A stretch of 64,000 nucleotides of DNA, taken from contig JASEES010000006.1 of the NCBI GenBank assembly GCA_030019395.1, positions 1-64,000 on the forward strand, given 5' to 3'. The translations under genes and the position numbers were made by a program. The notes below the pieces were generated by a model, which was not told where the DNA came from, made no database searches, and saw nothing but the letters and a program-made list of their open reading frames with translations. Of this stretch, positions 1 to 64,000 are shown one piece after another (position 1 is the first letter of the stretch; every line of letters begins with the position of its first letter). The DNA is from Methanolinea sp. Lineage in GTDB: Archaea > Halobacteriota > Methanomicrobia > Methanomicrobiales > Methanospirillaceae.

Positions 1-777
1 TTCAGTAAAGCGCGGGCAGAGACAGATGTCGAGGTTGAACCGGCTCTTTTCGAGGACTACCTCTCTTTCCTCAGTTCCATGCGGACATACAAGCCAAAGA
101 CCATGCACCGGGTCATATCAACGCTCAGTTCCTTTTACCGCTTTCTCTATTCCCAGGGTGCAGTGACGACAAACCCCCTGATAGGTGTGGAAAGGCCAAA
201 GATCAAGGGGCAGGAACTCCGTTACCTGAAGCACAGCCAGGTTATCCGGCTCATAGACTCCATCGAGGATCCAAGGGATCGCCTGATCGTCAGGACGATC
301 TACGCGACCGGTGTAAGGGTGTCGGAGCTGTGCGGCATGAATATCGAGGATATCGATTTCGAAGAGGGGACTATCCGCGTGCGGGGCAAAGGTGGGAAGA
401 TAAGGATAGTTTTCGTGGATCCCGACACGCTGTCCGAGATGGACAGGTTCATTGGCTCACGAATCGAGGGGCCCCTCTTCCTTGGGCAGATGGGTCACCA
501 CATCTCTCCCCGGGCTGTCCAGCACATTTTCCGGAAGTATGCCCCCGAGGGAATCACTCCCCATAAGATCCGGCATAGTTATGCAAGCGAGCTGTACAGG
601 CGGTCCAAGAATCTGCGTGTCGTCCAGGAAAATCTTGGCCACACATCAATCAAAACAACCGAAATATACCTTCATACCGATTTGGAGGAGAGAAAAAGAG
701 TTTACCAGGAATTTTTCCCACTTGCTGAGAAGAGCACAAAGGCCAGGGAAAATGAGGCGGACCATGACGCATCGTGA
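1..777 (+). CDS. XerA/XerC-like tyrosine recombinase (5' end outside window)
   Basis: Site-specific recombinase of the tyrosine integrase family. The frame is open to base 1, so the true start lies upstream; at least 258 residues are present. The N-terminal SAM-like core-binding part is followed by the catalytic domain with the first Arg (ATGVRVSELCG), a Lys in the following beta-hairpin, the HxxR box (HKIRHSYASEL), the LGH box and the nucleophile Tyr in TTEIYLH. A compact protein with canonical XerA-like boxes and no extra zinc domain fits chromosomal XerA, the archaeal dimer-resolution recombinase, better than an element integrase. No flanking element is visible on its right. The role as XerA is inference. 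Confidence 0.85.
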   Translation, partial: FSKARAETDVEVEPALFEDYLSFLSSMRTYKPKTMHRVISTLSSFYRFLYSQGAVTTNPLIGVERPKIKGQELRYLKHSQVIRLIDSIEDPRDRLIVRTIYATGVRVSELCGMNIEDIDFEEGTIRVRGKGGKIRIVFVDPDTLSEMDRFIGSRIEGPLFLGQMGHHISPRAVQHIFRKYAPEGITPHKIRHSYASELYRRSKNLRVVQENLGHTSIKTTEIYLHTDLEERKRVYQEFFPLAEKSTKARENEADHDAS

Positions 778-1533
778 GGGATATACCTGAAGTCAATGGG
801 GTTATTACCCTTTTAAGGGAAGGTGGGGCAATAAGGCGGCGGTTGGCAGGTCCCACCCCCCCAAAGCGTATAGTTCCGGTGTCCCTTAAGTGTGCTTCGG
901 CAGGATGTTTCGTGTCTGAACACGATGAATGGAAAAGATGGTGCCCTGCGAGACGATTATTTTTCACTCCTCTGAAAACGGTATTGAAATAACAGACATG
1001 ATCCGTTTTGAGTGTCCTTGTTAGGGATATTTCGGAAGATGTTCAGGGTCGGTTTTCTGTTTCCCCGGAAATTTTTTTATATTGCCGTATCTTTTCCGTA
1101 ATGGCTCTCTTTTCTCATGTTTTGAGTTCCATTCTTTTACATTTCTGCAGCCACCATAATTTAATATAAACCATATAATGCTATATTGTAACTCGTATTG
1201 CTTTTCCGACTGTAGACCACATTCAAATCCCGGTTTCCATCTCCCAAGAAAAAAATCCGGAAGACAAAATAGAATTGTATCCATGAATAATGCGTGATCA
1301 TTTTGAAGGATATAATGAGCTATTTTGTTAAAATAACGAATATAAATTTATATATCACTCTCAAAATGCTTGATTATTTCCACTGGAAATACTCCTTATT
1401 CTTCTCTGGATCCCCTCTCCCTCGCTACTCTCTTATGGAATGAACGAGAATAGACTCCATAGAGCACGCTGCTCTGTGCAGGCATTTTCTGTTCGGGGGT
1501 CAGCCAGGATAACGTGCACAAGGAGAAAGCCAC
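778..1533 (+). other. gene-free region with an AT-rich tract and palindrome
   Basis: 756 bases without a convincing gene. Short frames exist on both strands but lack a ribosome binding site and recognisable domains. The right half (about 1040-1390) is clearly more AT-rich than the surrounding genes. It contains a perfect 14-base palindrome, ATATAAATTTATAT, at 1340-1353, which also resembles a TATA box in both directions. A TATA here may serve the kinase gene at 1534, although the leader would then be about 150 bases. Confidence 0.5.
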
Positions 1534-2550
1534 GTGGAACAGGAAATCACCGTCCCGGAGGAATGGAAAGAGATACTCCGTTTTCTTGGAGAGCGCAGGA
1601 GGGGGATGGTCTATGTGGTCGGCGCGGCAGACAGGGGAAAGACCACCTTTTGCCGCTGGCTGACCTCCAAGCTGGCAAAAATCAGCATGACGGGATTTCT
1701 CGACTGCGATATCGGGCAGTCCACTCTCGGCCCCCCTGCCACAGTCGGACTGGCTCTCTATTCAGGTACTGTGGATGTCCCGAAAGCAACATATTTCAGG
1801 TTTGTCGGGGCCGTAACCCCGAGCGGTCACATGGTCCAGGAGCTCGTGGGAGCGCTCCGTCTGAAAGAAAAAGCGAAAGAGGAAGGAGCTCTGTACCTCG
1901 TGGCAGATTCACCGGGATGGGTCGTTGAGCCTGCCGCACAGGAGTTTCATGTCAGGATGATAGACCTGCTCCAGCCGGATGTCATCGTCGGGTTCGAAAA
2001 AGGACCAGAGCTCGAAGGGATCCTCGTTAACTTCCGCCGCCACCCGCGCATCAGCATATTCGAGTGTGCAACACCCGCGGAGGTCGTGGAAAGAAAGCGA
2101 GAATGGCGGCGGCTCTATCGGTTCCAGCGCTTTTCAGAGTACTTTTCAGGTGCTGTGCCGCATGCCAGGTTCCTGTCGGGCCTTGGCATTCACGGCAGGA
2201 TACCAGAGTCATTTTGCGAGGACGAATGGCGCGATCTCCTTATTGCCCTGTGTGATCCGGAAATGATGGTCATTGCACTCGGGCTCGTGGACCGGCTCGA
2301 TCTCGTGACCGGAACCCTCTCCTTCCGGGCACCTCCCCACGATGCCCACAAGGTGGCGTCTGTCCACGTAGGTTCTCTCCAGGTCGATCTCTCTAATCCT
2401 CCGGGAAGGCTTCAACAGGGTACCCGGCAGATCTCATGGCGGCAATCAACCCTTTCCGATGAGGAAGGTCCCTCACTTCCAGTTCGAGCGTCACCCTCAT
2501 CTGGTGCACGGGCAAACCGGGGACACTCCTCTCCTGGAAGATCTGGCTGA
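1534..2550 (+). CDS. Clp1/Grc3-type polynucleotide 5'-hydroxyl kinase
   Basis: Predicted RNA/polynucleotide 5'-kinase of the Clp1/Grc3 group (P-loop NTPase). Visible motifs are a Walker A near residues 28-36 (GAADRGKTT), the family-typical DCDIGQS at about 62-68, and LVADSPGWV, a Walker B-like strand. The GTG start is chosen because AGGAG lies at 1521-1525, nine bases upstream. The last 50 or so residues (from about 2393) run antisense to the ACT domain of the convergent threonine ammonia-lyase gene, are Ser/Arg/Gly/Pro-rich and do not look like a folded domain. The natural protein may end near 2390-2400, or this tail may be real read-through; no in-frame stop occurs before 2548. Family call is firm, the C-terminus is not. 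Confidence 0.8.
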   Translation: MEQEITVPEEWKEILRFLGERRRGMVYVVGAADRGKTTFCRWLTSKLAKISMTGFLDCDIGQSTLGPPATVGLALYSGTVDVPKATYFRFVGAVTPSGHMVQELVGALRLKEKAKEEGALYLVADSPGWVVEPAAQEFHVRMIDLLQPDVIVGFEKGPELEGILVNFRRHPRISIFECATPAEVVERKREWRRLYRFQRFSEYFSGAVPHARFLSGLGIHGRIPESFCEDEWRDLLIALCDPEMMVIALGLVDRLDLVTGTLSFRAPPHDAHKVASVHVGSLQVDLSNPPGRLQQGTRQISWRQSTLSDEEGPSLPVRASPSSGARANRGHSSPGRSG

Positions 2551-3610
2551 CCACGGCACCCTGTTTGGCGATAATATCGAGAAGCGCAGGAAGCGAGCCC
2601 CTCCCCTCCTCGAGCACGACACGAATCTGGACCATTCGTCCCCCTGTGTATAGCCCCTTCTTAAGAACCCTTTCCAGGAGAAAAGCGTCCATGTTTCCAC
2701 CGCTGATAACGACAGCGACCTTCTCGCCCCGGCTCACCCTGATGCCGCCGGAAAGGAGGGCTGCAAGGGGAGCGGCACCTGCACCCTCGGCGATGACCTT
2801 CTTCCGCTCGAGGAGCGCGAGGACCGCGTTTACGATGGCCTCCTCGTCAACGAGAACGACCTCATCAACAAGTTTCTGGATGATCGGGAAGGAAAGTTCC
2901 CCTGTCCTCTTGACCCTGATTCCGTCGGCAATTGTTGGACGGGCTTCGACGGTAACAGCTTGCCCGGCCCTGAGTGCCTCTCTTGCAGACGGGCAGGCCT
3001 CTGCCTGCACACCCAGAACGCGAATTTTTCGCTGCGATGCAGTCAGAGCGGTTGCGATACCCGCGATCAGTCCGCCACCCCCGATGGGCACAACCACGCA
3101 CTCAACGTCAGGGAGATCGGAAAGGATCTCAAGACCAATCGTGCCCTGCCCGGCAATGACCATCGGATCGTCGTACGGGTGGATAAAGGAGAGACCCTGT
3201 TCCATTGCGAACTGTTGGGCAAACCCGATACTCTCTTCGAGACTCTCTCCTGCAAGGATAACCCTTGCCCCGTACCCTATCGTCGCTTCCTGCTTTGCAA
3301 GCGAGACCCACGTGGGCATGACAATGGTTGCCGGGACTCCTGCCATGGAAGCTGCGACAGCGACTCCCTGGGCGTGGTTGCCTGCAGAGGCGGCGATTAC
3401 TCCCCCCGGGCCGATCTCATCCCTCTGCAAAAGGATACGGCATGTTGCGCCCCTGACCTTGAAGGATCCAGCCTTCTGCATACATTCGAGTTTTAGGTAA
3501 ACCTCGGCACCCGTTATTGCCGAAAAGGTCGGCGAGTGGACGAGGGGTGTCCGTATCACCTTTCCCTCGAGGAGTCCTGCAGCGGCCTGAATGTCGGTGA
3601 GAGTGACCAT
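2393..3610 (-). CDS. ilvA: threonine ammonia-lyase (threonine dehydratase) with C-terminal ACT domain
   Basis: Pyridoxal-phosphate enzyme converting threonine to 2-oxobutyrate and ammonia, first step towards isoleucine. The PLP Lys lies in KAGSFKVRGA near residue 50, and the glycine-rich phosphate loop is VVPIGGGGLIAGIA. A Lys/Glu segment (KKVIAEGAGA) precedes the C-terminal ACT domain (IRVVLEEGRGSLPALLDII), which suggests allosteric control. The start at 3610 gives 405 residues and begins MVTLTDIQ as in the family. A TATA-like stretch (TTAAATG on the minus strand, about 3634-3640) lies about 27 bases upstream and would give a near-leaderless mRNA. The frame stays open to 3694, so a longer form is possible. 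Convergent overlap of 158 bases with the kinase gene. Confidence 0.9.
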   Translation of the reverse strand: MVTLTDIQAAAGLLEGKVIRTPLVHSPTFSAITGAEVYLKLECMQKAGSFKVRGATCRILLQRDEIGPGGVIAASAGNHAQGVAVAASMAGVPATIVMPTWVSLAKQEATIGYGARVILAGESLEESIGFAQQFAMEQGLSFIHPYDDPMVIAGQGTIGLEILSDLPDVECVVVPIGGGGLIAGIATALTASQRKIRVLGVQAEACPSAREALRAGQAVTVEARPTIADGIRVKRTGELSFPIIQKLVDEVVLVDEEAIVNAVLALLERKKVIAEGAGAAPLAALLSGGIRVSRGEKVAVVISGGNMDAFLLERVLKKGLYTGGRMVQIRVVLEEGRGSLPALLDIIAKQGAVVSQIFQERSVPGLPVHQMRVTLELEVRDLPHRKGLIAAMRSAGYPVEAFPED

Positions 3611-3732
3611 GGGGCGATCTTCAGCATGAAAAACATTTAACCTTTCAGGGCGGTGTTTCATCCCGGGAGAGGTTTCATTTCCGGCCCGAAGCAAAACTCC
3701 CGGAGTGGAATACCTGGAGCGATACCTGCACG

Positions 3733-3758
3733 CAATTTAAGGTCTCTTGACGAGAGAC
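3733..3758 (+). promoter_or_regulatory. TATA-like box and inverted repeat before the epimerase gene
   Basis: CAATTTAA at 3733-3740 could be the TATA box. It is followed directly by a perfect inverted repeat, GTCTCT (3742-3747) and AGAGAC (3753-3758), with a 5-base spacer. The repeat sits between the TATA box and the expected transcription start (around 3762), where an archaeal repressor would block polymerase. Function is inference. Confidence 0.4.
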
Positions 3759-3777
3759 ATTAGGCAGCTGAAGAACC

Positions 3778-4701
3778 ATGCTGTATGTTGTTACCGGTGG
3801 GGCGGGTTTCATTGGGTCGCACCTTGTCGAGGCACTTTCCCTTGCAGGCCATGAACTGGTTGTCATCGACGACCTCTCGTCAGGCAGGATCGAGAATATA
3901 GCAAGCGTCTCTGCCAACCCGAGGGTCAGGTTCGTTCAGGGGACGGTTCTCGATCTTGGTCTCCTCCTGGAAGAGTTTCAGGGGGCAGATGGCGTCTTTC
4001 ACCAGGCGGCGTTTGTTTCGGTACCTGGTTCCATCAGACACCCGCTGCAAAGCCACGAAGTAACACTTACCGGCACCCTCAATGTCCTCCTGGCTGCACG
4101 GGATACGGGTGTCAAAAAGGTTGTGCACGCATCGTCTGCAGCAGTATATGGAAACCTGCCCGGGATTCCCAAGAGGGAGGACATGCCGGTTGAACCCCTC
4201 TCTCCCTATGCCGTTGCAAAGTATGCAGGTGAGCAGTACTGCAGGGTCCTGGGACTTCTCTATGATCTCCCCACGGTCTCTCTCCGGTACTTCAATGTGT
4301 ACGGGGCAAGACAGGACCCGGCATCGGATTACGCCGCTGTCATCCCCCGTTTCATCGCGAATCTCCGTAACGGAAAACCCCCTGTCATCTTCGGAGACGG
4401 AACCCAGACCCGTGACTTCGTGTACGTCAGGGACGTTGTAAGGGCAAATATCCTGGCAATGGAACGTGATGCAGAGGGGGTCTATAACATTGGATCCGGC
4501 AAGGAGACGAGTATCAACGAACTCGCAACCATCCTCATGCGCCTCCTCCGGTTCAGGGGTCAGCCCGTCTATGCCGGGGGGAGACCGGGGGACGTCATGC
4601 ATTCTGTCGCTGATATTTCGCGGGCTCGCTCACTCCTCGGTTGGGAACCTGCATTCAGCCTCGAAGAGGGCCTTTCTGATACCCTTGTGTCAATGGAATG
4701 A
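3778..4701 (+). CDS. NAD-dependent nucleotide-sugar epimerase/dehydratase (GalE-like)
   Basis: Extended short-chain dehydrogenase/reductase, 307 residues. It opens with the Rossmann glycine motif TGGAGFIGSHL, followed by the acidic residue DDLSSG that favours NAD. The catalytic SSAAVYG serine strand and the YxxxK pair (SPYAVAKYAGEQ) are present. RYFNVYG and the C-terminal NIGSGKETS are typical of UDP-glucose 4-epimerase-like enzymes. The substrate cannot be read from sequence. With WecB at 7743 it probably supplies sugars for surface-layer or protein glycosylation, which is inference. Its start lies 20 bases after the TATA/inverted-repeat block. Confidence 0.88.
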   Translation: MLYVVTGGAGFIGSHLVEALSLAGHELVVIDDLSSGRIENIASVSANPRVRFVQGTVLDLGLLLEEFQGADGVFHQAAFVSVPGSIRHPLQSHEVTLTGTLNVLLAARDTGVKKVVHASSAAVYGNLPGIPKREDMPVEPLSPYAVAKYAGEQYCRVLGLLYDLPTVSLRYFNVYGARQDPASDYAAVIPRFIANLRNGKPPVIFGDGTQTRDFVYVRDVVRANILAMERDAEGVYNIGSGKETSINELATILMRLLRFRGQPVYAGGRPGDVMHSVADISRARSLLGWEPAFSLEEGLSDTLVSME

Positions 4702-4768
4702 CACGTCATCCCGGGAATTCCGGGGGTTCCACAACCATTATGCATACTCCGGCGCCAAAGGTCAGAAC

Positions 4769-6427
4769 ATGAATGCCCGCATTGCCGTCATCCTCGTTTT
4801 ACTGGTGCTTGTTACGCAGGGTTGCATCACGACAAGGGATGTCGTGGAATCCCCGAAAAACCCCATGAACATAACCTTGGGTCAGGCCGTCGGTGCCATC
4901 AACGCAGAACTCGCCTCTGTCCGCACAGTAAATCTCGCCAGTGCAGAACGCCTCTCCCCGGTTGGTCTGAGAGGAGGGGAAGTCGAAGCGGTCCTGTCAG
5001 AGAAACTCGTTGCCCTGCCATGGGCTATCTCTTCGGTCACCATCTCATCTGACGGGATAATTGCCACGGCTGTCCCGGCAACATTCCGGGATATCGTGGG
5101 CAGAAATGTCAATTACCAGGACGCAGTCAGGGATGCGCTTGAAAAAAAGGCTCCGCGGGTGAGTGAAGTATTCATGATGGAGGAAGGCTTTGCCGGGATC
5201 TCACAGAGTGCCCCCGTTTTTTCTCCCGGAGGGATTTACATGGGATATACCGACGTAACCTATCGGCCGGAGACACTGATCGGGAGGGCGGTGGAACCGG
5301 TCATTGCAGCGACGGCCTATGATATCTGGGTGGTCCAGAAAGACGGAAGGGTAATTTATGATACAACGCAGGAGGAGATCGGGAAAAACCTCTTCTCCGA
5401 TCCTGCATACCAGTCCCCGGAACTTCAGGCATTCTTCTCTCGCGTGGTATCCGAGCCGGAAGGCAGGGGTGTTTACCGTTTCTGGGACCGGAACTGGGAC
5501 CGTGTCATCACCAAGGAAGCAGTATGGGCAACGGCAGGAATTGACGGGGCGGAATGGCGTGTTGTCCTGACATCCCCGGGGGACGAAGCGTCACCAGCCG
5601 GTGCAGGGTTATTGCCCAATGCATCATTCCAGAACCTGTCAAATCTCGATTCCTTTGTCCGGGACGCCGCCTCGTTTGCCCGGGAGGCAGGCAAAGACGA
5701 AGCTCTTCGGGAATTCAATGACCAGAAGGGACGTTTTTCCAAGGGTGAATGGTACATATTCGCATACGATATGAACGGGACGGTCCTTGCACTTCCCTAC
5801 CAGCAGGGACTTGTCGGGGAAAACCGTATCAATGTCCGGGACAGCAACGGGGTTGAATATATCCGTGCCATGGTTACCCTCGCGTCCCGTGGAGGAGGGC
5901 ACACTTATTACGTGTATCCCAATCCTTCCGCGGGTTTTTCCGGGCAATTGAAATTATCCTCTGTTGTTCCCGTGGACGATGAATGGTTCGTCGGTTCCGG
6001 AGTATACCTGCCCCATGTCGATGCCGGTTTCAGCCAGAAGGAACGGGATCAGCTCGTGCAAAAGGTGAAGAAGGCCCGGGACTTTGCGCAGCAGCAGGGA
6101 AAGGAGGCAGCCCTTGCGGCCTTCAACGACCTTTCCGGACCGTGGGCAGATGGTGCATCGTATATCTTTGCATACAGTCTGAACGGTACAACCCTTGCTC
6201 TCCCGAACCAGCCCGGATTAATGGGAACAAACAGGCTTGGATTTTTGGACCATTACGGTGTTGCGGCCGTTGAATGGGAATGTGACGTTGCAGCACGAGG
6301 TGGCGGTTTCGTGTACGTGGTATACCCGAACCCCGGGACCGGGAACGAAGCTCTCAAGCTCTGTTACGTCGTTCCCGTAGATACGGAATGGTTCGTGGGT
6401 TCCGGGATCTATTCAACCTCTGCCTGA
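4769..6427 (+). CDS. exported lipoprotein with tandem Cache-type sensor domains
   Basis: 552-residue predicted cell-surface lipoprotein. The start at 4769 gives a short basic N-terminus, a hydrophobic segment (IAVILVLLVLVTQ) and a lipobox-like QGC at about residue 18. The first part holds a PAS-like extracellular domain (TAYDIWVVQKDGRVIYD, typical of Cache domains). Two further copies follow: each begins with a helix (SFVRDAASFAREAGKDEAL; KVKKARDFAQQQGKEAAL) and contains FAY, NGT-LALP, RGGG..YVVYPNP and EWFVGSG(V/I)Y. The last two copies are clear duplicates. There is no kinase, HAMP or chemotaxis domain, so it is a stand-alone ligand binder rather than a transmembrane receptor. The ligand is unknown. 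Confidence 0.82.
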   Translation: MNARIAVILVLLVLVTQGCITTRDVVESPKNPMNITLGQAVGAINAELASVRTVNLASAERLSPVGLRGGEVEAVLSEKLVALPWAISSVTISSDGIIATAVPATFRDIVGRNVNYQDAVRDALEKKAPRVSEVFMMEEGFAGISQSAPVFSPGGIYMGYTDVTYRPETLIGRAVEPVIAATAYDIWVVQKDGRVIYDTTQEEIGKNLFSDPAYQSPELQAFFSRVVSEPEGRGVYRFWDRNWDRVITKEAVWATAGIDGAEWRVVLTSPGDEASPAGAGLLPNASFQNLSNLDSFVRDAASFAREAGKDEALREFNDQKGRFSKGEWYIFAYDMNGTVLALPYQQGLVGENRINVRDSNGVEYIRAMVTLASRGGGHTYYVYPNPSAGFSGQLKLSSVVPVDDEWFVGSGVYLPHVDAGFSQKERDQLVQKVKKARDFAQQQGKEAALAAFNDLSGPWADGASYIFAYSLNGTTLALPNQPGLMGTNRLGFLDHYGVAAVEWECDVAARGGGFVYVVYPNPGTGNEALKLCYVVPVDTEWFVGSGIYSTSA

Positions 6428-6489
6428 TGGGGGGTTTTAAAAAGGGCCTTTGGGAACTGTTAAAAAAGGGGGGGCGTCCATCCGGCGCA

Positions 6490-6513
6490 TGACCCGGGAA
6501 CACTTTCGGGTCA
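6490..6513. terminator. hairpin between convergent genes
   Basis: Inverted repeat TGACCCG (6490-6496) and CGGGTCA (6507-6513), 10-base loop, between the convergent Cache lipoprotein gene and the minus-strand surface-protein gene, whose stop codon lies inside the right arm. A pyrimidine-rich tract follows. Possible shared terminator. Confidence 0.4.
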
Positions 6514-7689
6514 CTTCCTTTTCGCTATTCCAAATACTATCATGGCTATCACGACTGCAGTCAAGGCTGGTGCGGGGAAGAGGCCGGCCTTCTGGGTGGG
6601 AGACGCTGCCGCAGTCATTTGAATCGCCGGGACCGTGGTCATCGTGGCAGGCATGGTAGTCTTTGTTGTAATAGTCTGTGTATGGACGGTGCCGGCCGGC
6701 CGGACCAGGGCGTACATCCCTCCCTTGCCGAGAGGTGCAGCTACGTGGTTTCCTGCAACCATTGATGGCAGGAGTGTCCAGCTATCACCTGAAAAAAAGG
6801 CTACAGCGGTATTATTCCCGGCCTCGGTAGTACCGGTGGAAAACAAAATCTCTCCCGGTGGAGAAAAGACTGCTTCGTAAGGTACAATGGCATAGGGACC
6901 GGCAATGACCTGCATCTCCTCCGGTGCAGCTGGCAATGGAACCTCAACGACGCTGATCTGCACGCCTGAAGGCACCCTGACTTTCACTGTTTCATCGATG
7001 GATGTGAAAGAGACCGTTTCCTGGGATACTGACGGTCCGGTGGTGGATGGCTGGCTTATTGACCGGGGCGGCTCTCCTGAACCGACAGGAATAGTCTTGT
7101 AGAGGACCTGGGTCCCATCCACCAGGGCGGCCAGGGTTATCGTGCCTGAGGGCAGACCGTCGACCATGAACCCGATCTCGGAATCCACAGGGCCCTGCTT
7201 GACTCCCGTCACCTGGAACCGGGTGGTAATCGATCGCGCTGACGGGAGCGTGGTCCCTGAGAGCCGGAAATAGTCATAGGTTCCTGCCGTAATATCGTAG
7301 GACTTCGTGGTAGTGAACCGGCCATCTGTTGACTTGCCGGACACACTCACGATAGTGTCCTCTTTCTTCACCTCGAGGCGGTTCTGCGACGTCCCCTCCA
7401 GTGTCGCAGTGATACTCCCCTTCTTTAAGGAGAAAGGCATTTTAAACTGGCTCATCTGGAACTGGAAGTCGGTATTGGGAGATACATCGTACGTTGCTTC
7501 CACGAGGAGTGAGAATTGCGCCCCGTCCGGAAGACTTGTGATCGTCACAAAGAGTGGATGACCATTTGAGACAGTCTCGGGCCGCCCGGTAATGGTCACC
7601 GGTGCGACCGGGATGATGAGAAGAAAGAGCAAGAGAAGAACAGCCAGAGACCTCCGTCCATGCATTTTCCTTTGAACATGTATTTTCAT
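6511..7689 (-). CDS. secreted, C-terminally anchored surface protein of unknown function
   Basis: 392 residues. An N-terminal signal sequence (RRSLAVLLLLFLLIIPVAPVT) is followed by about 290 residues of beta-rich sequence without a family I recognise. A Thr-rich linker near residues 335-365 (TITTKTTMPATMTT) looks O-glycosylated. A single hydrophobic helix (ALTAVVIAMIVFGIAKRK) ends the protein. This is the standard plan of methanogen surface proteins anchored by a C-terminal helix. A second ATG at codon 9 is an alternative start. The exported location is well supported; the function is unknown. Confidence 0.7.
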   Translation of the reverse strand: MKIHVQRKMHGRRSLAVLLLLFLLIIPVAPVTITGRPETVSNGHPLFVTITSLPDGAQFSLLVEATYDVSPNTDFQFQMSQFKMPFSLKKGSITATLEGTSQNRLEVKKEDTIVSVSGKSTDGRFTTTKSYDITAGTYDYFRLSGTTLPSARSITTRFQVTGVKQGPVDSEIGFMVDGLPSGTITLAALVDGTQVLYKTIPVGSGEPPRSISQPSTTGPSVSQETVSFTSIDETVKVRVPSGVQISVVEVPLPAAPEEMQVIAGPYAIVPYEAVFSPPGEILFSTGTTEAGNNTAVAFFSGDSWTLLPSMVAGNHVAAPLGKGGMYALVRPAGTVHTQTITTKTTMPATMTTVPAIQMTAAASPTQKAGLFPAPALTAVVIAMIVFGIAKRK

Positions 7690-7742
7690 AAAGGATTCTG
7701 GATTCCCTCCAAAGAAAAACTTTCCCGGTCTCTATTCCCCGT

Positions 7743-8819
7743 TCAGAGCCTTTCCAGGAGTACTTCAAGGATCCTGTCTGCAGCATGCCCGTCCCCGAAG
7801 GGGTTTTTCCAGTCCCTTTTCTTTCCGATCATTGCAAGGCCCTCCCTGACGATTCGTAACGGATCGGTCCCTGCAAGCACGTTAGCCCCTGCATCTATGG
7901 TTTCAGGCCTCTCTGTGTTCTCCCTGAGGGTGACGCAGGGTACCTTCAGAATGCAGGCCTCTTCCTGTACTCCTCCGGAATCGGTCAGGACAAGGCATGA
8001 AGAAGCCTCGAGACGGAGAAATTCGAGGTATCCAACCGGAGGAATGGTGAAAAGACCATCTCTTTCGAGGGCAAACATTTCCATCATCTTCCGCGTCCTG
8101 GGGTGAACCGGAAAAACAACAGGCATCCCTGTCTCATTGCCAAGGCTCTTTAAGCCTTCCAGTATTCCTTTCAGGTTCTCCTTGACATCCACATTTTCTG
8201 CCCTGTGAGCGGTTGCTAGGATGAACTGACCCTCTTTTAATCCGCCGGTACCGGTTACCCGGCCTGATTTCTTCCTCGAAATGTCAAGGTTCTGGAACAC
8301 GGCATCCACGATGGTATTTCCGGAAACGTGGATCGTCCCCGGATCAATACCCTCGGAGAGGAGGTTCCTTTCTGCCAGTGTCGTGGGTGCAAAGAGGTAC
8401 GTCGAAATGTGGTCGGTTACGACGCGGTTTATCTCTTCGGGCATTCTCCGATCAAAGGACCGTAACCCGGCCTCGATGTGGGCAACCGGGACATGGAGTT
8501 TTACTGCTGCCAGTGCCCCGGCAAGGACCGTGTTTGTATCTCCCTGCACAAGGACCGCTGATGGAGTGTGGGCGATGAGGATTCTTTCGACCCCCTCAAG
8601 GATCGTGCCCGTCTGCCTGCCATGGGACCCTGATCCCGCATCCAGGGAGTATTCAGGTTCCGGAAGCTGCAGTTCCTCGAAAAAGATCCGGTCCATCTCG
8701 TATGAGTAGTGCTGGCCGGTGTGGATGATGGAGTAAGGCACATGTTCTCTCTCGAAGAGGCGGATGAGAGGACTGCACTTGATAATCTCGGGACGCGTGC
8801 CGAGGACAAAGGTGAACAT
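7743..8819 (-). CDS. wecB: UDP-N-acetylglucosamine 2-epimerase (non-hydrolysing)
   Basis: Interconverts UDP-GlcNAc and UDP-ManNAc, supplying ManNAc-type sugars for surface glycans. The start at 8819 gives MFTFVLGTRPEIIK, the canonical N-terminus, and 358 residues, the usual length. Further family motifs are HTGQHYSYEM, VQGDTNTVLAGALAA, HIEAGLRSFDRRMPEEINR and DSGGVQEEA near the C-terminus. The open frame extends upstream to 9038, but that part overlaps the neighbouring gene and does not match the family. A TATA-like CTTATTTAATT on the minus strand (8846-8856) is about 30 bases upstream, consistent with a very short leader. Confidence 0.93.
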   Translation of the reverse strand: MFTFVLGTRPEIIKCSPLIRLFEREHVPYSIIHTGQHYSYEMDRIFFEELQLPEPEYSLDAGSGSHGRQTGTILEGVERILIAHTPSAVLVQGDTNTVLAGALAAVKLHVPVAHIEAGLRSFDRRMPEEINRVVTDHISTYLFAPTTLAERNLLSEGIDPGTIHVSGNTIVDAVFQNLDISRKKSGRVTGTGGLKEGQFILATAHRAENVDVKENLKGILEGLKSLGNETGMPVVFPVHPRTRKMMEMFALERDGLFTIPPVGYLEFLRLEASSCLVLTDSGGVQEEACILKVPCVTLRENTERPETIDAGANVLAGTDPLRIVREGLAMIGKKRDWKNPFGDGHAADRILEVLLERL

Positions 8820-8845
8820 GTCTTGCACAGGGTATGTAAATCCGG

Positions 8846-8856
8846 AATTAAATAAG
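8846..8856 (-). promoter_or_regulatory. TATA-like promoter of wecB
   Basis: CTTATTTAATT on the minus strand, centred about 31 bases before the wecB ATG, the spacing expected of an archaeal TATA box with a very short leader. Confidence 0.5.
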
Positions 8857-8940
8857 GGTAGGCTCCATCCGGGAGCAAATATTATTGAATCCGTTGAATC
8901 ACACTTCACTGGTCTGCTGGATGAAGGGACAGGACCCATC

Positions 8941-9645
8941 TCATTGCAGCCTTTTTGAATCCTTCCCTTCTCCCTGCATGAACCCTGCATTTTCCATTGC
9001 CAGGCAGATCGCTCCCCCAAGAAGGACGAGTGCAACAATCAGGTTATCGGACCGGGAATCCCAGCCTGTAAGCGGACAGAACGATCCACCCAATGCACAA
9101 ATCGTCAACCACAAAGCAGAAAAACCAAGGACGAGTGACAATCCTGCCCCATATGGCGTCCGTGCACGTCCGGCTCCGATGAGCCAGGCAAAAAGAAAGA
9201 TGAAGGCGATTCCTGCGAGCCATTCTGCAGGCTGAAGAATATCAGCGAGGATATACGGGATAATCGCAATTCTCTCTCCCGGAGGGAAAGGTCCCAGGAA
9301 TGGCCAGAACCATGTTGCAGGCGTCTGCCACATCGCGTCGAGGATCTGGTGGAGGAGAAATCCCATGCCCAGTGCAACGAGTACCCCGGTGTTCCAGGCG
9401 TATTTTCGGAGGAAGGCCCACGAAACAATCCCAAGGCCGAAAAATAACAGCCCCATCACGAGTGTATGCGAGTAAATCCTTCCGTAACCCACAGTACCCG
9501 AGATTACAAGTCCGAGTGGCTTGTCCACGAGGTCAGGGAGGATTGCGCCCACCGTGCAGGCGATAGCCATCCGCCTGTCCCCGGCAGAATATGAGAGGAG
9601 AGTACCAGGAACGATGCCCGAGAGGAGATGGCACATCACATACAT
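8941..9645 (-). CDS. YdjM/DUF457-type membrane-bound metal-dependent hydrolase
   Basis: 234 residues, mostly hydrophobic, with about six membrane helices. It carries the conserved histidine/aspartate set of the YdjM (LexA-binding inner-membrane hydrolase, DUF457) family: HLLSG at the N-terminus, ILPDLVDKPLG, SHTLV and LHQILDAMWQTP. These probably bind a metal at the membrane face. The substrate is unknown for most members. The ATG at codon 4 is an alternative start. It ends about 120 bases before the wecB start on the same strand, so the two may be co-transcribed. Confidence 0.8.
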   Translation of the reverse strand: MYVMCHLLSGIVPGTLLSYSAGDRRMAIACTVGAILPDLVDKPLGLVISGTVGYGRIYSHTLVMGLLFFGLGIVSWAFLRKYAWNTGVLVALGMGFLLHQILDAMWQTPATWFWPFLGPFPPGERIAIIPYILADILQPAEWLAGIAFIFLFAWLIGAGRARTPYGAGLSLVLGFSALWLTICALGGSFCPLTGWDSRSDNLIVALVLLGGAICLAMENAGFMQGEGKDSKRLQ

Positions 9646-9771
9646 TTGCAGAAGCTATGGGTGCAAGGGAGATATAGCGGGGCATGTCCAGCGGTATGTT
9701 ACTCTGGCGCATGAGGGCAGAGGAGTATGTATTTATGACACCCTGCATATTCCTGTAATGGAGATGCCACA

Positions 9772-10557
9772 ATGACTGCCACAGACCAGAGAATGACTTT
9801 TCATTTTTTCATCCTCCTCATTCTCATCCCTCTTATCTCCCTGCCCGTCGCAGCAGGGGATTCTCCGGGACCGGATGAGTCGATACCCGTAATGACTGCT
9901 TCCCTGTGGAACGATCGGGGGAATACGTATTCCAGCCAGTTACGATGGGATCTTGCAATAGACGCTTATTCCCATGCAATTGAACTCGATCCGGGCTTTG
10001 CCAGGGCATACTTCAACCGCGGCAAGGCATACGCGGAGCTGGGCCGCTACGACGACGCGATTGCAGACTACGAGATGGCAATCGACCGTAACCCCTCTCT
10101 CAAAGGAGTTATCGAACATTTCCTCGATACTGCAGTCAGGAACCGTTACGTGACCATTCCGGGTGAGGCGTTGCTCAAGGGGACACTGCTCCCGGGTGGA
10201 CAATTCCTTGCAGTTGATAACACAAAAGGTACGTCCGACGTTGTGGTTGCCCTGACCCCGAGGGGTCAGCGGGGGGCTATCCTCGCGGTATACGTTGCAA
10301 AGGGGCATTCACACCGGTTTGACCAGGTCGTTCCGCCCGGGATATACGATGTCTATATAACAACCGGGGAACGCTGGAACCCGAAAGAAAAGGCATTCGC
10401 AGTCGAGACAGGCTACCTGATGTGGAAAGCACCCCAGGTCTTTGCAGGGTCCGGGAACAGCGGACTCACCCTGACCTTCATTCAGTGGTACCCGCCATCG
10501 TCCTGGTGGGACCCGGCACTGATACCCATCAACCCCGAGCAGTTCCCGGTAGTGTAG
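9772..10557 (+). CDS. secreted TPR protein
   Basis: 261 residues. A signal peptide (FFILLILIPLISLPVAAGD) is followed by two tetratricopeptide repeats at about residues 45-110 (NDRGNTYSSQLRWDLAIDAY; AYFNRGKAYAELGRYDDAI). A C-terminal region of about 140 residues is rich in beta-type sequence and Trp/Tyr/Pro (QWYPPSSWWDP) and I do not recognise it. The start is supported by GGAG about 9 bases upstream and a TATA-like TATTTATG around 9730. Probably an extracytoplasmic scaffold; the partner is unknown. Confidence 0.75.
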   Translation: MTATDQRMTFHFFILLILIPLISLPVAAGDSPGPDESIPVMTASLWNDRGNTYSSQLRWDLAIDAYSHAIELDPGFARAYFNRGKAYAELGRYDDAIADYEMAIDRNPSLKGVIEHFLDTAVRNRYVTIPGEALLKGTLLPGGQFLAVDNTKGTSDVVVALTPRGQRGAILAVYVAKGHSHRFDQVVPPGIYDVYITTGERWNPKEKAFAVETGYLMWKAPQVFAGSGNSGLTLTFIQWYPPSSWWDPALIPINPEQFPVV

Positions 10558-10570
10558 GGAATATTCTATC

Positions 10571-10579
10571 TTTTTTTTT
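10571..10579 (+). terminator. oligo-T terminator after the TPR gene
   Basis: Run of nine T bases 13 bases after the stop codon, typical of archaeal intrinsic termination, which needs only a T-rich tract. Confidence 0.5.
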
Positions 10580-10774
10580 AAAAGGTAACCGGAGGATTAT
10601 CAGCAGCGACAGGAGACCCCTCCATGTTTTTTTTCTGCTTTAAAGTTCTGCATACCAATTCATGGTATCACAGACCACGTTTTTTTTGCCGGTGGCCACT
10701 TTCCGTGGGAAAGAGGGAGAGGAACCGACGATGATTGATTTTTTCTGATGCGAAAAAAAGGAAAAAGGATCTTT

Positions 10775-12109
10775 TCACCGTCTCCTTCCCCATACTACCA
10801 ACACGGGGATCCCCATGCCGAGCAGGGCAAGAACTGCCGGGAGCGGGGCCTTCGTCGGGGTTATGGTCGGGGAGGGTGAAAGTGTTGCATCTACGGGCGT
10901 CTGGGTGTCCCTGTTGACCTGAATAGTTGCCCTCCAGTCGGTATAGCCGGGATGGGTCAGGAGGACGGTGTGCATACCAGGGGGAACCGAAGGGATGACG
11001 AGCGGAGTAATTCCCATGTACTCGTTGTCCAGGTATACGCTCGCCCCGGCGGGATTTGACTGGACGGACAGCGAACCCGTACCAGAGACCTGGGTTGGAG
11101 TGGGGGTGACAGAGAGTGTCTGGGAGACCCTCGTCGTCTCACCGGAGTTGACCAACACGTTCCCTATCCAGTCCTGGAAGCCCGAGAGGGATATCCTGAC
11201 CTGGTGGTACCCCGGGGGGAGTCCGGATGCAAGCTGCGGCGAAGGGCCATAGTATGTCCCGTCAACGTAGACACTTGCACCAGAGGGGACAGACGTGACA
11301 TAGATGGAACCGGTCGCAGGAGTGATTGGGGAAAGTGATGCAAAGACCTGTGTATTCAGGCCGGAACTGACTGATGTTGTCGTACTCCATACCTGGTACC
11401 CGGACTTGCTCACCTGGACCGTATGGAGACCGGGAAGCACGTTATCGAACGTGCAGGGTGTGACCTTTGACTGCGCGCCGTCGAGAACAGCAGTCGCACC
11501 AGAGGGTGATGACGTCACGGTGATGCTCCCGTAAGTCTGGACAGGCTGCAATGTTGCCGTCACGTAAACGGTCTCGTCCTCGCCGGGGTTGCCGGGCTGG
11601 TAACTGCTCCACTCCTGGTAGCCGGAGAGCACGAGCCGGATGGTATGCCCCGGCGTCCCCGTTGTCGAAACGGTTACGGTGAGCGGGGTGGTCCCCTTGT
11701 ATGAATCATCGAAGTAGACTGATGCTCCCGAAGGGCTGGAGGATATCCTGTAATATCCTTTACCCCCACCCGGCATGGGTTGGAGCGTCGCGCTGATGTG
11801 GATCGTCTCACCCTCGAAGGGATTGCCCTCATACGTATCGGTCCATTCAGTGTAGCCGGTCTTGGTGATCCGGATCGAATGGGACGGGGTTCCTGTTGTG
11901 GAAACAGGAATTGTGACAGGGGTCTCGCCCCGGTATGTCCCGTCAAAGTAGACCGTTGCACCCGACGGGGAAGACGAGATCTGGAAATATCCCGTGCCGC
12001 CACCGATCATGGCAGAGACCTGTCCCGTGCATGCCACCAGGGCGATGGCAAGCAGGATAACAGCAGGAATCGAACGTAAAGAGAAGGACACCATGGATAC
12101 ATTCCTCAT
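10775..12109 (-). CDS. PEGA-repeat surface protein (five repeats)
   Basis: 444 residues. A signal peptide (PAVILLAIALVACTGQVSA) is followed by five PEGA domains of about 70 residues, each starting with a form of G-S(I/L)-V-S-PSGA-VY-DG and ending in GY-W. Repeats 1 and 2 are closest to each other, sharing the insert VSTTGTP. A Pro/Thr linker (SPSPTITPTKAPLP) and a C-terminal membrane helix ending in GRRR complete the protein. PEGA proteins are abundant in methanogen envelopes and probably bind surface polymers. The ATG at codon 6 (12094) has GAGGA upstream and is an equally good start. A TATA-like TTTTTATAG lies at about 12140-12150. Confidence 0.85.
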   Translation of the reverse strand: MRNVSMVSFSLRSIPAVILLAIALVACTGQVSAMIGGGTGYFQISSSPSGATVYFDGTYRGETPVTIPVSTTGTPSHSIRITKTGYTEWTDTYEGNPFEGETIHISATLQPMPGGGKGYYRISSSPSGASVYFDDSYKGTTPLTVTVSTTGTPGHTIRLVLSGYQEWSSYQPGNPGEDETVYVTATLQPVQTYGSITVTSSPSGATAVLDGAQSKVTPCTFDNVLPGLHTVQVSKSGYQVWSTTTSVSSGLNTQVFASLSPITPATGSIYVTSVPSGASVYVDGTYYGPSPQLASGLPPGYHQVRISLSGFQDWIGNVLVNSGETTRVSQTLSVTPTPTQVSGTGSLSVQSNPAGASVYLDNEYMGITPLVIPSVPPGMHTVLLTHPGYTDWRATIQVNRDTQTPVDATLSPSPTITPTKAPLPAVLALLGMGIPVLVVWGRRR

Positions 12110-12252
12110 GTTTTCATATCTGGATTGCTGCAGAGACTATAAAAATCATGCATAAAACAGCTTCATGATACCTTTCATTTTCCAGGTCTCCCCCGAAAAA
12201 TACTATGTGGTTTTACGGTCAATATCCGGAAAATAATTTTTGGAGGAAAATC

Positions 12253-13494
12253 GTGGAAGATTTTCATCAAAAAGTTCCATCAAAGCGCCAGGAACTCGAT
12301 ATTGCACTCGAGGCTGTCATCCTGCTTGTGCTCTCGGTCTTCATGCTCCTCTTTGGTGTCCTCCTCTTTTTCATCCACACCGGCGATCTGCCCTATGCAC
12401 CGGACAGCACCTACGGACTCTTTCTCGTTATCGTTTCCCTGCAGGTCATCACCATGGGCAGGACCCCGTTTGGCGACGTTCGCCGATCCTGGCTTGTCAC
12501 CATCGTGGGGATCTCGGCCTCGGTCATCGGCATGGGTGCCTGTTTTATCCCGGAATCCCTCTCGGCCCTTGTCAGGATCCTTGTCGGCGTGCTGCTCTTG
12601 TCCGGAGGTGCGGTCCTCCTTTTTCAGCTTGCTTCCCGCAGGGACAGGGCTCCAGCGTGGCTGAAGGTTCCCGGCATCCTCCGGCACCTCACGCTTGCAT
12701 GCGCCCTCGTGTACCTCATGGCTTTTATTCTCGGCCTCGTCACGATCCTGCCTGCTCTCACGACCGACTGGCTGACCGCAGTCTTCCTCATCGTTTATGG
12801 TATAAGCCTCCTCTACCTTGCATGGTGTATCCAGGTCGTCAGGAAGGAATACCCCGAAAGTTCCCTGCCACCATCCACGGGACCGTCCGAAGAACGACAC
12901 TTCTTCCTCCTCCGGGAGGCACCTCTCACCTTCACGACAGCTCTCCTTGTCTTCCTCGGTGTGCTCCTTGCGTTCCTGGCAGTCCTTCTCGTGCCAATCA
13001 CCATGGGAACGCTCCCCTTCTCTCCCGATGGCCAGTTCGGTCTCCTGCTCGTTATCATGGCGATCCAGGTGCTTGCAGTGGGGGAGACACCAGTCGGCCG
13101 GTTCCGGCGCTCGTGGACGCTTGTCACGATCGGTCTTGCCTTCGTTGCACTGGGCGTCTTTTCCTGCATTGTCCCGGGTATCATGACCGATGTGCTCCGG
13201 ATCATGCTCGGAATACTGAACATCGCCGGTGGGATCGTTCCTCTGGCCATCCGGATTTTCCCCCTCCTGCAGCAGATGGGAACCCCGAAGGCGCCCCCCG
13301 TCCCGATTCCCACCCCTTTGAGAAACCTGCTCCTCACCCAGACAGTCCTCAACATCGTGAGCATACTCTTTGGCACATCCATGCTCCTTCCGGGACTCAT
13401 CCCGGGCATGGTGACAGCAGCGATTCTCTTCTGCAATGGGATTCTGCTTTTTGTCCTTGCACGGATTCTCTCCACCCTGCCATCAGCGGCGTGA
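12253..13494 (+). CDS. integral membrane protein with internal duplication
   Basis: 413 residues, about 12 hydrophobic segments. The two halves match each other: DLPYAPDSTYGLFLVIVSLQ against TLPFSPDGQFGLLLVIMAIQ, GRTPFGDVRRSW against GETPVGRFRRSW, and the glycine-rich helix after each. The protein therefore arose by duplication of a six-helix unit. No catalytic or transport signature is recognised. The GTG at 12253 is preferred because GGAGG lies six bases upstream (12242-12246); an in-frame ATG at 12205 is the alternative. It is the last chromosomal gene before the integrated element. Confidence 0.7.
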   Translation: MEDFHQKVPSKRQELDIALEAVILLVLSVFMLLFGVLLFFIHTGDLPYAPDSTYGLFLVIVSLQVITMGRTPFGDVRRSWLVTIVGISASVIGMGACFIPESLSALVRILVGVLLLSGGAVLLFQLASRRDRAPAWLKVPGILRHLTLACALVYLMAFILGLVTILPALTTDWLTAVFLIVYGISLLYLAWCIQVVRKEYPESSLPPSTGPSEERHFFLLREAPLTFTTALLVFLGVLLAFLAVLLVPITMGTLPFSPDGQFGLLLVIMAIQVLAVGETPVGRFRRSWTLVTIGLAFVALGVFSCIVPGIMTDVLRIMLGILNIAGGIVPLAIRIFPLLQQMGTPKAPPVPIPTPLRNLLLTQTVLNIVSILFGTSMLLPGLIPGMVTAAILFCNGILLFVLARILSTLPSAA

Positions 13495-13654
13495 GAGACA
13501 ACCCTCTTTTTTCGCGCATTGACCGTGGTTTTCGGAAGAGAGAGATGAAATGCTGAAAGGGGGAATAACCCTGAATTAAATATTCTGCATGACAATAATT
13601 CTTGGAACAAAACTCCGGATGGATTTTTGTTCAATCGAGAGGAAATCAGGTGTA

Positions 13655-13665
13655 TACCCCCGTAG
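13655..13665 (+). repeat. left attachment core (attL candidate)
   Basis: TACCCCCGTAG, identical to 24527-24537. It lies just upstream of the likely integrase start and downstream of the last chromosomal gene, where an integration junction is expected. Confidence 0.65.
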
Positions 13666-13723
13666 GGTTCCAGACTCATTGACCACTACACTAATGTATC
13701 ATTACGTGGGATCTCTTTTCTTG

Positions 13724-14872
13724 ATGGACTCTGAAGAGGAACTGATCTCCCGATACTTCGAGGAACGACAAGCACACCGCGGCACCCGGGAACAGAGCGT
13801 GAACGCACGGCGATATGAGTTATCGTTTGTTCTGAACCTTTTGCACAAGGCCGGGAAAAGACTGGATACCATCACCACACAGGACGCACTTGGAGTATTC
13901 CGGGCGATCCGGTCTATGGGACCTGTTGACGAGGGCGGTGATGGGACATTATCCCGGAACTATAGCCGCCGCGTGATAGTTACGTTCAAATCGTTTTTAA
14001 CTTGGTATGCGGATAACGGCGGCCGTATCGACACCAGGAAGATAAAACCTGTCAAGGCTCCGGGTATGGACTTCGCCGCCAAAAAGAAAGAGGACCTGCT
14101 AACGCGAGAAGAAATAGAACGAGTCCTTACCGCATGCACCACGTCACGCGATCGGGCCATTATCGCGACGTTATACGACGGGTCCCTTCGCCCTGGTGAA
14201 GTGGTCGGGTTGAAATGGGGCGACCTTATCCGGGACGATTACGGAATACGCATAGTCCTTAAAACCCCCAAAACTGGAAAGGAACGGCCGATACGGTTTG
14301 TTTTTGCCGTCCCGTATATCAACCAGTGGGAAAACGATTATCCTCTTCCAATCGCCCCCACGGCCCCGGTTTTCCTGCAAACCGTGAGGCACTCGCATAA
14401 CTACGCGCCGTTAACCTACGCCGGCCTTGCCAAAACAATATCCCGCCTTCGAAAAAGGACCGGGATTAATAAATTAACCCCATCAATTTTCCGGCCCTCG
14501 AAAATCACGCATGATGTTGAAGAAGGGACTGATTTGCAATACGTCATGTTAAAAAACTGGGGGACAATGAGGACGCCGATGATCGACGTCTACGCGAAAC
14601 CGGGAAAAGACTATGTGGACCGGGTGGCGTTGGAAAAATCGGGTATTGCGCAGAAAAAACCCGCGAAGAAGACGGTCACGCTCGCCCCCAAGGTATGCCC
14701 GGAGTGTCAGACTTTGAACCCGGCAAATGCGGCATATTGTGTGACTTGCGGATACGGACTCACACCGGATACCAGGGCACGTAGGGGGACGGTCTTGGAT
14801 GTCCTCGCAGACCTGGCAACGAAGGACCCCGAAGGATTCATGGATGCGCTGAAGACATTGAAGAAATCATGA
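13724..14872 (+). CDS. element integrase, tyrosine recombinase with C-terminal zinc ribbon
   Basis: 382 residues from the ATG at 13724 (MDSEEELISRYF); an ATG at 13694 is also inside the element, and the frame is open further left. The N-terminal SAM-like domain precedes the catalytic part: Arg in DGSLRPGEVVGLKWGDL, Lys in LKTPKTGKERPI, an altered box II (PSIFRPSKITH, where HxxR is usual), Trp in LKNWGTM in place of the LGH His, and the nucleophile Tyr in MIDVYAKPG. A zinc ribbon follows (CPECQ...CVTCG). Archaeal integrases of this type with a C-terminal ribbon are common in plasmids and proviruses. Its position next to the left core implies that it made the insertion. Confidence 0.85.
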   Translation: MDSEEELISRYFEERQAHRGTREQSVNARRYELSFVLNLLHKAGKRLDTITTQDALGVFRAIRSMGPVDEGGDGTLSRNYSRRVIVTFKSFLTWYADNGGRIDTRKIKPVKAPGMDFAAKKKEDLLTREEIERVLTACTTSRDRAIIATLYDGSLRPGEVVGLKWGDLIRDDYGIRIVLKTPKTGKERPIRFVFAVPYINQWENDYPLPIAPTAPVFLQTVRHSHNYAPLTYAGLAKTISRLRKRTGINKLTPSIFRPSKITHDVEEGTDLQYVMLKNWGTMRTPMIDVYAKPGKDYVDRVALEKSGIAQKKPAKKTVTLAPKVCPECQTLNPANAAYCVTCGYGLTPDTRARRGTVLDVLADLATKDPEGFMDALKTLKKS

Positions 14873-15397
14873 AGGTTGGCAGGGATCTGTATCAGGGATG
14901 GCTTTATTCATGATTTGTTTCATGTATTCCTCACTATTCCGTTCGAGTTCCGCTGCTCGTTCCTTCAATGTTTTTAGTGGGTCTTTTATTCCAAGTTCGC
15001 TCAAAATAAGTTGTGCTGCAAGATCTCTGGTTGTCAATTTCATAACCAGTTTGTAGAGTTTTTTACTATCAGCAAAAAGAACGTCGCGGGTTTGGGGGAT
15101 CACTCCGATTTTTATTCGATAAAAGAGGGGCCGTTTACCAGGTTCTTGTAGATTCTTTTCGCATCGTTTTTGTTCAATAAGATCGGCATCTGTCATTGCT
15201 TTCAGTAGACGATTTAGGGTGGTGCTGTGTGGGATCTCCCCCGTCTCCACCAATGCAGAATGAAGATCCCGGGCTCGGACCCATCCCCCATTCTGGTCAC
15301 GATGCTCGAGGAGATATTTAATGATTAATTCTGTGTAGATACGCTGCTCGTCTCCCTTCCTTGTCTTTAGGAAGTCATGAACGCGATCATACACCAT
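14867..15397 (-). CDS. winged-helix regulator of the element
   Basis: 176 residues. A winged-helix-like N-terminal half (IIKYLLEHRDQNGGWVRARD, then STTLNRLLKAMTDADLIEQ) resembles archaeal DNA-binding repressors. The C-terminal part is helical and charged (LKTLKERAAELERNSEEYM), suggesting a dimerising coiled coil. The start at 15397 is chosen because a TATA box (15421-15430 on this strand) lies about 25 bases upstream, giving a leaderless mRNA; the frame stays open to 15475. It is divergent from the ribbon-helix-helix gene across a repeat-bearing intergenic region. This arrangement is typical of a maintenance switch. Confidence 0.7.
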   Translation of the reverse strand: MVYDRVHDFLKTRKGDEQRIYTELIIKYLLEHRDQNGGWVRARDLHSALVETGEIPHSTTLNRLLKAMTDADLIEQKRCEKNLQEPGKRPLFYRIKIGVIPQTRDVLFADSKKLYKLVMKLTTRDLAAQLILSELGIKDPLKTLKERAAELERNSEEYMKQIMNKAIPDTDPCQPS

Positions 15398-15420
15398 TTC
15401 CTCATAGTTGAACACTTTAA

Positions 15421-15430
15421 CTTTTATATT
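15421..15430 (-). promoter_or_regulatory. TATA box of the winged-helix regulator gene
   Basis: AATATAAAAG on the minus strand, about 25-30 bases before the ATG at 15397, so the transcript should be leaderless. The adjoining 12-base repeat overlaps its upstream edge. Confidence 0.6.
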
Positions 15431-15464
15431 ATTACACAATGGTATGTGAAATTTATTACACAAT
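15429..15464. repeat. paired operator-like direct repeats
   Basis: TTATTACACAAT occurs exactly at 15429-15440 and again at 15453-15464, with starts 24 bases apart. The first copy touches the TATA box of the winged-helix gene and the second lies between the two divergent promoters. Likely binding sites for one of the two flanking regulators; which one is not known. Confidence 0.6.
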
Positions 15465-15482
15465 AGACAGTCCAACGTGAAA

Positions 15483-15492
15483 TTTTATATAG
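15483..15492 (+). promoter_or_regulatory. TATA box of the main element operon
   Basis: TTTTATATAG about 33 bases before the ATG of the ribbon-helix-helix gene. It leaves a short leader that contains the GAGG ribosome binding site at 15513-15516. Confidence 0.5.
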
Positions 15493-15524
15493 GAATAAAA
15501 TAACTATATATTGAGGCGATTAAA

Positions 15525-15692
15525 ATGGCCAAACGGTTCGTCGGGCTCAGTCTTGAGACGAGCACCTTAAAAGCCCTGGATAGCTTCCGGGGCGACATTC
15601 CGAGGAGCAGGATCATTGAGAGATTGCTTCAAGAACGACTAAAATTAGAATCCCCGTCCTCACAGCTTGCAGGCGTAGGAGACGGGGAATGA
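15525..15692 (+). CDS. ribbon-helix-helix DNA-binding protein, 55 aa
   Basis: Read directly from the bases. It has a beta strand (KRFVGLSLE), a first helix (STLKALDSFRG), the turn and a second helix (PRSRIIERLLQERLK), which is the MetJ/Arc/CopG fold. A Ser/Gly tail follows. GAGG at 15513-15516 supports the ATG. It is the first gene of the main rightward operon and faces the divergent winged-helix regulator, so it probably controls element copy number or the choice between integration and replication. That role is inference. Confidence 0.75.
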   Translation: MAKRFVGLSLETSTLKALDSFRGDIPRSRIIERLLQERLKLESPSSQLAGVGDGE

Positions 15693-15710
15693 TCACATTG
15701 GGGCGATCAG

Positions 15711-15878
15711 ATGAATATAGACACTTCGAAGTCTAAAAGTTATTCTCTCCCCCTCAAGGTCACCCAGGAAGACATCGAGCACCTTCCGCCCCTCGAGCGT
15801 ATTTTTGCAGAATTTTTGATCCGAACCAGGCCAGGCGAGGTTTTCGTTCTTGTCGACGACGAGGGGGCGGGTCATTGA
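15711..15878 (+). CDS. small unknown element protein, 55 aa
   Basis: Begins MNIDTSKSKSYSLPLKVTQE and ends VFVLVDDEGAGH. Acidic, probably folded, no recognised family. It starts 18 bases after the ribbon-helix-helix gene in the same operon, and its TGA overlaps the TTG start of the next frame (TTGA). Confidence 0.55.
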   Translation: MNIDTSKSKSYSLPLKVTQEDIEHLPPLERIFAEFLIRTRPGEVFVLVDDEGAGH

Positions 15879-16105
15879 GGCCGCGGGGCAGAAATCCCGC
15901 ACACCGGGCCAGATTCCTGGTCGAGCAGGTGAAAACAGGCTCTCTTACGACCCGTGGACAGTGGACGCGGTTCGCTGACGAACTACACTGCCTCCCTGGC
16001 GGGTTGCTTTTGTGGGTTCTCCGGGAGATCCGCCCGCACCTCGGGGACGAGGCCGTTTCCTACATCATGCAATGGCCGGGTAAAGCGCAGGGGGTGACGA
16101 TGTGA
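15875..16105 (+). CDS. small basic element protein, 76 aa
   Basis: The TTG start at 15875 overlaps the preceding stop as TTGA, and its own TGA overlaps the ATG of the topoisomerase-like gene as TGATG, so translation is probably coupled on both sides. The sequence is Arg-rich at the N-terminus (RPRGRNPAHRARFLVEQVKT) with a hydrophobic helix LPGGLLLWVLREI. No family recognised. A start further in cannot be excluded. Confidence 0.5.
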   Translation: MRPRGRNPAHRARFLVEQVKTGSLTTRGQWTRFADELHCLPGGLLLWVLREIRPHLGDEAVSYIMQWPGKAQGVTM

Positions 16106-17028
16106 TGGGGGATATCGAGGCGGCAGTAACCACCGACCCTTATCGAACATGTTCGATAAGGAAGAGAACCCGACGATCACCTAAGGATCTCAATACCATC
16201 CTGGCTGCCTGCCGGGCTATTATTGCTGAAGAAAAGACCGTTACCTTAAGGCATCTGTTCTATCGTCTTGTTTCCCTTGGACTGATTGAAAAAACCGAAA
16301 AAGAATATGGGAGGTTGTCATTTTACACGATGAAATGGAGGAGAAATGGATCAATCCCTTGGACCTCCTTTGTGGATTCTTCACGCTGGTATCATGGCGT
16401 AGAGGTATTTGATAACCTTGCCGATGCCCTTGAAAACTCAAAACGATGTTTTCGCCGCAATCTCTGGCAATCCCAAAAAGTCTATATCGAGATATGGACC
16501 GAGAAAGACGCGATCGCAGCTATCGCACAGCAAGCAGCAGAACCTTTTGGCGTTCCTGTATTTCCTATGAAGGGATTCGTATCGGGTTCGGCTCTCTATT
16601 CCATCGCACAAGCAATTAAATATCAACAGAGTTGTGGGAAAACGGTTTATGTCTACCATCTCGGGGATTGGGACCCATCCGGTAAATGCATCGATGAGAG
16701 CACGGTGAAAAATCTTCGTGAAGATCATGGCGTCGTATTCAATTTCAGTCGGTTAGCAGTCACACCCGAGCAAATAAAGCAATACGACCTCCTCACGCGA
16801 CCTACGAAGAAAACAGATCCGAGATCGAAGTCCTTCCAGGGGGAGAGTGTCGAAGTGGACGCCCTGCCACCTCACATTATCCGAGATCTCGTTGAGTGGT
16901 GTATCTCCCATCATATTGAATCCCAAGCGTGGCTGCGTGAGATGGAAATTGAGGCCATGGAGAAAAAGATGTTCGACCGCATGACCGAGGCCTTAGATAG
17001 GGGGGACTTTGAGGGGGTGACGGTGTGA
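16105..17028 (+). CDS. topoisomerase VI A-subunit-like protein (Mini-A type), no B subunit
   Basis: 307 residues with the Spo11/TopVI-A order. A winged-helix segment has the candidate catalytic Tyr53 in TVTLRHLFYRLV. A TOPRIM domain follows with Glu133 (WTEKDAI) and the DxD pair Asp188/Asp190 (HLGDWDPSG). It is shorter than the roughly 360-residue cellular A subunit. No GHKL ATPase (B subunit) is encoded in the element. Such solo A-like proteins in mobile elements have been described as Mini-A. They may nick or cleave DNA for replication or recombination; the activity is unproven. GGGGTGA lies eight bases before the ATG. It is coupled to the helicase gene by a GTGA overlap. Confidence 0.8.
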   Translation: MGDIEAAVTTDPYRTCSIRKRTRRSPKDLNTILAACRAIIAEEKTVTLRHLFYRLVSLGLIEKTEKEYGRLSFYTMKWRRNGSIPWTSFVDSSRWYHGVEVFDNLADALENSKRCFRRNLWQSQKVYIEIWTEKDAIAAIAQQAAEPFGVPVFPMKGFVSGSALYSIAQAIKYQQSCGKTVYVYHLGDWDPSGKCIDESTVKNLREDHGVVFNFSRLAVTPEQIKQYDLLTRPTKKTDPRSKSFQGESVEVDALPPHIIRDLVEWCISHHIESQAWLREMEIEAMEKKMFDRMTEALDRGDFEGVTV

Positions 17029-18935
17029 ATGGTGCGGGTGCCCTTCAATCCCAAGACCGGGCTGCAGTAATTTCAAGACTCGAAGATCTTCGAACGCGCG
17101 AAAAGAACGCTCCTATTGAAGCGCGGCAAGAGATTGCGCTCGAAATTTCAAGATTAACAACTCTTCTTCAGAAGATCGACGGCGCAATTACAGAAACCAG
17201 GTGCGAGGAGGACTCGTATAAACGCGACAGCACGGGCCCTTCGGAATACGATGAGATAAACACGCGACTATGGCTGGAAAGGGAACAGAACCGTCTTAAA
17301 GAAATCGCAGCAGAACGGGACCGGCAGGAAAGATTGACCGTTCAATGCCGGGATGGAACTGTTGGGTGCGCGTATAGTGATATAGGAAACGCTCGTCGGT
17401 TCATAATTCGGCATCACCGCAATGTCAGATATTGCGCACCCTGGCGGAAGTGGTTGATATGGGATGGGGCCCGCTGGGCAATAGATGATAGAAACGAGAT
17501 ACTGCGTCTGGCAAAAGACACAGCACTCCGGATTGCTGATGAGGCACGCATTCAGGATACCCCACAGGAAGTCTTGCGGTGGGCGGCGGCATCGCAGAAC
17601 CACGCCCGGATTATGGCAATGGTTGATTTATCAAAACCTGAATGTGCAATCCTTCCTGAGAATTTCGATGCAAACCCAAACCTCTTGAATTTCCCGAACG
17701 GCACCCTCGACATCAGGACGTTCATGTTCCGCGAGCACCGGAGAGAAGACCTATGCACAAAGGTCATGGGATGCATCTATGACCCTGATGCGCAATGCCC
17801 GACCTGGCTGGAACACTTGCACATCGTCTTCGCAGGAGATGAGACCTTCATTCATTCTTTCCGGTTGATGTGCGGATACTCGCTCCTCGCAAATAACCCG
17901 GAACAGGTCCTCTTCGTCCTGCATGGCGGAGGAAAGAATGGAAAGTCCGTCACCATCGGAACCCTGCGGCGGATCTGGGGGGAGTATGGCTGGAACCTGG
18001 CGGCAGACAGCCTTCTGGCCCGAAAGCATGCGGATGCATGCACACCACGGTCGGACCTTGCCGCACTAAAGGGCGTTCGCCTGGCCACGGCGTCAGAGAG
18101 CGATGGAGGCACCAGGTTGTCAGAGGCTACCGTGAAGATCCTCACTGGTGGTGACGATGTACTGACGGTCCGTCGCCTCTATTCCGAGGAGTTCTCATTC
18201 AAACCCGGCGCAAAGATCTGGCTCGTTACGAACCATTTACCGACCGTTCGAGGCACTGACGAGGCGATATGGCGGAGGATCTGGCTGGTCCCGTTCACAG
18301 TCACCATCCCGGAGGATAAACGAGACCCAATGATGGGAGATAAGCTGTATGCCGAGGCGTCCGGGATCTTGAACTGGTGCCTGGAGGGATTCCGGGAGTA
18401 TATGCAGGCAGGCCGGTTAGTGAGACCGGAGATAGTCACCCAGGCAACCGATGCATACCGGGAAGACCAGGACATACTCGCTGACTTCCTGGCGGAATAC
18501 TGTGATGTGGGTGAGGGGTATGAATGCACCGCAAAGGAGCTTTACCAAGCATATCGACAATGGTGTGCATGGGATAATGAGGAGCCGCTGAAGCCGAGAA
18601 CCTTCGGGATGCGGATGGGTGAGAGGTTCCAGAGGGTTCACACCAGGCTGGGGAAGGTCTACAAGGGTGTGAAAATTCGGAGTCAAAGTAACATCATCAA
18701 AAACAATCAAAATACACCCTGTGACGGAAAAGAAGCCCGGGTGACGGATAAATTCATTACGGGGAAAAGTCCCCTTAAGGAATCAACGGAATACTTTACC
18801 CCCTTTTTGAATTATCCGTCACCAAGCGTCACCGAGCCCGTAAAATCGAGATCGGATCTGAGCGCGAAGTGCGACCCACCATCCGACTCGGAACTGACTG
18901 CAGCACGGCGGGACCGGCAGGGGGTGGGGTCATGA
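17025..18935 (+). CDS. D5-family SF3 replicative helicase
   Basis: 636 residues with a GTG start overlapping the preceding TGA and a strong GAGGGGG upstream. Residues 1-110 are helical and charged. D5_N-like sequence follows (GNARRFIIRHHRNVRYC onward), then the SF3 helicase core with Walker A HGGGKNGKS near residue 300 and LWLVTNHLPTVRGTDEA-type sensor sequence (KIWLVTNHLPTVRGTDEAIW is 20 residues, near 405). The C-terminal D5 wing lies near 490-570, then a low-complexity tail. The archaeo-eukaryotic primase domain often found at the N-terminus of such proteins is not visible. It would unwind the element origin as a hexamer. Confidence 0.85.
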   Translation: MNGAGALQSQDRAAVISRLEDLRTREKNAPIEARQEIALEISRLTTLLQKIDGAITETRCEEDSYKRDSTGPSEYDEINTRLWLEREQNRLKEIAAERDRQERLTVQCRDGTVGCAYSDIGNARRFIIRHHRNVRYCAPWRKWLIWDGARWAIDDRNEILRLAKDTALRIADEARIQDTPQEVLRWAAASQNHARIMAMVDLSKPECAILPENFDANPNLLNFPNGTLDIRTFMFREHRREDLCTKVMGCIYDPDAQCPTWLEHLHIVFAGDETFIHSFRLMCGYSLLANNPEQVLFVLHGGGKNGKSVTIGTLRRIWGEYGWNLAADSLLARKHADACTPRSDLAALKGVRLATASESDGGTRLSEATVKILTGGDDVLTVRRLYSEEFSFKPGAKIWLVTNHLPTVRGTDEAIWRRIWLVPFTVTIPEDKRDPMMGDKLYAEASGILNWCLEGFREYMQAGRLVRPEIVTQATDAYREDQDILADFLAEYCDVGEGYECTAKELYQAYRQWCAWDNEEPLKPRTFGMRMGERFQRVHTRLGKVYKGVKIRSQSNIIKNNQNTPCDGKEARVTDKFITGKSPLKESTEYFTPFLNYPSPSVTEPVKSRSDLSAKCDPPSDSELTAARRDRQGVGS

Positions 18936-19237
18936 GCCCACGTCTGCGATGGTTCAAACACAACCAGCGAAGGCCGGCAAGGGACACACCACCGGCAAGC
19001 GAGGACAGGCACCCGGGCGGCCCCGTTCCTGGACTCTGGTGTTTCCAATGTTGGGAATGCGGGCACCGATGGACCGGTCCCCTCGTTTGGAACAATGCCA
19101 AATGCGCCATTTGCGGGGAGACCGTCCGGGTATCATGCGTGCGGCAGGCAACCCCGGGCACGGCATCACAACCCGGGGCCGGCCCCACACCCGCGACAAC
19201 AACGGCGAACAGTACCGAGGTGAAACATGAGCCATAA
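18932..19237 (+). CDS. small zinc-ribbon protein, 101 aa
   Basis: The ATG overlaps the helicase stop as ATGA. A basic N-terminus leads to CFQCWECGHRW and KCAICGE, giving a four-cysteine zinc ribbon with extra cysteines. A Thr/Ala/Pro-rich tail follows. Possibly a DNA- or protein-binding accessory of the helicase; no family is recognised. Confidence 0.6.
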   Translation: MSPRLRWFKHNQRRPARDTPPASEDRHPGGPVPGLWCFQCWECGHRWTGPLVWNNAKCAICGETVRVSCVRQATPGTASQPGAGPTPATTTANSTEVKHEP

Positions 19238-19694
19238 TAAAACGAGCAAAAGATCTTTAGTTTCTGAAGAAAAGCGGCAGCGGGCATTGGATTTACGCCG
19301 TGCCGGGGTGCCATACCGGGACATTGCACGCGAAATTGGCGTCTCACCCGGGCAGGCATACAAATACGTTGTATCTGGTCTGCGCCAAATCAGGGAGAGA
19401 AACGCCGAACTGGCCGAGGACGTCCGGACCCTTGAGAGACTCAGACTGGATAACCTGTTCCAGCACGCGTTTAATGCCGTCCTTCAAGGGGACTTGTCGG
19501 CAATCGACAGGTGTATAAAAGTAATGGACCGGCGGGCCCGAATGGACGGTCTCGACGCCCCGAGCAGGTCCGAGGTCACGGCGAGCCTGACCAGCACACC
19601 CGAATGGATCGAATTGAGAACAAAAATCTTAAACGTCCTGGAGAAATTCCCGGGCGCGAAAGAACAATTGATCAGAGAATTACAGGAGGTTTGA
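19227..19694 (+). CDS. helix-turn-helix protein, terminase-small-subunit-like
   Basis: 155 residues with GAGGTGA seven bases upstream. The N-terminal helix-turn-helix (ALDLRRAGVPYRDIAREIGV, then SPGQAYKYV) resembles the homeodomain-like region of resolvases and small terminase subunits. The helical C-terminal half (NAVLQGDLSAIDRCIKVMDR) resembles small terminase central domains. No large terminase is present, so a role in packaging is doubtful. It may instead bind the replication origin. Confidence 0.55.
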   Translation: MSHNKTSKRSLVSEEKRQRALDLRRAGVPYRDIAREIGVSPGQAYKYVVSGLRQIRERNAELAEDVRTLERLRLDNLFQHAFNAVLQGDLSAIDRCIKVMDRRARMDGLDAPSRSEVTASLTSTPEWIELRTKILNVLEKFPGAKEQLIRELQEV

Positions 19695-19698
19695 AAAA

Positions 19699-19887
19699 AT
19701 GAATGAGCTGATTTTCGACATTAAAAAACGCCTCATGCCCGCATGGAAAGTCCTGCGGGTAAAGGCCGGAACGACGGAAGAACAGATAGAAGAACTCAAA
19801 AAGGCAAACCCGGCGGAAAACTATGTTATCGTCGAACTCGTCGGGCGGAAGGATGTTGAACCCACAATTACGCGGCAAGAAAAATAA
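19699..19887 (+). CDS. small unknown element protein, 62 aa
   Basis: A very strong ribosome binding site (AGGAGGT) overlaps the previous gene's end. The sequence begins MNELIFDIKKRLMPAWKVLR and continues with the alternating pattern ENYVIVELVG. No family recognised. Same operon as the helicase. Confidence 0.6.
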   Translation: MNELIFDIKKRLMPAWKVLRVKAGTTEEQIEELKKANPAENYVIVELVGRKDVEPTITRQEK

Positions 19888-19899
19888 CGAGGTAATTAT

Positions 19900-20100
19900 A
19901 TGACAACTAAAATAAAATACGAGTTATGGAACAACGGCAAGAAGGTAAAAGCCATTGACACGTGGCCCGATGCGATAGATAAATACTTGGAACGCGACGG
20001 CGACGAGGTCTTTCCGGCCGGCAAGTCACCATACGTGGAAGAGGACGACAAGATCACCGAGGTTATCCCCCTCGTGCCTGAAAAACGGAAGGTGTTCTGA
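19900..20100 (+). CDS. small acidic element protein, 66 aa
   Basis: MTTKIKYELWNNGKKVKAID followed by an acidic stretch (DGDEVFPAG, EEDDKITEV). GAGG lies nine bases upstream. Its last base is the first base of the next gene's ATG, a one-base overlap. No family recognised. Confidence 0.6.
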   Translation: MTTKIKYELWNNGKKVKAIDTWPDAIDKYLERDGDEVFPAGKSPYVEEDDKITEVIPLVPEKRKVF

Positions 20101-20678
20101 TGCCCATCCTGAAGAAAACCACACCGGACGCCGACCAGGACGAGGTCGCGGCATTGAGGGCAGAGGTCGAACGATTAAAAACCCTCGACCGCATAAAGGC
20201 GAAATACCACGTTACCGACCCGGAAACCGCCGAGGCGCTCCTTGAACGCGAAAGGCAGGAAGAGGAAGAGAAAGCCCGCCGCCTCCGGGACTTTGAAGAG
20301 GAACAGCGCAGGAAGGCCGAGTTTGCGCAGAAGGCGAGAGAAAAGGCCTTGGAACTCTTCGAGACCGACCGCCTTCGGATCTGGTACCTCGAGTCAGGCC
20401 GTCCGGTGCAGAAGGTAAAAACCCTTGCCGGTTACGCCGTGCCCTGTAAGCAGTGCGGCGAACCCCTGCGGGAAACCATCTACCGGGTGCAATATGTTGG
20501 AGAGGCCTTTCTCAGGTATATCGATCGACCCATGCAGGACGGATCCGACCTGATCATTTACTCGGCCCGGAACCCGCTAAGCGTCTTTGTTGGGACCCTC
20601 TCGTTTTGGTTTCGCGAGAGGTGCTCAAGTTGCGGGAAAACGTCTTCCGGCCTCGCCCAATTAACGGTGTTGGAATGA
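20100..20678 (+). CDS. coiled-coil protein with zinc-binding C-terminus, 192 aa
   Basis: Residues 12-85 form a long charged coiled coil (EVAALRAEVERLKTLDRIKA and RERQEEEEKARRLRDFEEEQ). The C-terminal half has two CxxC pairs (CKQCGEP near 118 and CSSCGK near 177) that could form a zinc ribbon around a beta-rich insert. No family is recognised. The layout would suit a structural or DNA-organising protein of the element. The stop overlaps the next ATG as ATGA. Confidence 0.65.
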   Translation: MPILKKTTPDADQDEVAALRAEVERLKTLDRIKAKYHVTDPETAEALLERERQEEEEKARRLRDFEEEQRRKAEFAQKAREKALELFETDRLRIWYLESGRPVQKVKTLAGYAVPCKQCGEPLRETIYRVQYVGEAFLRYIDRPMQDGSDLIIYSARNPLSVFVGTLSFWFRERCSSCGKTSSGLAQLTVLE

Positions 20679-20872
20679 CCCGGACCACCCACGAGGCGAG
20701 GATCGCGGCGTTGGAAGAGAAGGTGGCCGCCCTGGAGTCCGCCCTGGACCGGGTCACCGATATGGTCGGCGAGATCATGGACCTGCAAAAACGCACGCAC
20801 GAGTGCGTATGCCGGCAGGACGCCCGGGCCCCGGGTGGACCCAGTGACGACGGGACGCCGTACCACCGGTGA
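20675..20872 (+). CDS. short coiled-coil protein, 65 aa
   Basis: MTRTTHEARIAALEEKVAAL continues as leucine/valine heptads to about residue 40, then two cysteines (ECVCR). The ATG overlaps the preceding TGA. It ends the main operon; the roughly 300 bases beyond hold no convincing gene. Confidence 0.6.
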   Translation: MTRTTHEARIAALEEKVAALESALDRVTDMVGEIMDLQKRTHECVCRQDARAPGGPSDDGTPYHR

Positions 20873-21170
20873 ATGGGCCCTCCGGTAACATCACCGGGGG
20901 GTTAAAAGGGTTTTCGCGATATCGTTGCAGATAATGCGGGAATCCAATCACCTCTTAGCGATTGAACGTGAACGGGCAAAGAAGAGGCATCAGGAAACCT
21001 GAATCTGTGGTGGCAACGTTGCCACCACAAAATGAAGGCAAATCCCCACCAGGTGGAATAGGTGCGGCCATTATCACTATCCATTGTGGATAGTGATACC
21101 CACAAAACGGGATGGAAAAGGCCCCGTTTCTATTTCGGGGCAGATGGGAAATGTCCCTTATAAAAACGTT

Positions 21171-21344
21171 TTACTTCTTTTCAACCCGTAGACATTTCCT
21201 ATTCTCATCAATTGTGATCAATACATCTTCCCCATCTTCAAAAGGGAAACGGTCATCTCCCGCAACATCGGCAGGGATGGAGATATATCGAGTCCTGGCC
21301 TTTCCACTTATCAAGAATATTTTTCCTATTCCCTTCTTTGACAT
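21171..21344 (-). CDS. AbrB-like (SpoVT/AbrB fold) regulator, 57 aa
   Basis: Found only by reading the minus strand. MSKKGIGKIFLISGKARTRY leads into ISIPADVAGDD and EDVLITIDENRKCLRVEKK, the strand pattern of swapped-hairpin AbrB proteins common in archaeal viruses and antitoxins. A TATA box on the minus strand (about 21368-21381, AAAGTATAAATATC) is 25-30 bases upstream, so the mRNA would be leaderless. It is divergent from the second small-gene operon across a cluster of repeated sites that it probably binds. Confidence 0.72.
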   Translation of the reverse strand: MSKKGIGKIFLISGKARTRYISIPADVAGDDRFPFEDGEDVLITIDENRKCLRVEKK

Positions 21345-21349
21345 TGATA

Positions 21350-21415
21350 ACTAAATTAGTAAGCAAGATATTTATACTTTAACCACCTATTGTAATTTAG
21401 TTACTAAATTGGTAA
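21350..21415. promoter_or_regulatory. operator-like cluster between divergent promoters
   Basis: ACTAAATTAGTAA at 21350-21362 and ACTAAATTGGTAA at 21403-21415 differ by one base. A reverse-orientation partial copy (GTAATTTAGT) starts at 21392. The TATA box of the AbrB-like gene lies between them. The spacing suits cooperative binding of a small dimeric repressor controlling both directions. Confidence 0.6.
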
Positions 21416-21437
21416 CTAACAACAAGGTGAAGAACCC

Positions 21438-21983
21438 ATGCAGAACGTGAAGAACACAAACGCGGCCGCCCCCTTTTCCCCGACTGCAAACGACGGAAAC
21501 GGGAAGGCAGCCAGGAACAGTATCGGCATGCAGATAAATGGGGTTTTCGTTCGGTGCGGCACCATCCGCATGAAGGGGAAGGCCGTCGAGGTCGCATATC
21601 GCGGGGTCGGTGGTGAATATACGGCGTATATCGGGGCGAAGGACATCCCCGGACTCGTCGGCCCCTCGCGTATGCCCTGCGACGTTCATGAGGTCCACGA
21701 GGACCCAGGCACCGACACCACTATGATCACCGTGGTCGGGCGTGCCTGGCGCTCCAGGTCGGGCCGTGCTCTCATGATCAAGACGGTGCACACTGCCGGC
21801 GCGGATATGATGGTCACGTGGCGGAAATTTTTGGACGTCCTCGAGGGGCGCACTGACCGGGCCACGGTCTCGAAATTCGCGGACAGGATAGATACCACTA
21901 CCCCCGCACCGATCGCCCAACCTCGTGCGAATAATGAGCCCGTAAAATCGCCCGTTTCCAAGGGACTCGAGGGGGCGTTCTGA
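21438..21983 (+). CDS. unknown element protein, 181 aa
   Basis: First gene of the second rightward run, with GGTGA 9-13 bases upstream. A disordered N-terminus (about 28 residues, NTNAAAPFSPTANDGNGK) precedes a beta-rich central domain (MQINGVFVRCGTIRMKGKAV; MITVVGRAWRSRSGRALMIK). A helix (WRKFLDVLEGR) and a disordered Pro-rich tail follow. This is the general plan of a small nucleic-acid-binding protein, but I recognise no family. Confidence 0.65.
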   Translation: MQNVKNTNAAAPFSPTANDGNGKAARNSIGMQINGVFVRCGTIRMKGKAVEVAYRGVGGEYTAYIGAKDIPGLVGPSRMPCDVHEVHEDPGTDTTMITVVGRAWRSRSGRALMIKTVHTAGADMMVTWRKFLDVLEGRTDRATVSKFADRIDTTTPAPIAQPRANNEPVKSPVSKGLEGAF

Positions 21984-21985
21984 TC

Positions 21986-22123
21986 ATGCCCTTTACACCC
22001 GATGAAGAGGCGGCAATCGAGAAGATCCTGATCGACCTCGCGAAGACTGAGGAGGGCCGTGCTCTTCTCCGTCGGTATGCAGAGGACCATGGGATCCAGA
22101 TATCGAAGGAAGAGGCGGAGTGA
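21986..22123 (+). CDS. very small element protein, 45 aa
   Basis: MPFTPDEEAAIEKILIDLAK with an acidic helical end (ISKEEAE). A G-rich ribosome binding site lies just upstream and the gene starts two bases after the previous stop. No family recognised. Confidence 0.5.
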   Translation: MPFTPDEEAAIEKILIDLAKTEEGRALLRRYAEDHGIQISKEEAE

Positions 22124-22125
22124 TC

Positions 22126-22347
22126 ATGCCCGACATTCCGGTCCTTGGAAACTATCTGCATACCACCCGGCAGGAAGGACCTGTCTACTCCTCGAGTATC
22201 ACGATAGGCACCCCGGCAAAAGGCGGCGAAGTGAAGGTCTATTTCGACCCGGCCGACCCCGTGGACGCAGAGAAGAGGATCCGCGAGGCATTCCGACTGC
22301 GGGCGCTCGCCCGGGCCCTGGCAGAAGGACAGGAGGTGCACGCATGA
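22126..22347 (+). CDS. small element protein, 73 aa
   Basis: MPDIPVLGNYLHTTRQEGPV, then a beta strand (GGEVKVYFDPADP) and an Arg/Ala-rich helix (EKRIREAFRLRALARALAE). A GGAG site lies upstream. The stop overlaps the next ATG as ATGA. No family recognised. Confidence 0.5.
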   Translation: MPDIPVLGNYLHTTRQEGPVYSSSITIGTPAKGGEVKVYFDPADPVDAEKRIREAFRLRALARALAEGQEVHA

Positions 22348-22490
22348 CCTGGTGGATCTGCAGGTCATGTATCCCCGCGTGTCAACTGCGAGGGGTTAAT
22401 GATCCGGAGAACCCCCCACGAGGGTGTCCCTGGAGATACAACAACCCAGACGAACCCGATAAGTCAAATTGGCGGAATGTGGTGGACTAA
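22344..22490 (+). CDS. very small Cys/Trp-rich element protein, 48 aa
   Basis: MTWWICRSCIPACQLRGVND has three cysteines close together with a fourth in PRGCPWRYNN, so it may bind zinc. An AGGAGG site lies upstream. Coupled to both neighbours by overlapping start and stop codons. Confidence 0.5.
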   Translation: MTWWICRSCIPACQLRGVNDPENPPRGCPWRYNNPDEPDKSNWRNVVD

Positions 22491-22654
22491 TGCCATCCGA
22501 ACGCTGGCACGAACTGGAACGCCGGTTCCAGGCCGAGTATGATAAGGTAAACTGGTATCTCCGGCACGACGACCTTATGGCGGCCGCATATCACCGCGGG
22601 AGAATGGACGCGGCCCGTGCCGCCCTAGAGGAATACGAACGGAGGCACCCGTAA
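22490..22654 (+). CDS. very small helical element protein, 54 aa
   Basis: The ATG shares a base with the preceding TAA (TAATG). MPSERWHELERRFQAEYDKV is followed by a second helix rich in Ala/Arg. An amphipathic helical hairpin is likely; function unknown. Confidence 0.5.
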   Translation: MPSERWHELERRFQAEYDKVNWYLRHDDLMAAAYHRGRMDAARAALEEYERRHP

Positions 22655-22812
22655 TGAGATGCAAGAAATGCATGAACTGGCAGTGGGACCTCGTGTGGCC
22701 CTATGCCACATCTGAAGAAGGTATCTCCCTGCACCTGTGGCAATGCACGACGTGTAAGCATGTGGTTCTGGCGTCGGATCAGACCGCAGAGTCAGAATGG
22801 GTGACAGTATGA
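22654..22812 (+). CDS. very small zinc-ribbon-like protein, 52 aa
   Basis: Two CxxC pairs (MRCKKCMNW and WQCTTCKHV) about 30 residues apart make a minimal zinc ribbon. The ATG shares a base with the preceding stop (TAATG), and its own stop overlaps the next start as ATGA. Confidence 0.55.
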   Translation: MRCKKCMNWQWDLVWPYATSEEGISLHLWQCTTCKHVVLASDQTAESEWVTV

Positions 22813-22964
22813 TACCGACAACCTTTTTCCGGGAGAGGGCGATCGCATATCGTCGTATCCTTGACCTGGAACGCGAGGCCGATGCCCTCGACCGTGCCGG
22901 GTATCCAGTCCAGGCACGCGCGAAACGGGCCACCGCCTCCATCCTGCGGGCTTTATGGATGTGA
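22809..22964 (+). CDS. very small helical element protein, 51 aa
   Basis: MIPTTFFRERAIAYRRILDL is followed by EREADALDRAGYPVQARAKR. It is a basic, two-helix protein with no known family. Last gene of the second small-gene run. Confidence 0.5.
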   Translation: MIPTTFFRERAIAYRRILDLEREADALDRAGYPVQARAKRATASILRALWM

Positions 22965-23033
22965 TCATGTTGTGGGGAATTTACTGGGTAACGAAGTCGG
23001 CGAAAATATTCATGTAATCCCGTTGGGTGTTGC

Positions 23034-23489
23034 TCACTGACCCATTATTACTTTCACCCGCTCTCTTTTTTCCTGTGATTTCTGGAGCCATGGAGAGGCT
23101 GTTGAGATATAACCAAGAGCTTCGATAGAACCAGCGTCCTGGACCTTTGAGAGATCAACACAGGCCATACGGAGATCGCTAAGAGCTGAAAGGTAATCCT
23201 GTTTTGCGGTTGAATATTTAGTGGTTACTTGAATTTTAGAAATGGCATCATAATGCCCATCAATGGTATTAATCATGGCCTTTGATTTTCCGGACATTGC
23301 TTTCAAATCAATGTTTGTGGTCCCTTCTGGTCCCATAGCCGCGCGCATATCGTTACCATACTGAATCACATCGGTTTCAGAATCTTGCCAGGCTTTCCGG
23401 AACTCATCATCGGGATTTCCACCTAAACATCCAGAGAGGGCCATAGTGGATATTAGGATTAGTAGAAGGAGTGCATGGAGTATTTTCAT
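23034..23489 (-). CDS. small lipoprotein carried by the element
   Basis: 151 residues. The signal peptide (MKILHALLLLILISTMALSG) ends in the lipobox cysteine at residue 21, followed by CLGGN. The mature part is helical and charged with no recognised domain. It is on the opposite strand to its neighbours and more AT-rich than the flanking host genes. It is probably a passenger gene that alters the host surface rather than an element core gene; that role is inference. Confidence 0.7.
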   Translation of the reverse strand: MKILHALLLLILISTMALSGCLGGNPDDEFRKAWQDSETDVIQYGNDMRAAMGPEGTTNIDLKAMSGKSKAMINTIDGHYDAISKIQVTTKYSTAKQDYLSALSDLRMACVDLSKVQDAGSIEALGYISTASPWLQKSQEKRERVKVIMGQ

Positions 23490-23756
23490 AGGGCTACCAT
23501 ATTAAATTAAGAAAGAAAAAATTTCCGTTTCTCATAAAACAAAAGATCATATCGTGACCACCTCGATCGCCCATCTCATTTTTATATTGCTGATAAATAA
23601 TATCTCAATATAAAATCCTTTTTTTGGGATTAAACGTGTTTTATCGTGTTGCTGACTATCCCATACTCTTAATTATGTGGTCGCCGATTCCTGGGACGGT
23701 GACAGGGCCCGGGTTGTTAAGGGGTTCCTGGAACGACCCGCACATTTGGAGAGCAC

Positions 23757-23867
23757 ATGACACAGCGCGACGACATGATTAAGATCTGGGACGCCCAGGA
23801 AGCGGAACTTGCCCGCCTTGTGAATGATCCCGCTGCCGAAAGGTTTAAAAAGGATCGGCATATATGA
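23757..23867 (+). CDS. possible very small protein, 36 aa
   Basis: MTQRDDMIKIWDAQEAELAR with a charged helical remainder ending in KKDRHI. A GGAG site six bases upstream is the main support. No family; could be a chance frame. Confidence 0.35.
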   Translation: MTQRDDMIKIWDAQEAELARLVNDPAAERFKKDRHI

Positions 23868-23882
23868 TCGAATTGGTACCTA

Positions 23883-23954
23883 CCAACCCCAGACAACATG
23901 GTACCCTCACAACCCCCGCGGTTGTCTGTTTGTGGTGTGGTTTTTCGGGGTTGG
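23883..23954 (+). repeat. two-part inverted repeat upstream of the Cys-rich gene
   Basis: CCAACCCC (23883-23890) pairs with GGGGTTGG (23947-23954). Just inside, AGACAAC (23891-23897) pairs with GTTGTCT (23921-23927). The RNA could form a 15-pair stem with an asymmetric bulge. It lies about 80 bases before the Cys-rich gene's ATG and could be a structured leader or a protein site. Confidence 0.45.
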
Positions 23955-24032
23955 TTAAAACAGGATTATTTGACCGAAGGTTCGTTTCCTGGAACCGATC
24001 GAATCAAAAAAAGTCCTAAAGAGGTAATGATC

Positions 24033-24299
24033 ATGTATTGGAACACCGAATGTGATAAATTAAACGAAACGTGCGACGAATGCGTAAAGGAATTTTGCTC
24101 CGAATGCATTAAGGAGTATTGTCAATACGAATGCAAGGCCGGGGATCTTCCCGAAGTCTGCGAGACCTGCGATCCGAGGGAAGAGTTAAATTGTGTCTAT
24201 GATTGCGACCTTTCGGAACGTTTGGGGTGTGCGGACTGCGAGGAAATCAGGAATTTATGTATCGAGTGCGACGAAGTAAAAACCTGTGATATCAGATAA
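24033..24299 (+). CDS. small acidic cysteine-rich protein, 88 aa
   Basis: Sixteen cysteines in 88 residues, mostly as close pairs: CDEC, CSEC, CQYEC, CETC, CVYDC, CADC and CIEC, in a strongly Glu/Asp-rich background. Such density implies metal clusters or several zinc sites; in an anaerobe iron-sulfur or thiolate-metal binding is possible. GAGGT at 24021-24025 fits the ATG at 24033; one at 24027 is also in frame. No family recognised. It is the last gene of the element, about 230 bases before the tRNA. It has no signal peptide. Confidence 0.65.
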   Translation: MYWNTECDKLNETCDECVKEFCSECIKEYCQYECKAGDLPEVCETCDPREELNCVYDCDLSERLGCADCEEIRNLCIECDEVKTCDIR

Positions 24300-24526
24300 T
24301 TCATTTTTTTCGTCGTGACCAACAGACATAATATACCCGCCCAACAATCCCTTTTTGCCAACCCGACCAGGGGCGGGTTGTGCTATCGGTCATTCACCAC
24401 CTGCACATACACAACCCCCGCATCTTTTTTCCTGCGTGATGGGGTCAAACGTTTTTATTATTGACACGCGAATATTGACAGGCAACCAGATACACAAGAT
24501 GTTAGTGTATTTGCCAATCGGTCGTT
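24300..24526 (+). other. non-coding right end of the element
   Basis: No gene seen. CAACCCG (24358-24364) can pair with CGGGTTG (24374-24380). CACAACCCCCGC at 24410-24421 repeats the sequence at 23909-23920. An imperfect inverted repeat (GGCAA 24481-24485 and ATACAC 24490-24495, against GTGTAT 24505-24510 and TTGCC 24511-24515) ends 11 bases before the attachment core. This may hold integrase arm sites and the promoter now used by the tRNA. Confidence 0.45.
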
Positions 24527-24537
24527 TACCCCCGTAG
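24527..24537 (+). repeat. right attachment core (attR candidate)
   Basis: TACCCCCGTAG, identical to 13655-13665. It covers the base before the tRNA and its first ten bases (5' acceptor strand plus three bases), so the insertion leaves the tRNA body intact. Confidence 0.65.
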
Positions 24538-24600
24538 TGTAGCGGTCAATCATGCAGGACTTTGGATCCGGCGACACCAGTTCGAATCTGGTCGGGGGTA
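24528..24600 (+). tRNA. tRNA-Gln (anticodon TTG)
   Basis: Acceptor ACCCCCG (24528-24534) pairs with CGGGGGT (24593-24599), discriminator A at 24600. T-arm stem ACCAG/CTGGT surrounds TTCGAAT. The anticodon loop CTTTGGA (24560-24566) gives TTG at 24562-24564. The anticodon stem has one A-G mismatch (24556 with 24570). CCA is not encoded. The gene is the insertion target of the element on its left, so its upstream promoter region now comes from the element. Confidence 0.88.
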
Positions 24601-24617
24601 TGGGGAGTGTAAATTCG

Positions 24618-24636
24618 GGCGATTTCGCCTTTTTTT
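24618..24636 (+). terminator. hairpin and T-run after tRNA-Gln
   Basis: GGCG (24618-24621) and CGCC (24626-24629) with a 4-base loop, followed directly by seven T bases. Confidence 0.65.
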
Positions 24637-24885
24637 GAATAAAAAATGAACCCCTTTCGTTTCCGCCGGAGTTTTTTGGTTATTGAATCCGGAACGGGTG
24701 TCAGCCCTTTGACATGAATAGATCTCCGTTTCTTCACATCTCTTGATCAGTCTATAAAGGGGCCTCAGTCTATCCCTTTTCACTCATCCTTGCGCAGTCA
24801 TATTCCTATGAACTCCTTTGCCGAAAGGAATAATGTACCATAATCCCGCAATAAAAGGCGCCACCTGCAAGCCGTTTCTCCCCTC

Positions 24886-25782
24886 CTAACCCCAAACAGC
24901 GATGAGAACAGTCCCCGTGACCATCACGATGGTCCCAAAGGCCCTCTGCCGGATGCTACCCTCCCTGAAGAGATACCCCCCTATGATGACACCGAAGAGG
25001 ACCGAGAGTCTCTTTATTGCAATAACATAAGGGACGAGGGACAGGGTATATGCAGTGTTCACTGTTACCGCCTCCATGGTCAGGACAAGTCCGAGTGCAA
25101 TCATGAGCAGACTTGTCCCCCTGGACTTTTCCCTGGGCAGAGGGGGATATGACTTTCCGGATAGTACCGGGATCGAGGCCTGGAGGAGGAATATGCATGC
25201 GAGGAGACTCAGGACGACAGCAGAAGCAAAGACGGGGTCGGACCGTTCAACGACGACCTTGTCGTAATTCACCGAGATACTGTACAGGAATGCCACGACG
25301 AGCATGAACCGGACCCCCCTGTCCGAGAGGAGAAAACGGAATGGTCCCGTCCACCCCCGTGCCTTTCCAGAAGTACCATCAGCAGCAAGCAGGTATGATC
25401 CTGCGGCAACCAGGAAGATACCTGCAAGGCCGGCAATACTCGGGATCTCGCCGAGGATAAAAAACGATGTTAAGAGCAGGAAAACAGGTGTAAAAGAGAG
25501 TATGGGCAGGCAGAGGGAAAGATCAGAGAGCGAGAGGGCCCTGTAGAAGAGAACGGTTGCAACGGTATTGATCGTAACGGTGACAAGCACAGCCTCTGAA
25601 AAACCCGGTTCAATGGATGGAAATCCCCTTGAGAAGGAAATGGCGGCAAGAGATACAGCAGCGACGAGAAAAGATCCCCCGGCAACCTGTGCCGCTGGCA
25701 CCTGCCGCAGGAGTATTTTTGCTCCTGCGGAGTACATCGCCTGGGCCATCGCACCCGCAAGGGCAAGCGGAAACCATATCAT
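24886..25782 (-). CDS. EamA/DMT-family transporter
   Basis: 298 residues in ten predicted helices, two EamA halves. The first helix is MIWFPLALAGAMAQAMYSAG, the usual start for the family, so the ATG at 25782 is preferred to the open frame to 25830. The conserved first-half end (FFILGEIPSIAGLAGIFLVA) and second-half end (VIIGGYLFREGSIRQRAFG) are present. It probably exports or imports a small metabolite. The substrate is unknown. It lies directly beyond the tRNA insertion site on the host side. Confidence 0.82.
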   Translation of the reverse strand: MIWFPLALAGAMAQAMYSAGAKILLRQVPAAQVAGGSFLVAAVSLAAISFSRGFPSIEPGFSEAVLVTVTINTVATVLFYRALSLSDLSLCLPILSFTPVFLLLTSFFILGEIPSIAGLAGIFLVAAGSYLLAADGTSGKARGWTGPFRFLLSDRGVRFMLVVAFLYSISVNYDKVVVERSDPVFASAVVLSLLACIFLLQASIPVLSGKSYPPLPREKSRGTSLLMIALGLVLTMEAVTVNTAYTLSLVPYVIAIKRLSVLFGVIIGGYLFREGSIRQRAFGTIVMVTGTVLIAVWG

Positions 25783-25913
25783 GCACCATGTGACGCGGGA
25801 AGGTATTGTGTATCCCGGATCAAACCTCACCGGTTTCCTGTAGGACTCTTGGAATAATAAGGTTCAGGAGGAATTTACCGGAAAAACCAAAGATGAAGAG
25901 GTCCCTGTCCCCG

Positions 25914-26447
25914 TCATCTCTGGATAGGGCTGTTCTCGTGAGCGACTGTGAAACGCCACATGCAGAAGAGGTCTTCCGGGTGGGGGTCAGGTGGCGCAAA
26001 GAGGCATTCGACCCTGATCCGTGGGTCTATCTCGCGGGCGAAACTGGAAAACTCAGCCCTGTGCATCTCCCTGCATGCATACTCATCGAGTCCCCTGCGG
26101 AGTCTGGCCTCCTGCGTGGGACAGTGGGGGACGCGGATAAGGATCTCGTCCTCCCCCTCCTCGATCAGGTACCCGACGATGAGGGCCCAGGGAAAGAGCC
26201 GCAGTGCCTCTGAAAACCCGCGCAGACCCTTTTTCTTCAGGGAAAAACGCTCTTTCAGGTCACGGGCCGCCATCCCGGCAACCCTCCCCCAGACCTGTTC
26301 GTTGATCTGCTCGGCAACGGGCTGGCCAAACCTTTCTGTTACGTAAATGAACCAGAAAGCGTCCACCACGCGATAGTGCCAGAGAAGAAATTCGATGTAC
26401 GAGAGAATTCCGTCCCGGTTCATCTCCCTGATACGGTCAAGTTCCAT
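25914..26447 (-). CDS. DUF6125-like conserved protein
   Basis: 177 residues. The N-terminus ([19 protein letters not shown]) is followed by a helical region and a cysteine-bearing beta half ([39 protein letters not shown]). The pattern resembles DUF6125, related to L-2-amino-thiazoline-4-carboxylate hydrolase-like proteins, found in methanogens and clostridia. The reaction is unknown. The family assignment comes from motif memory and should be treated as moderate. Confidence 0.6.
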
Positions 26448-26745
26448 GGGGGAAGATGGGACGATACCCTCACATCAGGCTTTTCATGATCCCGCTTTGA
26501 TCCTTGTTATGTGATTGCCCTCTTTTTGCAAACAAATGGATTCCCCTTCCGGGAATTATCCTGAAATGTCCCTCTATTCGGGCGACAGGGGGAAACAATC
26601 CGGAGAATTGCAGATATCTCGAGTCCCAGCCGGAAAACCGGTGGCAGGGAATGATCAAAAGCCCCCTCTGTGTTGCGGGGCAGTCCATGCAGGGTAAATG
26701 AAGAATCTTTGAAAAAAGAAGAGGGGAATTTTCATCATAAAGGGG

Positions 26746-27126
26746 TTATCCGGTCTGGACCCGGCAGTTCCCGCACGATCCATCCCGGAGTCTTGTCTGG
26801 TTTCTTGCCATGATGCGCACCTGGTCACCGATTCCATCCTGAAGTCCTGTCTGGTTTCTTGCCATGGTGCGCACCTGGTCACCGATTCCCCTGCCTGCAG
26901 ATACCCTGTGCATTTCGGCGAACCTGTACTGGTCGGCGTTTTCCTGGCCGTTCATTGTGCAGAACCGGTTCTGGCCGCATGCGGGTGCAGATTCGAGTGA
27001 CTGTTCCCCTATTCCCAGAGCGGGTGCTCCGGCACTACTTTTCCCCTGCCCGTGTGCTCCTGCTGCCATGACGGTCGCAGGGACAAGGACGAGCAGGAGA
27101 ATGCAGAGTGTCAGTATCTTTTTCAT
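26746..27126 (-). CDS. small secreted protein with 18-residue repeats
   Basis: 126 residues. The signal peptide MKKILTLCILLLVLVPATVM ends in AAGAHG. The mature part contains a four-cysteine set (APACGQNRFC, GSCGNC) and a duplicated unit, GIGDQVRTMARNQTGLQD / GIGDQVRIMARNQTRLRD. GGAGG lies about ten bases before the ATG, deciding this start over the longer open frame. It follows the double winged-helix gene on the same strand and shares its Gly/His/Asn-rich composition at the N-terminus. Function unknown. Confidence 0.68.
   Translation of the reverse strand: MKKILTLCILLLVLVPATVMAAGAHGQGKSSAGAPALGIGEQSLESAPACGQNRFCTMNGQENADQYRFAEMHRVSAGRGIGDQVRTMARNQTGLQDGIGDQVRIMARNQTRLRDGSCGNCRVQTG
26790..26897 (-). 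repeat. tandem 54-base coding repeat
   Basis: Two adjacent 54-base units (26790-26843 and 26844-26897), nearly identical over most of their length. They encode the 18-residue duplication in the small secreted protein. Recent in-frame duplication. Confidence 0.7.
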
Positions 27127-27231
27127 TTCTGATTTCCTCCTGTATGCGACGGGATCCCGGGTCTGTTGACCGTGGACCCGTTCTGAATACCACGTTGTCG
27201 GGAGGATATTAGTGATCTCTCGCACCGGCAG

Positions 27232-28395
27232 CTACGTTTCTGCGGGTGAACCGCGAGGGAGATGGCTATTGCAGGCGAGAACAGACTCCCTGGACGGGTA
27301 CGGGTGAACGGAACAGCCGTCGATAACCGCGGGATGAGCAAGTATGGGCGGTGTCAGGTAATGGCAGGAAAACCTCCCCTGTTTCCTCACCTCCACAATT
27401 CCATCGTGGGAGAGGTTCTGGATGTGGCGTGTGACGGAAGGCCCTGCAATCCCGAGGGTTGTTGCAAGCGCCTCCCTTGTCATCCCGGGTGATTCGGCCA
27501 GGGCCAGGATGATCTTTCTGGTCGATTCACCCCGGAGGTAATGGAAGAGACACTGGAGGCGGGGCGGGAAGAGCCCGTTGTTTACGAAGTAGCGGACGGT
27601 ACCGGGGCGGGAAAAGTAAGTAATCTTCTCTTCCCGTGCAAGGGTGAAGAGGTGGTAGCGAAGCGTATTGATATTCATGCCAAGGAGGGCTGCAAGCGCC
27701 GGGGCATCGAGGCCGGGATTTTCAGCAATTGCAGTGTAAACGCGGTTCCGTACAGAACTGGCAAGGACCGTTTTTCTTGTTATCCTCCGGTAACCAAGAG
27801 CTGGTAAAAAGGGCGCAGGAACCGGGTACCCGGGGAGAGGGGGGCTCCCGCCATCATCCTCGGCATCACCCTCTTCGCGCCTTACCCGCGGCATACCGGG
27901 GGATACGTGGGCAGAGGGTTCTGCGGGACCTCCGGCGGGCAGGGGACCTGACGTCTCGGCAGGTCCGCAGGGATACCGGTCCTGAACAGGGACAGGTACA
28001 GAATGCCACGGGCCGGGGGAATGCGGGTTGCGGGGCATAGGACTCCGAACGGGTCCTGCACCATTGCCCGGGGAGGAGGATGGGGCCGCGGTTCCCGTGA
28101 GACGGCCCGCCAGGGGAGAAGGACCGCCAGACGGGTTTCCGGCACTGTTCCCGGAGAGAACCGGTCCTTTCCCCTGACTGTTTTTGGGCGGGGAGATGGA
28201 AGGGTCTGGAACGCCCTGCATGGCATTGCCGGTATTGGCAGCACCGTTTCCGTGCTGGATTCCCTTACCCTCCCCCAAACCAAACTGGTTGGGGTTTGCG
28301 TGGCCTCCTCCCCCGCCGGCAGCACAGGCAGGGTATGCAATAATGCAGATGAAGAGCAGGACAACGATGGCAGGGATATACCAGGCGATGCGCAT
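27232..28395 (-). CDS. double winged-helix regulator with N-terminal signal or anchor
   Basis: 387 residues. A hydrophobic N-terminus (YIPAIVVLLFICIIAYPACA) is followed by about 170 residues of Gly/Pro/Asn/Ser-rich low-complexity sequence. Two winged-helix domains follow near 215-285 and 290-355 (PALAALLGMNINTLRYHLFT; REALATTLGIAGPSVTRHIQ), ArsR/MarR-like. Related methanogen proteins often have a second membrane helix before the HTH part; here only a weak one (GYPVPAPFLPALGY) exists. The topology that keeps the DNA-binding domains in the cytoplasm is therefore unclear. TATATATA at 28419-28426 predicts a leaderless transcript. It may control the neighbouring secreted-peptide gene (inference). 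Confidence 0.72.
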   Translation of the reverse strand: MRIAWYIPAIVVLLFICIIAYPACAAGGGGGHANPNQFGLGEGKGIQHGNGAANTGNAMQGVPDPSISPPKNSQGKGPVLSGNSAGNPSGGPSPLAGRLTGTAAPSSSPGNGAGPVRSPMPRNPHSPGPWHSVPVPVQDRYPCGPAETSGPLPAGGPAEPSAHVSPGMPRVRREEGDAEDDGGSPPLPGYPVPAPFLPALGYRRITRKTVLASSVRNRVYTAIAENPGLDAPALAALLGMNINTLRYHLFTLAREEKITYFSRPGTVRYFVNNGLFPPRLQCLFHYLRGESTRKIILALAESPGMTREALATTLGIAGPSVTRHIQNLSHDGIVEVRKQGRFSCHYLTPPILAHPAVIDGCSVHPYPSRESVLACNSHLPRGSPAET

Positions 28396-28418
28396 CGTGT
28401 TCAGGATAAATGACAGGT

Positions 28419-28426
28419 ATATATAA
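28419..28426 (-). promoter_or_regulatory. TATA box of the double winged-helix gene
   Basis: TATATATA centred 27 bases before the ATG at 28395, implying a leaderless mRNA. Confidence 0.6.
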
Positions 28427-28832
28427 GAAATTTATGATGCCGGAAGCTATCCATTTCCGGTTCCCTTACCGGCCCGTGAAAAAGCCCCTTTATGATGTTT
28501 GGAAGGAGCTTTGACCTCTCCCCGCAACGGGCAGGGGAGTAAAATATCCCGGCTGGTATGGGACAAGAAAAAAAGAAGGGAGAGGGTGTGCAGCACTGAT
28601 GGTGAGTGTGGAAAAGAGCCGGGCGTCACCCCGACTGTCCCGACCTGTTCATCTGTAGGGTAGAATGAGTAATAAATTTTTTTATTTTTTTATTACAAAA
28701 ACAAACAATATTTTTGAAAAACAAATAATCATCCCCTCGCGAAAACCACCAGGAACGCCCCCGTCTTCTTACCCCCACCGGCTTGTGGGACCATACCTTT
28801 AATCCCCTGTCGGGAACGACAATTATACAAGC
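28427..28832 (+). other. gene-free divergent intergenic region
   Basis: No gene seen. An AT-rich, T-run-bearing stretch (about 28670-28730) may terminate transcripts. CCTTTAATC near 28796 is a weak TATA candidate for the cyclo-ligase gene. Confidence 0.4.
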
Positions 28833-29435
28833 ATGTGCATCTCCAGGGAGGTGCTCCGCACACGGGCAAGGGAAGCGCGGGCGGCGATACCTGAAGAGAA
28901 GCGGAAGGAATACAGCTGCACGATATGCAACAGGGTCGTTTCACTCCTCGACGGGCAGGACCCTGTCCTTGTCTATGTCTCAAAGCCTCCCGAGGTCGAA
29001 ACGATACCGCTGATTACGACCCTCTTCTCACGGAAGACCTCGGTTGTCGTGCCCATCATCGAGCGGGAAGAGCGTACCCTGCGACTCTCCTTCCTCCGTG
29101 ACCCTTCGCACCTCTCGATCAGCACCTTTTCTGTTCCGGAACCGATAGGCCACGAGTTTCCGGCCGATCCGGGAAGCATCCATGTTGCAATCGTCCCCCT
29201 GATTGCCTATGACCGGAACGGGCACCGCCTCGGGTACGGCGCGGGGTATTATGACCGGTTCCTCTCCCGCAATCCCCACATGTTCAAGATAGGGATTGGG
29301 TTTTCATGCCAGGAAGTGGACCAGATCCCTGCGGATAGCAGGGACGTGAGCATGGATGTGATCGTGACCGAGAACGAAATCATCCGGACAGGGGAAAAAA
29401 GAGCGGTTCAGAGGTATTCTGCACCGTTCATGTAG
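28833..29435 (+). CDS. 5-formyltetrahydrofolate cyclo-ligase family protein
   Basis: 200 residues, usual length. In characterised relatives it converts 5-formyl-THF to methenyl-THF with ATP. Methanogens use tetrahydromethanopterin, so the real substrate may differ. N-terminal helix REVLRTRAREARAAIPEEKR and the diagnostic C-terminal loop LGYGAGYYDRFL are present, followed by GIGFSCQEVDQIP. It overlaps the convergent seryl-tRNA synthetase gene by 28 bases. Confidence 0.85.
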   Translation: MCISREVLRTRAREARAAIPEEKRKEYSCTICNRVVSLLDGQDPVLVYVSKPPEVETIPLITTLFSRKTSVVVPIIEREERTLRLSFLRDPSHLSISTFSVPEPIGHEFPADPGSIHVAIVPLIAYDRNGHRLGYGAGYYDRFLSRNPHMFKIGIGFSCQEVDQIPADSRDVSMDVIVTENEIIRTGEKRAVQRYSAPFM

Positions 29436-30685
29436 GGCTGCAGGACACGCGGGACTGCCACCCGCCCGTCGGCCTCCTGGTAATTCTCGAGGATTGCCCG
29501 GATCGTCCGTGATGTTGCCACGGCCGTGGAGTTGAGCGTGTGGACGTACCGTTTTGACTCGAAGTTCCTGGGGTCACGGACGCGGATACGCAGGCGGACA
29601 GCCTGGTACGAGGTGCAGTTGGAACAGGACACGACCTCGCGGTACTTCTCTTCCCGTGGCATCCAGACCTCGATATCGTATTTCTTGGCAGCAACGGTCC
29701 CGATATCCCCCGTGCAGATCGAGACGACCCTGTAGGGGAGCCCAAGGAGCGTGTATATCTCTTCTGCGTGGGCAAGGAGTTGCTCGTGAATGTCCCATGA
29801 ATCTTCCGGGCGGCAGAAGACAAACTGCTCGACCTTGTGGAACTGGTGGACACGGAAGAGCCCCTTCGTATCAAGGCCATGGGAGCCAATCTCCCTGCGG
29901 AAACAGGGAGAGACCCCGCACAGGCGCAGCGGGAGGTCGCGTTCCTCGAATATCTCGTCCTGGTACATGGCACAGAGGGGATGTTCGCTGGTGGCAATCA
30001 GGTATGCATCGTCATCCTCGATCTTGTACATGACGTTTTCAAAGTCGGCAAGGTCTGTCACACCCTCGTAGGAAGACCGGTTCATCATGTAGGGGGGGAT
30101 CACGGGGATGAACCCTTTCTTCGTCAGAAGGTCGATTGCAAATCTCTGGAGCGCAAGGTCGAGGAGGACAAGGCTTCCCTTGAGGTAGTAGAACCCGGCA
30201 CCTGCAGCCCGGGCAGCCCTCTCGAAGTCGGCCCAGCCGCACTCGGCTGCAAGTTCACCGTGGTTCCGGAGGGGAAAGTCGAACGTCCGCGGGGTGCCCA
30301 CCCGGCGCAGTTCGAGGTTTTCGGAATCATCCCTGCCTATGGGAACACTCTCGTGGAGGATGTTGGGCAGGCTCATCAGGACCCCCGTGATCTCGCTGGA
30401 GAGGCTCTCGATGACGCTTTCCAGTTCCTTAATTTTTTCGGGTAAACGTGAAGCCTCCTGCAGGAGGTCGCTGGTGTCCCGGCCTGCCTTCCTTGCCTCG
30501 TTGATTTCACGGGCGATGCTGTTTCTTCTCTGCCTGAGCTTGTCGATCTCCACTTTCAGCGTCCTTGACCGCCTGTCCTTTTCGAGGAGGTCATCGACCA
30601 TCCGGACGTCGCCGTCCCTTCCCCTCCTGCGGAGGTCAGCCCGGACAACCTCCGGGTTTTCCCGTATAAACCTGATATCCAGCAT
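29408..30685 (-). CDS. serS: seryl-tRNA synthetase (common, bacterial-like type)
   Basis: Charges tRNA-Ser (and tRNA-Sec) with serine. 425 residues: an N-terminal coiled-coil arm (residues 30-105, KVEIDKLRQRRNSIAREINE) and the class II catalytic core. The core has motif 2 (FRREIGSHGLDTKGLFRVHQ) and motif 3 (LNSTAVATSRTIRAILENYQ). This is the ordinary SerRS, not the rare zinc-dependent type found in Methanocaldococcus, Methanosarcina barkeri and relatives. A 28-base convergent overlap joins it to the cyclo-ligase gene. Confidence 0.95.
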   Translation of the reverse strand: MLDIRFIRENPEVVRADLRRRGRDGDVRMVDDLLEKDRRSRTLKVEIDKLRQRRNSIAREINEARKAGRDTSDLLQEASRLPEKIKELESVIESLSSEITGVLMSLPNILHESVPIGRDDSENLELRRVGTPRTFDFPLRNHGELAAECGWADFERAARAAGAGFYYLKGSLVLLDLALQRFAIDLLTKKGFIPVIPPYMMNRSSYEGVTDLADFENVMYKIEDDDAYLIATSEHPLCAMYQDEIFEERDLPLRLCGVSPCFRREIGSHGLDTKGLFRVHQFHKVEQFVFCRPEDSWDIHEQLLAHAEEIYTLLGLPYRVVSICTGDIGTVAAKKYDIEVWMPREEKYREVVSCSNCTSYQAVRLRIRVRDPRNFESKRYVHTLNSTAVATSRTIRAILENYQEADGRVAVPRVLQPYMNGAEYL

Positions 30686-30897
30686 CTGCGGCCCCTCTTA
30701 TGCCACCGGCGATCTTGTCCTTCTTTTCTTGGACGGCAGGGACCATTGTCTTTACGGGTCAGGACGGGGTGCGTGAGGACGGCTCCCGGAAACCGGTGGC
30801 TGTTACCGGGAAAATTCCGTTGCAGTCATCAAAATCTTATTGCGGTGTTGTGGAGACTTTTCCGGGTGGTTATTAGCAAATGGCAGGAGGGGTAGTT

Positions 30898-30928
30898 TTA
30901 TATAATAAAACTCACTTACTTTTAGTAA
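30898..30928 (+). promoter_or_regulatory. TATA box and palindrome before cdc48
   Basis: TTTATATAA at 30898-30906 is a strong TATA box. TTACT-TTT-AGTAA at 30916-30928 is a perfect palindrome with a 3-base centre. It lies between the TATA box and the expected start of transcription (about 30930), a position that suits a repressor. The downstream genes are the Cdc48 ATPase and an Hsp20. Confidence 0.55.
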
Positions 30929-30963
30929 ATGTTTGAAAACGATTACCAAGGGAGCACATGAAT

Positions 30964-33345
30964 ATGGCAGATTCAGATACCATCGAGGTCATTGTCAAGG
31001 AGGCAGCGAGGGACGACGCAGGGCGGGGTATTGCCCGGCTGAGCATCGAGGCCATGCGGAAGCTTGGCCTTGTATCAGGCGATGCCATCGAGATACAGGG
31101 CAAAAAGAAGGCGACCGCTATTGTCTGGCCCGGATTTCCCCAGGATACCGGTCAGGCCATCATCAGGATCGACGGCACGATCCGGAGCAATGCGGGAACA
31201 GGTGTCGATGAGCGGGTCAAGATCCGCAAAGTGGAGGTTGGATACGCAAAGAAAGTGGTCATCAACCCAACCCAGCCTATCCGGCTGGTCGGCGGTGAAC
31301 AGTACCTGTCGCGTATCCTCAGGGGCCGCGCCGTCATGGAAGGACAGACGGTCCGGGTTGACGTGATCGGAAATCCGCTCACGCTCGTGATCTCCAAGGT
31401 CAGCCCGAAGGGAATAGCCATCGTGACCGAGGATACCCAGATCGAGCTGAAAGAGACACCCTACGAACCCGAAGAGAGGAAGAAGGGCGAGATAACGGAC
31501 GTCCACTACGAGGATATCGGCGGCCTGACCCGCGAGCTCGAACTCGTCCGGGAGATGATCGAGCTCCCGCTCCGTCACCCCGAGCTCTTCGAGCGCCTCG
31601 GGATAGACCCGCCAAAGGGAGTCCTCCTCTACGGGCCGCCCGGGACCGGAAAGACCCTCATCGCAAAGGCCGTCGCAAACGAGGTGGACGCGCATTTCAT
31701 CTCGATATCCGGCCCTGAAATCATGAGCAAGTACTACGGGGAGAGCGAGGGAAGGCTCCGCGAGGTCTTCGAGGAAGCCCAGGAGAATGCCCCGGCCATC
31801 ATCTTCATCGACGAGATCGATTCCATCGCACCCCGGAGAGAAGAGACGAAGGGCGAGGTGGAGAGGAGAGTGGTGGCCCAGCTCCTGTCGCTCATGGACG
31901 GACTCAAGGCACGGGGGCAGGTCATCGTCATAGCGGCAACGAACATTCCCGATGCAATCGACCCGGCATTGCGCCGCGGCGGCAGGTTCGACCGCGAAAT
32001 AGAGATAGGGATACCCGACAAGAAGGGCAGGCTCGAGATCTTCCAGGTCCACACCCGTGGAGTTCCCCTCGCTGATGACGTCCGGCTCGACGACTACGCC
32101 GAAACAACGCACGGGTTCGTTGGCGCAGATATTGCCCTCCTCGTCAAGGAAGCAGCAATGCATGCCCTCCGGAAGGTCCTGCCTAGGCTTGACCTCGACA
32201 AGGAGATCCCGGCTGACATGCTGGAGCAGCTCAAGGTCACGAAAGAGGACTTTGAGGAAGCGCGCAAACACGTGGAACCGAGCGCCATGCGCGAGGTGCT
32301 CGTCGAGGTTCCGGACGTCACGTGGGAGGACATCGGGGGTCTCGACGAGGTGAAACAGGAGCTGCGCGAGGCAGTGGAATGGCCCCTGCGGTACCCGCAG
32401 GTCTTCGAGAAGCTCCAGACAAGGCCACCAAAGGGGATCCTTCTCTTCGGACCACCGGGGACAGGAAAGACCCTGCTTGCAAAGGCAGTGGCAAACGAGA
32501 GCGAGTGCAACTTCATCTCGGTCAAGGGACCCGAGCTCCTCTCCAAGTGGGTGGGAGAGTCCGAGAAGGGTGTCAGGGAGGTATTCCGGAAGGCGCGGCA
32601 GGCCTCGCCGGCAATCATCTTCTTTGACGAGGTGGACGCCCTCGTCCCCAAGAGGGGGATGTACATGGGATCCTCCCACGTCACGGAGAGCGTCGTGAGC
32701 CAGATATTGACAGAGCTCGACGGCCTGGAGGAGCTCAAGAACGTGACCGTGATCGGTGCCACCAACCGTCCCGACATGCTCGACCCGGCACTCATGCGTC
32801 CCGGAAGGATGGAAAGGCATATCTACGTCCCGCCGCCGGATGCCGAAAGCAGGAAGAAGATCTTTGAGGTCTACCTCGGGAGCGGGGGACAACTTGTCAC
32901 GGGCGATGTGAAGATCGATGACCTCGTTGCAGTGACCGAAGGGTACGTTGGTGCAGATATCGAGGCCCTCGTCCGCGAGGCCAAGCTCTGCGCCATGCGC
33001 GAGTTCATCAGTGTGATGGGCGGAAAGAGCGAGCAGGAGATTGCCGATGCCGTGGTCAACGTCCGGATCTCGAGGAAACACTTCGACGAGGCTCTTAAGA
33101 AGGTCAAAGGCTCGATGGACCGCGAGTCGCTCGAGGCGGCTGAACGGATGGCGTGGGAGATCCTCTACAACCAGGAGCAGCGGACGATCCTCGAGAACGC
33201 TGTCGCAGCCCTCAAACAGGCAGAGATCAGGACCGGCAGGACCTACGATACCGAACCGCTCCGCAAGGCGACGTTTGCCAGGAAGAAAGACTGGAACGAG
33301 ATCAAGAGGTTGACGCACCTGCTCGAGGAAGAACTGAAAGCCTGA
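30964..33345 (+). CDS. Cdc48/VCP/VAT AAA+ ATPase
   Basis: 793 residues, double-ring unfoldase that feeds proteins to the archaeal proteasome. N-domain (double-psi barrel, [20 protein letters not shown]) to about residue 180, then D1 with Walker A GPPGTGKT near 225 and Walker [14 protein letters not shown]2 has Walker A GPPGTGKT near 497 and Walker [13 protein letters not shown], arginine-finger segments in both. ATG 30964 is preferred over 30958 because GGGAG is nine bases upstream. The C-terminus carries about 70 helical residues beyond D2 ([16 protein letters not shown]), longer than most archaeal VATs. An Hsp20 gene follows 64 bases later. Confidence 0.96.
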
Positions 33346-33409
33346 GAAAAAAGAGCGGGAATGGAAAGGACCTGCTCTGCGCAGGAAGGAAAAACACCGG
33401 TTACGAACA

Positions 33410-33856
33410 ATGACAGAAAGACAGGAAGATCCCAGGAAGACACTCGAGGAGATGGTCAGGCACCTGATAGCGGCTGCCCACGACGGGCGGCTCCAGCCTG
33501 TCTTCGTCGGAATGAACGTGATCATCTCCCCGGGTGGCGGATTCCCCGTCCCGCCCCAGCGTGCGAGGGGGGATGGGAAAGAGCCGGATATCGAGATCCA
33601 GAGAATCGGGGACCGCATTCTCCTCGTCACCGAGCTGCCGGGACTCTCACCGGAGAACGTCCAGGTCCTCTTCCGGGGTGACAGGGTCTTTATATGGGGA
33701 AAGGACGGGGAGAGACAGTACAGGACAAGTGCAGCTGTCCCGCCGCCCCGCGCAGGTTCGGAACAGGTAACGTATCGGCACGGAGTATTGGAAGTATCCT
33801 ACGTTCCGATGGAAACAAGCGGCACCGGTACCCCCCCTGCACCTCGCGAGGAATGA
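33410..33856 (+). CDS. Hsp20/alpha-crystallin family protein
   Basis: 148 residues. A short helical N-terminus (RKTLEEMVRHLIAAAHDGRL) precedes a partial alpha-crystallin domain: PDIEIQRIGDRILLVTELPG, then LSPENVQVLFRGDRVFIWG and a late strand YRHGVLEVSYVP. The last conserved I/V-x-I/V anchoring tail is replaced by a Pro/Thr tail. It is a predicted small chaperone, immediately downstream of Cdc48 and probably in the same transcript, suggesting joint control under protein stress. Confidence 0.8.
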   Translation: MTERQEDPRKTLEEMVRHLIAAAHDGRLQPVFVGMNVIISPGGGFPVPPQRARGDGKEPDIEIQRIGDRILLVTELPGLSPENVQVLFRGDRVFIWGKDGERQYRTSAAVPPPRAGSEQVTYRHGVLEVSYVPMETSGTGTPPAPREE

Positions 33857-33943
33857 AAAGGGGCAGAGGGGATTTTCAAAAACACACACATTTTTACCCT
33901 CCCGTCCCCTTACTATGTGTGTATAACACTCGAGGGTAATTTC

Positions 33944-35041
33944 ATGCCAAAAACCACTATTTCTCTGATCAAAGCAGATATCGGGAGTTTTCCGGGGCAT
34001 TCCCGCACACACCCTGTCATTCTTGAAAAAGCTGCCCGGTTGCTCAAGGAACAGGAAGGAAAGCTGCTGATCGATTCTTTCGTCACCCACTGCGGTGATG
34101 ACCTCGAACTGATAATGACGCATACCCGCGGCGAGGATAACAAAGAGATCCATGCCCTGGCCTGGAAAGTGTTCCAGGAATGCGCAAAGATGGCCAGGGA
34201 GATGAAGCTCTACGGCGCCGGACAGGATATCCTGTCCGATGCATTTTCGGGTAACGTGAAGGGAATGGGACCGGGCGTCGCGGAGATGGAGTTCGAGGAA
34301 CGCGGGTCCGACCCGGTTCTCCTCTTCATGGCGGACAAGACAGAACCCGGGGCATGGAACTTCTACCTCTACAAGATTTTCGCAGACCCGTTCAATACCG
34401 CAGGGCTCGTCATCGACCCCTCGATGCACGAGGGCTTCATATTCGAGGTTCACGATGTTATCGAGAAGCGGAAGATCGAGTTCCGGACCCCGGAGGAGAG
34501 CTACAGCCTCCTTGCATACATCGGGGCACCGTCACGGTATGTCATCAAGTCGGTCCGCAGGAAGGACGGGGTTATCGCTGCGTCCACGAGCACGCAGAGG
34601 CTCTCTCTCATCGCCGGCAAGTACGTCGGCAAGGATGACCCCGTCATGATTGTCCGCGGCCAGAGTGGCCTTCCGGCTGTCGGGGAGATCATCGACCCCT
34701 TTGCCACCCCTATCATCGTTGCCGGCTGGATGCGGGGATCCCACCACGGCCCCTTCATGCCTGTCGGGTTGCCGGATGCAAACTGCACGCGGTTTGACGG
34801 GCCCCCGCGTGTCATCTGCCTTGGTTTCCAGGTCTGTAACGGGAAACTGATCGGCCCTGCAGACATGTTCGACGACCCTGCATTCGACCGGGTCAGGGCG
34901 AGATGCAACGAACTTGCCGATATCCTCCGGGCGCACGGGCCGTTTGAACCGCACCGCCTCTCTCTGTCCGAAATGGAGTATACGACCCTTCCGGCAGTCG
35001 AAAAGGCCCTCAAGAACCGGTGGGTTCCGATCGGGGAGTAG
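33944..35041 (+). CDS. fbp: fructose-1,6-bisphosphate aldolase/phosphatase (type V)
   Basis: 365 residues. Bifunctional archaeal enzyme that condenses triose phosphates and dephosphorylates FBP, making gluconeogenesis one-directional. Family hallmarks are TISLIKADIGSFPGHS at the N-terminus with metal ligands Asp/His, CGDDLELIMTHTRGE, LFMADKTEPGAWN, YIGAPSRYVIKSV and GWMRGSHHGPFMPVG near the C-terminus. The ATG at 33944 matches the family start; the upstream in-frame ATG adds nine unmatched residues. TATA-like TACTATGTGTGTATAA lies upstream. Confidence 0.96.
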   Translation: MPKTTISLIKADIGSFPGHSRTHPVILEKAARLLKEQEGKLLIDSFVTHCGDDLELIMTHTRGEDNKEIHALAWKVFQECAKMAREMKLYGAGQDILSDAFSGNVKGMGPGVAEMEFEERGSDPVLLFMADKTEPGAWNFYLYKIFADPFNTAGLVIDPSMHEGFIFEVHDVIEKRKIEFRTPEESYSLLAYIGAPSRYVIKSVRRKDGVIAASTSTQRLSLIAGKYVGKDDPVMIVRGQSGLPAVGEIIDPFATPIIVAGWMRGSHHGPFMPVGLPDANCTRFDGPPRVICLGFQVCNGKLIGPADMFDDPAFDRVRARCNELADILRAHGPFEPHRLSLSEMEYTTLPAVEKALKNRWVPIGE

Positions 35042-35124
35042 TACCACAGGCAGCATCCCTCCTTTTTTCCGGCAGTGACCCGGCTGAAAACCAATAAATA
35101 CCGGCAGTCCCCAATAAGGTGCAG

Positions 35125-35361
35125 ATGGTGAACGGTATCGTATTACCTATCAAGAAGGTCTTTTCTCTGGTGGATTCGAGGATTATCGTGGAGATAAAGG
35201 ACGATCAGCGCAAGCTCCAGGGACGCCTTGTCGCCGTTGACGAATACCTCAACATCCACATGGATGACACCACCGAGTACGTGAACAACGTGCGGGGAAG
35301 GACGCTTGGAACCGTTGTCATCCGTGGCAACAATATCCTTTCCATCCAGCCGCAGGCCTGA
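35125..35361 (+). CDS. Sm-like RNA-binding protein (LSm)
   Basis: 78 residues. Sm1 motif (SRIIVEIKDDQRKLQGRLVAV, with D at the expected loop: VDEYLNIHMDD) and Sm2 motif (GTVVIRGNNILSIQP) are both visible. Archaeal LSm proteins form heptameric rings that bind U-rich RNA. AAGGTG lies four bases before the ATG; a GTG six bases upstream is in frame. The downstream regulator gene begins 25 bases later. Confidence 0.9.
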   Translation: MVNGIVLPIKKVFSLVDSRIIVEIKDDQRKLQGRLVAVDEYLNIHMDDTTEYVNNVRGRTLGTVVIRGNNILSIQPQA

Positions 35362-35386
35362 AATATCTCACAGGACTGTCCGAGAT

Positions 35387-35728
35387 ATGACCAAGACCCC
35401 CGAAGATGCACTCAAGGTGATACAGTCCCACCCGGAGGGTGTCCTGCAGAGTGACCTTTGGAAGATACTCGATGTCGACAGCCGCAAGTGTTCCCGGCTC
35501 GTCAAAAAGCTGCTTGATGACGGCCTGATCGAGCGAATCGAGTTCCGGAAGGAAGGTATCAAAACATTTGTCCTCAAGGCGGTCCGCTGCCCGGTCGACC
35601 CGGCGCACCTCCTCGCAGGGGACGAACTCATCCCGTGCATAGGGTGTGACCTCGAGTGCCGGGTCGAGGAGTGTCCCCGCCTCCTCGACTGGATGTACCA
35701 GCTGGCAATTTCGGATGCAGAAAAGTAG
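35387..35728 (+). CDS. winged-helix regulator with cysteine cluster
   Basis: 113 residues. The N-terminal winged helix (VLQSDLWKILDVDSRKCSRL, VKKLLDDGLIERIEF) is MarR/Lrp/Rpc34-like. The C-terminal part has CPVD, CIGCDLECRVEECP, a cysteine group that probably binds zinc or a cluster. Conserved in Methanomicrobia as a putative transcription factor. The start fits the family; the frame upstream lies inside the LSm gene. Probably co-transcribed with LSm. Confidence 0.8.
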   Translation: MTKTPEDALKVIQSHPEGVLQSDLWKILDVDSRKCSRLVKKLLDDGLIERIEFRKEGIKTFVLKAVRCPVDPAHLLAGDELIPCIGCDLECRVEECPRLLDWMYQLAISDAEK

Positions 35729-35843
35729 GGGAATTTTTTGTCTGGCGCAGGGGGAAAACCCCTCCCCCTGACAACCCCCGTGGTGAGGGGTTCAAAGACG
35801 GGCAATCAGCAATTCGTCCGGGTCATTCCGGAAAAAAGATGGT

Positions 35844-37115
35844 TTAGAAGCTGAAGTGCCGGTTCACGATCTTGAGTGCGCAGTAATCCCCGCACATCGT
35901 GCATGCATCGGCATCGGCAGGCATCCGCTCGCTCCTGATCTGGCGGGCCCGCTCCGGGTTCATCGCTATCTGGAACTGCCTCTCCCAGTCGAGGTCACGG
36001 CGGGCATGACCCATCTCGAGGTCCGCCTCTCTCTTTTTCAGCTTGATCATGTCACCCACATGGGCGGCAATGCGCGAGCTGATGACTCCCTCGTAGACTT
36101 CTTCGGGTGTGGGAAGCGCAAGGTGCTCGGAGGGGGTGACGTAGCAGATGAAGTCTGCACCGTATGCAGAGGAAAGGGATGCCCCGATGGCAGCAACACG
36201 GTCATCGTAACCGGGCGCAATGTCGGTCACGAGGGGACCGAGCATGTAGAAGGGTTTCCGGTTACTGACCCTCTTCTGGAGGACGACGTTTGCCTGGATC
36301 TCGTCGATGGGGATATGTCCCGGCCCCTCGATGATGACCTGCACGCCTTCTGCATGTGCCTTGTCAGCAAGCTCGGAGTTGATCAGGAGCTCCTGGATCT
36401 GGGCACGATCGGTTGCATCGTGGACGGCACCGGCCCGCATCCCGTTACCCATGGAGAGCGTGACCTCGTGCTCCTTCATGATCTCGAGGAGATAGTCGAA
36501 CTCCGAGTAGAGGGGGTTCTCCTTTTCGTTGTGGAGCATCCATGCCGTCATGAAGGCCCCTCCGCGGGAGACGAGACCGCCATGGCGTCCCTGGTTGCGC
36601 AGGCGCTTGACGGTCTCCCAGTTGATTCCCGTATGGATGGCCATGAAGTTGGTCCCGAGCTTCGCCTGCTCGGCCGTGATGCGGAAGAGATCGTCTTCCT
36701 TCATATGGACGACGGCGCCGTCTTTTCTGGCAGCCTCGATGAAGGCCTGGTAGAGGGGGACGCTCCCGACCGAGAGCGTGGTCGCCGCGATAACCCTCTT
36801 TCGTATCTCGACGAAATCCCCCCCGGTGGAGAGCTCCATCAGCGTGTCAGCGCCCGCCCTCTCTGCCTGGCGGGCCTTTTCCACCTCCATGTCGACGTCC
36901 ACGATATCGGTCGACGTCCCGATGGATGCGTTCACCTTGGTCCGTAACCCTTCCCCGATCCCACAGATCCTGACCTTCCTGTACGGGGAGACGGGGATGA
37001 CGATATGGCCCCCTGCAATACCCCGGCGCACGAAGTCCTCTGTGACACCCTCCTGCTTTGCCACGATACGCATCTCTTCGGTTATCCTGCCTGCCCTGGC
37101 GTCATCGATCAGACT
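35844..37115 (-). CDS. thiC: phosphomethylpyrimidine synthase (ThiC)
   Basis: Radical-SAM enzyme converting aminoimidazole ribotide to HMP phosphate in thiamine synthesis. 423 residues. Central motifs are [39 protein letters not shown] and [14 protein letters not shown]. The unusual C-terminal cluster motif is [11 protein letters not shown] (CxxCxxxxC). The ATG at 37115 gives [10 protein letters not shown], as in relatives; the open frame extends nine codons further. A TATA-like TTTTATC (about 37144-37152) lies close upstream. No TPP riboswitch is evident before it. Confidence 0.95.
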
Positions 37116-37341
37116 CATGGGAAGTAATAGGAAGAAAGACAAGATAAAAGGTTCTTTTTCAAATCAAAGACTAAAATTGGCTTGTTTTGATAACAATTAA
37201 ATTTGATTTGTGTAGAATCAAACTGGATTGAAAAATAGCAGGCTGGGCATCCGGGGACAGGGGGGAGTCGGCAGAGTCGCCCTGCCATCCATGCAGGGTG
37301 CCATAGATTGATGAAACTTCCCGGTTTATTACTATAGAGCG

Positions 37342-38178
37342 GTGACACGGGTGCAGGTAAATTTTGGCGGGTTTGTTGACCTGAGCACCATTGACTGGCC
37401 GGGCAGGGCTGTATGCACGGTCTTTCTCCGGGGGTGCCCCCTCCGGTGCTCATACTGCCACAACGCGGCTATCCAGACCGGCAGTGACATGCGCGAGGTC
37501 GGGTGGCTGGTGGAAAAGATTGCACGTGTCCGCCCCCTCGTGTCAGGAGTGGTCTTCTCCGGCGGGGAACCGACCATGCAGAGGGAACCGCTCGTCGCCC
37601 TCGCGCGGGCTGCACGCGGTATGGGCCTCCTCGTGGGGATCCAGACGAACGGGTACTTTCCGGAGACCATCCGGCAGCTCCTTTCCGAGCGCCTCGTGGA
37701 CCGCGTGGCGCTCGATTACAAGAGCCGGTGGGAGGGATTTTCCAAGCGCTGGGAAGGATACGGGAACGTCTGCAGGGAAGATTACACGCGGCAGGTCAGG
37801 GAATCGGTTGCCCTCTGCCAGGACGCCCATGTCGCAGGCATTCTCCCCTCGTTCGAGGTGGTTCTGACGGTCTTCTGGGGGAACGAAAGGGAGATACTTG
37901 CAATCGAAAAGGAGCTCCCGCGGGGGACGATCGTGCTCCAGCAGGGCGTGCACAAGAGGTTCTGGAAGGACTGGACACTCGCCCGCGAGGTGAAAGGAAA
38001 GCCCTACCTTTCGGCAGAAGAGGTGAATGGTCCCCGCCCGCCCCTGTCCCTGGAAGAGCTCTCGGCACTCGCCTCGAAGATGGTCAGGGTTGGCAGGACA
38101 ATCCGGATCCGGACCCGGGAGACAGGGGAGGTGATGTATGAAGGTGATCGGGGTCGTTGGGTTCCCTGCAAGTGGTAA
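37342..38178 (+). CDS. radical-SAM activase, anaerobic ribonucleotide reductase activating type
   Basis: 278 residues. N-terminal GGFVDLSTIDWPGRAVCTVF is typical of NrdG/PflA-like activases, and the cluster motif is CPLRCSYC. FSGGEPTMQ and IQTNGYFP follow. It probably generates a glycyl radical on class III ribonucleotide reductase or a relative; the partner is not in the window. The GTG at 37342 is used; another GTG nine bases on is possible. The 3' end overlaps the kinase-like gene by 41 bases, heading a tightly packed four-gene operon. Confidence 0.85.
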   Translation: MTRVQVNFGGFVDLSTIDWPGRAVCTVFLRGCPLRCSYCHNAAIQTGSDMREVGWLVEKIARVRPLVSGVVFSGGEPTMQREPLVALARAARGMGLLVGIQTNGYFPETIRQLLSERLVDRVALDYKSRWEGFSKRWEGYGNVCREDYTRQVRESVALCQDAHVAGILPSFEVVLTVFWGNEREILAIEKELPRGTIVLQQGVHKRFWKDWTLAREVKGKPYLSAEEVNGPRPPLSLEELSALASKMVRVGRTIRIRTRETGEVMYEGDRGRWVPCKW

Positions 38179-38686
38179 GGGCGAGTTTTCAAGGGTTGCA
38201 GCAGAGATGGGGATCCCGGTAGTCGTCATGGGGGACGTCATCCGCGAGGAGACCCGGAAAGCCGGGCTTCCGCCGACCGACGAAAATCTCGGTACCGTGG
38301 CGCAGCAGCTGCGCCGGAACGGGGGCATGGATGCCATTGCCCGCCGCTGTATCCCGAGGATCAGGGCAACCGGAGCAAGGCTCGTCCTCGTCGACGGGAT
38401 ACGGGGGGATGCCGAGGTCCGGCTGTTCCGGGAAGCTTTTCCGGGTTTTGCACTCGTCGGGATCCGGGCACCTTTTTCTGAACGGGCTGTCAGGCTGGCG
38501 AAGAGGGGACGCGAGGACGATCAGGACACCCCCCGGGCGCTCGAGGAGCGGGACCAGCGCGAGCTCGCCTGGGGCCTTGACCGCGCCCTTGCCGGTGCTG
38601 ACCATATCATTGAGAACGAGGGAACGCTCGAAGAGTTCGTCCGGGCAACCCGGGCCCTTCTCCGGAAGATCGCGGAGGACCCATGA
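38138..38686 (+). CDS. UPF0200 P-loop nucleotide kinase-like protein
   Basis: 182 residues. Walker A at the N-terminus (GFPASGKGEFSRVA), then GDVIREE and VDGIRGDAEV as in adenylate/dephospho-CoA kinase-like proteins; the archaeal UPF0200 group has this length. A nucleotide monophosphate or dephospho-CoA kinase function is possible but unproved. It starts inside the previous gene, and its stop overlaps the next ATG as ATGA. Confidence 0.82.
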   Translation: MKVIGVVGFPASGKGEFSRVAAEMGIPVVVMGDVIREETRKAGLPPTDENLGTVAQQLRRNGGMDAIARRCIPRIRATGARLVLVDGIRGDAEVRLFREAFPGFALVGIRAPFSERAVRLAKRGREDDQDTPRALEERDQRELAWGLDRALAGADHIIENEGTLEEFVRATRALLRKIAEDP

Positions 38687-39456
38687 GTTTTCGCATCTAT
38701 TTCTCGTCGTCCTCGAAGGTATGGGACGATATCTCATGGATATACGGCATCGAGGAGGCGGGTTTTGATGGGTGGGAGATCGTTGCAGATGGCAGCTACA
38801 GGCTGGACAACCCCGAAAACGTCCGCCGGATCGACGAGGCAATCGCGTCAACGCACCTTGGAATAACAGTCCACGCCCCCTATGCCGACCTCAACCTCGC
38901 CACGCTCAACCATCCCATCTGGAGAGAGTCAGTCCGGCAGGTCTCCTGCTGCATCGAACAGGCATCGGAGTGGACCGATCGCGTAACGGTTCATCCCGGT
39001 TACATCTCGCCGGTCGGAAAGATCATGCCCGACCGCGTGTGGGAGTTCCAGAAGGTTGCCCTCCGGGAGATAGGAAAGGTCGCCTCGGATCACGGTGTCG
39101 TGGCATGCCTCGAGAACATGATCGGGGCTCGGGAGTTCCTCTGCCGGGACCCGGGCGAACTCCTCGGCATGACAGAGGGTATCGGGGGCGTCGGGATCAC
39201 GATTGACATCGGCCATGCCCATACCATGGGACTCGTCCGTGACTTCCTGCCCCTCGTTTCACGGGCATCGCACATGCACGTCCACGATAACCACGGGCAG
39301 AGCGACGAGCATCTACCTATCGGGGAGGGGAGTGTTGACTGGGAGGCTGTCGGGCCGGTCATCGGGCGTAATTTTGCGGGTGTCGTGGTCATCGAGGGCA
39401 GGGGCGTTGCAGAAGGAAAGCGGAGTCTTGCGGTTGTCCGGGGGTGGCAGGAATGA
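38683..39456 (+). CDS. sugar phosphate isomerase/epimerase family TIM barrel
   Basis: 257 residues of the xylose isomerase/endonuclease IV-like TIM barrel. Metal-binding residues appear in LGITVHAPYADLNLA, RVTVHPGYISP, CLENMIGAREF, ITIDIGHAHT and HMHVHDNHGQSDEHLPIGEG. This last segment is strongly reminiscent of endonuclease IV-type metal sites, but the family is diverse. Substrate unknown. Coupled by ATGA overlaps on both sides. Confidence 0.85.
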   Translation: MSFRIYFSSSSKVWDDISWIYGIEEAGFDGWEIVADGSYRLDNPENVRRIDEAIASTHLGITVHAPYADLNLATLNHPIWRESVRQVSCCIEQASEWTDRVTVHPGYISPVGKIMPDRVWEFQKVALREIGKVASDHGVVACLENMIGAREFLCRDPGELLGMTEGIGGVGITIDIGHAHTMGLVRDFLPLVSRASHMHVHDNHGQSDEHLPIGEGSVDWEAVGPVIGRNFAGVVVIEGRGVAEGKRSLAVVRGWQE

Positions 39457-40400
39457 GCGGGGAGACTCTGCATGTCTATTTCCTCGGGACCGCTGCAGCG
39501 CTTCCCACGCCCCTGCGGAACCCGTCGTGCATCATGGTCCGGAGGGGACACGACACTCTCCTCTTTGACTGCGGGGAGGGGACCCAGCAACAGATGATGA
39601 GAGCACGGACGGGTTTCCTCGTCGATGGAATCTTCATCACCCACTGGCACGCTGACCACTTCCTCGGGATCTTCGGCCTTGCGCAGACGCTCTCGTTCAT
39701 GGGCAGGACAGACCCCCTGACGATTTACGGACCCGAATGGGTGACCGAGGTTGCAGCGGCAGTAAAAAGCCTCGCACGGTACAATATCAGGTTCCCGGTC
39801 ATCCCTGTCGAACTCCGCCCGGGTTCCGCCGTCCGGTTCGAGGGATACACGGTCAGGGCATTCGGAACGGATCACGGTATGGCAGGACTCGGGTACGTCC
39901 TCTGCGAGGACCCGCGCCCCGGGCGGTTCAACAGGCAGAAGGCCATCGATCTCGGGGTCCCGCCCGGGCCGCTCTTCGGAAGGCTGCAGCGGGGAGAAAT
40001 TGTCCGCGTCGTGAGGAATGGTGACACCGTCGAGGTTCGCCCGGACGAGGTGATGGGGCCTCCCCGGCCGGGAAGAAAGATCGTGTATACCGGGGACACC
40101 CGGCCCGTTCACAGCCGGATTGCCGATGTGGCAGGGGGTGCCGATCTCCTCATCCATGACGCCACGTACGACGATTCGGCCCGTGACCGGGCAGAGGAGG
40201 TCCTCCATTCAACCGCGGGAGAAGCCGGCGAGGCTGCCGCATTCCTCGGAGCCGGGACACTTGCCCTCGTCCATATCAGTTCGCGATACACCACGGTTGC
40301 CGGTCACATGCGGGACGCACAGGCACGGTTCACGGGCAGGGTGATCATCCCGTCAGATCTCGAGATGATCGAGGTACCGTACAAGGACAGCAGGGAATGA
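39453..40400 (+). CDS. rnz: ribonuclease Z (tRNA 3'-endonuclease)
   Basis: Removes 3' trailers from precursor tRNAs. 315 residues of the beta-lactamase fold: FLGTAAALPTPLRNPS, the zinc motif THWHADHFLGIFG, GTDHGMAGLGYVL, YTGDTRP and the late HISSRY. The ATG at 39453 overlaps the preceding stop and fits the family; the frame upstream is inside the previous gene. Last gene of the activase operon. Relevant because the window's tRNA-Gln and tRNA-Pro genes do not encode CCA. Confidence 0.93.
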   Translation: MSGETLHVYFLGTAAALPTPLRNPSCIMVRRGHDTLLFDCGEGTQQQMMRARTGFLVDGIFITHWHADHFLGIFGLAQTLSFMGRTDPLTIYGPEWVTEVAAAVKSLARYNIRFPVIPVELRPGSAVRFEGYTVRAFGTDHGMAGLGYVLCEDPRPGRFNRQKAIDLGVPPGPLFGRLQRGEIVRVVRNGDTVEVRPDEVMGPPRPGRKIVYTGDTRPVHSRIADVAGGADLLIHDATYDDSARDRAEEVLHSTAGEAGEAAAFLGAGTLALVHISSRYTTVAGHMRDAQARFTGRVIIPSDLEMIEVPYKDSRE

Positions 40401-40521
40401 GAAGGAAAGAGCGGAACCATTCCATACATACATAAGAGTTCCGGACGCATTCATATATTCAGAGGAGTCCGGACGGGTTCGCAAGGGGGATCGTCCCCCG
40501 TTGTCCCGCCCGCTGGTCAAT

Positions 40522-42366
40522 ATGAATGAGGCGAATATCACGGTATACCGCATGAGCCCGGGATGTGACCTCGGGGATGTGGAAGTGGGAAAGACCTACA
40601 TCGGGCGTGTCCAGGGCTTTGCCAACTTTGGCACCTTCGTCCAGCTGAACGACAGGGTAAAGGGACTTGTCCACAAGAGCAACGTGCGCACGCAGCACAA
40701 GGAGCGTGACAGCATCCTCGTCAGGGTGCTCAACATCCGCACCAATGGGAACATCGACCTCGAAGAGGTTACAATCCCGGTCTACACCGTCGAGATGGTG
40801 GAGAAGAAGTCGACTGCCGTGCGGCTCGCCGAACTCGGGGGCAAGGTGGGAAAGACGGTCAGGATAGAGGGAGAGATTGCCCAGATCAAGCAGACGAGCG
40901 GCCCGACCATATTCACCATCGTGGACGAATCGGGGACCGAGAACGCGGCCGCATTCGTCGAGGCAGGCGTGCGGGCGTACCCCGAAGCCGAGTGCGGGGA
41001 TATGGTCAGGATCGTTGGCGAGGTGATGATGCGCCAGAACCAGCTCCAGATCGAGGTGGAGAGCCTGACCATCCTTGCCGGAAAGGATGCCGAGGCGGTC
41101 AGGGAGCGGATCGAGAAGGCTCTGGACCTTCGTTCCGAGCCCCCTGACATCCCGCTCCTGATCGAATCCCCGGTACTCGAAAAGCTGAAGCCGGAGATGC
41201 GAAAGGTCGCAAAGATCATCCGGAGAGCCGTTTTTACGTCCCAGCCGATAGTCCTGCGTCACCATGCAGACGCAGACGGGATATGTGCGGGAGTTGCCAT
41301 CGAGCAGGCGGTCATTGCACTCATGAGGGAATCAGGCGCAGACTTCGATGCCGATTATTTCCTCTTCAAACGCGCCCCCTCGAAGGCTCCTTTCTACGAG
41401 ATAGAGGACATCATCCGGGACCTTGATTTCGCCACGAAGGACAACGTCCGGTACGGGCAGAAGATGCCGCTCGTGATCCTGATGGACAACGGGTCCACGG
41501 AAGAGGATCTGCCCTCGATGAAGATGGCACAGGTGTACGATCTTTCCATGGTCGTGATCGACCACCACCACCCGGACGCGGTAGTGGACCAGTACCTGGT
41601 CGGGCACGTCAACCCCTACCATGTTGGCGGGGACTTCGGTATCACGGCCGGGATGCTCGGAACGGAGGTGGCCCGCCTCGTGAACCCGGCCGTCGAACCG
41701 GTCATCAGGCACCTTCCTGCCGTGGCAGGGGTGGGGGACAGGAGCGAGGCGCCCGAACGCGCCAGGTACCTTGCCCTCGTGCAGGACACCTACACCGAGG
41801 AGAACTGCAGGGACATCGCCCTCGCCCTCGACTACCAGCAGTTCTGGCTGCGGTTCAACGACGGGCGGGAGATCATCAAGGATGTCCTCAACCTTGCGGG
41901 TGACACGGAACGGCACAGGAAACTCGTTGCGCACCTCGTGGAGGGTGCAAACCTCGCGATACAGGACCAGATGAGTGCATGCATGCCGCACGTCCGTCAC
42001 CAGACGCTCCAAAACGGTGCCGAACTCTTCCTCATCGATGTCGAGATCCATGCCCACAAGTTCACCTTCCCGCCACCCGGCAAGACATCCGGGGAGGTGC
42101 ACGACCGCCTCTGCCAGCAGCACGCGGGATCCCCCGTGGTCACGATCGGGTTCGGGCCCGACTTTGCCGTCCTCCGGTCGAGGGGCGTGATGATGAATAT
42201 ACCGCAGATGGTGCGGGAGCTCCGGGAAGAGATCCCCGGCGGGGGCATCTCCGGCGGGGGGCACCTCGTCGTCGGCAGTATCAAGTTCGTGGAGGGCATG
42301 CGGGAAGAGGTCCTGAACGGGCTCATCGCCAAAATATCCCGTGTCAAGACCGGAATGCCGGCATAA
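40522..42366 (+). CDS. archaeal RecJ-like DHH nuclease with S1 and OB domains
   Basis: 614 residues. An S1 RNA-binding domain (KTYIGRVQGFANFGTFVQL) at about 18-85 is followed by an OB-fold nucleic-acid domain (VRIEGEIAQIKQTSGPTIFT). A DHH phosphoesterase core follows with HHADADGICAG, ILMDNGS, VVIDHHHPD and a DHHA1 end (GGGISGGGHLVVG). Archaeal proteins of this plan are single-strand exonucleases, and some associate with GINS/MCM. The ATG at 40522 is preferred to an upstream TTG. Confidence 0.9.
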   Translation: MNEANITVYRMSPGCDLGDVEVGKTYIGRVQGFANFGTFVQLNDRVKGLVHKSNVRTQHKERDSILVRVLNIRTNGNIDLEEVTIPVYTVEMVEKKSTAVRLAELGGKVGKTVRIEGEIAQIKQTSGPTIFTIVDESGTENAAAFVEAGVRAYPEAECGDMVRIVGEVMMRQNQLQIEVESLTILAGKDAEAVRERIEKALDLRSEPPDIPLLIESPVLEKLKPEMRKVAKIIRRAVFTSQPIVLRHHADADGICAGVAIEQAVIALMRESGADFDADYFLFKRAPSKAPFYEIEDIIRDLDFATKDNVRYGQKMPLVILMDNGSTEEDLPSMKMAQVYDLSMVVIDHHHPDAVVDQYLVGHVNPYHVGGDFGITAGMLGTEVARLVNPAVEPVIRHLPAVAGVGDRSEAPERARYLALVQDTYTEENCRDIALALDYQQFWLRFNDGREIIKDVLNLAGDTERHRKLVAHLVEGANLAIQDQMSACMPHVRHQTLQNGAELFLIDVEIHAHKFTFPPPGKTSGEVHDRLCQQHAGSPVVTIGFGPDFAVLRSRGVMMNIPQMVRELREEIPGGGISGGGHLVVGSIKFVEGMREEVLNGLIAKISRVKTGMPA

Positions 42367-42382
42367 TCCCTTTAATCATCCT

Positions 42383-42398
42383 GTTGCGGGGATGCAAC
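42383..42398 (+). terminator. hairpin after the DHH nuclease gene
   Basis: GTTGC (42383-42387) and GCAAC (42394-42398) with a six-base loop, 16 bases after the stop and followed by a pyrimidine-rich tract. Confidence 0.45.
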
Positions 42399-42495
42399 GT
42401 CTTTCCCTTAGGTAAGTGTCGAGAATGCCATTATAATCCGCCGAATTTTGTGATGCTCCCTCATTAAAGCCTTTGTTCGAACCGATCGCGATGGG

Positions 42496-42508
42496 TATAT
42501 ATTTATAG
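42496..42508 (+). promoter_or_regulatory. TATA box of the small winged-helix gene
   Basis: TATATATTTATAG about 40 bases before the ATG at 42544, leaving a short leader containing GAGGTGA. Confidence 0.6.
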
Positions 42509-42543
42509 ACGTAAAGTGTACCAGACTACCACGGCTGAGGTGA

Positions 42544-42801
42544 ATGGACGTGAACACTTCACGCAATATCAGGCAGTGCTATAATGAGACCCAGGCCAGA
42601 ATTGTCCAGTACCTCAAGGGAGGTCTCGAGAAAGGAAAAATCTACTTCAAATCAAAATATATCGCCAGGGAACTCGGTCTTTCACCCAAAGAGGTGGGGA
42701 CCAACATGGCCATCCTCTCCGAGATCTGCCAGGAACTGGCAATCATCAAGTGGAGCTATTCAAACAGTACCACCTGGATGGTGACGTCCAGGTCGGTATA
42801 G
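42544..42801 (+). CDS. small winged-helix-like protein, DUF7123 type
   Basis: 85 residues with GAGGTGA just before the ATG. Sequence ARIVQYLKGGLEKGKIYFKS then KYIARELGLSPKEVGTNMAI is a winged helix in which the recognition helix follows GLSPKEVG. Similar short proteins (DUF7123) are conserved in Methanomicrobia and haloarchaea. Presumed transcriptional regulator; targets unknown. Confidence 0.7.
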   Translation: MDVNTSRNIRQCYNETQARIVQYLKGGLEKGKIYFKSKYIARELGLSPKEVGTNMAILSEICQELAIIKWSYSNSTTWMVTSRSV

Positions 42802-42834
42802 AGGAGGATCTATAGGACCTCCATTCATCTTTCC

Positions 42835-43023
42835 ATGAGCACGGTCATCCAGTTCGAATCGGTCATAGAGTTTGTGGCTGATATCAACGGGGAGAAGGAC
42901 TGCCTCATGTCCCAGGACAAGACGCAGGACGAACCGGGAACCCTCTGGTTCAACATCGATGTACCCAAGGGGCATGGTGTGCGCGCCGGGGACCGGGTCA
43001 GGATAACGGTCGAAAAGATCTGA
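42835..43023 (+). CDS. small conserved hypothetical protein, 62 aa
   Basis: MSTVIQFESVIEFVADINGE, then WFNIDVPKGHGVRAGDRVRI and TVEKI. The spacing VRAGDRVRITV resembles a small beta barrel with an AbrB/SpoVT-like or OB-like edge. No clear ribosome binding site. It lies 33 bases after the winged-helix gene, so co-transcription is likely. Confidence 0.6.
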   Translation: MSTVIQFESVIEFVADINGEKDCLMSQDKTQDEPGTLWFNIDVPKGHGVRAGDRVRITVEKI

Positions 43024-43380
43024 CCGGGTTTCCCGTCACTCATTGCTCCGGAAGAGTACCGAAGGTTTTTTCAGAAAAACCCTCTCGTCTATCCTTTATC
43101 GCTACTCCAGCGGAGCCGGCTTTTTTATCCAGCGAAAAGGTGCTCCCTGCTGTTTTGAGCAGGTCGTGAGAATCGAAGGAGGGACTTTTTGCCCCGCACC
43201 CTCGCACAAGGATTGCCCCGCCGCCGCTGAAGCCCACGTCCCGGCGGCACTCCTCCTGATCAATTCTATACAAAAATGGCATTCCTTTATTGGATTAACC
43301 AGCCCCGGCCTTGCGGGAGGCTGGAAAGAAATCCTGCCCTTCACACACCAGAAATGACAAATGGAAAAAGGGGATAAGGG
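43024..43380. other. gene-free region rich in hairpins
   Basis: 357 bases without a convincing gene. GGTTTTT (43064-43070) pairs with AAAAACC (43075-43081), a likely terminator. CCTGCT (43146-43151) pairs with AGCAGG (43158-43163). CCAGCC near 43299 pairs with GGCTGG near 43318. GCCGCC near 43220 can pair with GGCGGC near 43242. The density of stems suggests a structured RNA, but I could not match it to RNase P, SRP or another known RNA. Confidence 0.4.
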
Positions 43381-44502
43381 TCAGTCCACGGTGGATGCGT
43401 CCTTCTCGATCTCGTCGACGAGTTCGGATCCGGTCTTTTTCCTCGTCCTGCTGATATCTTTTAAATCCTCGACCGATATCTCTGTCTTCACCGAGGTGTC
43501 CATCTCCCGGAGGATCTCCTTCACCTCGTCGGCTGTCGGGATTGTCCCGAGGATATCTGCTTCAGGGACGCCTGCGGGGGCCATTCCCTCCTCACCACCA
43601 CCGCCCTCCTCGGATGCGCCCAGGAACCGTGCGGCCTGCTTCATGAGGGTCGAGACCTCGAACGGGAAGATGATCTTTGTTGCCTGCCCGTCAGCCATGG
43701 TCTTGAGCGCATCGAGCGAGAGGACGGTGATCGCCCTGCGGTCGAGGGGCCGTGCACCGACCGAGAGGATGCGCAGCGACTGCGCCTCTCCCTGTGCCTG
43801 CAGGATACGAGAGATACGTTCCCCTTCAGCCCTGAGGACCTTGCTCTGCCGATCACCCTCGGCCTCGAGGATCATGCTCCTCTTGGTTCCCTCCGCCTTG
43901 AGGATGGCAGACCGCTTCTCGCCGTCCGCACGCAGGATGGCCGCACGCCGGGCCCTCTCGGCAGCCGTCTGTTCTGTCATGGCCTGCTTGACAGCCCCGA
44001 CGGGATCCACCTCCTTTATCTCAACGCGCTCCACCTTGACACCCCACTGGTCGGTCTCCCGGTCAAGGATATCCCGGAGCTTCGTGTTGATGATGTCCCG
44101 GTTATAGAGGATCTCGTCCAGTTCCATGTCGCCGATGATACCGCGGAGGCTCGTCTGGGCGAGGGCAACCGTTGCCATCCGGTAGTTGGCCACCTCGAAA
44201 AATGCCTTTTCCGGGTCTATGACCCTGATGTAGACGATGGCATCAACGTTGGTCGGTGAGTTGTCCTTTGTAATGACTTCCTGCGAAGGTACATCCATGA
44301 CCTGCGTGCGCAAATCCATCTTCACGACGTTCGTGATCAGGGGGAAAACCCAGCGGAACCCGGGATTCATGCGGCCGGTATAGCGTCCGAGCCTGATGGC
44401 AAGCCCCTGCTCGTAGGGCTGGATGATGACAACCCCCCGGGCGAAGATAATCACGATCGCAATGATCAGGAAAAACGTTACAAGCGTCTCGATAACTGCC
44501 AT
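43381..44502 (-). CDS. SPFH/stomatin-like membrane protein
   Basis: 373 residues. A single N-terminal helix (VTFFLIIAIVIIFARGVVII) is followed by the SPFH domain (PYEQGLAIRLGRYTGRMNPG; SVDAIVYIRV-type segment TNVDAIVYIRVIDPEKAFFE). A long coiled coil contains repeated RADGEKRSAILKAEGTKRS units. It scaffolds membrane microdomains in relatives and is cleaved or partnered by NfeD. The ATG at 44502 has AAGGTG upstream; a GTG at 44511 overlaps the NfeD stop. Translationally coupled with NfeD. Confidence 0.92.
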   Translation of the reverse strand: MAVIETLVTFFLIIAIVIIFARGVVIIQPYEQGLAIRLGRYTGRMNPGFRWVFPLITNVVKMDLRTQVMDVPSQEVITKDNSPTNVDAIVYIRVIDPEKAFFEVANYRMATVALAQTSLRGIIGDMELDEILYNRDIINTKLRDILDRETDQWGVKVERVEIKEVDPVGAVKQAMTEQTAAERARRAAILRADGEKRSAILKAEGTKRSMILEAEGDRQSKVLRAEGERISRILQAQGEAQSLRILSVGARPLDRRAITVLSLDALKTMADGQATKIIFPFEVSTLMKQAARFLGASEEGGGGEEGMAPAGVPEADILGTIPTADEVKEILREMDTSVKTEISVEDLKDISRTRKKTGSELVDEIEKDASTVD

Positions 44503-44507
44503 GTGTA

Positions 44508-44966
44508 TCACACCTTTTCAACAACCACGTGGACCCCCTCGGACGCGATAATCCTGACCGTCGCGCCCGCGGGAATCTCGCCGTCCCTGCTCCGGGCACT
44601 CCATTCCTGTCCGGACACAACGACCTTTCCGGAGAGGTCCGCGGGAGTCACCCTGCGGATGACACGCCCTTCCCTGCCCACGAGCGAATCCCTGCTGATC
44701 GTCACCGGGGCGGCATCCCCCGGGTTGATCCGGCGGTACAGCCAGATCGTGACGAGCGAGACGATAACTGCGGAGATGACCCCTGCGACGAGTCCAAGGG
44801 GCCCGGAGAATATATCGACTCCAAGGAGGATCATCGCCCCGAGGATGATCATCACTGTTCCCGGTACCGCGATGAAGAAGCCCGGGTTCGAGGCCTCGAT
44901 CACAAGGAAGATCGTTCCAAGGATGATCAGGATCCAGCCAAACGAGAGGCCTACCAGCTCGACCAT
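44508..44966 (-). CDS. NfeD-like membrane protein
   Basis: 152 residues. Three membrane helices (FGWILIILGTIFLVIEA; FFIAVPGTVMIILGAMILLG; VAGVISAVIVSLVTIWLY) are followed by a cytoplasmic or external OB-fold NfeD domain (LVGREGRVIRRVTPADLSGK, VVVSGQEWSARS). The short form lacks the ClpP-like protease domain. Paired with the SPFH gene as in many genomes. The start at 44966 fits the first helix; the longer open frame adds a low-quality N-terminus. Confidence 0.88.
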   Translation of the reverse strand: MVELVGLSFGWILIILGTIFLVIEASNPGFFIAVPGTVMIILGAMILLGVDIFSGPLGLVAGVISAVIVSLVTIWLYRRINPGDAAPVTISRDSLVGREGRVIRRVTPADLSGKVVVSGQEWSARSRDGEIPAGATVRIIASEGVHVVVEKV

Positions 44967-45129
44967 AAAGGAACTATTGCCCGATGAGAAGAAAATACCA
45001 CCACCCGGGGGGAAAAGTGCTTTATTTCCGGAAAGTCGGGAAGTGGGCCTTCCGGCAGGGAAACGGGCAGCCATTCCGGGCGGAGTATTCCGGTAACTTA
45101 AAATTTTTCCCGGTCGAAAAATGTGCACT

Positions 45130-45717
45130 ATGAGCGAGTCTGTCCTGAACAAGATACGTGGTTTCCTCTTCAGCCCCTCACTCTCGTTCCGGAGGGCAAA
45201 GGACGAGGAAGCGGGAGATACTATTACCTACCTGATCATCCTTGCCGTATTCTATTCCCTCATGGGTACCCTCCTGACCGTCCTTGAGATCTCCATTCAC
45301 CCCTTTGCGGTACTCTCCTCTCTCCATCCCGGTCCGGCTGAAGCGCTCCTGATCGTGTCACTGATAGTCGTTATCCTCGTGTTCACTCTCATCATGGCAG
45401 TTGTCTTCGGTCTCTTCCTCCATATCTTCGTGTACCTCGTCGGTGGCAGGAAAGGTGTCTGGCAGACGGAAAAGGCCGTCTTCTACTCTCTCACACCGGT
45501 GTTCGTTCTCGGGTGGATTCCCCTTATCGGCATAATCGTGGGTGGTATCTGGTCGATCGTGCTCGGGGTTATCGGGATCCGCGAACTACAAGGTGTATCG
45601 GATACAAAAGCTGCCATTGCCATGATTGTTGCCATCGTAATTGCAGCAGTTATTGCCGTTGTCATACTCGGGGCCATGCTGTTTGCGGTCGTATCGAGCA
45701 TCCGGATGACAGCGTGA
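45130..45717 (+). CDS. Yip1-family membrane protein
   Basis: 195 residues. The N-terminal amphipathic region (VLNKIRGFLFSPSLSFRRAK) is the usual Yip1-domain lead, followed by five helices with GIIVGGIWSIVLGVIGIREL and a small Ala/Ile-rich last helix. Function unknown in archaea. The ATG at 45130 (codon 4 of the longer frame) gives MSESVLNKI. TATA-like TTAAAATTT lies at about 45099-45107. Confidence 0.78.
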   Translation: MSESVLNKIRGFLFSPSLSFRRAKDEEAGDTITYLIILAVFYSLMGTLLTVLEISIHPFAVLSSLHPGPAEALLIVSLIVVILVFTLIMAVVFGLFLHIFVYLVGGRKGVWQTEKAVFYSLTPVFVLGWIPLIGIIVGGIWSIVLGVIGIRELQGVSDTKAAIAMIVAIVIAAVIAVVILGAMLFAVVSSIRMTA

Positions 45718-45763
45718 GGGTACCCTCCAAAAAAAACAGTTTTTTAGCCGGGGATCTCTTCTC

Positions 45764-46621
45764 TCAACTCACCCGGAGCATTGCCACTTTCTTCCCCCGG
45801 GGGACGCCCACCTCGTCCGCGATGGGGTCACACTTGACGGCCATCAGGTATGCAACCGGGGGAAGCCCGCTGTATTCGGAGAGTGACTCGTAATTTGCCA
45901 TTCCCTTTGAAATGACGATGGTGCAGGTGTCCATGGCCCGGGCAAGGTCATCGGGCATGCAGTCGAGACGGACACCAAGTTCGCACCCGCATCCCGTCGT
46001 GGTGACGAGGGAGGCAAACTTCTCCATGTGCACATCATTCGCATCGGCACGCGTGGCATCGTTGAGAATCGGTTCGTCACGGACGGCAACCGTGATCTCC
46101 GATCCCCGCCGGGACAGGTACTCGACGAGGAGGCGGTCAAAGACGATCTCCCCGCAATTGTCGGTGAAGTAGACGACGCGGTCCGTGAGCGGCAGGATCC
46201 GGTCGGTATCGTCGATGAAGAGCCCCTCTGCAAATTCATGCTCGAAATAACGCGCAAAGTCCGGTTCAACGGAATGGGAAAGGACTCCGAAATCAAAGGT
46301 GTTGCCGATGACGGCCGCGGTCACGAAGTCCCGGAAAGACTTTAAGCGCGGTCTGACCGTCCTGCAGACCTCCAGAGCCTTTTTCGTGCTCTCTTCCTTG
46401 AGGGCGGAAAAGGGGTCCCGCGTCCCGAGCATCCCGTATGCATGCCGGTGGAGAGCGCTTGCAACCTCCGGGTGCAGGAGGGGCCTCTCTTTGAGGTCGT
46501 TGAGCATCCGTTCACATTCATCCCGGACTCTCCTGGAGAGAGCCGGGTCTGCGTTGCAGAGTGTGCACTCGAGGGAGACACGCGAGAGGAGGCAGGGGAA
46601 ACAGCGCGGATCCCATCTCAT
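45764..46621 (-). CDS. DUF89 (ARMT1-like) damage-control phosphatase family protein
   Basis: 285 residues. CFPCLLSRV at the N-terminus and the central catalytic motifs VVYFTDNCGEIVFDRLL, NDATRADA and VISKGMANYESLSEY are diagnostic of DUF89, a metal-dependent phosphatase group that removes damaged phospho-metabolites. The C-terminus CDPIADEVGVPRGKKVAML also fits. The substrate is unknown. The gene starts 25 bases after tRNA-Pro on the same strand and probably shares its transcript. Confidence 0.88.
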   Translation of the reverse strand: MRWDPRCFPCLLSRVSLECTLCNADPALSRRVRDECERMLNDLKERPLLHPEVASALHRHAYGMLGTRDPFSALKEESTKKALEVCRTVRPRLKSFRDFVTAAVIGNTFDFGVLSHSVEPDFARYFEHEFAEGLFIDDTDRILPLTDRVVYFTDNCGEIVFDRLLVEYLSRRGSEITVAVRDEPILNDATRADANDVHMEKFASLVTTTGCGCELGVRLDCMPDDLARAMDTCTIVISKGMANYESLSEYSGLPPVAYLMAVKCDPIADEVGVPRGKKVAMLRVS

Positions 46622-46645
46622 GGCTGCACCAAAAAGTATCGTTCA

Positions 46646-46719
46646 TGGGGCCACCGCGATTTGAACGCAGGTCAGAAGACCCCCAGTCTCCTAGGATGGC
46701 CAGGCTACCCTATGGCCCC
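46646..46719 (-). tRNA. tRNA-Pro (anticodon GGG)
   Basis: On the minus strand the acceptor GGGGCCA (46713-46719) pairs with TGGCCCC (46647-46653), discriminator A at 46646. The anticodon loop CTGGGGG gives GGG, and the anticodon stem GGAGA/TCTTC is complete with one G-T pair. The T loop is TTCAAAT. CCA is not encoded. A TATA-like CAATATATC lies at about 46764-46772. Confidence 0.9.
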
Positions 46720-47045
46720 GGATCAGATGGAAGGGAACGTGCATTTTCCAGCCCGGGAAGCTGATATATTGCCGTTCAAAACCCAAAATGTCACCATTCT
46801 GGGCTGTAACATGTATGGAAGGGATGCGTAATAAAATATCCCATCGGAAATTTTATTGGGAAGGCATCTATCGGGAAAATTCCGGTCGCAGCGGTTATAC
46901 CGCACGTCCTGACAGGGTTCTCATGGCTCGTGCAATGGGAAAACGGGTGTCCGGTGATCAGGAATAACAACAAAAAGGATGAATACACAATAGATCATTC
47001 TTGCAGGTAAGGGGTGGCAAAGCGGTCCCTGACGGTGAGTAACAC
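46720..47045. other. divergent intergenic region
   Basis: No gene seen. It holds the tRNA-Pro promoter on the left. In the middle it is AT-rich with repeated GGGAAAATT/GGAAATTTTATT-like stretches (46840-46890). The promoter of the roadblock gene on the right was not resolved. Confidence 0.4.
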
Positions 47046-47405
47046 ATGCTGAAGGAGAAGGTAAAAGCATACATTGAGAAGGTGCGGGCAATCGACGGAG
47101 TCAAGGGATGTGCCCTCGTCTCCCGCGACGGAATCATGCTTGGCCAGTCGCTGGAGAGGGATTTCAATGAGCCCTGGCTTGCAGCCATGTGCGCCACCCT
47201 CTTTGCCTCGGCCGAGTCTGCATCAGGGATTCTGAAGATGGCCCCGCCTGAATATGTCTGCGTCCACGGTGGTGCACATTCCCTCGTCGTGCTCGGGGCA
47301 GGTGACAAGATACTGATCGTTGTCGTGGCGGAAAGGGGTTTTGAGCACTCGCCCGGCGCCCGGATGCTCGAAGTCATTGCCAGCGAGATCGGGGGGTCTT
47401 TCTGA
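47046..47405 (+). CDS. roadblock/LC7 domain protein
   Basis: 119 residues, a single roadblock domain: VRAIDGVKGCALVSRDGIML, LFASAESASGILKM, SLVVLGAGDKILIVVVAE. Such proteins are small dimeric regulators or GTPase partners. The response-regulator gene begins two bases after its stop, so the two are translated together and probably work together. Confidence 0.88.
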   Translation: MLKEKVKAYIEKVRAIDGVKGCALVSRDGIMLGQSLERDFNEPWLAAMCATLFASAESASGILKMAPPEYVCVHGGAHSLVVLGAGDKILIVVVAERGFEHSPGARMLEVIASEIGGSF

Positions 47406-47407
47406 AT

Positions 47408-48046
47408 ATGTACACCATCATGGTCATCGATGACAGCCCCTTTATCGTCGATATCTTCGTGACGATGCTCCAGAGGGGGGGCTACCAGACGGTTGCCGCA
47501 TACGGCGGCCAGGAGGCACTCGACCTCCTCCAGACCGTGAAACCCGACCTCATCCTCCTCGATATCATGATGGAACCCATGGACGGCTGGGAGACCCTGA
47601 TGCACATCAAGAATGACCACAGGATCAGGGATATCCCTGTCATCATGCTCACCGCCAAGCAGCTGACCCCGAACGAGGCGCAGGAATACGGTATCTACAT
47701 CGAGGATTATATCATGAAGCCCATCACCCACAAGGAGCTCTACGAGGCTATCGAGGCCCAGCTGAACCGCAGGAGGGTACTCGAAAAGGATCTCGAGATG
47801 GCACGGGAAGCAGGGGTCGATGAGGCAGTCATCCAGAACTACAAGCGCCTGCAAAGGAGCATCGATATCAACAAGCGCCTCCTCAAGATACTCGAAAACA
47901 CCTACCGCACGAGCGAGGCAAGGGAAGAAGAAGGGGAAGATGATTTTTCCATGGCGATCCGCAACATGGAAATGAACGTCCGGTACCAGGAAGAACAGCT
48001 GAATTCGCTGCGATCCTCGTTCATGAACAGGACTGCCTCTGCGTGA
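47408..48046 (+). CDS. response regulator receiver protein with helical C-terminus
   Basis: 212 residues. Receiver domain 1-125 with the acidic pair DD (MVIDDSPFIVD), phospho-acceptor Asp in LILLDIMMEPMDG, Thr in MLTAKQL and Lys in YIMKPITHKEL. The second half (residues 130-212) is a long charged helix or coiled coil without a DNA-binding or enzymatic domain. It therefore acts through protein contacts, with the roadblock protein as the obvious candidate. No histidine kinase is nearby. Confidence 0.9.
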   Translation: MYTIMVIDDSPFIVDIFVTMLQRGGYQTVAAYGGQEALDLLQTVKPDLILLDIMMEPMDGWETLMHIKNDHRIRDIPVIMLTAKQLTPNEAQEYGIYIEDYIMKPITHKELYEAIEAQLNRRRVLEKDLEMAREAGVDEAVIQNYKRLQRSIDINKRLLKILENTYRTSEAREEEGEDDFSMAIRNMEMNVRYQEEQLNSLRSSFMNRTASA

Positions 48047-48101
48047 AATGGTTGATCGGGGCGCAGGCGCGACCGGCACCCGGATCATTCCTGTTCCCCT
48101 G

Positions 48102-48770
48102 CTATTCTTTCAGAATCCCGGCCTCGAGTGCAACTTCCCGTGTCCGCCTGAGTGCAGCGATCGCATCCTCTCTCTTCTGGTCCACCGCATGGGACCGGGC
48201 AAACTCAAGGAATCTCTGGCATGTCTCTCCTGGGATCTTTTCCCCGGCATGCCTGCAGACAAGCGCGTACGTCCTCTCGGGAAAGTAGAGTGACCGGGCA
48301 GAAGCGAGGAGTTCCTGTTCCTCGGTTCCCGTGATGATACCCGCGTTCCGTGCTTCCCGCAACGTGCAGCGGATGTTGATGAGCGGCTCGGAGAGGGCAC
48401 AGTAGGTCTCGGGGTCGTAGACGAGTGCGACCTCGTCGTCGGAGACGAGCCTGCCGTCCCGGTAAAGCCTGTAGATGAGGCCGACACCCTCCATTCCGAG
48501 CGTGTGGAGCTCCGAGGCACGGAGTGCGCCCATGCTCGAGGCACCGATGACACGGATGCCCTGCGAGAGGGCGGCAATGATCTCGCGGTGACCAACCGCA
48601 CACTCCTGGAAGAAAACACCGTCGATGAGCGTGATGATGCGGGCACCCCCGGCAGCTGCGGAGGTGATATCGCCCCGGGCAGCGGGCGGACGGTAGTCCG
48701 CGGCAACGATCCGTCCGGCAACGGACCGGTCACAGCTGGGACCGAGAAAAACGACGATTCCGTGCGTCAC
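48102..48770 (-). CDS. tfuA: TfuA-like protein, YcaO partner
   Basis: 222 residues with the TfuA core: VVFLGPSCDRSVA, GGARIITLIDGVFF, GHREIIAALSQGIRVIGASS and MGALRASEL. The GTG at 48770 is preferred (AAGGTG upstream). It overlaps the end of ycaO by 41 bases. In methanogens TfuA and YcaO together make the thioglycine of methyl-coenzyme M reductase. The adjacent pair strongly suggests this role. Confidence 0.88.
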   Translation of the reverse strand: MTHGIVVFLGPSCDRSVAGRIVAADYRPPAARGDITSAAAGGARIITLIDGVFFQECAVGHREIIAALSQGIRVIGASSMGALRASELHTLGMEGVGLIYRLYRDGRLVSDDEVALVYDPETYCALSEPLINIRCTLREARNAGIITGTEEQELLASARSLYFPERTYALVCRHAGEKIPGETCQRFLEFARSHAVDQKREDAIAALRRTREVALEAGILKE

Positions 48771-49944
48771 GGCACCTTCCCCCTGCCCTTTGCGGGTCCA
48801 TTGCATAGACTTCGAGGCCCGGGACGATGACCCTGACGACGGGAACCCCTATTTCGGGCCGTGTCAGGTCAACGACGATAACCCGCTCCATGCCGGCACG
48901 GCGGATCCGATCGAGCGCGATCCTGATATCAGAGAGGAAGTCGTCGGTATCGAAGGAGGGGATTTGGTCAAACGGCTCCTCGGATTTCCCGTCGAACCAG
49001 TATGCGTTCATCCTCCGGACCCTCTCGTATCCCGCCCTGCGCCTGAGATCGGCAGTATCCGTATCCTCCCGGGCGCCGTGGATCTGGGTCAGGCGGCTCT
49101 GGGCCACTTCCGTCAGGGCCCGGAGGAGGGCTATCCGGGCACTCGTGTGGGTGCCCATCCCGATGGTGAGGAGGGCCGGGTCGCGGAGCTGCAGGTCGTC
49201 GGAGACCGCGGCGAAAGTGGGGATGCCAAGGTCGCTCGTGATATCCCTGACGTGGACTTCGACCTGTGCGGATGCGAACCGGGAGAGGAGACTGGCCGGG
49301 AGGGAGTCCCCGATTGCCGTGACACGGGGGCCCGTGTCCCTGCTCGCCTCGACGAGTGACCACGCATCGCGCTCGATGACCTCCATGAGGGCATGGAACA
49401 CTGCCTCCTCGAGCGTGTTTCCGGACGCAAGGCCGTTTGTCGATGTCCTGAAGAGCTGCGGGTATGTTTCCGGCAGGGGGTGGAAGACGGCACTTGCCGG
49501 AACGAGGATCTCCTCTTCCTGAAGGATATCGTAACCGGCAATCCAGGGAATGGTCATCCGGGGGTCCTTCCCCCGGGGAAGGATGAGATCGGCAGGGTCG
49601 AGGGCAGGGACATCGCCGGCGACGTCCGGGTACCGGGCCAGCGGGAGGGTGGTGCCGGGCGGGACTTCGGCGGAGTACCGCTCGATGCCCTCCATGATAG
49701 CCGATACGCGTGCCTCCGTCGGGGTAGCCCCCTTCCCGTTGTACACGGAGATCGCACCCCTCCCGGCCGTTGGCCGGATGCTGGAAAAGACCGGGATGCC
49801 AAGCCTGTCGAGGTTCGTGATGTCGGCGACCCTCGTGATACCTGCGGCGGGAAGCGCCTTTTCCACGCGGGCGAGAGTCTCCTCGGGCGAAGTCGTCCTC
49901 TGGGTCTCGTTGTTGTACAATTTCTTGCAGGGTCGGAGGATCAT
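48730..49944 (-). CDS. ycaO: YcaO-domain protein, thioamidation of methyl-coenzyme M reductase
   Basis: 404 residues. ATP-dependent cyclodehydratase-like enzyme activating a peptide amide. Conserved nucleotide/metal-binding motifs are KGATPTEARVSAIMEGIERY, NTLEEAVFHALMEVIERDAW, GTHTSARIALLRALTEVAQS and PEIGVPVVRVIVPGLE. The ATG at 49944 gives MILRPCKKLY, the usual start; the longer frame adds 21 residues. With TfuA it forms the pair shown in methanogens to thioamidate a glycine of McrA. McrA itself is not in the window. Confidence 0.9.
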   Translation of the reverse strand: MILRPCKKLYNNETQRTTSPEETLARVEKALPAAGITRVADITNLDRLGIPVFSSIRPTAGRGAISVYNGKGATPTEARVSAIMEGIERYSAEVPPGTTLPLARYPDVAGDVPALDPADLILPRGKDPRMTIPWIAGYDILQEEEILVPASAVFHPLPETYPQLFRTSTNGLASGNTLEEAVFHALMEVIERDAWSLVEASRDTGPRVTAIGDSLPASLLSRFASAQVEVHVRDITSDLGIPTFAAVSDDLQLRDPALLTIGMGTHTSARIALLRALTEVAQSRLTQIHGAREDTDTADLRRRAGYERVRRMNAYWFDGKSEEPFDQIPSFDTDDFLSDIRIALDRIRRAGMERVIVVDLTRPEIGVPVVRVIVPGLEVYAMDPQRAGGRCRDARNRRFSRSQL

Positions 49945-50076
49945 CGTCACGTCACAGTACTCCCGTATGTGCAGGATCCGTTGCTGTACATGTGTGAAGG
50001 ATGGCACTTATGCATTCCTTCCCGGCAGCGGGTTTCATCCGGGAAGGAGGGATCCGCTGTCAGCCGCGAGAATGAC

Positions 50077-51432
50077 CTAGATGTGGAGCAGGTAGGGAAG
50101 GAGTACGAGTGCAAGGAGCATCACCACCATGACGGAGGAGACCAGGGAGACGACGGGAATAGCGTATTTCGAGAGCCCCCACCGCTCGAAGAGCCTCTCG
50201 ACTCCCTCCTTGAGGATGTATCCCCCGTCCAGCGGCACCATCGGGATGGCGTTGAATATTCCGACGTTGATGTTGATCCAGGCACACCAGAAGAGGACAT
50301 GGACCAGTCCCCAGAATCCCGGGAATGGTTCTTCGTAGAACCGGGTTTCGGGCGTCTCGAACGCCAGTACACGCAGTGCCTGGCCTGCGGCAGTGGGGTC
50401 GAAGGGTATGGTGAGGAAACGGATGAGGCCGGGGAACGAGAGGCTCTCGCGGACCCCCTCCTTGATGGCAGCGCCGTCGTAGTACGAAATACCCATGAAC
50501 CCTGAGTGATGCAGTCCCAGTTCTTCCGGCCATTCGGACAGGACGAGTGCATAGTCCCTGACCTCCCCCCCGGCATCGAGAGTGAGGGTCACCTGGTCAC
50601 CGGGCCGCGTGGCGTTCAGGATGCGGGAGACGTCGTCCCGGCTCGCAACCGGAATGCCGTTGACCGCCGTGATGACGGAGGGTGCGGGGACTCCCGCGTC
50701 CCATGCCGAGTAGTTCTTGTACACCCCGGCGATGACCGGGTTTCCCGTCGGGACGACCATGCCGAAGAGGAGGATGAGTGCGACAAAGCAGATCGTCCCC
50801 ACCACGATGTTGTTCGTGATACCGGCCCCGAACATGCGGATCTTCGGCATGCCACGGGACTTCTCGAGTTCCTGCTCGTCCGGCTCGACAAAAAACCCGA
50901 TCGGGATGACGGCGACGAGTGCCCCCATGCTCCGCACGGTAATGTTCTCCACGCGGCAGAGGATCCCATGTCCCCACTCGTGGATGGCAATCGTCAGGAC
51001 GAATGCAAACCAGACCGCGACCGTGGACGGGACGTACTCGTTGATCCCCGGGATCAGGAAGATGTTCTGGGGTGCATAGATTCCCGTCGGTTCCGGCCGG
51101 AAAAGGAACGTGAGACGGACGGAGAGGAAGAGGATTGCAGCGATACCGGCCGAGATGATGGCGACCATGACGACGCCGAGCGTTGCATAGACACGGAGGA
51201 TTGGTGTATACCGGATATACCTGTCAAAGAACCCGACCCGGTCCGTCTTTATGGCAAGCACCGGTCCATAGAAGACGATCGAATCCCATACTGACTTTTC
51301 ACGTGTCCCTTCTTCGGGAAACGCGATCCTGTCGGCCTTCTCCCTCTCGTATGCGGCCTTCCGGAGGTAGATGTAACCGGCTGCCACCGTGTAGAGGAGG
51401 ATTGCAAGGACGACCCAGAAGAGCCAGTGCAT
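50077..51432 (-). CDS. site-2 protease (M50) with PDZ domain
   Basis: 451 residues. Membrane metalloprotease cutting within the bilayer. HEWGHGILCRV gives the HExxH zinc site, NAIPMVPLDGGYIL the third ligand. An internal PDZ domain is seen at about 235-310 (AGVPAPSVITAVNGIPVASR). Several helices at both ends. Probably processes a membrane-tethered regulator or lipoprotein remnant; the target is unknown. Confidence 0.92.
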   Translation of the reverse strand: MHWLFWVVLAILLYTVAAGYIYLRKAAYEREKADRIAFPEEGTREKSVWDSIVFYGPVLAIKTDRVGFFDRYIRYTPILRVYATLGVVMVAIISAGIAAILFLSVRLTFLFRPEPTGIYAPQNIFLIPGINEYVPSTVAVWFAFVLTIAIHEWGHGILCRVENITVRSMGALVAVIPIGFFVEPDEQELEKSRGMPKIRMFGAGITNNIVVGTICFVALILLFGMVVPTGNPVIAGVYKNYSAWDAGVPAPSVITAVNGIPVASRDDVSRILNATRPGDQVTLTLDAGGEVRDYALVLSEWPEELGLHHSGFMGISYYDGAAIKEGVRESLSFPGLIRFLTIPFDPTAAGQALRVLAFETPETRFYEEPFPGFWGLVHVLFWCAWININVGIFNAIPMVPLDGGYILKEGVERLFERWGLSKYAIPVVSLVSSVMVVMLLALVLLPYLLHI

Positions 51433-51521
51433 TCCCTTATATTACGCGGGAAATCTACATAAAAGTGTGGAAGGCAGAGAGGTTCGGAAAAACCAGCTGT
51501 AAAAGTATCCATTTACCGGTT

Positions 51522-52157
51522 TTAGAGAAATTTCAGGAGATCACGCTGTTCCGCCCGGGCAAGGATAGTCCTCGTCGTCTCCCAGCTTTTACGCGCGATG
51601 GGCGGGATCTCCCCCTTTTCTTCGAGGTACCTCTCGAGGAACCGGATGGTGACAGGGTCGGACGGGTACCCGCTCCCGAACGATCCCCACTCGTCATGGA
51701 GGCGGTGGATCATGCTGTCCCGCTCCACCTTGGCAACGATGCTTGCGGCGGAGACTGCCGGGTGCTGCCTGTCGGCATGGTGGCAGGAGACGACCCGGCA
51801 GGGAACCGAGAGGAACCCGGTCACCATCCCGCCGTAGCGGGAGGCGTTCACGTCGCAGGCATCGACCACGGCGACTGATGGTGCGAGCATCGAGATGACG
51901 GCCGCGTGGCTCCGTGCAATCAGTGTGTTGAGACCGATCCCGCGCCCGTCGATCTCGGCTGGCGAGAGCGAGAGGACTGCAACCGGGAAGGAGCGGCGGA
52001 TCTCGCCGGCGAGTGCCTCGCGCCGTTGCGGTGAGAGCTCCTTTGAGTCCCGCACACCGAGGTCCGCGAGGTCTTCTTTTTTCCCGCACCCGACAGCAGC
52101 CACGACGAGGGGTCCCAGTACCGCGCCCTTGCCCGCTTCATCGACCCCGCAGAGCAT
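51522..52157 (-). CDS. rnhB: ribonuclease HII
   Basis: Removes RNA from RNA/DNA hybrids and ribonucleotides from DNA. 211 residues. Catalytic residues are in LCGVDEAGKGAVLGPLVV (Asp, Glu), VVDACDVNASRYG (Asp) and the YPSDPVT region (Asp). The ATG at 52157 is preferred over a GTG codon three bases upstream. Divergent from the TrkA gene across 59 bases. Confidence 0.95.
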   Translation of the reverse strand: MLCGVDEAGKGAVLGPLVVAAVGCGKKEDLADLGVRDSKELSPQRREALAGEIRRSFPVAVLSLSPAEIDGRGIGLNTLIARSHAAVISMLAPSVAVVDACDVNASRYGGMVTGFLSVPCRVVSCHHADRQHPAVSAASIVAKVERDSMIHRLHDEWGSFGSGYPSDPVTIRFLERYLEEKGEIPPIARKSWETTRTILARAEQRDLLKFL

Positions 52158-52216
52158 CACGTACTACAGGTGCAGCCCGCAAAATATTTGAATGCCGATG
52201 GTGGTAACCCGTACGC

Positions 52217-52885
52217 ATGTACATCATCATCGTGGGGCTCGGCGGGATCGGGCGGAGTCTCACCCAGCTCGCAGTGGAGCATGGCAATAACGTGGTGATC
52301 ATCGACCGCGACGAGCAGCGCTGCAGCGAGATTCTGGAGCACTACGATGTGCTTGCCGTCACCGGGAACGCAACCGACAAGTCCATCCTCGAGGATGCCG
52401 GGATTGATCGGGCGGACGCCCTCGTTGCGACGACGAGCGACGACTCGGTAAACCTGATGACCTGCTGGCTTGCAAAGAGGTTCAAGGTACCCACTGTTGT
52501 CTCGATCGTGAACCAGAAGGAACATTCCGACCTCTTTTCCGAGGTGGGCGTCAAGATATCCGAGAATCCCGACGAACTCGTTGCCCAGAGGCTTTATTAC
52601 TGGGCGGAGAACCCCCAGATGCAGCAGCTCGCATCCATTCCGGGCGGGACGATCTTCGAGGTCGTGGCAGAGAAAGGTGCCCCCATCGTGGACCACGAGA
52701 TCAGGGAGCTCAAGGTCAAGGACTTCGTGTTCATCGCGATCCGGAGAGCCGGGGGCGAGCTGATCATCCCGAGCGGCAACGTGAAGATCCGGCCCGGTGA
52801 TACAATCACGGTTTTTACGAAAAAAGAGGCAGAGGACGAGTGCCTTGCCATCCTGAACAAGCAGTTGCGCGCATCACCGAAGTAG
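52217..52885 (+). CDS. TrkA potassium-transport NAD-binding protein
   Basis: 222 residues. RCK N-domain ([20 protein letters not shown] with the GxGxxG motif, then [10 protein letters not shown]) and the TrkA-C domain (LRVKD-like region [20 protein letters not shown]). Regulatory subunit gating a Trk-type potassium channel with NAD(H) or a nucleotide; no TrkH gene is in the window. Convergent overlap of 12 bases with the reductase. Confidence 0.93.
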
Positions 52886-54070
52886 GAACGAGAGCTTTGC
52901 GAGGTCCCCGAGGAGAAGCGGGTTCCTCTTCACCAGTTCCTTGACGAGGTTCAAGGTCGAAAACTCCTCGAGATTCATCGTCGAAGCGGAGCTGATCAGC
53001 GCGTTGAATTTCTCGTCCGTCATCCGGATGAAGTACTCCTTCAGGTGCCAGTTCCGGGCGATGGTTTTTCCCATCGGGGACTCGCGCCATCCCCTGTCGT
53101 ACGCCATCAAAACATCCTTTGAGCACTTTCCGTTCCGGATGGCGGATACCGCGGTCTGTGCAGCGAGCCGCCCCGTGAACATGGCGTTGTAGATCCCGCC
53201 GCCGGTCAGGGGATCGACCACCCTTGCCGCGTCACCGACGATCATGAGCCCGTCAGAGACCGTGCAGGCGAGGGGCTGGCAGACGGAAACACCCCCCACG
53301 ATGTGCTCGATGGTCTTTCCTTCCGGAAACCGGGAGGCAACGAACCGGTCGAGGTAGTCGCGTGCACGGTGCCCTGCGCCACTCTTTGCCCCGCTGATGC
53401 CGATGCCGACGTTCGCAGACCGTTCCCCCTTGGGAAAGACCCAGAGGTAGCCCTGGGGAGCGACACTGTTGCCGACGTAGAAGACCGTGACGGTGGGGTC
53501 GATATCGATGTCGGTCATGAGGTACTGGGCAGACGTCATGATCTCCCGGACGGGGACGGTCGTATCGATCCCGCACCACCGCGAGAACTTCGACTCGACG
53601 CCGTCCGCGGCAATCACGATGTCGGCCCCGACCCGCCGCGTCTCGCCGCAGTGGTGGAGGACGGCACCCTTCACGGCACCGTTTTCGAGGATGGGTGCAG
53701 ATGCCCGCGTCTTGACGGCAACGTCCGCGCCCGCTTCCGCTGCCCGCCAGACGAGCTCCCGGTCAAAGACCTTGCGGTCGAGGATGTACCCCACCTTGTT
53801 GCCTGCCCTCTCCGAGTTCAGCTTCAGCGATGATCCGTCGGGTGCGACGATCTCTGCACCTTTCAGTTCCGCCGAGATGAAACACGGGTCGGGCTCGACG
53901 AACTCCGTGAGAGATTCCCTGCCTATTCCTTCGGCACACCGGACCGGGGCACCGATTGCCGGGCGTTTCTCCGCCAGCAGGACGGACAGGCCCGCCTTTG
54001 CGGCCGTTTCTGCAGCAACCGCCCCACCCGGACCGCCGCCGATGACGAGGAGATCATACCGGGGTTTCAT
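52874..54070 (-). CDS. geranylgeranyl reductase family flavoprotein
   Basis: 398 residues. N-terminal FAD motif [20 protein letters not shown], then [24 protein letters not shown] and late [15 protein letters not shown], typical of the reductases that saturate the isoprenoid chains of archaeal membrane lipids. It follows the ferredoxin gene with a 17-base overlap, and that ferredoxin is the likely electron donor. Digeranylgeranylglycerophospholipid reductase is the most likely role. Confidence 0.9.
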
Positions 54071-54236
54071 CCTTCACCTCCAGGGCACCGAGGGGGCACA
54101 CCTTTGCACAGATACCGCATCCCGTGCAGTTGTCACCGATTTCGAGGTATGCGTCGATCAGCTCGAGCGCACCCTCCGGGCAGACCGAGACACAGCACCC
54201 GCAATACCCGCATACATCTCGGAGAACGTGCAACAT
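54054..54236 (-). CDS. 2[4Fe-4S] ferredoxin
   Basis: 60 residues with two CxxCxxCxxxC-type motifs: [12 protein letters not shown] and [12 protein letters not shown]. Low-potential electron carrier. Its 3' end overlaps the reductase gene by 17 bases, so they are made together and the ferredoxin probably feeds that enzyme. Confidence 0.93.
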
Positions 54237-54325
54237 CCCGGTACTGTATGTGTCCGATACCCTAAAATCTTTGCATGAATCCGGATTTTGGGGTATTTCC
54301 GTGGCTTAACGGGGAAATGTGCCGG

Positions 54326-55450
54326 TCAGAAAAACGAGAATGTCCCGTACCTCCCCCCACCCCCGGGAGAGAGGCGCACCCTCCCGGACCGGAGGGATCC
54401 GACTGCAGCGGCGGTCCCGGGATGAATGTCCGAGAGCTCCTGCACGGGTATTTCCGTCAGCACGGAGATCTCGTTCCCGAATGCCCCGATGAACCGGTCG
54501 TAGAGGGTACAGACAGCCCGTGCCCGGACAGAGGAGACCGGGAGCACCCGTGCAAGGATCTCGGCGAGGGGGATCATGTGCAGGTAGGGTGGCCGGGGAA
54601 GAGCAGGCCCGGACGAGAGCTCGCGGGCCCGGTCACGTACCCCCTTCTTTATCCTTCCCCCGCAGAGGGGACACTTCCAGGAACAGGAAAGGGCGTCATC
54701 CGCCGGAAACTGGTGGTAGCACCGCGTGCAGGCCGTCCGGTTGTATTTTCCCTCTTCCGGGAAGAACCCGACGTTCCGGACGACGTTTCCCTGCCTGAGT
54801 GCATCGAGCACGGCGGAGGGCGTCCCATCAGGGGCGGAGAGGACGACGAATTCCCTGCCCAGCCGGCAGGGATCGGGCCCGTGGGCATCGGAGCTCGAGA
54901 TGAAGGGGATACGCGAGAGATGGGGGATTGCGGCACCGTAGGAACTGTCTGCCGAGAGTCCGAGTTCGAGGAAATCGACGTGTTCGCTCCCGTAACACGA
55001 TTCCAGGCTGTCATGGGCCGCGTAGAGCGAAGTCCACGGCGTGAACGCGTGGGCGGGCCCGATCAGCCCGTCCCTCCTGTGCACCAGCCGTGCTATCTCC
55101 CCGCCGGTGAGGGGAACACGCGGTCGTCCCGTTGATCCAAGACCCGGTGCAGAGGGTGCAAGGTCAAGGGCAAGGTCCCGGAACGAGGCAAAGTCCTCCA
55201 TGAGGACGAGGTGGTGGACGCGGTTTTTGTCCTCGATCTCGGCAGAGGGGACAACGCAGGTGCCGCAGTCCCCGGTGCGGGAGAGTGCCTCCACCCACAT
55301 CCTCCGCCATTCCGGGTGGAGGGCATCGCCGCTCCCGATGACGTCAAGCCCCTTCGTCCTGCAGGCTTCCAGGATGAGGGGCGGGACCATTCTGCGCGAG
55401 GTGGCAATCGAGAAGCAGGAATGGATGTGCAGGTCGCAGGAGAGGTCCAT
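54326..55450 (-). CDS. endonuclease Q (PHP-family DNA repair nuclease)
   Basis: 374 residues. The PHP metal site starts DLHIHSCFSIATSRRMVPP; further ligands are in SGDALHPEW, VVPSAEIED, IGPAHAFTPW and SSSDAHGPDPCR. Next comes a zinc finger (CTRCYH...CSWKCPLCGG). The last 100 residues form the C-terminal DNA-binding part. EndoQ cleaves beside deaminated bases in Thermococcales and some methanogens. It is downstream of the PAC2 and nop10 genes on the same strand. Confidence 0.88.
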   Translation of the reverse strand: MDLSCDLHIHSCFSIATSRRMVPPLILEACRTKGLDVIGSGDALHPEWRRMWVEALSRTGDCGTCVVPSAEIEDKNRVHHLVLMEDFASFRDLALDLAPSAPGLGSTGRPRVPLTGGEIARLVHRRDGLIGPAHAFTPWTSLYAAHDSLESCYGSEHVDFLELGLSADSSYGAAIPHLSRIPFISSSDAHGPDPCRLGREFVVLSAPDGTPSAVLDALRQGNVVRNVGFFPEEGKYNRTACTRCYHQFPADDALSCSWKCPLCGGRIKKGVRDRARELSSGPALPRPPYLHMIPLAEILARVLPVSSVRARAVCTLYDRFIGAFGNEISVLTEIPVQELSDIHPGTAAAVGSLRSGRVRLSPGGGGRYGTFSFF

Positions 55451-55458
55451 GCATCTCT

Positions 55459-56211
55459 TCAGACGATGTACCTGAGTTCATCCTCGCGCATGCTGCGCTC
55501 CGTGTCGACCAGTCTCTCGATCATGTGCTCCATCTCCCGGCCCCTCTCCTCGAGCGTCGTGGCATTGACCTCGATACCAAGGAGGGTGCAGAGCACGCTC
55601 AAGACCCGGGCAGCGCTCTTTGGGTCCACGAGGTACCCGCTCGTTTCACCCATGAGGCAGATTCCCTCGATCCCGCGGGAAAGGCCGAGGCCGAGCAGGA
55701 GACCCGCCGCCCCGATTATCCCGCCGCCAGGCTCGTCAGGGCTGATGACCGCACCAGCAGCCTCGACTTCCTCCCGGAGGTCTTCGCGGTTGACTGCGCC
55801 GAGCACGCGGGGGACGTCAACGAGGTGACCGACACCGTATCCCCCGAGGGTATAGATCCTCCTGACCCCGAGCTCCAGCGCGAGGGAGACGTACGTGTCG
55901 GCAAGCAGGTAGTGGCCTTCGCCTGACGTGCTCTGGAAGTCCCCGACGAGGAAGAGGAACCGCTTATCCCCGCTCCGGGCGTAATAGAGTTCGTTGTTTG
56001 CGAGCCGGATTGTCCCGTTCTCCCTGATGATGACCTGGGGGGGAAAGTAGATGGACTCGATCTCGGCGACCTTCCGTGCCGCAAGCTCGTGGATCATGTG
56101 CTCTGCAACGAGCTTTCCCACGTGCCCGATCCCGGGCAGCCCCTCGATGAGGACGGGGGCGCGGACCCCGGATCCGTCCCCGTCTGTGAACCTGACGGTT
56201 ATATCGTCCAT
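55459..56211 (-). CDS. PAC2-family proteasome assembly chaperone-like protein
   Basis: 250 residues. VLIEGLPGIGHVGKLVAEHM, then IYFPPQVIIRENGTI and LGGYGVGHLVDVPRV and an ISPDEPGGGIIGAAGLLLGL loop, as in archaeal PbaB/PAC2 proteins. A chaperone for proteasome assembly is the common inference. The ATG at 56211 has GGAGG upstream and starts inside nop10 (13-base overlap); the longer frame is antisense-free but unlike the family. Confidence 0.9.
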   Translation of the reverse strand: MDDITVRFTDGDGSGVRAPVLIEGLPGIGHVGKLVAEHMIHELAARKVAEIESIYFPPQVIIRENGTIRLANNELYYARSGDKRFLFLVGDFQSTSGEGHYLLADTYVSLALELGVRRIYTLGGYGVGHLVDVPRVLGAVNREDLREEVEAAGAVISPDEPGGGIIGAAGLLLGLGLSRGIEGICLMGETSGYLVDPKSAARVLSVLCTLLGIEVNATTLEERGREMEHMIERLVDTERSMREDELRYIV

Positions 56212-56360
56212 CCTCGTGCAATCCTCCTGTACCGGCCCAGGCTGTCGGAGGGAGAAAAACGTGCAGGATGCGCCGGCACGGTGGGGTGGCCGCAGACAGG
56301 ACAGGAGAATTTCAGCGTGTACGTCCGGTCCCGCGGGCAGCGCCTCAGCCGGCCACTCAT
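56199..56360 (-). CDS. nop10: Nop10, H/ACA ribonucleoprotein subunit
   Basis: 53 residues, found by reading the minus strand between aIF2alpha and PAC2. MSGRLRRCPRDRTYTLKFSC then PVCGHPTVPAHPARFSPSDS and LGRYRRIARG match the whole archaeal Nop10 pattern: an N-terminal zinc ribbon and a basic tail that docks on Cbf5. It guides pseudouridylation of rRNA. The ATG overlaps the aIF2alpha stop as ATGA. Its end overlaps the PAC2 start by 13 bases. The order aIF2alpha-nop10-PAC2 is conserved in Archaea. Confidence 0.95.
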   Translation of the reverse strand: MSGRLRRCPRDRTYTLKFSCPVCGHPTVPAHPARFSPSDSLGRYRRIARGWTI

Positions 56361-57142
56361 GCAACCTTCCCGGACTTGGGTTTCCTCACGAACCGGCCCT
56401 CGCCACCGGCCCGTTCGATGACTCCGATGGCAGCCGAGGCAGCTTTTTCGATGGCCTTCTCCGCTGCCTTGTAGTTGCCTGCGGTCACCTTGATGCGGTA
56501 GTTGGGTGCACCCAGGTACGTGAGCTCGATGTCGACACCCGGTATCTTTGGTTCTGCAGAACGAAGCGCCCTCCGGATGATGTTGACACCGTCGGGCTTG
56601 CTCGATGTGAGGACGAGCGTCCCGCTGACAGTCACCCGCGGTATCTTGACGTTTTCCCGGGCGACCTGTTCGAGTGCAGCCTTCGCGGCCGCGGAGACCG
56701 GAAGGGACGCCAAGGCGTCTTCCCCGGTAACGATATCCTCAAAAACGGAATAGAGATCACCGTAACGGGAGTATATCGCTGCCTCGAGGTCTTCCGCCTT
56801 CTCGCCGGCGGCGGCAGCGGCAAAGCCGATCCACTTGCGTGCCTTGGACTCGTTCTTCCATTCCCGGATCTTCTCGCGGCGCTGGTGCTCGTTGACGTCC
56901 TTGAGCGAGAGGTCGATGTGCCCGCGTGACGGGTCGACGTGGAGGACCTTGCAGACGACTTTCTGGCCCTCGCGGATGTGGTCGCGGATATACTTGATCC
57001 AGCCGGTTGCCACCTCCGAGATGGGGATAAGCCCGACGCGCCCGGGGTACTCGTCGAGGTTGACAAAAGCGGCAAAGTCCTTGACGTCTTTCACAGTGCA
57101 GACGACAAGTTCCCCGTTTTCCGGCCAGTCTCTCTCGCTCAT
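56357..57142 (-). CDS. translation initiation factor aIF2 subunit alpha
   Basis: 261 residues. The S1 domain begins GELVVCTVKDVKDFAAFVNL and includes YPGRVGLIPISEVATGWIKY and the SLKDVN segment. A helical domain and the C-terminal alpha-beta domain that binds the gamma subunit follow (PNYRIKVTAGNYKAAEKAI). Delivers initiator tRNA with the other subunits. The ATG at 57142 is followed by SERDWPENGE, as in relatives. Ten bases separate it from S27e. Confidence 0.95.
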   Translation of the reverse strand: MSERDWPENGELVVCTVKDVKDFAAFVNLDEYPGRVGLIPISEVATGWIKYIRDHIREGQKVVCKVLHVDPSRGHIDLSLKDVNEHQRREKIREWKNESKARKWIGFAAAAAGEKAEDLEAAIYSRYGDLYSVFEDIVTGEDALASLPVSAAAKAALEQVARENVKIPRVTVSGTLVLTSSKPDGVNIIRRALRSAEPKIPGVDIELTYLGAPNYRIKVTAGNYKAAEKAIEKAASAAIGVIERAGGEGRFVRKPKSGKVA

Positions 57143-57152
57143 CGGTGACACA

Positions 57153-57341
57153 TCACTCGAATGTCGCAAGGATTTCTGCCTGGAGCCTTGCCTTTCCGCC
57201 GGCAGGCTCTGATAAGACCCTTCCGCAGACGATGCAGTCGACCCTCGTGCTCGCCTTCTCGAAGACGACCTGCTCGTTCTCGCAGTCAGGGCACTTGACC
57301 TTGAAGAACCTGCTGCGGTTCTCCCGGATTTGCTGGACCAT
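57153..57341 (-). CDS. rps27e: ribosomal protein S27e
   Basis: 62 residues, zinc-ribbon protein of the small subunit: VKCPDCENEQVVF and VDCIVCGRVLSEP supply the four cysteines. The ATG at 57341 gives MVQQIRENRS. Five bases after L44e on the same strand, part of the L44e-S27e-aIF2alpha-nop10 cluster found in most Archaea. Confidence 0.95.
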   Translation of the reverse strand: MVQQIRENRSRFFKVKCPDCENEQVVFEKASTRVDCIVCGRVLSEPAGGKARLQAEILATFE

Positions 57342-57346
57342 GCTGT

Positions 57347-57625
57347 TTACTCCTTCAACTCGAACTTGCCGGCGCGGAAACCGGGACGCAGGTGTGCTTT
57401 TCCGCAGGCACTGCACCGGTACCGGACGTTTACTCTCTTCGTTGGCTTGTCACCGCCGGGGACCTTGGAAAACTTCCCCATGTTCCCGACCGTGCTCCTC
57501 CGTGCCTTCTGCCTGTCGATCCAGTGCAGACCCGAGGTCTTGCTCTTCTTGACCTTCTCCACCTCGTGGGTCTGGTGAGCCCGGCAGAACGGGCAGTATG
57601 TCCTGAATTTCTGTGGCATTTTCAT
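57347..57625 (-). CDS. rpl44e: ribosomal protein L44e
   Basis: 92 residues, zinc protein near the ribosomal E site. [20 protein letters not shown] carries the first two cysteines; [13 protein letters not shown] the second two. Basic throughout, usual length. Confidence 0.95.
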
Positions 57626-57662
57626 GGAATCGGCCTCTTATTCCGGATATCGAATATCAGTA

Positions 57663-58283
57663 TTATTTGCCCGGGTTGATATTTAAGACTATGTTGCGCT
57701 CACACAGGACGTCCGCGTTCCTCGCGGGCAGGGTCACGATATCCTCGCGGCGGAGGTCATAAATCCTGCCGTCCACGCCCATGAACGGCTCGACGTCCTG
57801 CAGGACCCGGGAGACGACAAAGGAAAGGGTCCCCGTTGCATTTTCCGCACCGGCTGCCGGGGCGCATGGTTCGTTTCCGCCGGGAGGTGCGGACACCGCG
57901 GGCTGGTGGGCAGTCTCCGCCAGGAGCCTGCACCGGGCCTGCCCGAGTGCCTGCACGATAAGGTCGTACATTTCCCGCTCTTCGGGAAGCAGCCTCTTTA
58001 ACTCGTCGCGGTCGATATAGTGCCCGTCTTCCTGGGTACGTGCAAGCGAGAGTATCTTTTCCGCCCGGATATGGAAGAGGTCAGAAAGCGTCTCGCGCAT
58101 CGCGTGGATACGCTGGATGAGGACCTGTGCCTCGTCCGAGAAGGGGTCACTGCATGCATGGAGTTCCTTATAGAGGTCGTTGAGGCTCCTGTGTGCCGAT
58201 GCAAAGAGGTCAGGGGGGATATGGACCAGCCGCCCGGTCTCCCTCTCGGAGAGGAGGATGATCCGCAGCTCGTCGAGGTTCAT
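57663..58283 (-). CDS. GINS subunit, Gins51 type
   Basis: 206 residues. The helical A domain (LNDLYKELHACSDPFSDEAQ) is followed by an Ala/Pro/Gly linker (about 125-150) and the C-terminal B domain (VLQDVEPFMGVDGRIYDLRR). That A-B order is Gins51 rather than Gins23. Part of the replicative helicase complex with MCM and a RecJ-like protein. Its ATG overlaps the PriS stop, the conserved archaeal arrangement of primase and GINS. Confidence 0.9.
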   Translation of the reverse strand: MNLDELRIILLSERETGRLVHIPPDLFASAHRSLNDLYKELHACSDPFSDEAQVLIQRIHAMRETLSDLFHIRAEKILSLARTQEDGHYIDRDELKRLLPEEREMYDLIVQALGQARCRLLAETAHQPAVSAPPGGNEPCAPAAGAENATGTLSFVVSRVLQDVEPFMGVDGRIYDLRREDIVTLPARNADVLCERNIVLNINPGK

Positions 58284-59437
58284 GCCCTGCTCCCCCCTGC
58301 AATCTCGGCTGCGCCCCGGCAGCAGAGGAAGACAGCGAGGGCCTCGGGGACGCGTGCATACCCTTTCTCCAGCCTGTACACTGACCCGAGGATCGGCATC
58401 GTGAGGGGGAACGCGACCTCGACAGCGACCTCGCGGTCCGAAAAGACCACGGCATCCACGAGGGGGTCAAAACCGGGCAGTTCGCCGGGGGCAAGCGGGG
58501 TGACCCGGAAACCGCTCCCGCCGTGGAGGGACGAGGGCATGCGAATCAGCCTCTTCGTGTCGGTCGTCACGGGCTCGTCGGCAAGGGCTGCCCGGTCGCG
58601 GAGGAGTGCCAGAAAGCGCCCCTCCCTGTCAGATGACAGGCCACGGATGACCCGGGAGATGACCGGGTCACGCAGGGAGAGATCGGCGGGGGCACTCTCG
58701 AGGAGCGAGAGGATGGACGGTACCCGCCGGATGAACTCTTCAGCGGTCGTCTTTCCCACCCCCTCGAGTGCCGTCAGGGTGGCAACCCTTTCCTTTTCCT
58801 CCAGGCTCTCCAGCCATAGCAGGTACTCGGCGAGTGCATCTATATAGCGATGGTGCCATCCGCGGGGTGAATGTGTCCTGTGCGAGAGGACGCGTCCCGG
58901 GTCAAGGCCGATACCGCAGACGTAATCGATGATCTCGCGCCTCTCGCTGCTGCCGAAGTCCCGGACGGCCGGATCCCTGACGTGCACGTGGTAGCCCCTG
59001 CCGCCCGAAAAGACTACTTCCACGTCTTTTTGGGAAAAACCGAGTTCCCCGGTGAGCATTTCGAGGAGTTTTTCCGTCTCTTCCCGGACGCGTTCGAGCA
59101 TCCGGTCGTATGGTCCCCGCATGAGGTGGTCTGCGTCGAGGTCGAAGATGAGGTCGGCACCGAGCCACCCTTTCTCGCCCATGGTCGGTGCACCGGGCCT
59201 GCTGTAGTAGGCCGTCGAGTAGTAGGCATGGGCCGGGACCATGCTCCGGATGTAGGAGAAGACCTCGTCGCGTGTCTCGAACCCCAGGTGCCTGCGCATG
59301 TGGGTGTCGGCAGCATCCGGTTCGAAGAAGATGAAGGCCCATTCCCGCTGGGGTACCGAGGGCGGCGGGATGAGGCGGGCGTTCCCGTAGTACGAGGAGA
59401 AACGCTGGCGCAGGAACTCGAACGTGGCAGCCTTCAT
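58280..59437 (-). CDS. priS: DNA primase small (catalytic) subunit PriS
   Basis: 385 residues of the archaeo-eukaryotic primase family. Catalytic aspartates are in GADLIFDLDADHL; VVFSGGRGYHVHV supplies the nucleotide-binding His and SGGRG. The N-terminus (FLRQRFSSYYGNARLIPPPS) is typical. It synthesises RNA/DNA primers with PriL, which is not in the window. ATGA-type overlaps link it to both elp3 and gins51. Confidence 0.95.
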   Translation of the reverse strand: MKAATFEFLRQRFSSYYGNARLIPPPSVPQREWAFIFFEPDAADTHMRRHLGFETRDEVFSYIRSMVPAHAYYSTAYYSRPGAPTMGEKGWLGADLIFDLDADHLMRGPYDRMLERVREETEKLLEMLTGELGFSQKDVEVVFSGGRGYHVHVRDPAVRDFGSSERREIIDYVCGIGLDPGRVLSHRTHSPRGWHHRYIDALAEYLLWLESLEEKERVATLTALEGVGKTTAEEFIRRVPSILSLLESAPADLSLRDPVISRVIRGLSSDREGRFLALLRDRAALADEPVTTDTKRLIRMPSSLHGGSGFRVTPLAPGELPGFDPLVDAVVFSDREVAVEVAFPLTMPILGSVYRLEKGYARVPEALAVFLCCRGAAEIAGGSRA

Positions 59438-61008
59438 GCGAGCTTCTTGTGCATGTATGGTCCCCGCCGTTCATATCCGTGACGCCGGTAGTAAGGCCGG
59501 ACCCCGATCCCGCTCATGATGGTAATCCCGCGGTACCCTTCGGCTGCCGCCGTCTCCTCCGCGGCAGAGAGAAGCTCCTTCCCGAACCTGCGGTGCTGCC
59601 TCTGTTCTGCCGAGGGGGAACTCCCGAGCGGCACAACGCTTCCGTACACGTGGAGTTCGCGGAGGAGGGCCGAGCCTTCCGTTTCGGGCCGCCACCTCTC
59701 TCCGCCGGTGCGGAGCCGGGCAAATCCTATCAGGGCACTGCCCGAGACGACCGAGATGAAGTATTCGCGCCCCCCGCATGCATCGTAGGAGAAGACCGAG
59801 AGTTTTTCCGGGCCCCCTCCCTCTGACCTGCCTGCCTCGCGGCACCGGATGCACTGGCACGCCTTTCCCATCGCGGCAAGGCGCTGCTGGCAGAGCTGGC
59901 GGAAGTTGCTGTGCCGCGATCCTGCCACGATCAGGCGTGCCGGGATGTCCCGCTGGATGCGCTGGAGCCTGACGTAGCAGGGCAGGAGCGACTTTGCGTA
60001 GGCAACGAGGTCGATGAGTGTGTCCTCGGGGTATGGGGCGTACTGCCCCTGCTTCCAGAGCTCCTCGATCGCGGAGCCGGGCGTCACGAGTGTCGGGTAT
60101 ATCTTGAGGAAATCGGGCCGGAAGGCAGGGTTGTCGAAGAGCTCGCGGAACATCCGGCGGTCATGATCGATATCGCTCCCCGGGAGGTTGGGCATGACGT
60201 GGTACCCGACCTTGATCCCCGCATTCCGCAGCAGGCACGTCGCCTCCACCGTGTCTGCGACCGTGCAGCCCCGCCTGTTGAAGGAGAGGATGGAATCGTC
60301 GAGGTGCTGGACCCCCAGTTCAACCTTGGTCACCCCGAGTCCGAGCATCCGGTCGATATGCTCCTTTTTGCACCAGTCGGGACGTGTCTCGAAGGTGGTG
60401 GCAACGCACCGGACGGGCGAGAACTCGTTCTCCCCAAAGACGCGTGCCGTGTCCGGCCGGGCGGCCCGCACGGTCCCCCTGTACTCGTTCATGGCACGGA
60501 CGCATTCCCTGACGAACCATTCCTGGTAATCCGCCGGCCGGGACGTCATCGTCCCCCCCATCACGATCAGTTCCACCTTGTCGACGTGGTGTCCGAGGAG
60601 CTCGAACTGTTCGAGGCGTGCCCTGACCTGCGCATACGGGTCGTATCCGTGGTCGCGTGCCCGCAATGCCGCAGGTTCCTCTCCCGTGTAGCTCTGGGGG
60701 GACTGGAAGGGATGGTCCGGCCCTCCGGGGCAGGGGAGACATTTGCCGTGGGGGCAGGGGTAAGGAGACGTCATCACGGCAACGGGTGCAACACCCGAGA
60801 GCGTCCGCGTCGGTTTGACGAGGAGGAGCCTCCGGAGGACGGCCCGTTCTTCCGGTGTTGCCGCAGCAAGGAGAGCGGAGTTCCGGGGGACCGCCGGAGC
60901 GCCGTGTTTCCTGCAGACCTCGACCTTGATCTTCGTGACGTCTTCGGGCCGGGTCGCACGGGAGGTGAGGGCCTCGAGTATCTCGCGGGAGATATCGGGC
61001 TTTTGCAT
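59434..61008 (-). CDS. elp3: Elp3, tRNA uridine-34 carboxymethylation enzyme
   Basis: 524 residues. Radical-SAM domain with CPHGKCLPCPGGPDHPFQSP (CxxxxCxxC) and downstream ELGVQHLDDSIL, and a C-terminal GNAT acetyltransferase domain (LHVYGSVVPLGSSP, FGKELLSAAEETAAAEG). Modifies wobble uridine in archaeal tRNA without the other Elongator subunits. It follows UPF0058 by 11 bases. Confidence 0.96.
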   Translation of the reverse strand: MQKPDISREILEALTSRATRPEDVTKIKVEVCRKHGAPAVPRNSALLAAATPEERAVLRRLLLVKPTRTLSGVAPVAVMTSPYPCPHGKCLPCPGGPDHPFQSPQSYTGEEPAALRARDHGYDPYAQVRARLEQFELLGHHVDKVELIVMGGTMTSRPADYQEWFVRECVRAMNEYRGTVRAARPDTARVFGENEFSPVRCVATTFETRPDWCKKEHIDRMLGLGVTKVELGVQHLDDSILSFNRRGCTVADTVEATCLLRNAGIKVGYHVMPNLPGSDIDHDRRMFRELFDNPAFRPDFLKIYPTLVTPGSAIEELWKQGQYAPYPEDTLIDLVAYAKSLLPCYVRLQRIQRDIPARLIVAGSRHSNFRQLCQQRLAAMGKACQCIRCREAGRSEGGGPEKLSVFSYDACGGREYFISVVSGSALIGFARLRTGGERWRPETEGSALLRELHVYGSVVPLGSSPSAEQRQHRRFGKELLSAAEETAAAEGYRGITIMSGIGVRPYYRRHGYERRGPYMHKKLA

Positions 61009-61019
61009 GGAGGAGAAAT

Positions 61020-61286
61020 TCAGTGTTCAGCAGCGACCTGCTCGGAAGCCGCCTCGGGGGAATACCCGACCCTCATCATCTGGCTGTTGCGCAGGTGAGT
61101 GACGATCTCTTCGCCGAGGGCCAAAATAGCATCCTTGTGGCACTTCTTGTTCTTGTGGATGTGGACAGGAGAGATCTCGAGGGAATTGTACCGTTTTGTC
61201 GGAATTTCCTGATTGGTGATGGTTTCGTAGTATTTCTTGATGTGGATCATCAGCATGTGGAGATGGAGGAGCTCTTCCTTTTGCAC
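61020..61286 (-). CDS. UPF0058 family protein
   Basis: 88 residues. Start GTG at 61286 with AAGGTGA upstream. MQKEELLHLHMLMIHIKKYY and the conserved YNSLEISPVHIHKNKKCHKD are diagnostic of UPF0058, helical proteins restricted to Euryarchaeota with unknown function. Apparent first gene of the elp3-priS-gins51 operon. Confidence 0.9.
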   Translation of the reverse strand: MQKEELLHLHMLMIHIKKYYETITNQEIPTKRYNSLEISPVHIHKNKKCHKDAILALGEEIVTHLRNSQMMRVGYSPEAASEQVAAEH

Positions 61287-61339
61287 ACTATCACCTTCTT
61301 CAAATGACTACTTTTTTCCTGACCAGATATACTTTATTG

Positions 61340-62224
61340 GTGACCTTTATATCGGACTTTTCGTGCGCTGCAGGCGTCCTTGCGGGGCTTGCAATTGGTG
61401 ACGCGTTGGGTGCGCCCTTCGAGGGAGGACCCCCTCCGGGTGTGCCCGTCCGCTCGTTTTTTTCCGGCGGCAGAAACCCGCGGAAAGCCGGGGAATACAC
61501 GGATGACACGCTCCAGGCACTTGCCCTGGCAGAGTCCCTCGTTGCATGCCGCGGTTTTTCCCCCGAGGACTTCATGGCCCGGCTCGTGAGGGACTATGCG
61601 CTCCACAGCGGGTTCTACGGCCCGACCTCCGCCGCTGTCTTTTCCCTCGTCCGGAGCGGGACCGGCATCCACGAGGCGGCGTCCCGCGTCCATGCCGCCC
61701 GGGGATGGAGCAGGAGCAACGGGAGCGTGATGCGGGGTGCGCCGATCGGCGTCTTTTTTTCCGGCCCCGAGGTGGAGGCAGTCTCGCATGCATGTTCTGC
61801 CCTGACCCACGCCGACCCGGTGCCGGGCGCCTGCTCGGCATTCGTGAACCGCATGGTAAGCGACATGTGCCGGGGAATCTCCCGGGACCAGGCATTCGCC
61901 CGGGCTCTCCGGAGGTGCCGCAATGCCGGGGTTGCCCGCGTTCTCGGCTGCTTCGGGTCCCACACCCCCGTTGCCGGTCTCGATGCACTCGAGGCGACGC
62001 ACGCCGCCCTCACGGTCTTCATGCGCTCGGACAGGTTTTCCGACTGCGTCTCCCTTGCTGTCGGCCTTGGCGGCGATACCGACACGGTGGCTGCAATCGC
62101 GGGTGCCCTTGCGGGAGCCCTGTACGGTCTCGACGGGATACTCCCTGAATGGGTGGCACACCTCGCAGGCCGGGAGAGGGTGCTTTCCGTTGCCCATGCC
62201 CTCTGGTCCGGACGACGGGGATGA
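61340..62224 (+). CDS. ADP-ribosylglycohydrolase family protein
   Basis: 294 residues from the GTG at 61340 (ATG at 61304 also possible). Family motifs are GLAIGDALGAPFEG, GEYTDDTLQALA (metal-binding TDD), RSNGSVMRGAPIG, and AVGLGGDTDTVAAIAGALAG near the C-terminus. Removes ADP-ribose from proteins such as dinitrogenase reductase (DraG) or other targets; no nif genes are in the window, so the target is open. Divergent from UPF0058. Confidence 0.9.
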   Translation: MTFISDFSCAAGVLAGLAIGDALGAPFEGGPPPGVPVRSFFSGGRNPRKAGEYTDDTLQALALAESLVACRGFSPEDFMARLVRDYALHSGFYGPTSAAVFSLVRSGTGIHEAASRVHAARGWSRSNGSVMRGAPIGVFFSGPEVEAVSHACSALTHADPVPGACSAFVNRMVSDMCRGISRDQAFARALRRCRNAGVARVLGCFGSHTPVAGLDALEATHAALTVFMRSDRFSDCVSLAVGLGGDTDTVAAIAGALAGALYGLDGILPEWVAHLAGRERVLSVAHALWSGRRG

Positions 62225-62237
62225 GCAGGCGGGGTAT

Positions 62238-62699
62238 TCAGGCTGCCCGGAGCTCAACGAGCTGGAGTTTCCATCCCCTCTCGCAGGCACCCGGCGCACT
62301 CCCGATGACTTCTGCGACCACGTACTTCTCGCCGGGGATAACCCCTTCCGGGTTGCAGAGGGAGAAGTTCTCACAGTTCTGCCGCGTGCAGGAGGTCTCG
62401 AAGACTATCCGGGTGTTCCTGATGGCCATGTCGGCGCTGATGAGGGCGCGGACGGGAGCCTCCACGACCTCGATGGCACAGGCGTCCTGGTGGTGCACGC
62501 TGCAGGCGTGGCGGGTCTTGCGGACACCCACGATGCGGTACTTTCTCCCCTTCTGGAGGTTGTGGCACGCTTTCTTCACGGAACACCCGTCGCACTCGGG
62601 GAGCGGCCCCTCGTAGATGAACTCAAGGCCCACCCGGGCGATCGTGCTCCCGATGAGGGTGACCCTCGGTTTCTGCTCCGCAGCTTTTTCACTCTTCAT
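62238..62699 (-). CDS. UPF0179 family protein
   Basis: 153 residues. Cysteine pattern CDGCSVKKACHNLQKGRKY, CSVHHQDAC and CTRQNCENFSLC suggests metal or iron-sulfur binding. GKYVVAE-type strand (PGEKYVVAEVIG) near the end. UPF0179 proteins occur in methanogens and relatives, function unknown. The N-terminus overlaps the egsA stop by 11 bases. Confidence 0.9.
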   Translation of the reverse strand: MKSEKAAEQKPRVTLIGSTIARVGLEFIYEGPLPECDGCSVKKACHNLQKGRKYRIVGVRKTRHACSVHHQDACAIEVVEAPVRALISADMAIRNTRIVFETSCTRQNCENFSLCNPEGVIPGEKYVVAEVIGSAPGACERGWKLQLVELRAA

Positions 62700-63771
62700 A
62701 GAGCATCTTCACAAGCCTGACTGCCGATTCCCGTGACAGTCCCGTATCGAGGATGGTGAACCTTTCCGGCCGGATGGTCCGTGCGGCAAGGAGAGCTTCC
62801 ACTGCTGTTTCGTCATCGATCCCGAGATCGCGGGGGGTGGTCGGGGCCCCGATGGCCCGCAGTGCCGCCTTAATCGCCCGCCAGTCACCGCCGTGCAGGT
62901 ACATCACCATGATCGTCCCAATCCCGCACGCCTCGCCGTGCAGGACCTTTCCCGGCGCGAGCCTCTCGAGCGCATGCCCGAACTTGTGTTCACCCCCGGA
63001 TGCAGGCCGCGACGACCCGGCAATGCTCATCGCGACGCCCGACGAGACCAGGGCCTTGGTGACCATCCACGCAGACTCCTCGCTGTGCGGCTTGATACTG
63101 CGTGCGTTCTTCATCAGGAGCTCGGCGGTCATCCGCGAGAGGGCGATTGCGTACTCGCTTATCACCTCGTGCCGGAGCCGGTGCGCCAGTTCCCAGTCGA
63201 GCACCGCCGTGGAGTTGGAAATGACGTCGGCGCAGCCTGCAGCAAGCAGCCGGTGGGGAGCCGCGGCAATGATCGCGGTATCGGCAACGATGCCCATCGG
63301 GGGGTGTGCCTCCAGGGATGCGTTCCCGTCCACGAGGGGGACAGATGCCCTCGCCGACGCGATCCCGTCGTGCGAGGCTGCAGTCGGGACGGAGAGGAAG
63401 GGCCGGTCGAGGTTGTAGGAGACGATCTTTGCGCAGTCGATGACCCGGCCGCCCCCGACGCCCACGAGGAAACCGGCACCGCGGGCAGCCTCCTCGGCCT
63501 CGGCGATGGTTTCCATGCTCATCTCCCTGACGGTGAACGTGGAGACACTGTATGTCTCCCCGAGGAGGGAGACCACGCGGTCACCGGCACATTCCCGCGT
63601 GTTCGCACCACCGAAAAAAACCATGGCACTGTCTTCGAGGCAGAGGTCGGCGCAGACCTCGGGGATCTGGGAAATAACATCATGGCCGATGACAACGTCG
63701 CGGGGGAGCTGCATCCACCGGGATTTGTCAAAGCCCTTTGTTTTGAGTAATTTTATCGGGTCTGCGCTCAT
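62689..63771 (-). CDS. egsA: NAD(P)-dependent glycerol-1-phosphate dehydrogenase
   Basis: 360 residues. Makes sn-glycerol-1-phosphate, the archaeal lipid backbone. GVGGGRVIDCAKI (nucleotide loop), PTAASHDGIASA, ADVISNSTAVLDW and the zinc ligands in GSSRPASGGEHKFGHALE and HGEACGIGTI all fit. ATG at 63771 directly abuts the divergent DUF63 start (CATATG). Confidence 0.95.
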   Translation of the reverse strand: MSADPIKLLKTKGFDKSRWMQLPRDVVIGHDVISQIPEVCADLCLEDSAMVFFGGANTRECAGDRVVSLLGETYSVSTFTVREMSMETIAEAEEAARGAGFLVGVGGGRVIDCAKIVSYNLDRPFLSVPTAASHDGIASARASVPLVDGNASLEAHPPMGIVADTAIIAAAPHRLLAAGCADVISNSTAVLDWELAHRLRHEVISEYAIALSRMTAELLMKNARSIKPHSEESAWMVTKALVSSGVAMSIAGSSRPASGGEHKFGHALERLAPGKVLHGEACGIGTIMVMYLHGGDWRAIKAALRAIGAPTTPRDLGIDDETAVEALLAARTIRPERFTILDTGLSRESAVRLVKMLYEE

Positions 63772-64000
63772 ATGTATCCGGAAGTGATTGGGGATTTCAT
63801 AGAGAAATATTACATCGATCCGATCCGTTACGGGCAGCCTTACAACGTGGTGGATACAACGACCTACGCTCTGGTTCTGATCCTTGCCATATATATCATT
63901 TATCGCTGGCTGTCGCGGTCGCGGACAATCCGCATTGACGGGGACTTTGTCCTCGTGACTCTCCCCTACGTGGTCATGGGAGGACTCCTCCGCGTGGTGG
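63772..64000 (+). CDS. DUF63 family membrane protein (3' end outside window)
   Basis: At least 76 residues. MYPEVIGDFIEKYYIDPIRY followed by a hydrophobic helix (YALVLILAIYIIYRWL) and a second (LVTLPYVVMGGLLRVV) matches the start of archaeal DUF63, multi-pass membrane proteins of unknown function. A TATA-like AATTTTAT at 63749-63756 lies within the egsA coding sequence and is its only visible promoter. Confidence 0.82.
   Translation, partial: MYPEVIGDFIEKYYIDPIRYGQPYNVVDTTTYALVLILAIYIIYRWLSRSRTIRIDGDFVLVTLPYVVMGGLLRVV

What the first reader, a model, noticed from the sequence alone, without database searches (positions are those of the whole stretch)
13655..24537. Undescribed integrated element targeting the 5' end of tRNA-Gln
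The element is bounded by exact 11-base copies of TACCCCCGTAG. The right copy covers the first ten bases of tRNA-Gln, so the insertion uses the 5' side of the tRNA. Most archaeal integrases of known target use the anticodon or T-arm side. The element replaces the tRNA's upstream region and therefore its promoter. An 11-base match within about 100 bases of an integrase start is very unlikely by chance.
Basis: partly seen in the sequence, partly recalled or inferred. Interest (0 to 1): 0.72.

Follow-up and report, generated by a model that had tools for sequence, protein, structure and literature searches.

The report
Virus-derived element inserted before tRNA-Gln
A 10.9-kb virus-like mobile element sits exactly at the front edge of a methanogen's tRNA-Gln gene, leaving the tRNA intact but cutting it off from its own promoter, a rare type of insertion in archaea that recurs with a related integrase in a second genus.

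Summary
Two exact copies of TACCCCCGTAG (13655-13665, 24527-24537) are the only ones in 64 kb (0.02 expected). Same-genus genome G009 has the empty site: host sequence matching 13549-13654 runs directly into tRNA-Gln. The insert carries a zinc-ribbon tyrosine integrase, regulators, a Topo VI-A-like protein, a D5 primase-helicase and a terminase-small-subunit-like protein; no large terminase or capsid gene was found. A 45%-identical integrase in another genus (G178) sits beside the same 10-bp core at the same place, with its own empty site in G188. Both elements have inverted integrase-arm repeats at their ends.

A promoter-like box conserved at about -80 before tRNA-Gln in five congeners now lies upstream of the integrase; the element's right end carries another TATA-like box at -79. 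I infer reciprocal promoter exchange between tRNA and integrase.

Insertion at the 5' end of a tRNA gene is rare but known (pTN3-like integrases; 159 Islander islands with 5' fragments versus 3760 with 3'). New here are an undivided integrase, a core at tRNA bases 1-10, and the tRNA at the integrase-distal end. Verdict: real, a new variant of a known kind.

The parts
13572..13586 (+). displaced native tRNA-Gln promoter-like box TGAATTAAATATTCT, now upstream of attL and the integrase
   Evidence: invariant TGAATTAAnnATT about 80 nt before tRNA-Gln in five congeners
13655..13665 (+). attL core TACCCCCGTAG
   Evidence: empty site
13681..13698 (+). left integrase arm site GACCACTACACTAATGTA
   Evidence: 16 of 18 identical to the G178 element's left end; inverted partner at the right end
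13724..14872 (+). tyrosine integrase with C-terminal zinc ribbon (start codon uncertain; the open frame reaches back through attL to 13589)
   Evidence: PF00589 1.2e-12, phrog_1 4.3e-26
14867..15475 (-). possible winged-helix regulator by sequence reading; relatives next to the integrase in G222 and G007
   Evidence: no family match
15525..15692 (+). small protein, ribbon-helix-helix-like by sequence reading
   Evidence: relative in G007 element; no family match
15711..16105 (+). two small conserved ORFs (15711-15878 and 15875-16105)
   Evidence: 70% and 55% identical to the same-order genes in the G007 element
16102..17028 (+). Topo VI-A-like (Mini-A type) protein
   Evidence: phrog_6247 DNA topoisomerase 3.6e-49; phage relatives; weak TP6A_N in Pfam
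17025..18935 (+). D5-type primase-helicase
   Evidence: PF08706 1.1e-31; 43% identical to Methanoculleus virus L4768/Blf4; 60% to G007 element
19227..19694 (+). terminase-small-subunit-like HTH protein
   Evidence: phrog_645 1.1e-29; relative in Arthrobacter phage Sonali lies directly before TerL and portal; relative in G007 overlaps TerL; several BFVD fold matches named terminase small subunit
19699..20678 (+). small ORFs and a 192-aa coiled-coil/CxxC protein of unknown function, at the place where G007 has TerL and further genes
21438..21983 (+). conserved element protein of unknown function
   Evidence: 37% identical to the G007 element protein
22120..22964 (+). small ORFs, two of them shared with the G007 element
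24448..24462 (+). TATA-like box AACGTTTTTATTATT at -79 of tRNA-Gln: candidate element-supplied promoter
   Evidence: host-tRNA promoter matrix score 8.1, between the 95th (7.2) and 99th (8.7) background percentiles
24502..24523 (+). right integrase arm site, inverted partner of 13681-13698
   Evidence: about 0.002 by shuffles
24527..24537 (+). attR core TACCCCCGTAG, tRNA bases -1 to 10
24527..24601 (+). tRNA-Gln(TTG), the only TTG gene found in the assembly

Best explanation
This is a site-specifically integrated, virus-derived element of about 10.9 kb in a methanogen-related archaeon. Its own undivided tyrosine integrase recombined a short core (10-11 bp) with the first ten bases of tRNA-Gln(TTG). 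Shown: boundaries, empty site, target, and a second related insertion at the same base in another genus. Inferred: the attP core plus flanking inverted arm sites bind the integrase as in lambda-type systems, and recombination swaps promoters. In the circle, the box near 24448 would read into the integrase. After integration it reads into tRNA-Gln, while the tRNA's native promoter (13572) reads into the integrase. Also inferred, with less confidence: the element is a satellite-like or deleted relative of a tailed virus, since it keeps integrase, replication genes and a TerS-like gene but no recognisable TerL or structural genes.
For: Two exact 11-bp repeats. Empty site in G009 ending at the tRNA's first base, and no insert in G010 and G006. 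Second element in G178: attL ACATACCCCCGTAGGGT beside a 45%-identical integrase, right end directly before tRNA-Gln on another contig, empty site in G188 with the same flank running into tRNA-Gln. The pattern core+arm occurs in only these 2 of 232 genomes of the order. Inverted arm repeats at both ends of both elements, shared left arm, none in native controls. Conserved native promoter-like box displaced; TATA-like box at the element's right end. Viral-type genes and a same-genus relative with TerL in the same gene order. Foreign composition.
Against: No excised circle, transcript or recombination assay was available. The right-end box passes the 95th but not the 99th background percentile, and the matrix rests on 27 upstream regions. 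The G178 element is split over two contigs. TerS-like relatives in some actinophages are not beside TerL, and the TerS fold model is of modest confidence (pLDDT 73). Structural genes too divergent to recognise could be present.
Confidence: 0.78

Rival explanations
1. The element is a decayed or deleted provirus rather than a functioning satellite: the packaging and structural module was lost and the remainder is stuck at tRNA-Gln.
For: The G007 relative has the same left and right modules but carries TerL and about 8 kb more between them. No TerL or other G007 middle gene is detectable in the window.
Against: Integrase, primase-helicase and TerS-like frames are all open, and both att cores and arm sites are intact. 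The G007 relative has no recognisable capsid or portal either.
Confidence: 0.45
2. It is a capsid-less integrative plasmid that borrowed viral replication genes and is not packaged at all.
For: D5/P4-family primases are also found on plasmids.
Against: The TerS-like gene, and gene order shared with an element that has TerS and TerL.
Confidence: 0.2
3. The repeats are chance and the region is normal chromosome.
For: None beyond the shortness of the repeat (11 bp).
Against: Empty sites end at the repeat in two genera; foreign composition; integrase and viral genes.
Confidence: 0.01
4. The tRNA is transcribed by read-through from element genes rather than from a dedicated right-end promoter.
For: Gene 24033-24299 runs towards the tRNA and the TATA-like box is not decisive.
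Against: A 220-nt gap holds the TATA-like box at a distance similar to the native promoter (-79 versus about -80).
Confidence: 0.25

Closest known systems
pTN3/TKV4-like integrated elements of Thermococcales
   Same: attB lies in the 5' part of a tRNA gene; the reconstituted tRNA is separated from its original promoter and is said to be expressed from the integrase promoter (PMC8371274, PMC5495485).
   Different: pTN3 shares 41 bp that include the anticodon and its integrase gene is split on integration (suicidal). Here the shared core is 10-11 bp at the extreme 5' end, the integrase stays whole, and the tRNA lies at the integrase-distal end.
Islander genomic islands with 5' tDNA fragments
   Same: The displaced fragment is the 5' end of the tRNA gene (159 islands against 3760 with 3' fragments, PMC4383910).
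   Different: The listed crossover subsites are anticodon or T/junction; here the identity block ends at tRNA base 10 (acceptor/D-arm junction).
Tailed viruses of Methanomicrobiales such as Methanoculleus virus L4768/Blf4
   Same: D5-type primase-helicase 43% identical over 82% of the length.
   Different: The 37-kb virus carries TerL, tail and other structural genes; the window element carries none that were recognised.
Phage-inducible chromosomal islands and other TerS-bearing satellites
   Same: Integrase, regulators, primase-helicase and TerS-like gene without TerL or capsid in about 11 kb (anatomy; general knowledge of PICIs).
   Different: Archaeal host; no helper, induction or packaging shown; no sequence relationship to PICIs was tested.
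Elements that enter the 5' end of genes, such as those targeting dusA
   Same: Insertion at the 5' end of a gene (dusA 5'-end integrases, PMC4482086, abstract).
   Different: Target is a tRNA gene and the integrase clade is archaeal.

Membership tests
Site-specific integrated element (tyrosine integrase type) | integrase gene of the tyrosine recombinase family | tested here: met
   PF00589 1.2e-12, phrog_1 4.3e-26
Site-specific integrated element (tyrosine integrase type) | direct repeats at both ends and an empty site with one copy in relatives | tested here: met
   second case
Site-specific integrated element (tyrosine integrase type) | excision as a circle | not testable with these tools
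   no reads or cultures available
pTN3-like suicidal integrase elements | integrase gene split by integration | tested here: not met
   one whole integrase frame inside attL
pTN3-like suicidal integrase elements | att site in the 5' half of a tRNA gene reaching the anticodon | tested here: not met
   identity block stops at tRNA base 10
pTN3-like suicidal integrase elements | tRNA separated from its native promoter | tested here: met
PICI-like satellite | int, regulators, primase-helicase and TerS without TerL or structural genes | tested here: inconclusive
   int and primase-helicase found, no TerL or structural match; TerS assignment probable, and divergent structural genes cannot be excluded
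PICI-like satellite | helper-dependent induction and packaging | not testable with these tools
   needs a helper virus and culture
Tailed provirus | large terminase, portal and major capsid genes | tested here: not met
   no such match in Pfam or PHROGs for the ORFs scanned; no hit to the G007 TerL

The most novel reading that the evidence does not exclude
A TerS-bearing satellite of archaeal tailed viruses that enters the host by exchanging promoters with an apparently single-copy tRNA gene, so that tRNA-Gln supply depends on the element's own int promoter while integrated. Relatives such as G016, whose 90 bp before tRNA-Gln resemble the G178 element's right end, would be lineages that kept the element's promoter after losing the element.
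Probability: 0.25. Interest if true: 0.75.

Novelty: new variant of a known kind. Interest (0 to 1): 0.5.

Why it matters
A 2021 review calls the pTN3-like integrases unique in archaea in using the 5' part of tRNA genes. This is a separate case with an undivided integrase and a minimal core at the tRNA's first ten bases, found twice in two genera. It makes a concrete question testable: how a cell tolerates an element that takes over the promoter of an apparently single-copy tRNA gene. The element also looks like a candidate for a tailed-virus satellite in archaea; the archaeal satellites cited in the review read here are those of fuselloviruses (PMC11389934).

Tried and rejected
Whole-element megablast against phages gave nothing. 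Integrase and Mini-A searches of IMG/VR gave no relatives, and the att+arm pattern gave none there. A first, position-free promoter motif search was uninformative; a position-restricted one gave the AACCTTTAT motif. Leader hairpins before tRNA-Gln were folded; several natives and both element ends fold somewhat better than shuffles, but not consistently, so no claim is made. I considered that this integrase clade always targets 5' gene ends: G222 sits at the start of nadX, but G132 sits at the 3' end of a protein gene, so the clade is target-diverse, and the 5' grouping has weak tree support (70/36). More distant homologues sit beside tRNA 3' ends. A 10-bp match to tRNA-Ala in G132 was rejected as chance. 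The 192-aa protein at 20100 gave a low-confidence fold and was not pursued.

Full report
Observation. TACCCCCGTAG is present exactly at 13655-13665 and 24527-24537 and nowhere else in the window. tRNA-Gln(TTG) starts at 24527 or 24528 depending on the program, so the right copy covers the tRNA from just before base 1 to base 10. A tyrosine integrase begins about 60 bp inside the left copy.

Empty site. Same-genus genome G009 holds 11.1 kb of the left flank at 87% identity and 8 kb of the right flank at 95% on one contig. Its stretch matching window 13549-13654 runs directly into a tRNA-Gln that is 100% identical to the window's. In G010 and G006 the upstream gene, tRNA-Gln and the downstream gene are also close together without an insert. 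The insert has lower GC (0.52 against 0.58) and a clearly different tetranucleotide profile. The integrated-element reading is therefore established, apart from direct proof of excision.

A second, independent case. The second-best integrase match in 232 genomes of the order, the window's own genome aside (45% identity, G178, another genus), lies just inside ACATACCCCCGTAGGGT. The same flank in G188 reads ...CCAATATTACTCCCACATACCCCCGTAGTGTAGCGG, that is, straight into tRNA-Gln. G178's tRNA-Gln, on another contig, is preceded by sequence that G188 lacks. The pattern core + arm occurs in only these two genomes of the order. The shared core in G178 is ACCCCCGTAG, tRNA bases 1-10.

Recombination anatomy. 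Just inside both elements lies GACCACTAC(A/T)CTAAT(G/A)TA, 16 of 18 bases shared, and the opposite end of each element carries an inverted copy (window about p 0.002, G178 about p 0.001 by shuffles); native upstream regions of relatives show nothing comparable. The element-side flanks give an inferred attP core with the short inverted repeat ACCC-CCGTA-GGGT. This resembles lambda-type core and arm sites; no cleavage position has been measured. tRNA acceptor stems are self-complementary, so the 5' strand resembles the reverse of the 3' end used by most integrases; a shift from a 3'-end target is a plausible but untested origin.

Integrase relatives. In a tree of 30 homologues the window integrase pairs with G222 (97/97) inside a supported seven-member clade (100/99). 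Targets in that clade vary: tRNA-Gln 5' end (G000, G178), the start of nadX (G222; empty sites in G226 and G220), and the 3' end of a protein gene (G132). More distant homologues lie next to tRNA 3' ends.

Promoters. Five congeners and the window's left flank share TGAATTAAnnATT about 80 nt before the tRNA; in the window this box (13572-13586) is now 10.9 kb from the tRNA and upstream of the integrase. A motif learned from 27 upstream regions of the host's own tRNA genes (AACCTTTAT) finds AACGTTTTT at -79 in the element's right end, above the 95th but below the 99th background percentile. Only one tRNA-Gln(TTG) gene was found in the assembly, besides one CTG gene, so some promoter must serve it if the organism depends on it. 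The simplest model is a reciprocal promoter exchange on integration. This step is inferred.

Nature of the element. It encodes, in order, integrase, a possible regulator, small proteins, a Topo VI-A-like protein (phrog_6247, 3.6e-49), a D5 primase-helicase (closest named relative Methanoculleus virus L4768/Blf4, 43%) and a TerS-like protein. Same-genus G007 has a 15.2-kb relative with most of the same genes in the same order plus a large terminase and several further genes, flanked by its own copies of ACCGGATGGTAT. The window element has no detectable TerL, portal or capsid. It is thus either satellite-like or a deletion derivative of such an element; I cannot decide between these.

What is known. 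[quoted passage not shown] PMC5495485). Islander counts 159 islands with 5' tDNA fragments against 3760 with 3' fragments (PMC4383910). The present element belongs to this rare class by behaviour, but it is not a pTN3-like suicidal element, because the integrase is whole and the core stops at base 10.

Verdict. The finding is real and its interpretation is supported. It is a new variant of a known kind, with an interesting promoter consequence that remains to be measured.

Noticed in passing
L204 about 2923-18170 (G007:C58): A 15.2-kb relative with TerS and TerL, flanked by ACCGGATGGTAT, sits exactly at the overlapping stop/start codons of a CPSF-like gene and an MFS gene.
   Followed up: partly
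L085 8382-8471 (G016): The 90 bp before tRNA-Gln are homologous to the right end of the G178 element although no integrase is seen there: a possible element scar that kept the element's promoter.
   Followed up: partly
L117 8700-8760 (G222): The closest integrase relative (51%) has inserted at the start of nadX, separating that gene from its conserved upstream region.
   Followed up: partly
L157 3067-4234 (G178:C37): Cargo at the right end of the G178 element includes a DUF5343 protein matching PADLOC candidate defence family PDC-M34A (2.4e-48); a ParE/RelE-like toxin lies near its integrase (L118 3504-3782).
   Followed up: partly
L071 11911-20000 and L072 1-950 (G009:C59): About 9 kb of mostly exported-protein genes lie 3' of tRNA-Gln in G009 where the window has 280 bp; no integrase was noticed there.
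   Followed up: no
window 12205-13494: The gene just left of the element is absent at this place in G009 (found on another contig) but lies near tRNA-Gln in G007.
   Followed up: no
L162 (G000:C29): The same genome has another integrase gene beside tRNA-Thr(GGT), apparently a 3'-end type insertion.
   Followed up: no
window 13598-13654 and upstream of tRNA-Gln in relatives: tRNA-Gln genes in this genus seem to have a promoter at about -80 and a leader with hairpin potential, unlike most other tRNA genes of the genome (motif mostly at -40 to -55).
   Followed up: partly

Follow-up and report, generated by a model that had tools for sequence, protein, structure and literature searches.

What does a topoisomerase A-like protein do in a mobile element that brings no B subunit with it? 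The question is raised by a gene at 16105-17028 in a 64,000-nucleotide stretch of Methanolinea sp. DNA (hereafter the window), whose product had been read from the sequence alone as a solo relative of Topo VI-A and Spo11, of the kind called Mini-A, with a possible role as a nickase or break-maker at the start of replication. The protein is a Mini-A, an added member of a family that is already known. The family has been catalogued, but never assayed in the literature within our reach: its archaeal members were called uncharacterised in 2021, and we found no assay of any Mini-A in reachable literature, including that which has appeared since. What this case supplies is a bounded 10.9-kb element, an overlap between the genes for Mini-A and a helicase, cleavage residues that are strictly conserved, and Mini-A genomes free of Top6B. 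The last of these, and an association with more than one kind of helicase, are what this analysis adds.

An integrated element and its genes

The element extends from about 13655 to 24540, some 10.9 kb, and is integrated at the 5' end of a tRNA-Gln gene (24527-24601). We place it there because of two att copies and an empty site. The cores, both on the forward strand and both of the form TACCCCCGTAG[G/T]GT, lie at 13655-13668 (left, TACCCCCGTAGGGT) and 24527-24540 (right, TACCCCCGTAGTGT, which is the 5' end of tRNA-Gln itself); the window holds these two matches where 0.03 are expected. In a genome of the same genus, the left flank continues straight into tRNA-Gln with a single copy of the core. 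The left core falls at the junction with this empty site, and the right one was placed by the empty site and by a repeat search. Integration at the 5' end of tRNA-Gln, with TACCCCCGTAG as core, is an observation in its own right; integrases that target tRNA genes usually use the anticodon loop or the 3' half of the tRNA.

Near the left end lies a tyrosine integrase with a C-terminal zinc ribbon (13724-14872, forward strand; Phage_integrase E 1.5e-12; phrog_1 E 4.3e-26 for 13724-14869). The empty-site alignment puts its start inside the element; a longer ORF, from 13589, starts in host DNA. Next comes a divergent ORF (14867-15475, reverse strand), possibly a winged-helix regulator, whose HTH_Crp_2 match is sub-threshold only. 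A small forward ORF with no family match (15875-16105) is probably the first gene of a three-gene unit that continues with Mini-A and the helicase: its TGA overlaps the Mini-A ATG, as TGATG. The Mini-A ORF runs forward from the ATG at 16105 to a stop at 17026-17028 and encodes 307 aa—308 aa if translation begins at the in-frame GTG at 16102, instead—and in the GTGA at 17025-17028 its stop and the helicase start overlap. Upstream of both starts there is a G-rich, Shine-Dalgarno-like stretch, GGGGGTGA, read by eye.

The helicase (17025-18935, forward strand; 636 aa) is a replicative enzyme of superfamily SF3, D5-type, matched by D5_N (E 1.1e-31), DUF5906, Pox_D5 and primase_Cterm (E 3.1e-76), and by phrog_1829 (E 6.8e-118) in an alignment limited to the C-terminal part of that profile. 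Domain profile searches found no primase domain in it, whereas its relative from Oceanobacillus is composed of Prim-Pol, PriCT_2 and D5_N. The sequence-only reading had coupled the A-like gene to a replicative helicase through the GTGA overlap, and had remarked that the element encodes no GHKL ATPase as a partner. Both statements stand, the second for ORFs of at least 150 aa, among which a domain profile search found no GHKL domain.

Downstream of the helicase an HTH protein (19227-19694, forward strand; HTH_23 E 6.6e-7; phrog_645 E 1e-29) and further small ORFs complete the element. Searches with Pfam and PHROGs recognised in it neither capsid, terminase or other virion genes, nor any recombinase, annealase or exonuclease, and we regard the element as integrated and plasmid-like. 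At its right end stands a cysteine-rich ORF (23898-24299, 133 aa) with repeated C-x-x-C and no family match. The 3' end of the helicase gene contains, at 18721-18836 (fold z -3.0), an origin-like arrangement in which GTGACGGA occurs at 18721 and 18741 and the inverted CCGTCAC at 18816, within a 31-nt, 77% inverted repeat. We rejected this repeat as a general origin, since a search of related loci did not find it, and for the same reason it makes only a weak candidate for the origin of this element.

Family membership and active site

Profile searches, which had been proposed as a check on the Mini-A assignment, came out divided: the protein matches phrog_6247 ('DNA topoisomerase') at E 3.6e-49, but its match to TP6A_N of Pfam is sub-threshold (E 0.025), and Pfam and NCBIfam together hold no family that it matches above threshold. 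The assignment itself is borne out by the PHROGs match and by tblastn, which matched Mini-A (gp49) of Pseudomonas phage NP1, a review's example of the family, at E 1e-21 over 88%, and a gene annotated Topo Mini-A on an 8.8 kb archaeal plasmid (P-7H_11, LC711082) at E 9e-20. In all, tblastn reached 71 phage records, NP1 among them, and 46 plasmid records, many of them from Streptomyces plasmids. A scan of viral_contigs with the single Mini-A sequence found no relatives, whereas an alignment query did recover them. In organization, too, the protein belongs to this family: a winged-helix tyrosine and a TOPRIM Glu and DxD are combined in one short A-like protein without a fused ATPase, and the gene lies on a mobile element, with an integrase, 14-bp att cores and an unoccupied site in a genome of the same genus. 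The family was reportedly published by Takahashi et al. in 2020, and a C-terminal motif is said to distinguish the three groups Topo VI, Topo VIII and Mini-A. The archaeal plasmid LC711082 (8776 bp) deserves a remark of its own: its Mini-A is very divergent (end branch 2.47), no recognisable helicase stands beside the gene, and it offers a minimal system for genetics.

The catalytic residues of the window protein are Tyr53, in VTLRHLFYRL, Glu133, in EIWTEKDA, and Asp188 and Asp190, in HLGDWDPSG. When 168 relatives are aligned, Tyr53 and Arg49 are each found in 165 of the 165 that cover the region, and Glu133 in 168/168; the DxD (D188, D190) is likewise present in 168/168, a count that is not independent because DxD belonged to the pattern by which relatives were recruited, so that the independent evidence comes from Tyr53, Arg49 and Glu133. 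Unconstrained hhalign aligns Mini-A with Top6A over residues 32-240 at E 5.7e-4, with a probability of only 30%, and pairs TLRHLFY with TLRELYY, EIWTEKD with AIAIETG, and GDWDP with TDGDP. In this register Y53, E133, D188 and D190 correspond to Y106, E202, D254 and D256 of Methanosarcina mazei Top6A (active-site numbering from PMC13040014). With a narrow Top6A alignment the match was weak (probability 1.6); adding the solved Top6A sequences brought it to E 5.7e-4. The best PDB sequence match of the family profile is M. jannaschii Topo VI-A (1D3Y, E 0.015). Tyr53, Glu133 and Asp188-x-Asp190 had been taken, from the letters alone, for the cleavage core of Spo11/TopVI-A, with conservation of the tyrosine among homologues as one point on which that view would turn; register and conservation both uphold it.

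AlphaFold2 (91 sequences; pLDDT 90.9) predicts a winged helix at residues ~26-100, which carries Tyr53, a TOPRIM domain at ~125-255, which carries Glu133, Asp188 and Asp190, and C-terminal helices thereafter: the anticipated resemblance to 5Y-CAP plus TOPRIM. Foldseek returns just three PDB chains with E < 0.001, all of them DNA-bound M. mazei Topo VI-A (prob 1.00). The match is moderate, at TM 0.46 and an rmsd of ~9 A, and so the predicted fold is that of Topo VI-A while the two structures as wholes superpose only loosely, possibly because the domains are arranged differently. A library of viral structures gave no useful full-length structural match to the model.

The fold class also contains the TOPRIM nucleases of the JetD/MksG/Gabija kind, and weak matches to DUF2399 occur in 5 of 91 relatives; might Mini-A be another such nuclease, for defence or the degradation of host DNA? 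We think this very improbable. The 5Y-CAP-like domain of MksG has no tyrosine candidate (PMC10123090), whereas Tyr53 and Arg49 are invariant in Mini-A, and no SMC-type partner occurs among the Mini-A neighbours that we tallied.

One further column of the alignment caught our eye. Residue 250, in the motif E-[LV]-D-A-L, is Glu in 150 relatives and Gln in 15 (L014 and L015, for example). In Top6A, change of the clasp glutamate, E342, to Gln makes Top6 prone to cleavage (PMC13040014). If E250 of Mini-A is the equivalent of E342—a correspondence made by eye only, since the Mini-A/Top6A profile alignment ends before this region—the Gln250 relatives would be natural hyper-cleavers.

Partner genes and function

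Could Mini-A borrow the B subunit of its host? Top6A and Top6B are both encoded by the host chromosome, on a different contig and so out of sight of the sequence-only reading, and Top6A is present in 61/61 Methanomicrobia genomes sampled, so to speak as standard equipment. Mini-A might depend on host Top6B, standing in for the A subunit in the host's Topo VI, and the planctomycete genome in which its closest relative (L017) occurs does encode Top6B. We consider this improbable, nonetheless. Top6B was not found in 28 of the 30 other Mini-A genomes reached through the loci (one of the 28 is a MAG from a methanogen and may lack the gene through being incomplete), which suggests that Mini-A proteins in general can do without it. 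Nor does the window protein have a counterpart to the extended N terminus of Top6A, where the latch lies (residues 44-67 in M. mazei): in the predicted model its residues 1-25 are disordered, and a helix at 26-43 opens the winged-helix domain.

What Mini-A does keep company with is replication genes. Among 163 non-redundant loci, searched with two-round profiles, a replicative helicase or primase lies within two genes of Mini-A in 29, where 9.0 are expected for a random gene drawn from the same loci, with the cautions that the helicase and primase profiles were seeded from Mini-A neighbours and may inflate the counts, that random genes near the edges of loci centred on Mini-A see fewer neighbours, and that genes were called crudely. 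With the 12 seed loci removed, 17 Mini-A loci remain where 6.1 are expected, and 0 of 5000 draws was as high. In most of the 163 loci (134), no such gene was recognised at that distance. By Pfam and PHROGs, the neighbours within that distance include AAA_25 (15), Toprim_3 (6), DUF3987 (4), Prim-Pol (4), D5_N (4), DnaB_C (3) and DUF927 (2), and hence proteins that are not homologous to one another: RepA-like, DnaB, DUF3987, and Toprim or BT4734-like primases. The window protein falls in a small clade with sequences from Planctomycetota and Verrucomicrobiota (SH-aLRT 99), two members of which have an intact downstream region; directly downstream of Mini-A stands a DnaB helicase in one (L017) and a BT4734-like primase, with a 4-nt overlap, in the other (L024). 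Because partner helicases of different superfamilies occupy the same place, these arrangements argue that Mini-A serves replication, rather than one particular helicase.

Within the class, Mini-A was found in 3 of 232 genomes, the window's included. A second lies in an element (L030) with a primase/helicase-like gene directly upstream. Another methanogen has a remnant (L221, 8493-11641 in G171) with a tRNA-Leu and an integrase of the same zinc-ribbon type; the Mini-A there has a divergent C-terminus and is followed by pilin-like genes. Two neighbouring families seen elsewhere may be mentioned. At ten loci (L101, 3797-4519, and nine others) a family of ~170-240 aa, whose representative has no Pfam match, stands directly downstream of Mini-A, often with an overlap of 4 nt or 1 nt, and is a possible partner. 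A DUF2786/DUF7168 protein lies directly upstream at four loci (L006, at 4898-5896; L009; L155; L169), in three of them overlapping Mini-A.

Adjacency to several unrelated helicases and primases favours a role in replication, as far as gene order can speak, and it would fit an initiator, a swivelase or a recombination-type break-maker alike. Our own preference, held at slightly better than even chances, is that Mini-A is a B-independent, Spo11-like cleaving or swivelling enzyme that serves replication of the element. It would be a DNA-cleaving protein of type IIB, related to Topo VI-A and Spo11, and would probably act as a homodimer whose active sites are hybrids, each pairing one subunit's Tyr53 with its partner's TOPRIM metal site (E133, D188, D190). 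The enzyme would cut a single strand or both and remain joined to the 5' ends through phosphotyrosine; together with the co-encoded SF3 helicase it would help the excised element to replicate, its part being to open or relax the supercoiled DNA. Mouse SPO11 alone, an A-type dimer with no B subunit, behaves somewhat in this manner in vitro, making double-strand breaks and nicks and resealing the nicks (PMC11922746).

SPO11 dimers, which make double-strand breaks on their own (PMC11922746), can also be cited for a different outcome, in which breaks made by Mini-A start recombination-dependent replication or recombination of the element, rather than relaxing DNA or opening an origin. The Mini-A gene of phage NP1 abuts one for a Sak4-like RecA annealase and is near a Cas4-type exonuclease, and RecT is present among the tallied neighbours; the window element, however, has no recognised recombinase, annealase or exonuclease, and helicases or primases are the majority of coupled genes. 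We judge this alternative to be rather unlikely. Somewhat less probable still is a sequence-specific, Rep-like nickase that would cut the element's origin and load the adjacent helicase. That the gene overlaps one for a helicase devoid of a primase domain would suit such an initiator, as would the association with unrelated helicases and the GTGACGGA inverted repeat; but that repeat is weak and was not found in relatives, and enzymes of the Topo VI/Spo11 kind read the shape of DNA more than its sequence (PMC13040014, PMC11922746). To a related idea we give the same low rank: that Mini-A proteins are initiators of the Spo11 type for the replication of mobile elements, tyrosine-linked nickases or break-makers derived from a topoisomerase, which would open the origin for whichever helicase is at hand and so stand in functionally for the HUH Rep nickases. 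Even so, with the recurrent pairing, in which the helicases and primases are not homologous, 'function unknown' gives way to a replication hypothesis that can be tested. If that hypothesis is right, the Topo VI-A/Spo11 core would gain a third job, beyond strand passage and meiotic breaks.

Mini-A among related systems

Topo VI is an A2B2 holoenzyme with a GHKL B subunit, and none is encoded alongside Mini-A in the element. With archaeal Top6A, Mini-A shares the winged-helix R-x3-Y, the TOPRIM E...DxD and a later P-x-K-x-x-D segment; unlike Top6A it is shorter, has no linked B gene, and superposes at a TM of only 0.46. Topo VIII, for which only faint activity has been reported, is likewise related to type IIB enzymes and found on mobile elements, but it includes a B/ATPase part, whereas Mini-A corresponds to an A-like part alone. 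JetD/MksG, the nuclease of Wadjet/MksBEFG, is also a TOPRIM nuclease related to Topo VI-A; it has no winged-helix catalytic tyrosine (PMC10123090) and works with an SMC complex, whereas Mini-A has its tyrosine throughout and an SF3 helicase for a neighbour.

Spo11 has the same A-type cleaving core, and the mouse protein acts in vitro without a B subunit (PMC11922746). Unlike Mini-A it is a eukaryotic meiotic protein, and we found no direct sequence match between the two. The closest parallels are NP1 gp49 and the Mini-A of P-7H_11, each a single A-like protein of ~300 aa with the same four catalytic residues, on a mobile element, with no adjoining B subunit. The window protein is ~25-30% identical to them and differs from both in its setting, an integrated element of a methanogen, where its gene overlaps that of an SF3 helicase.
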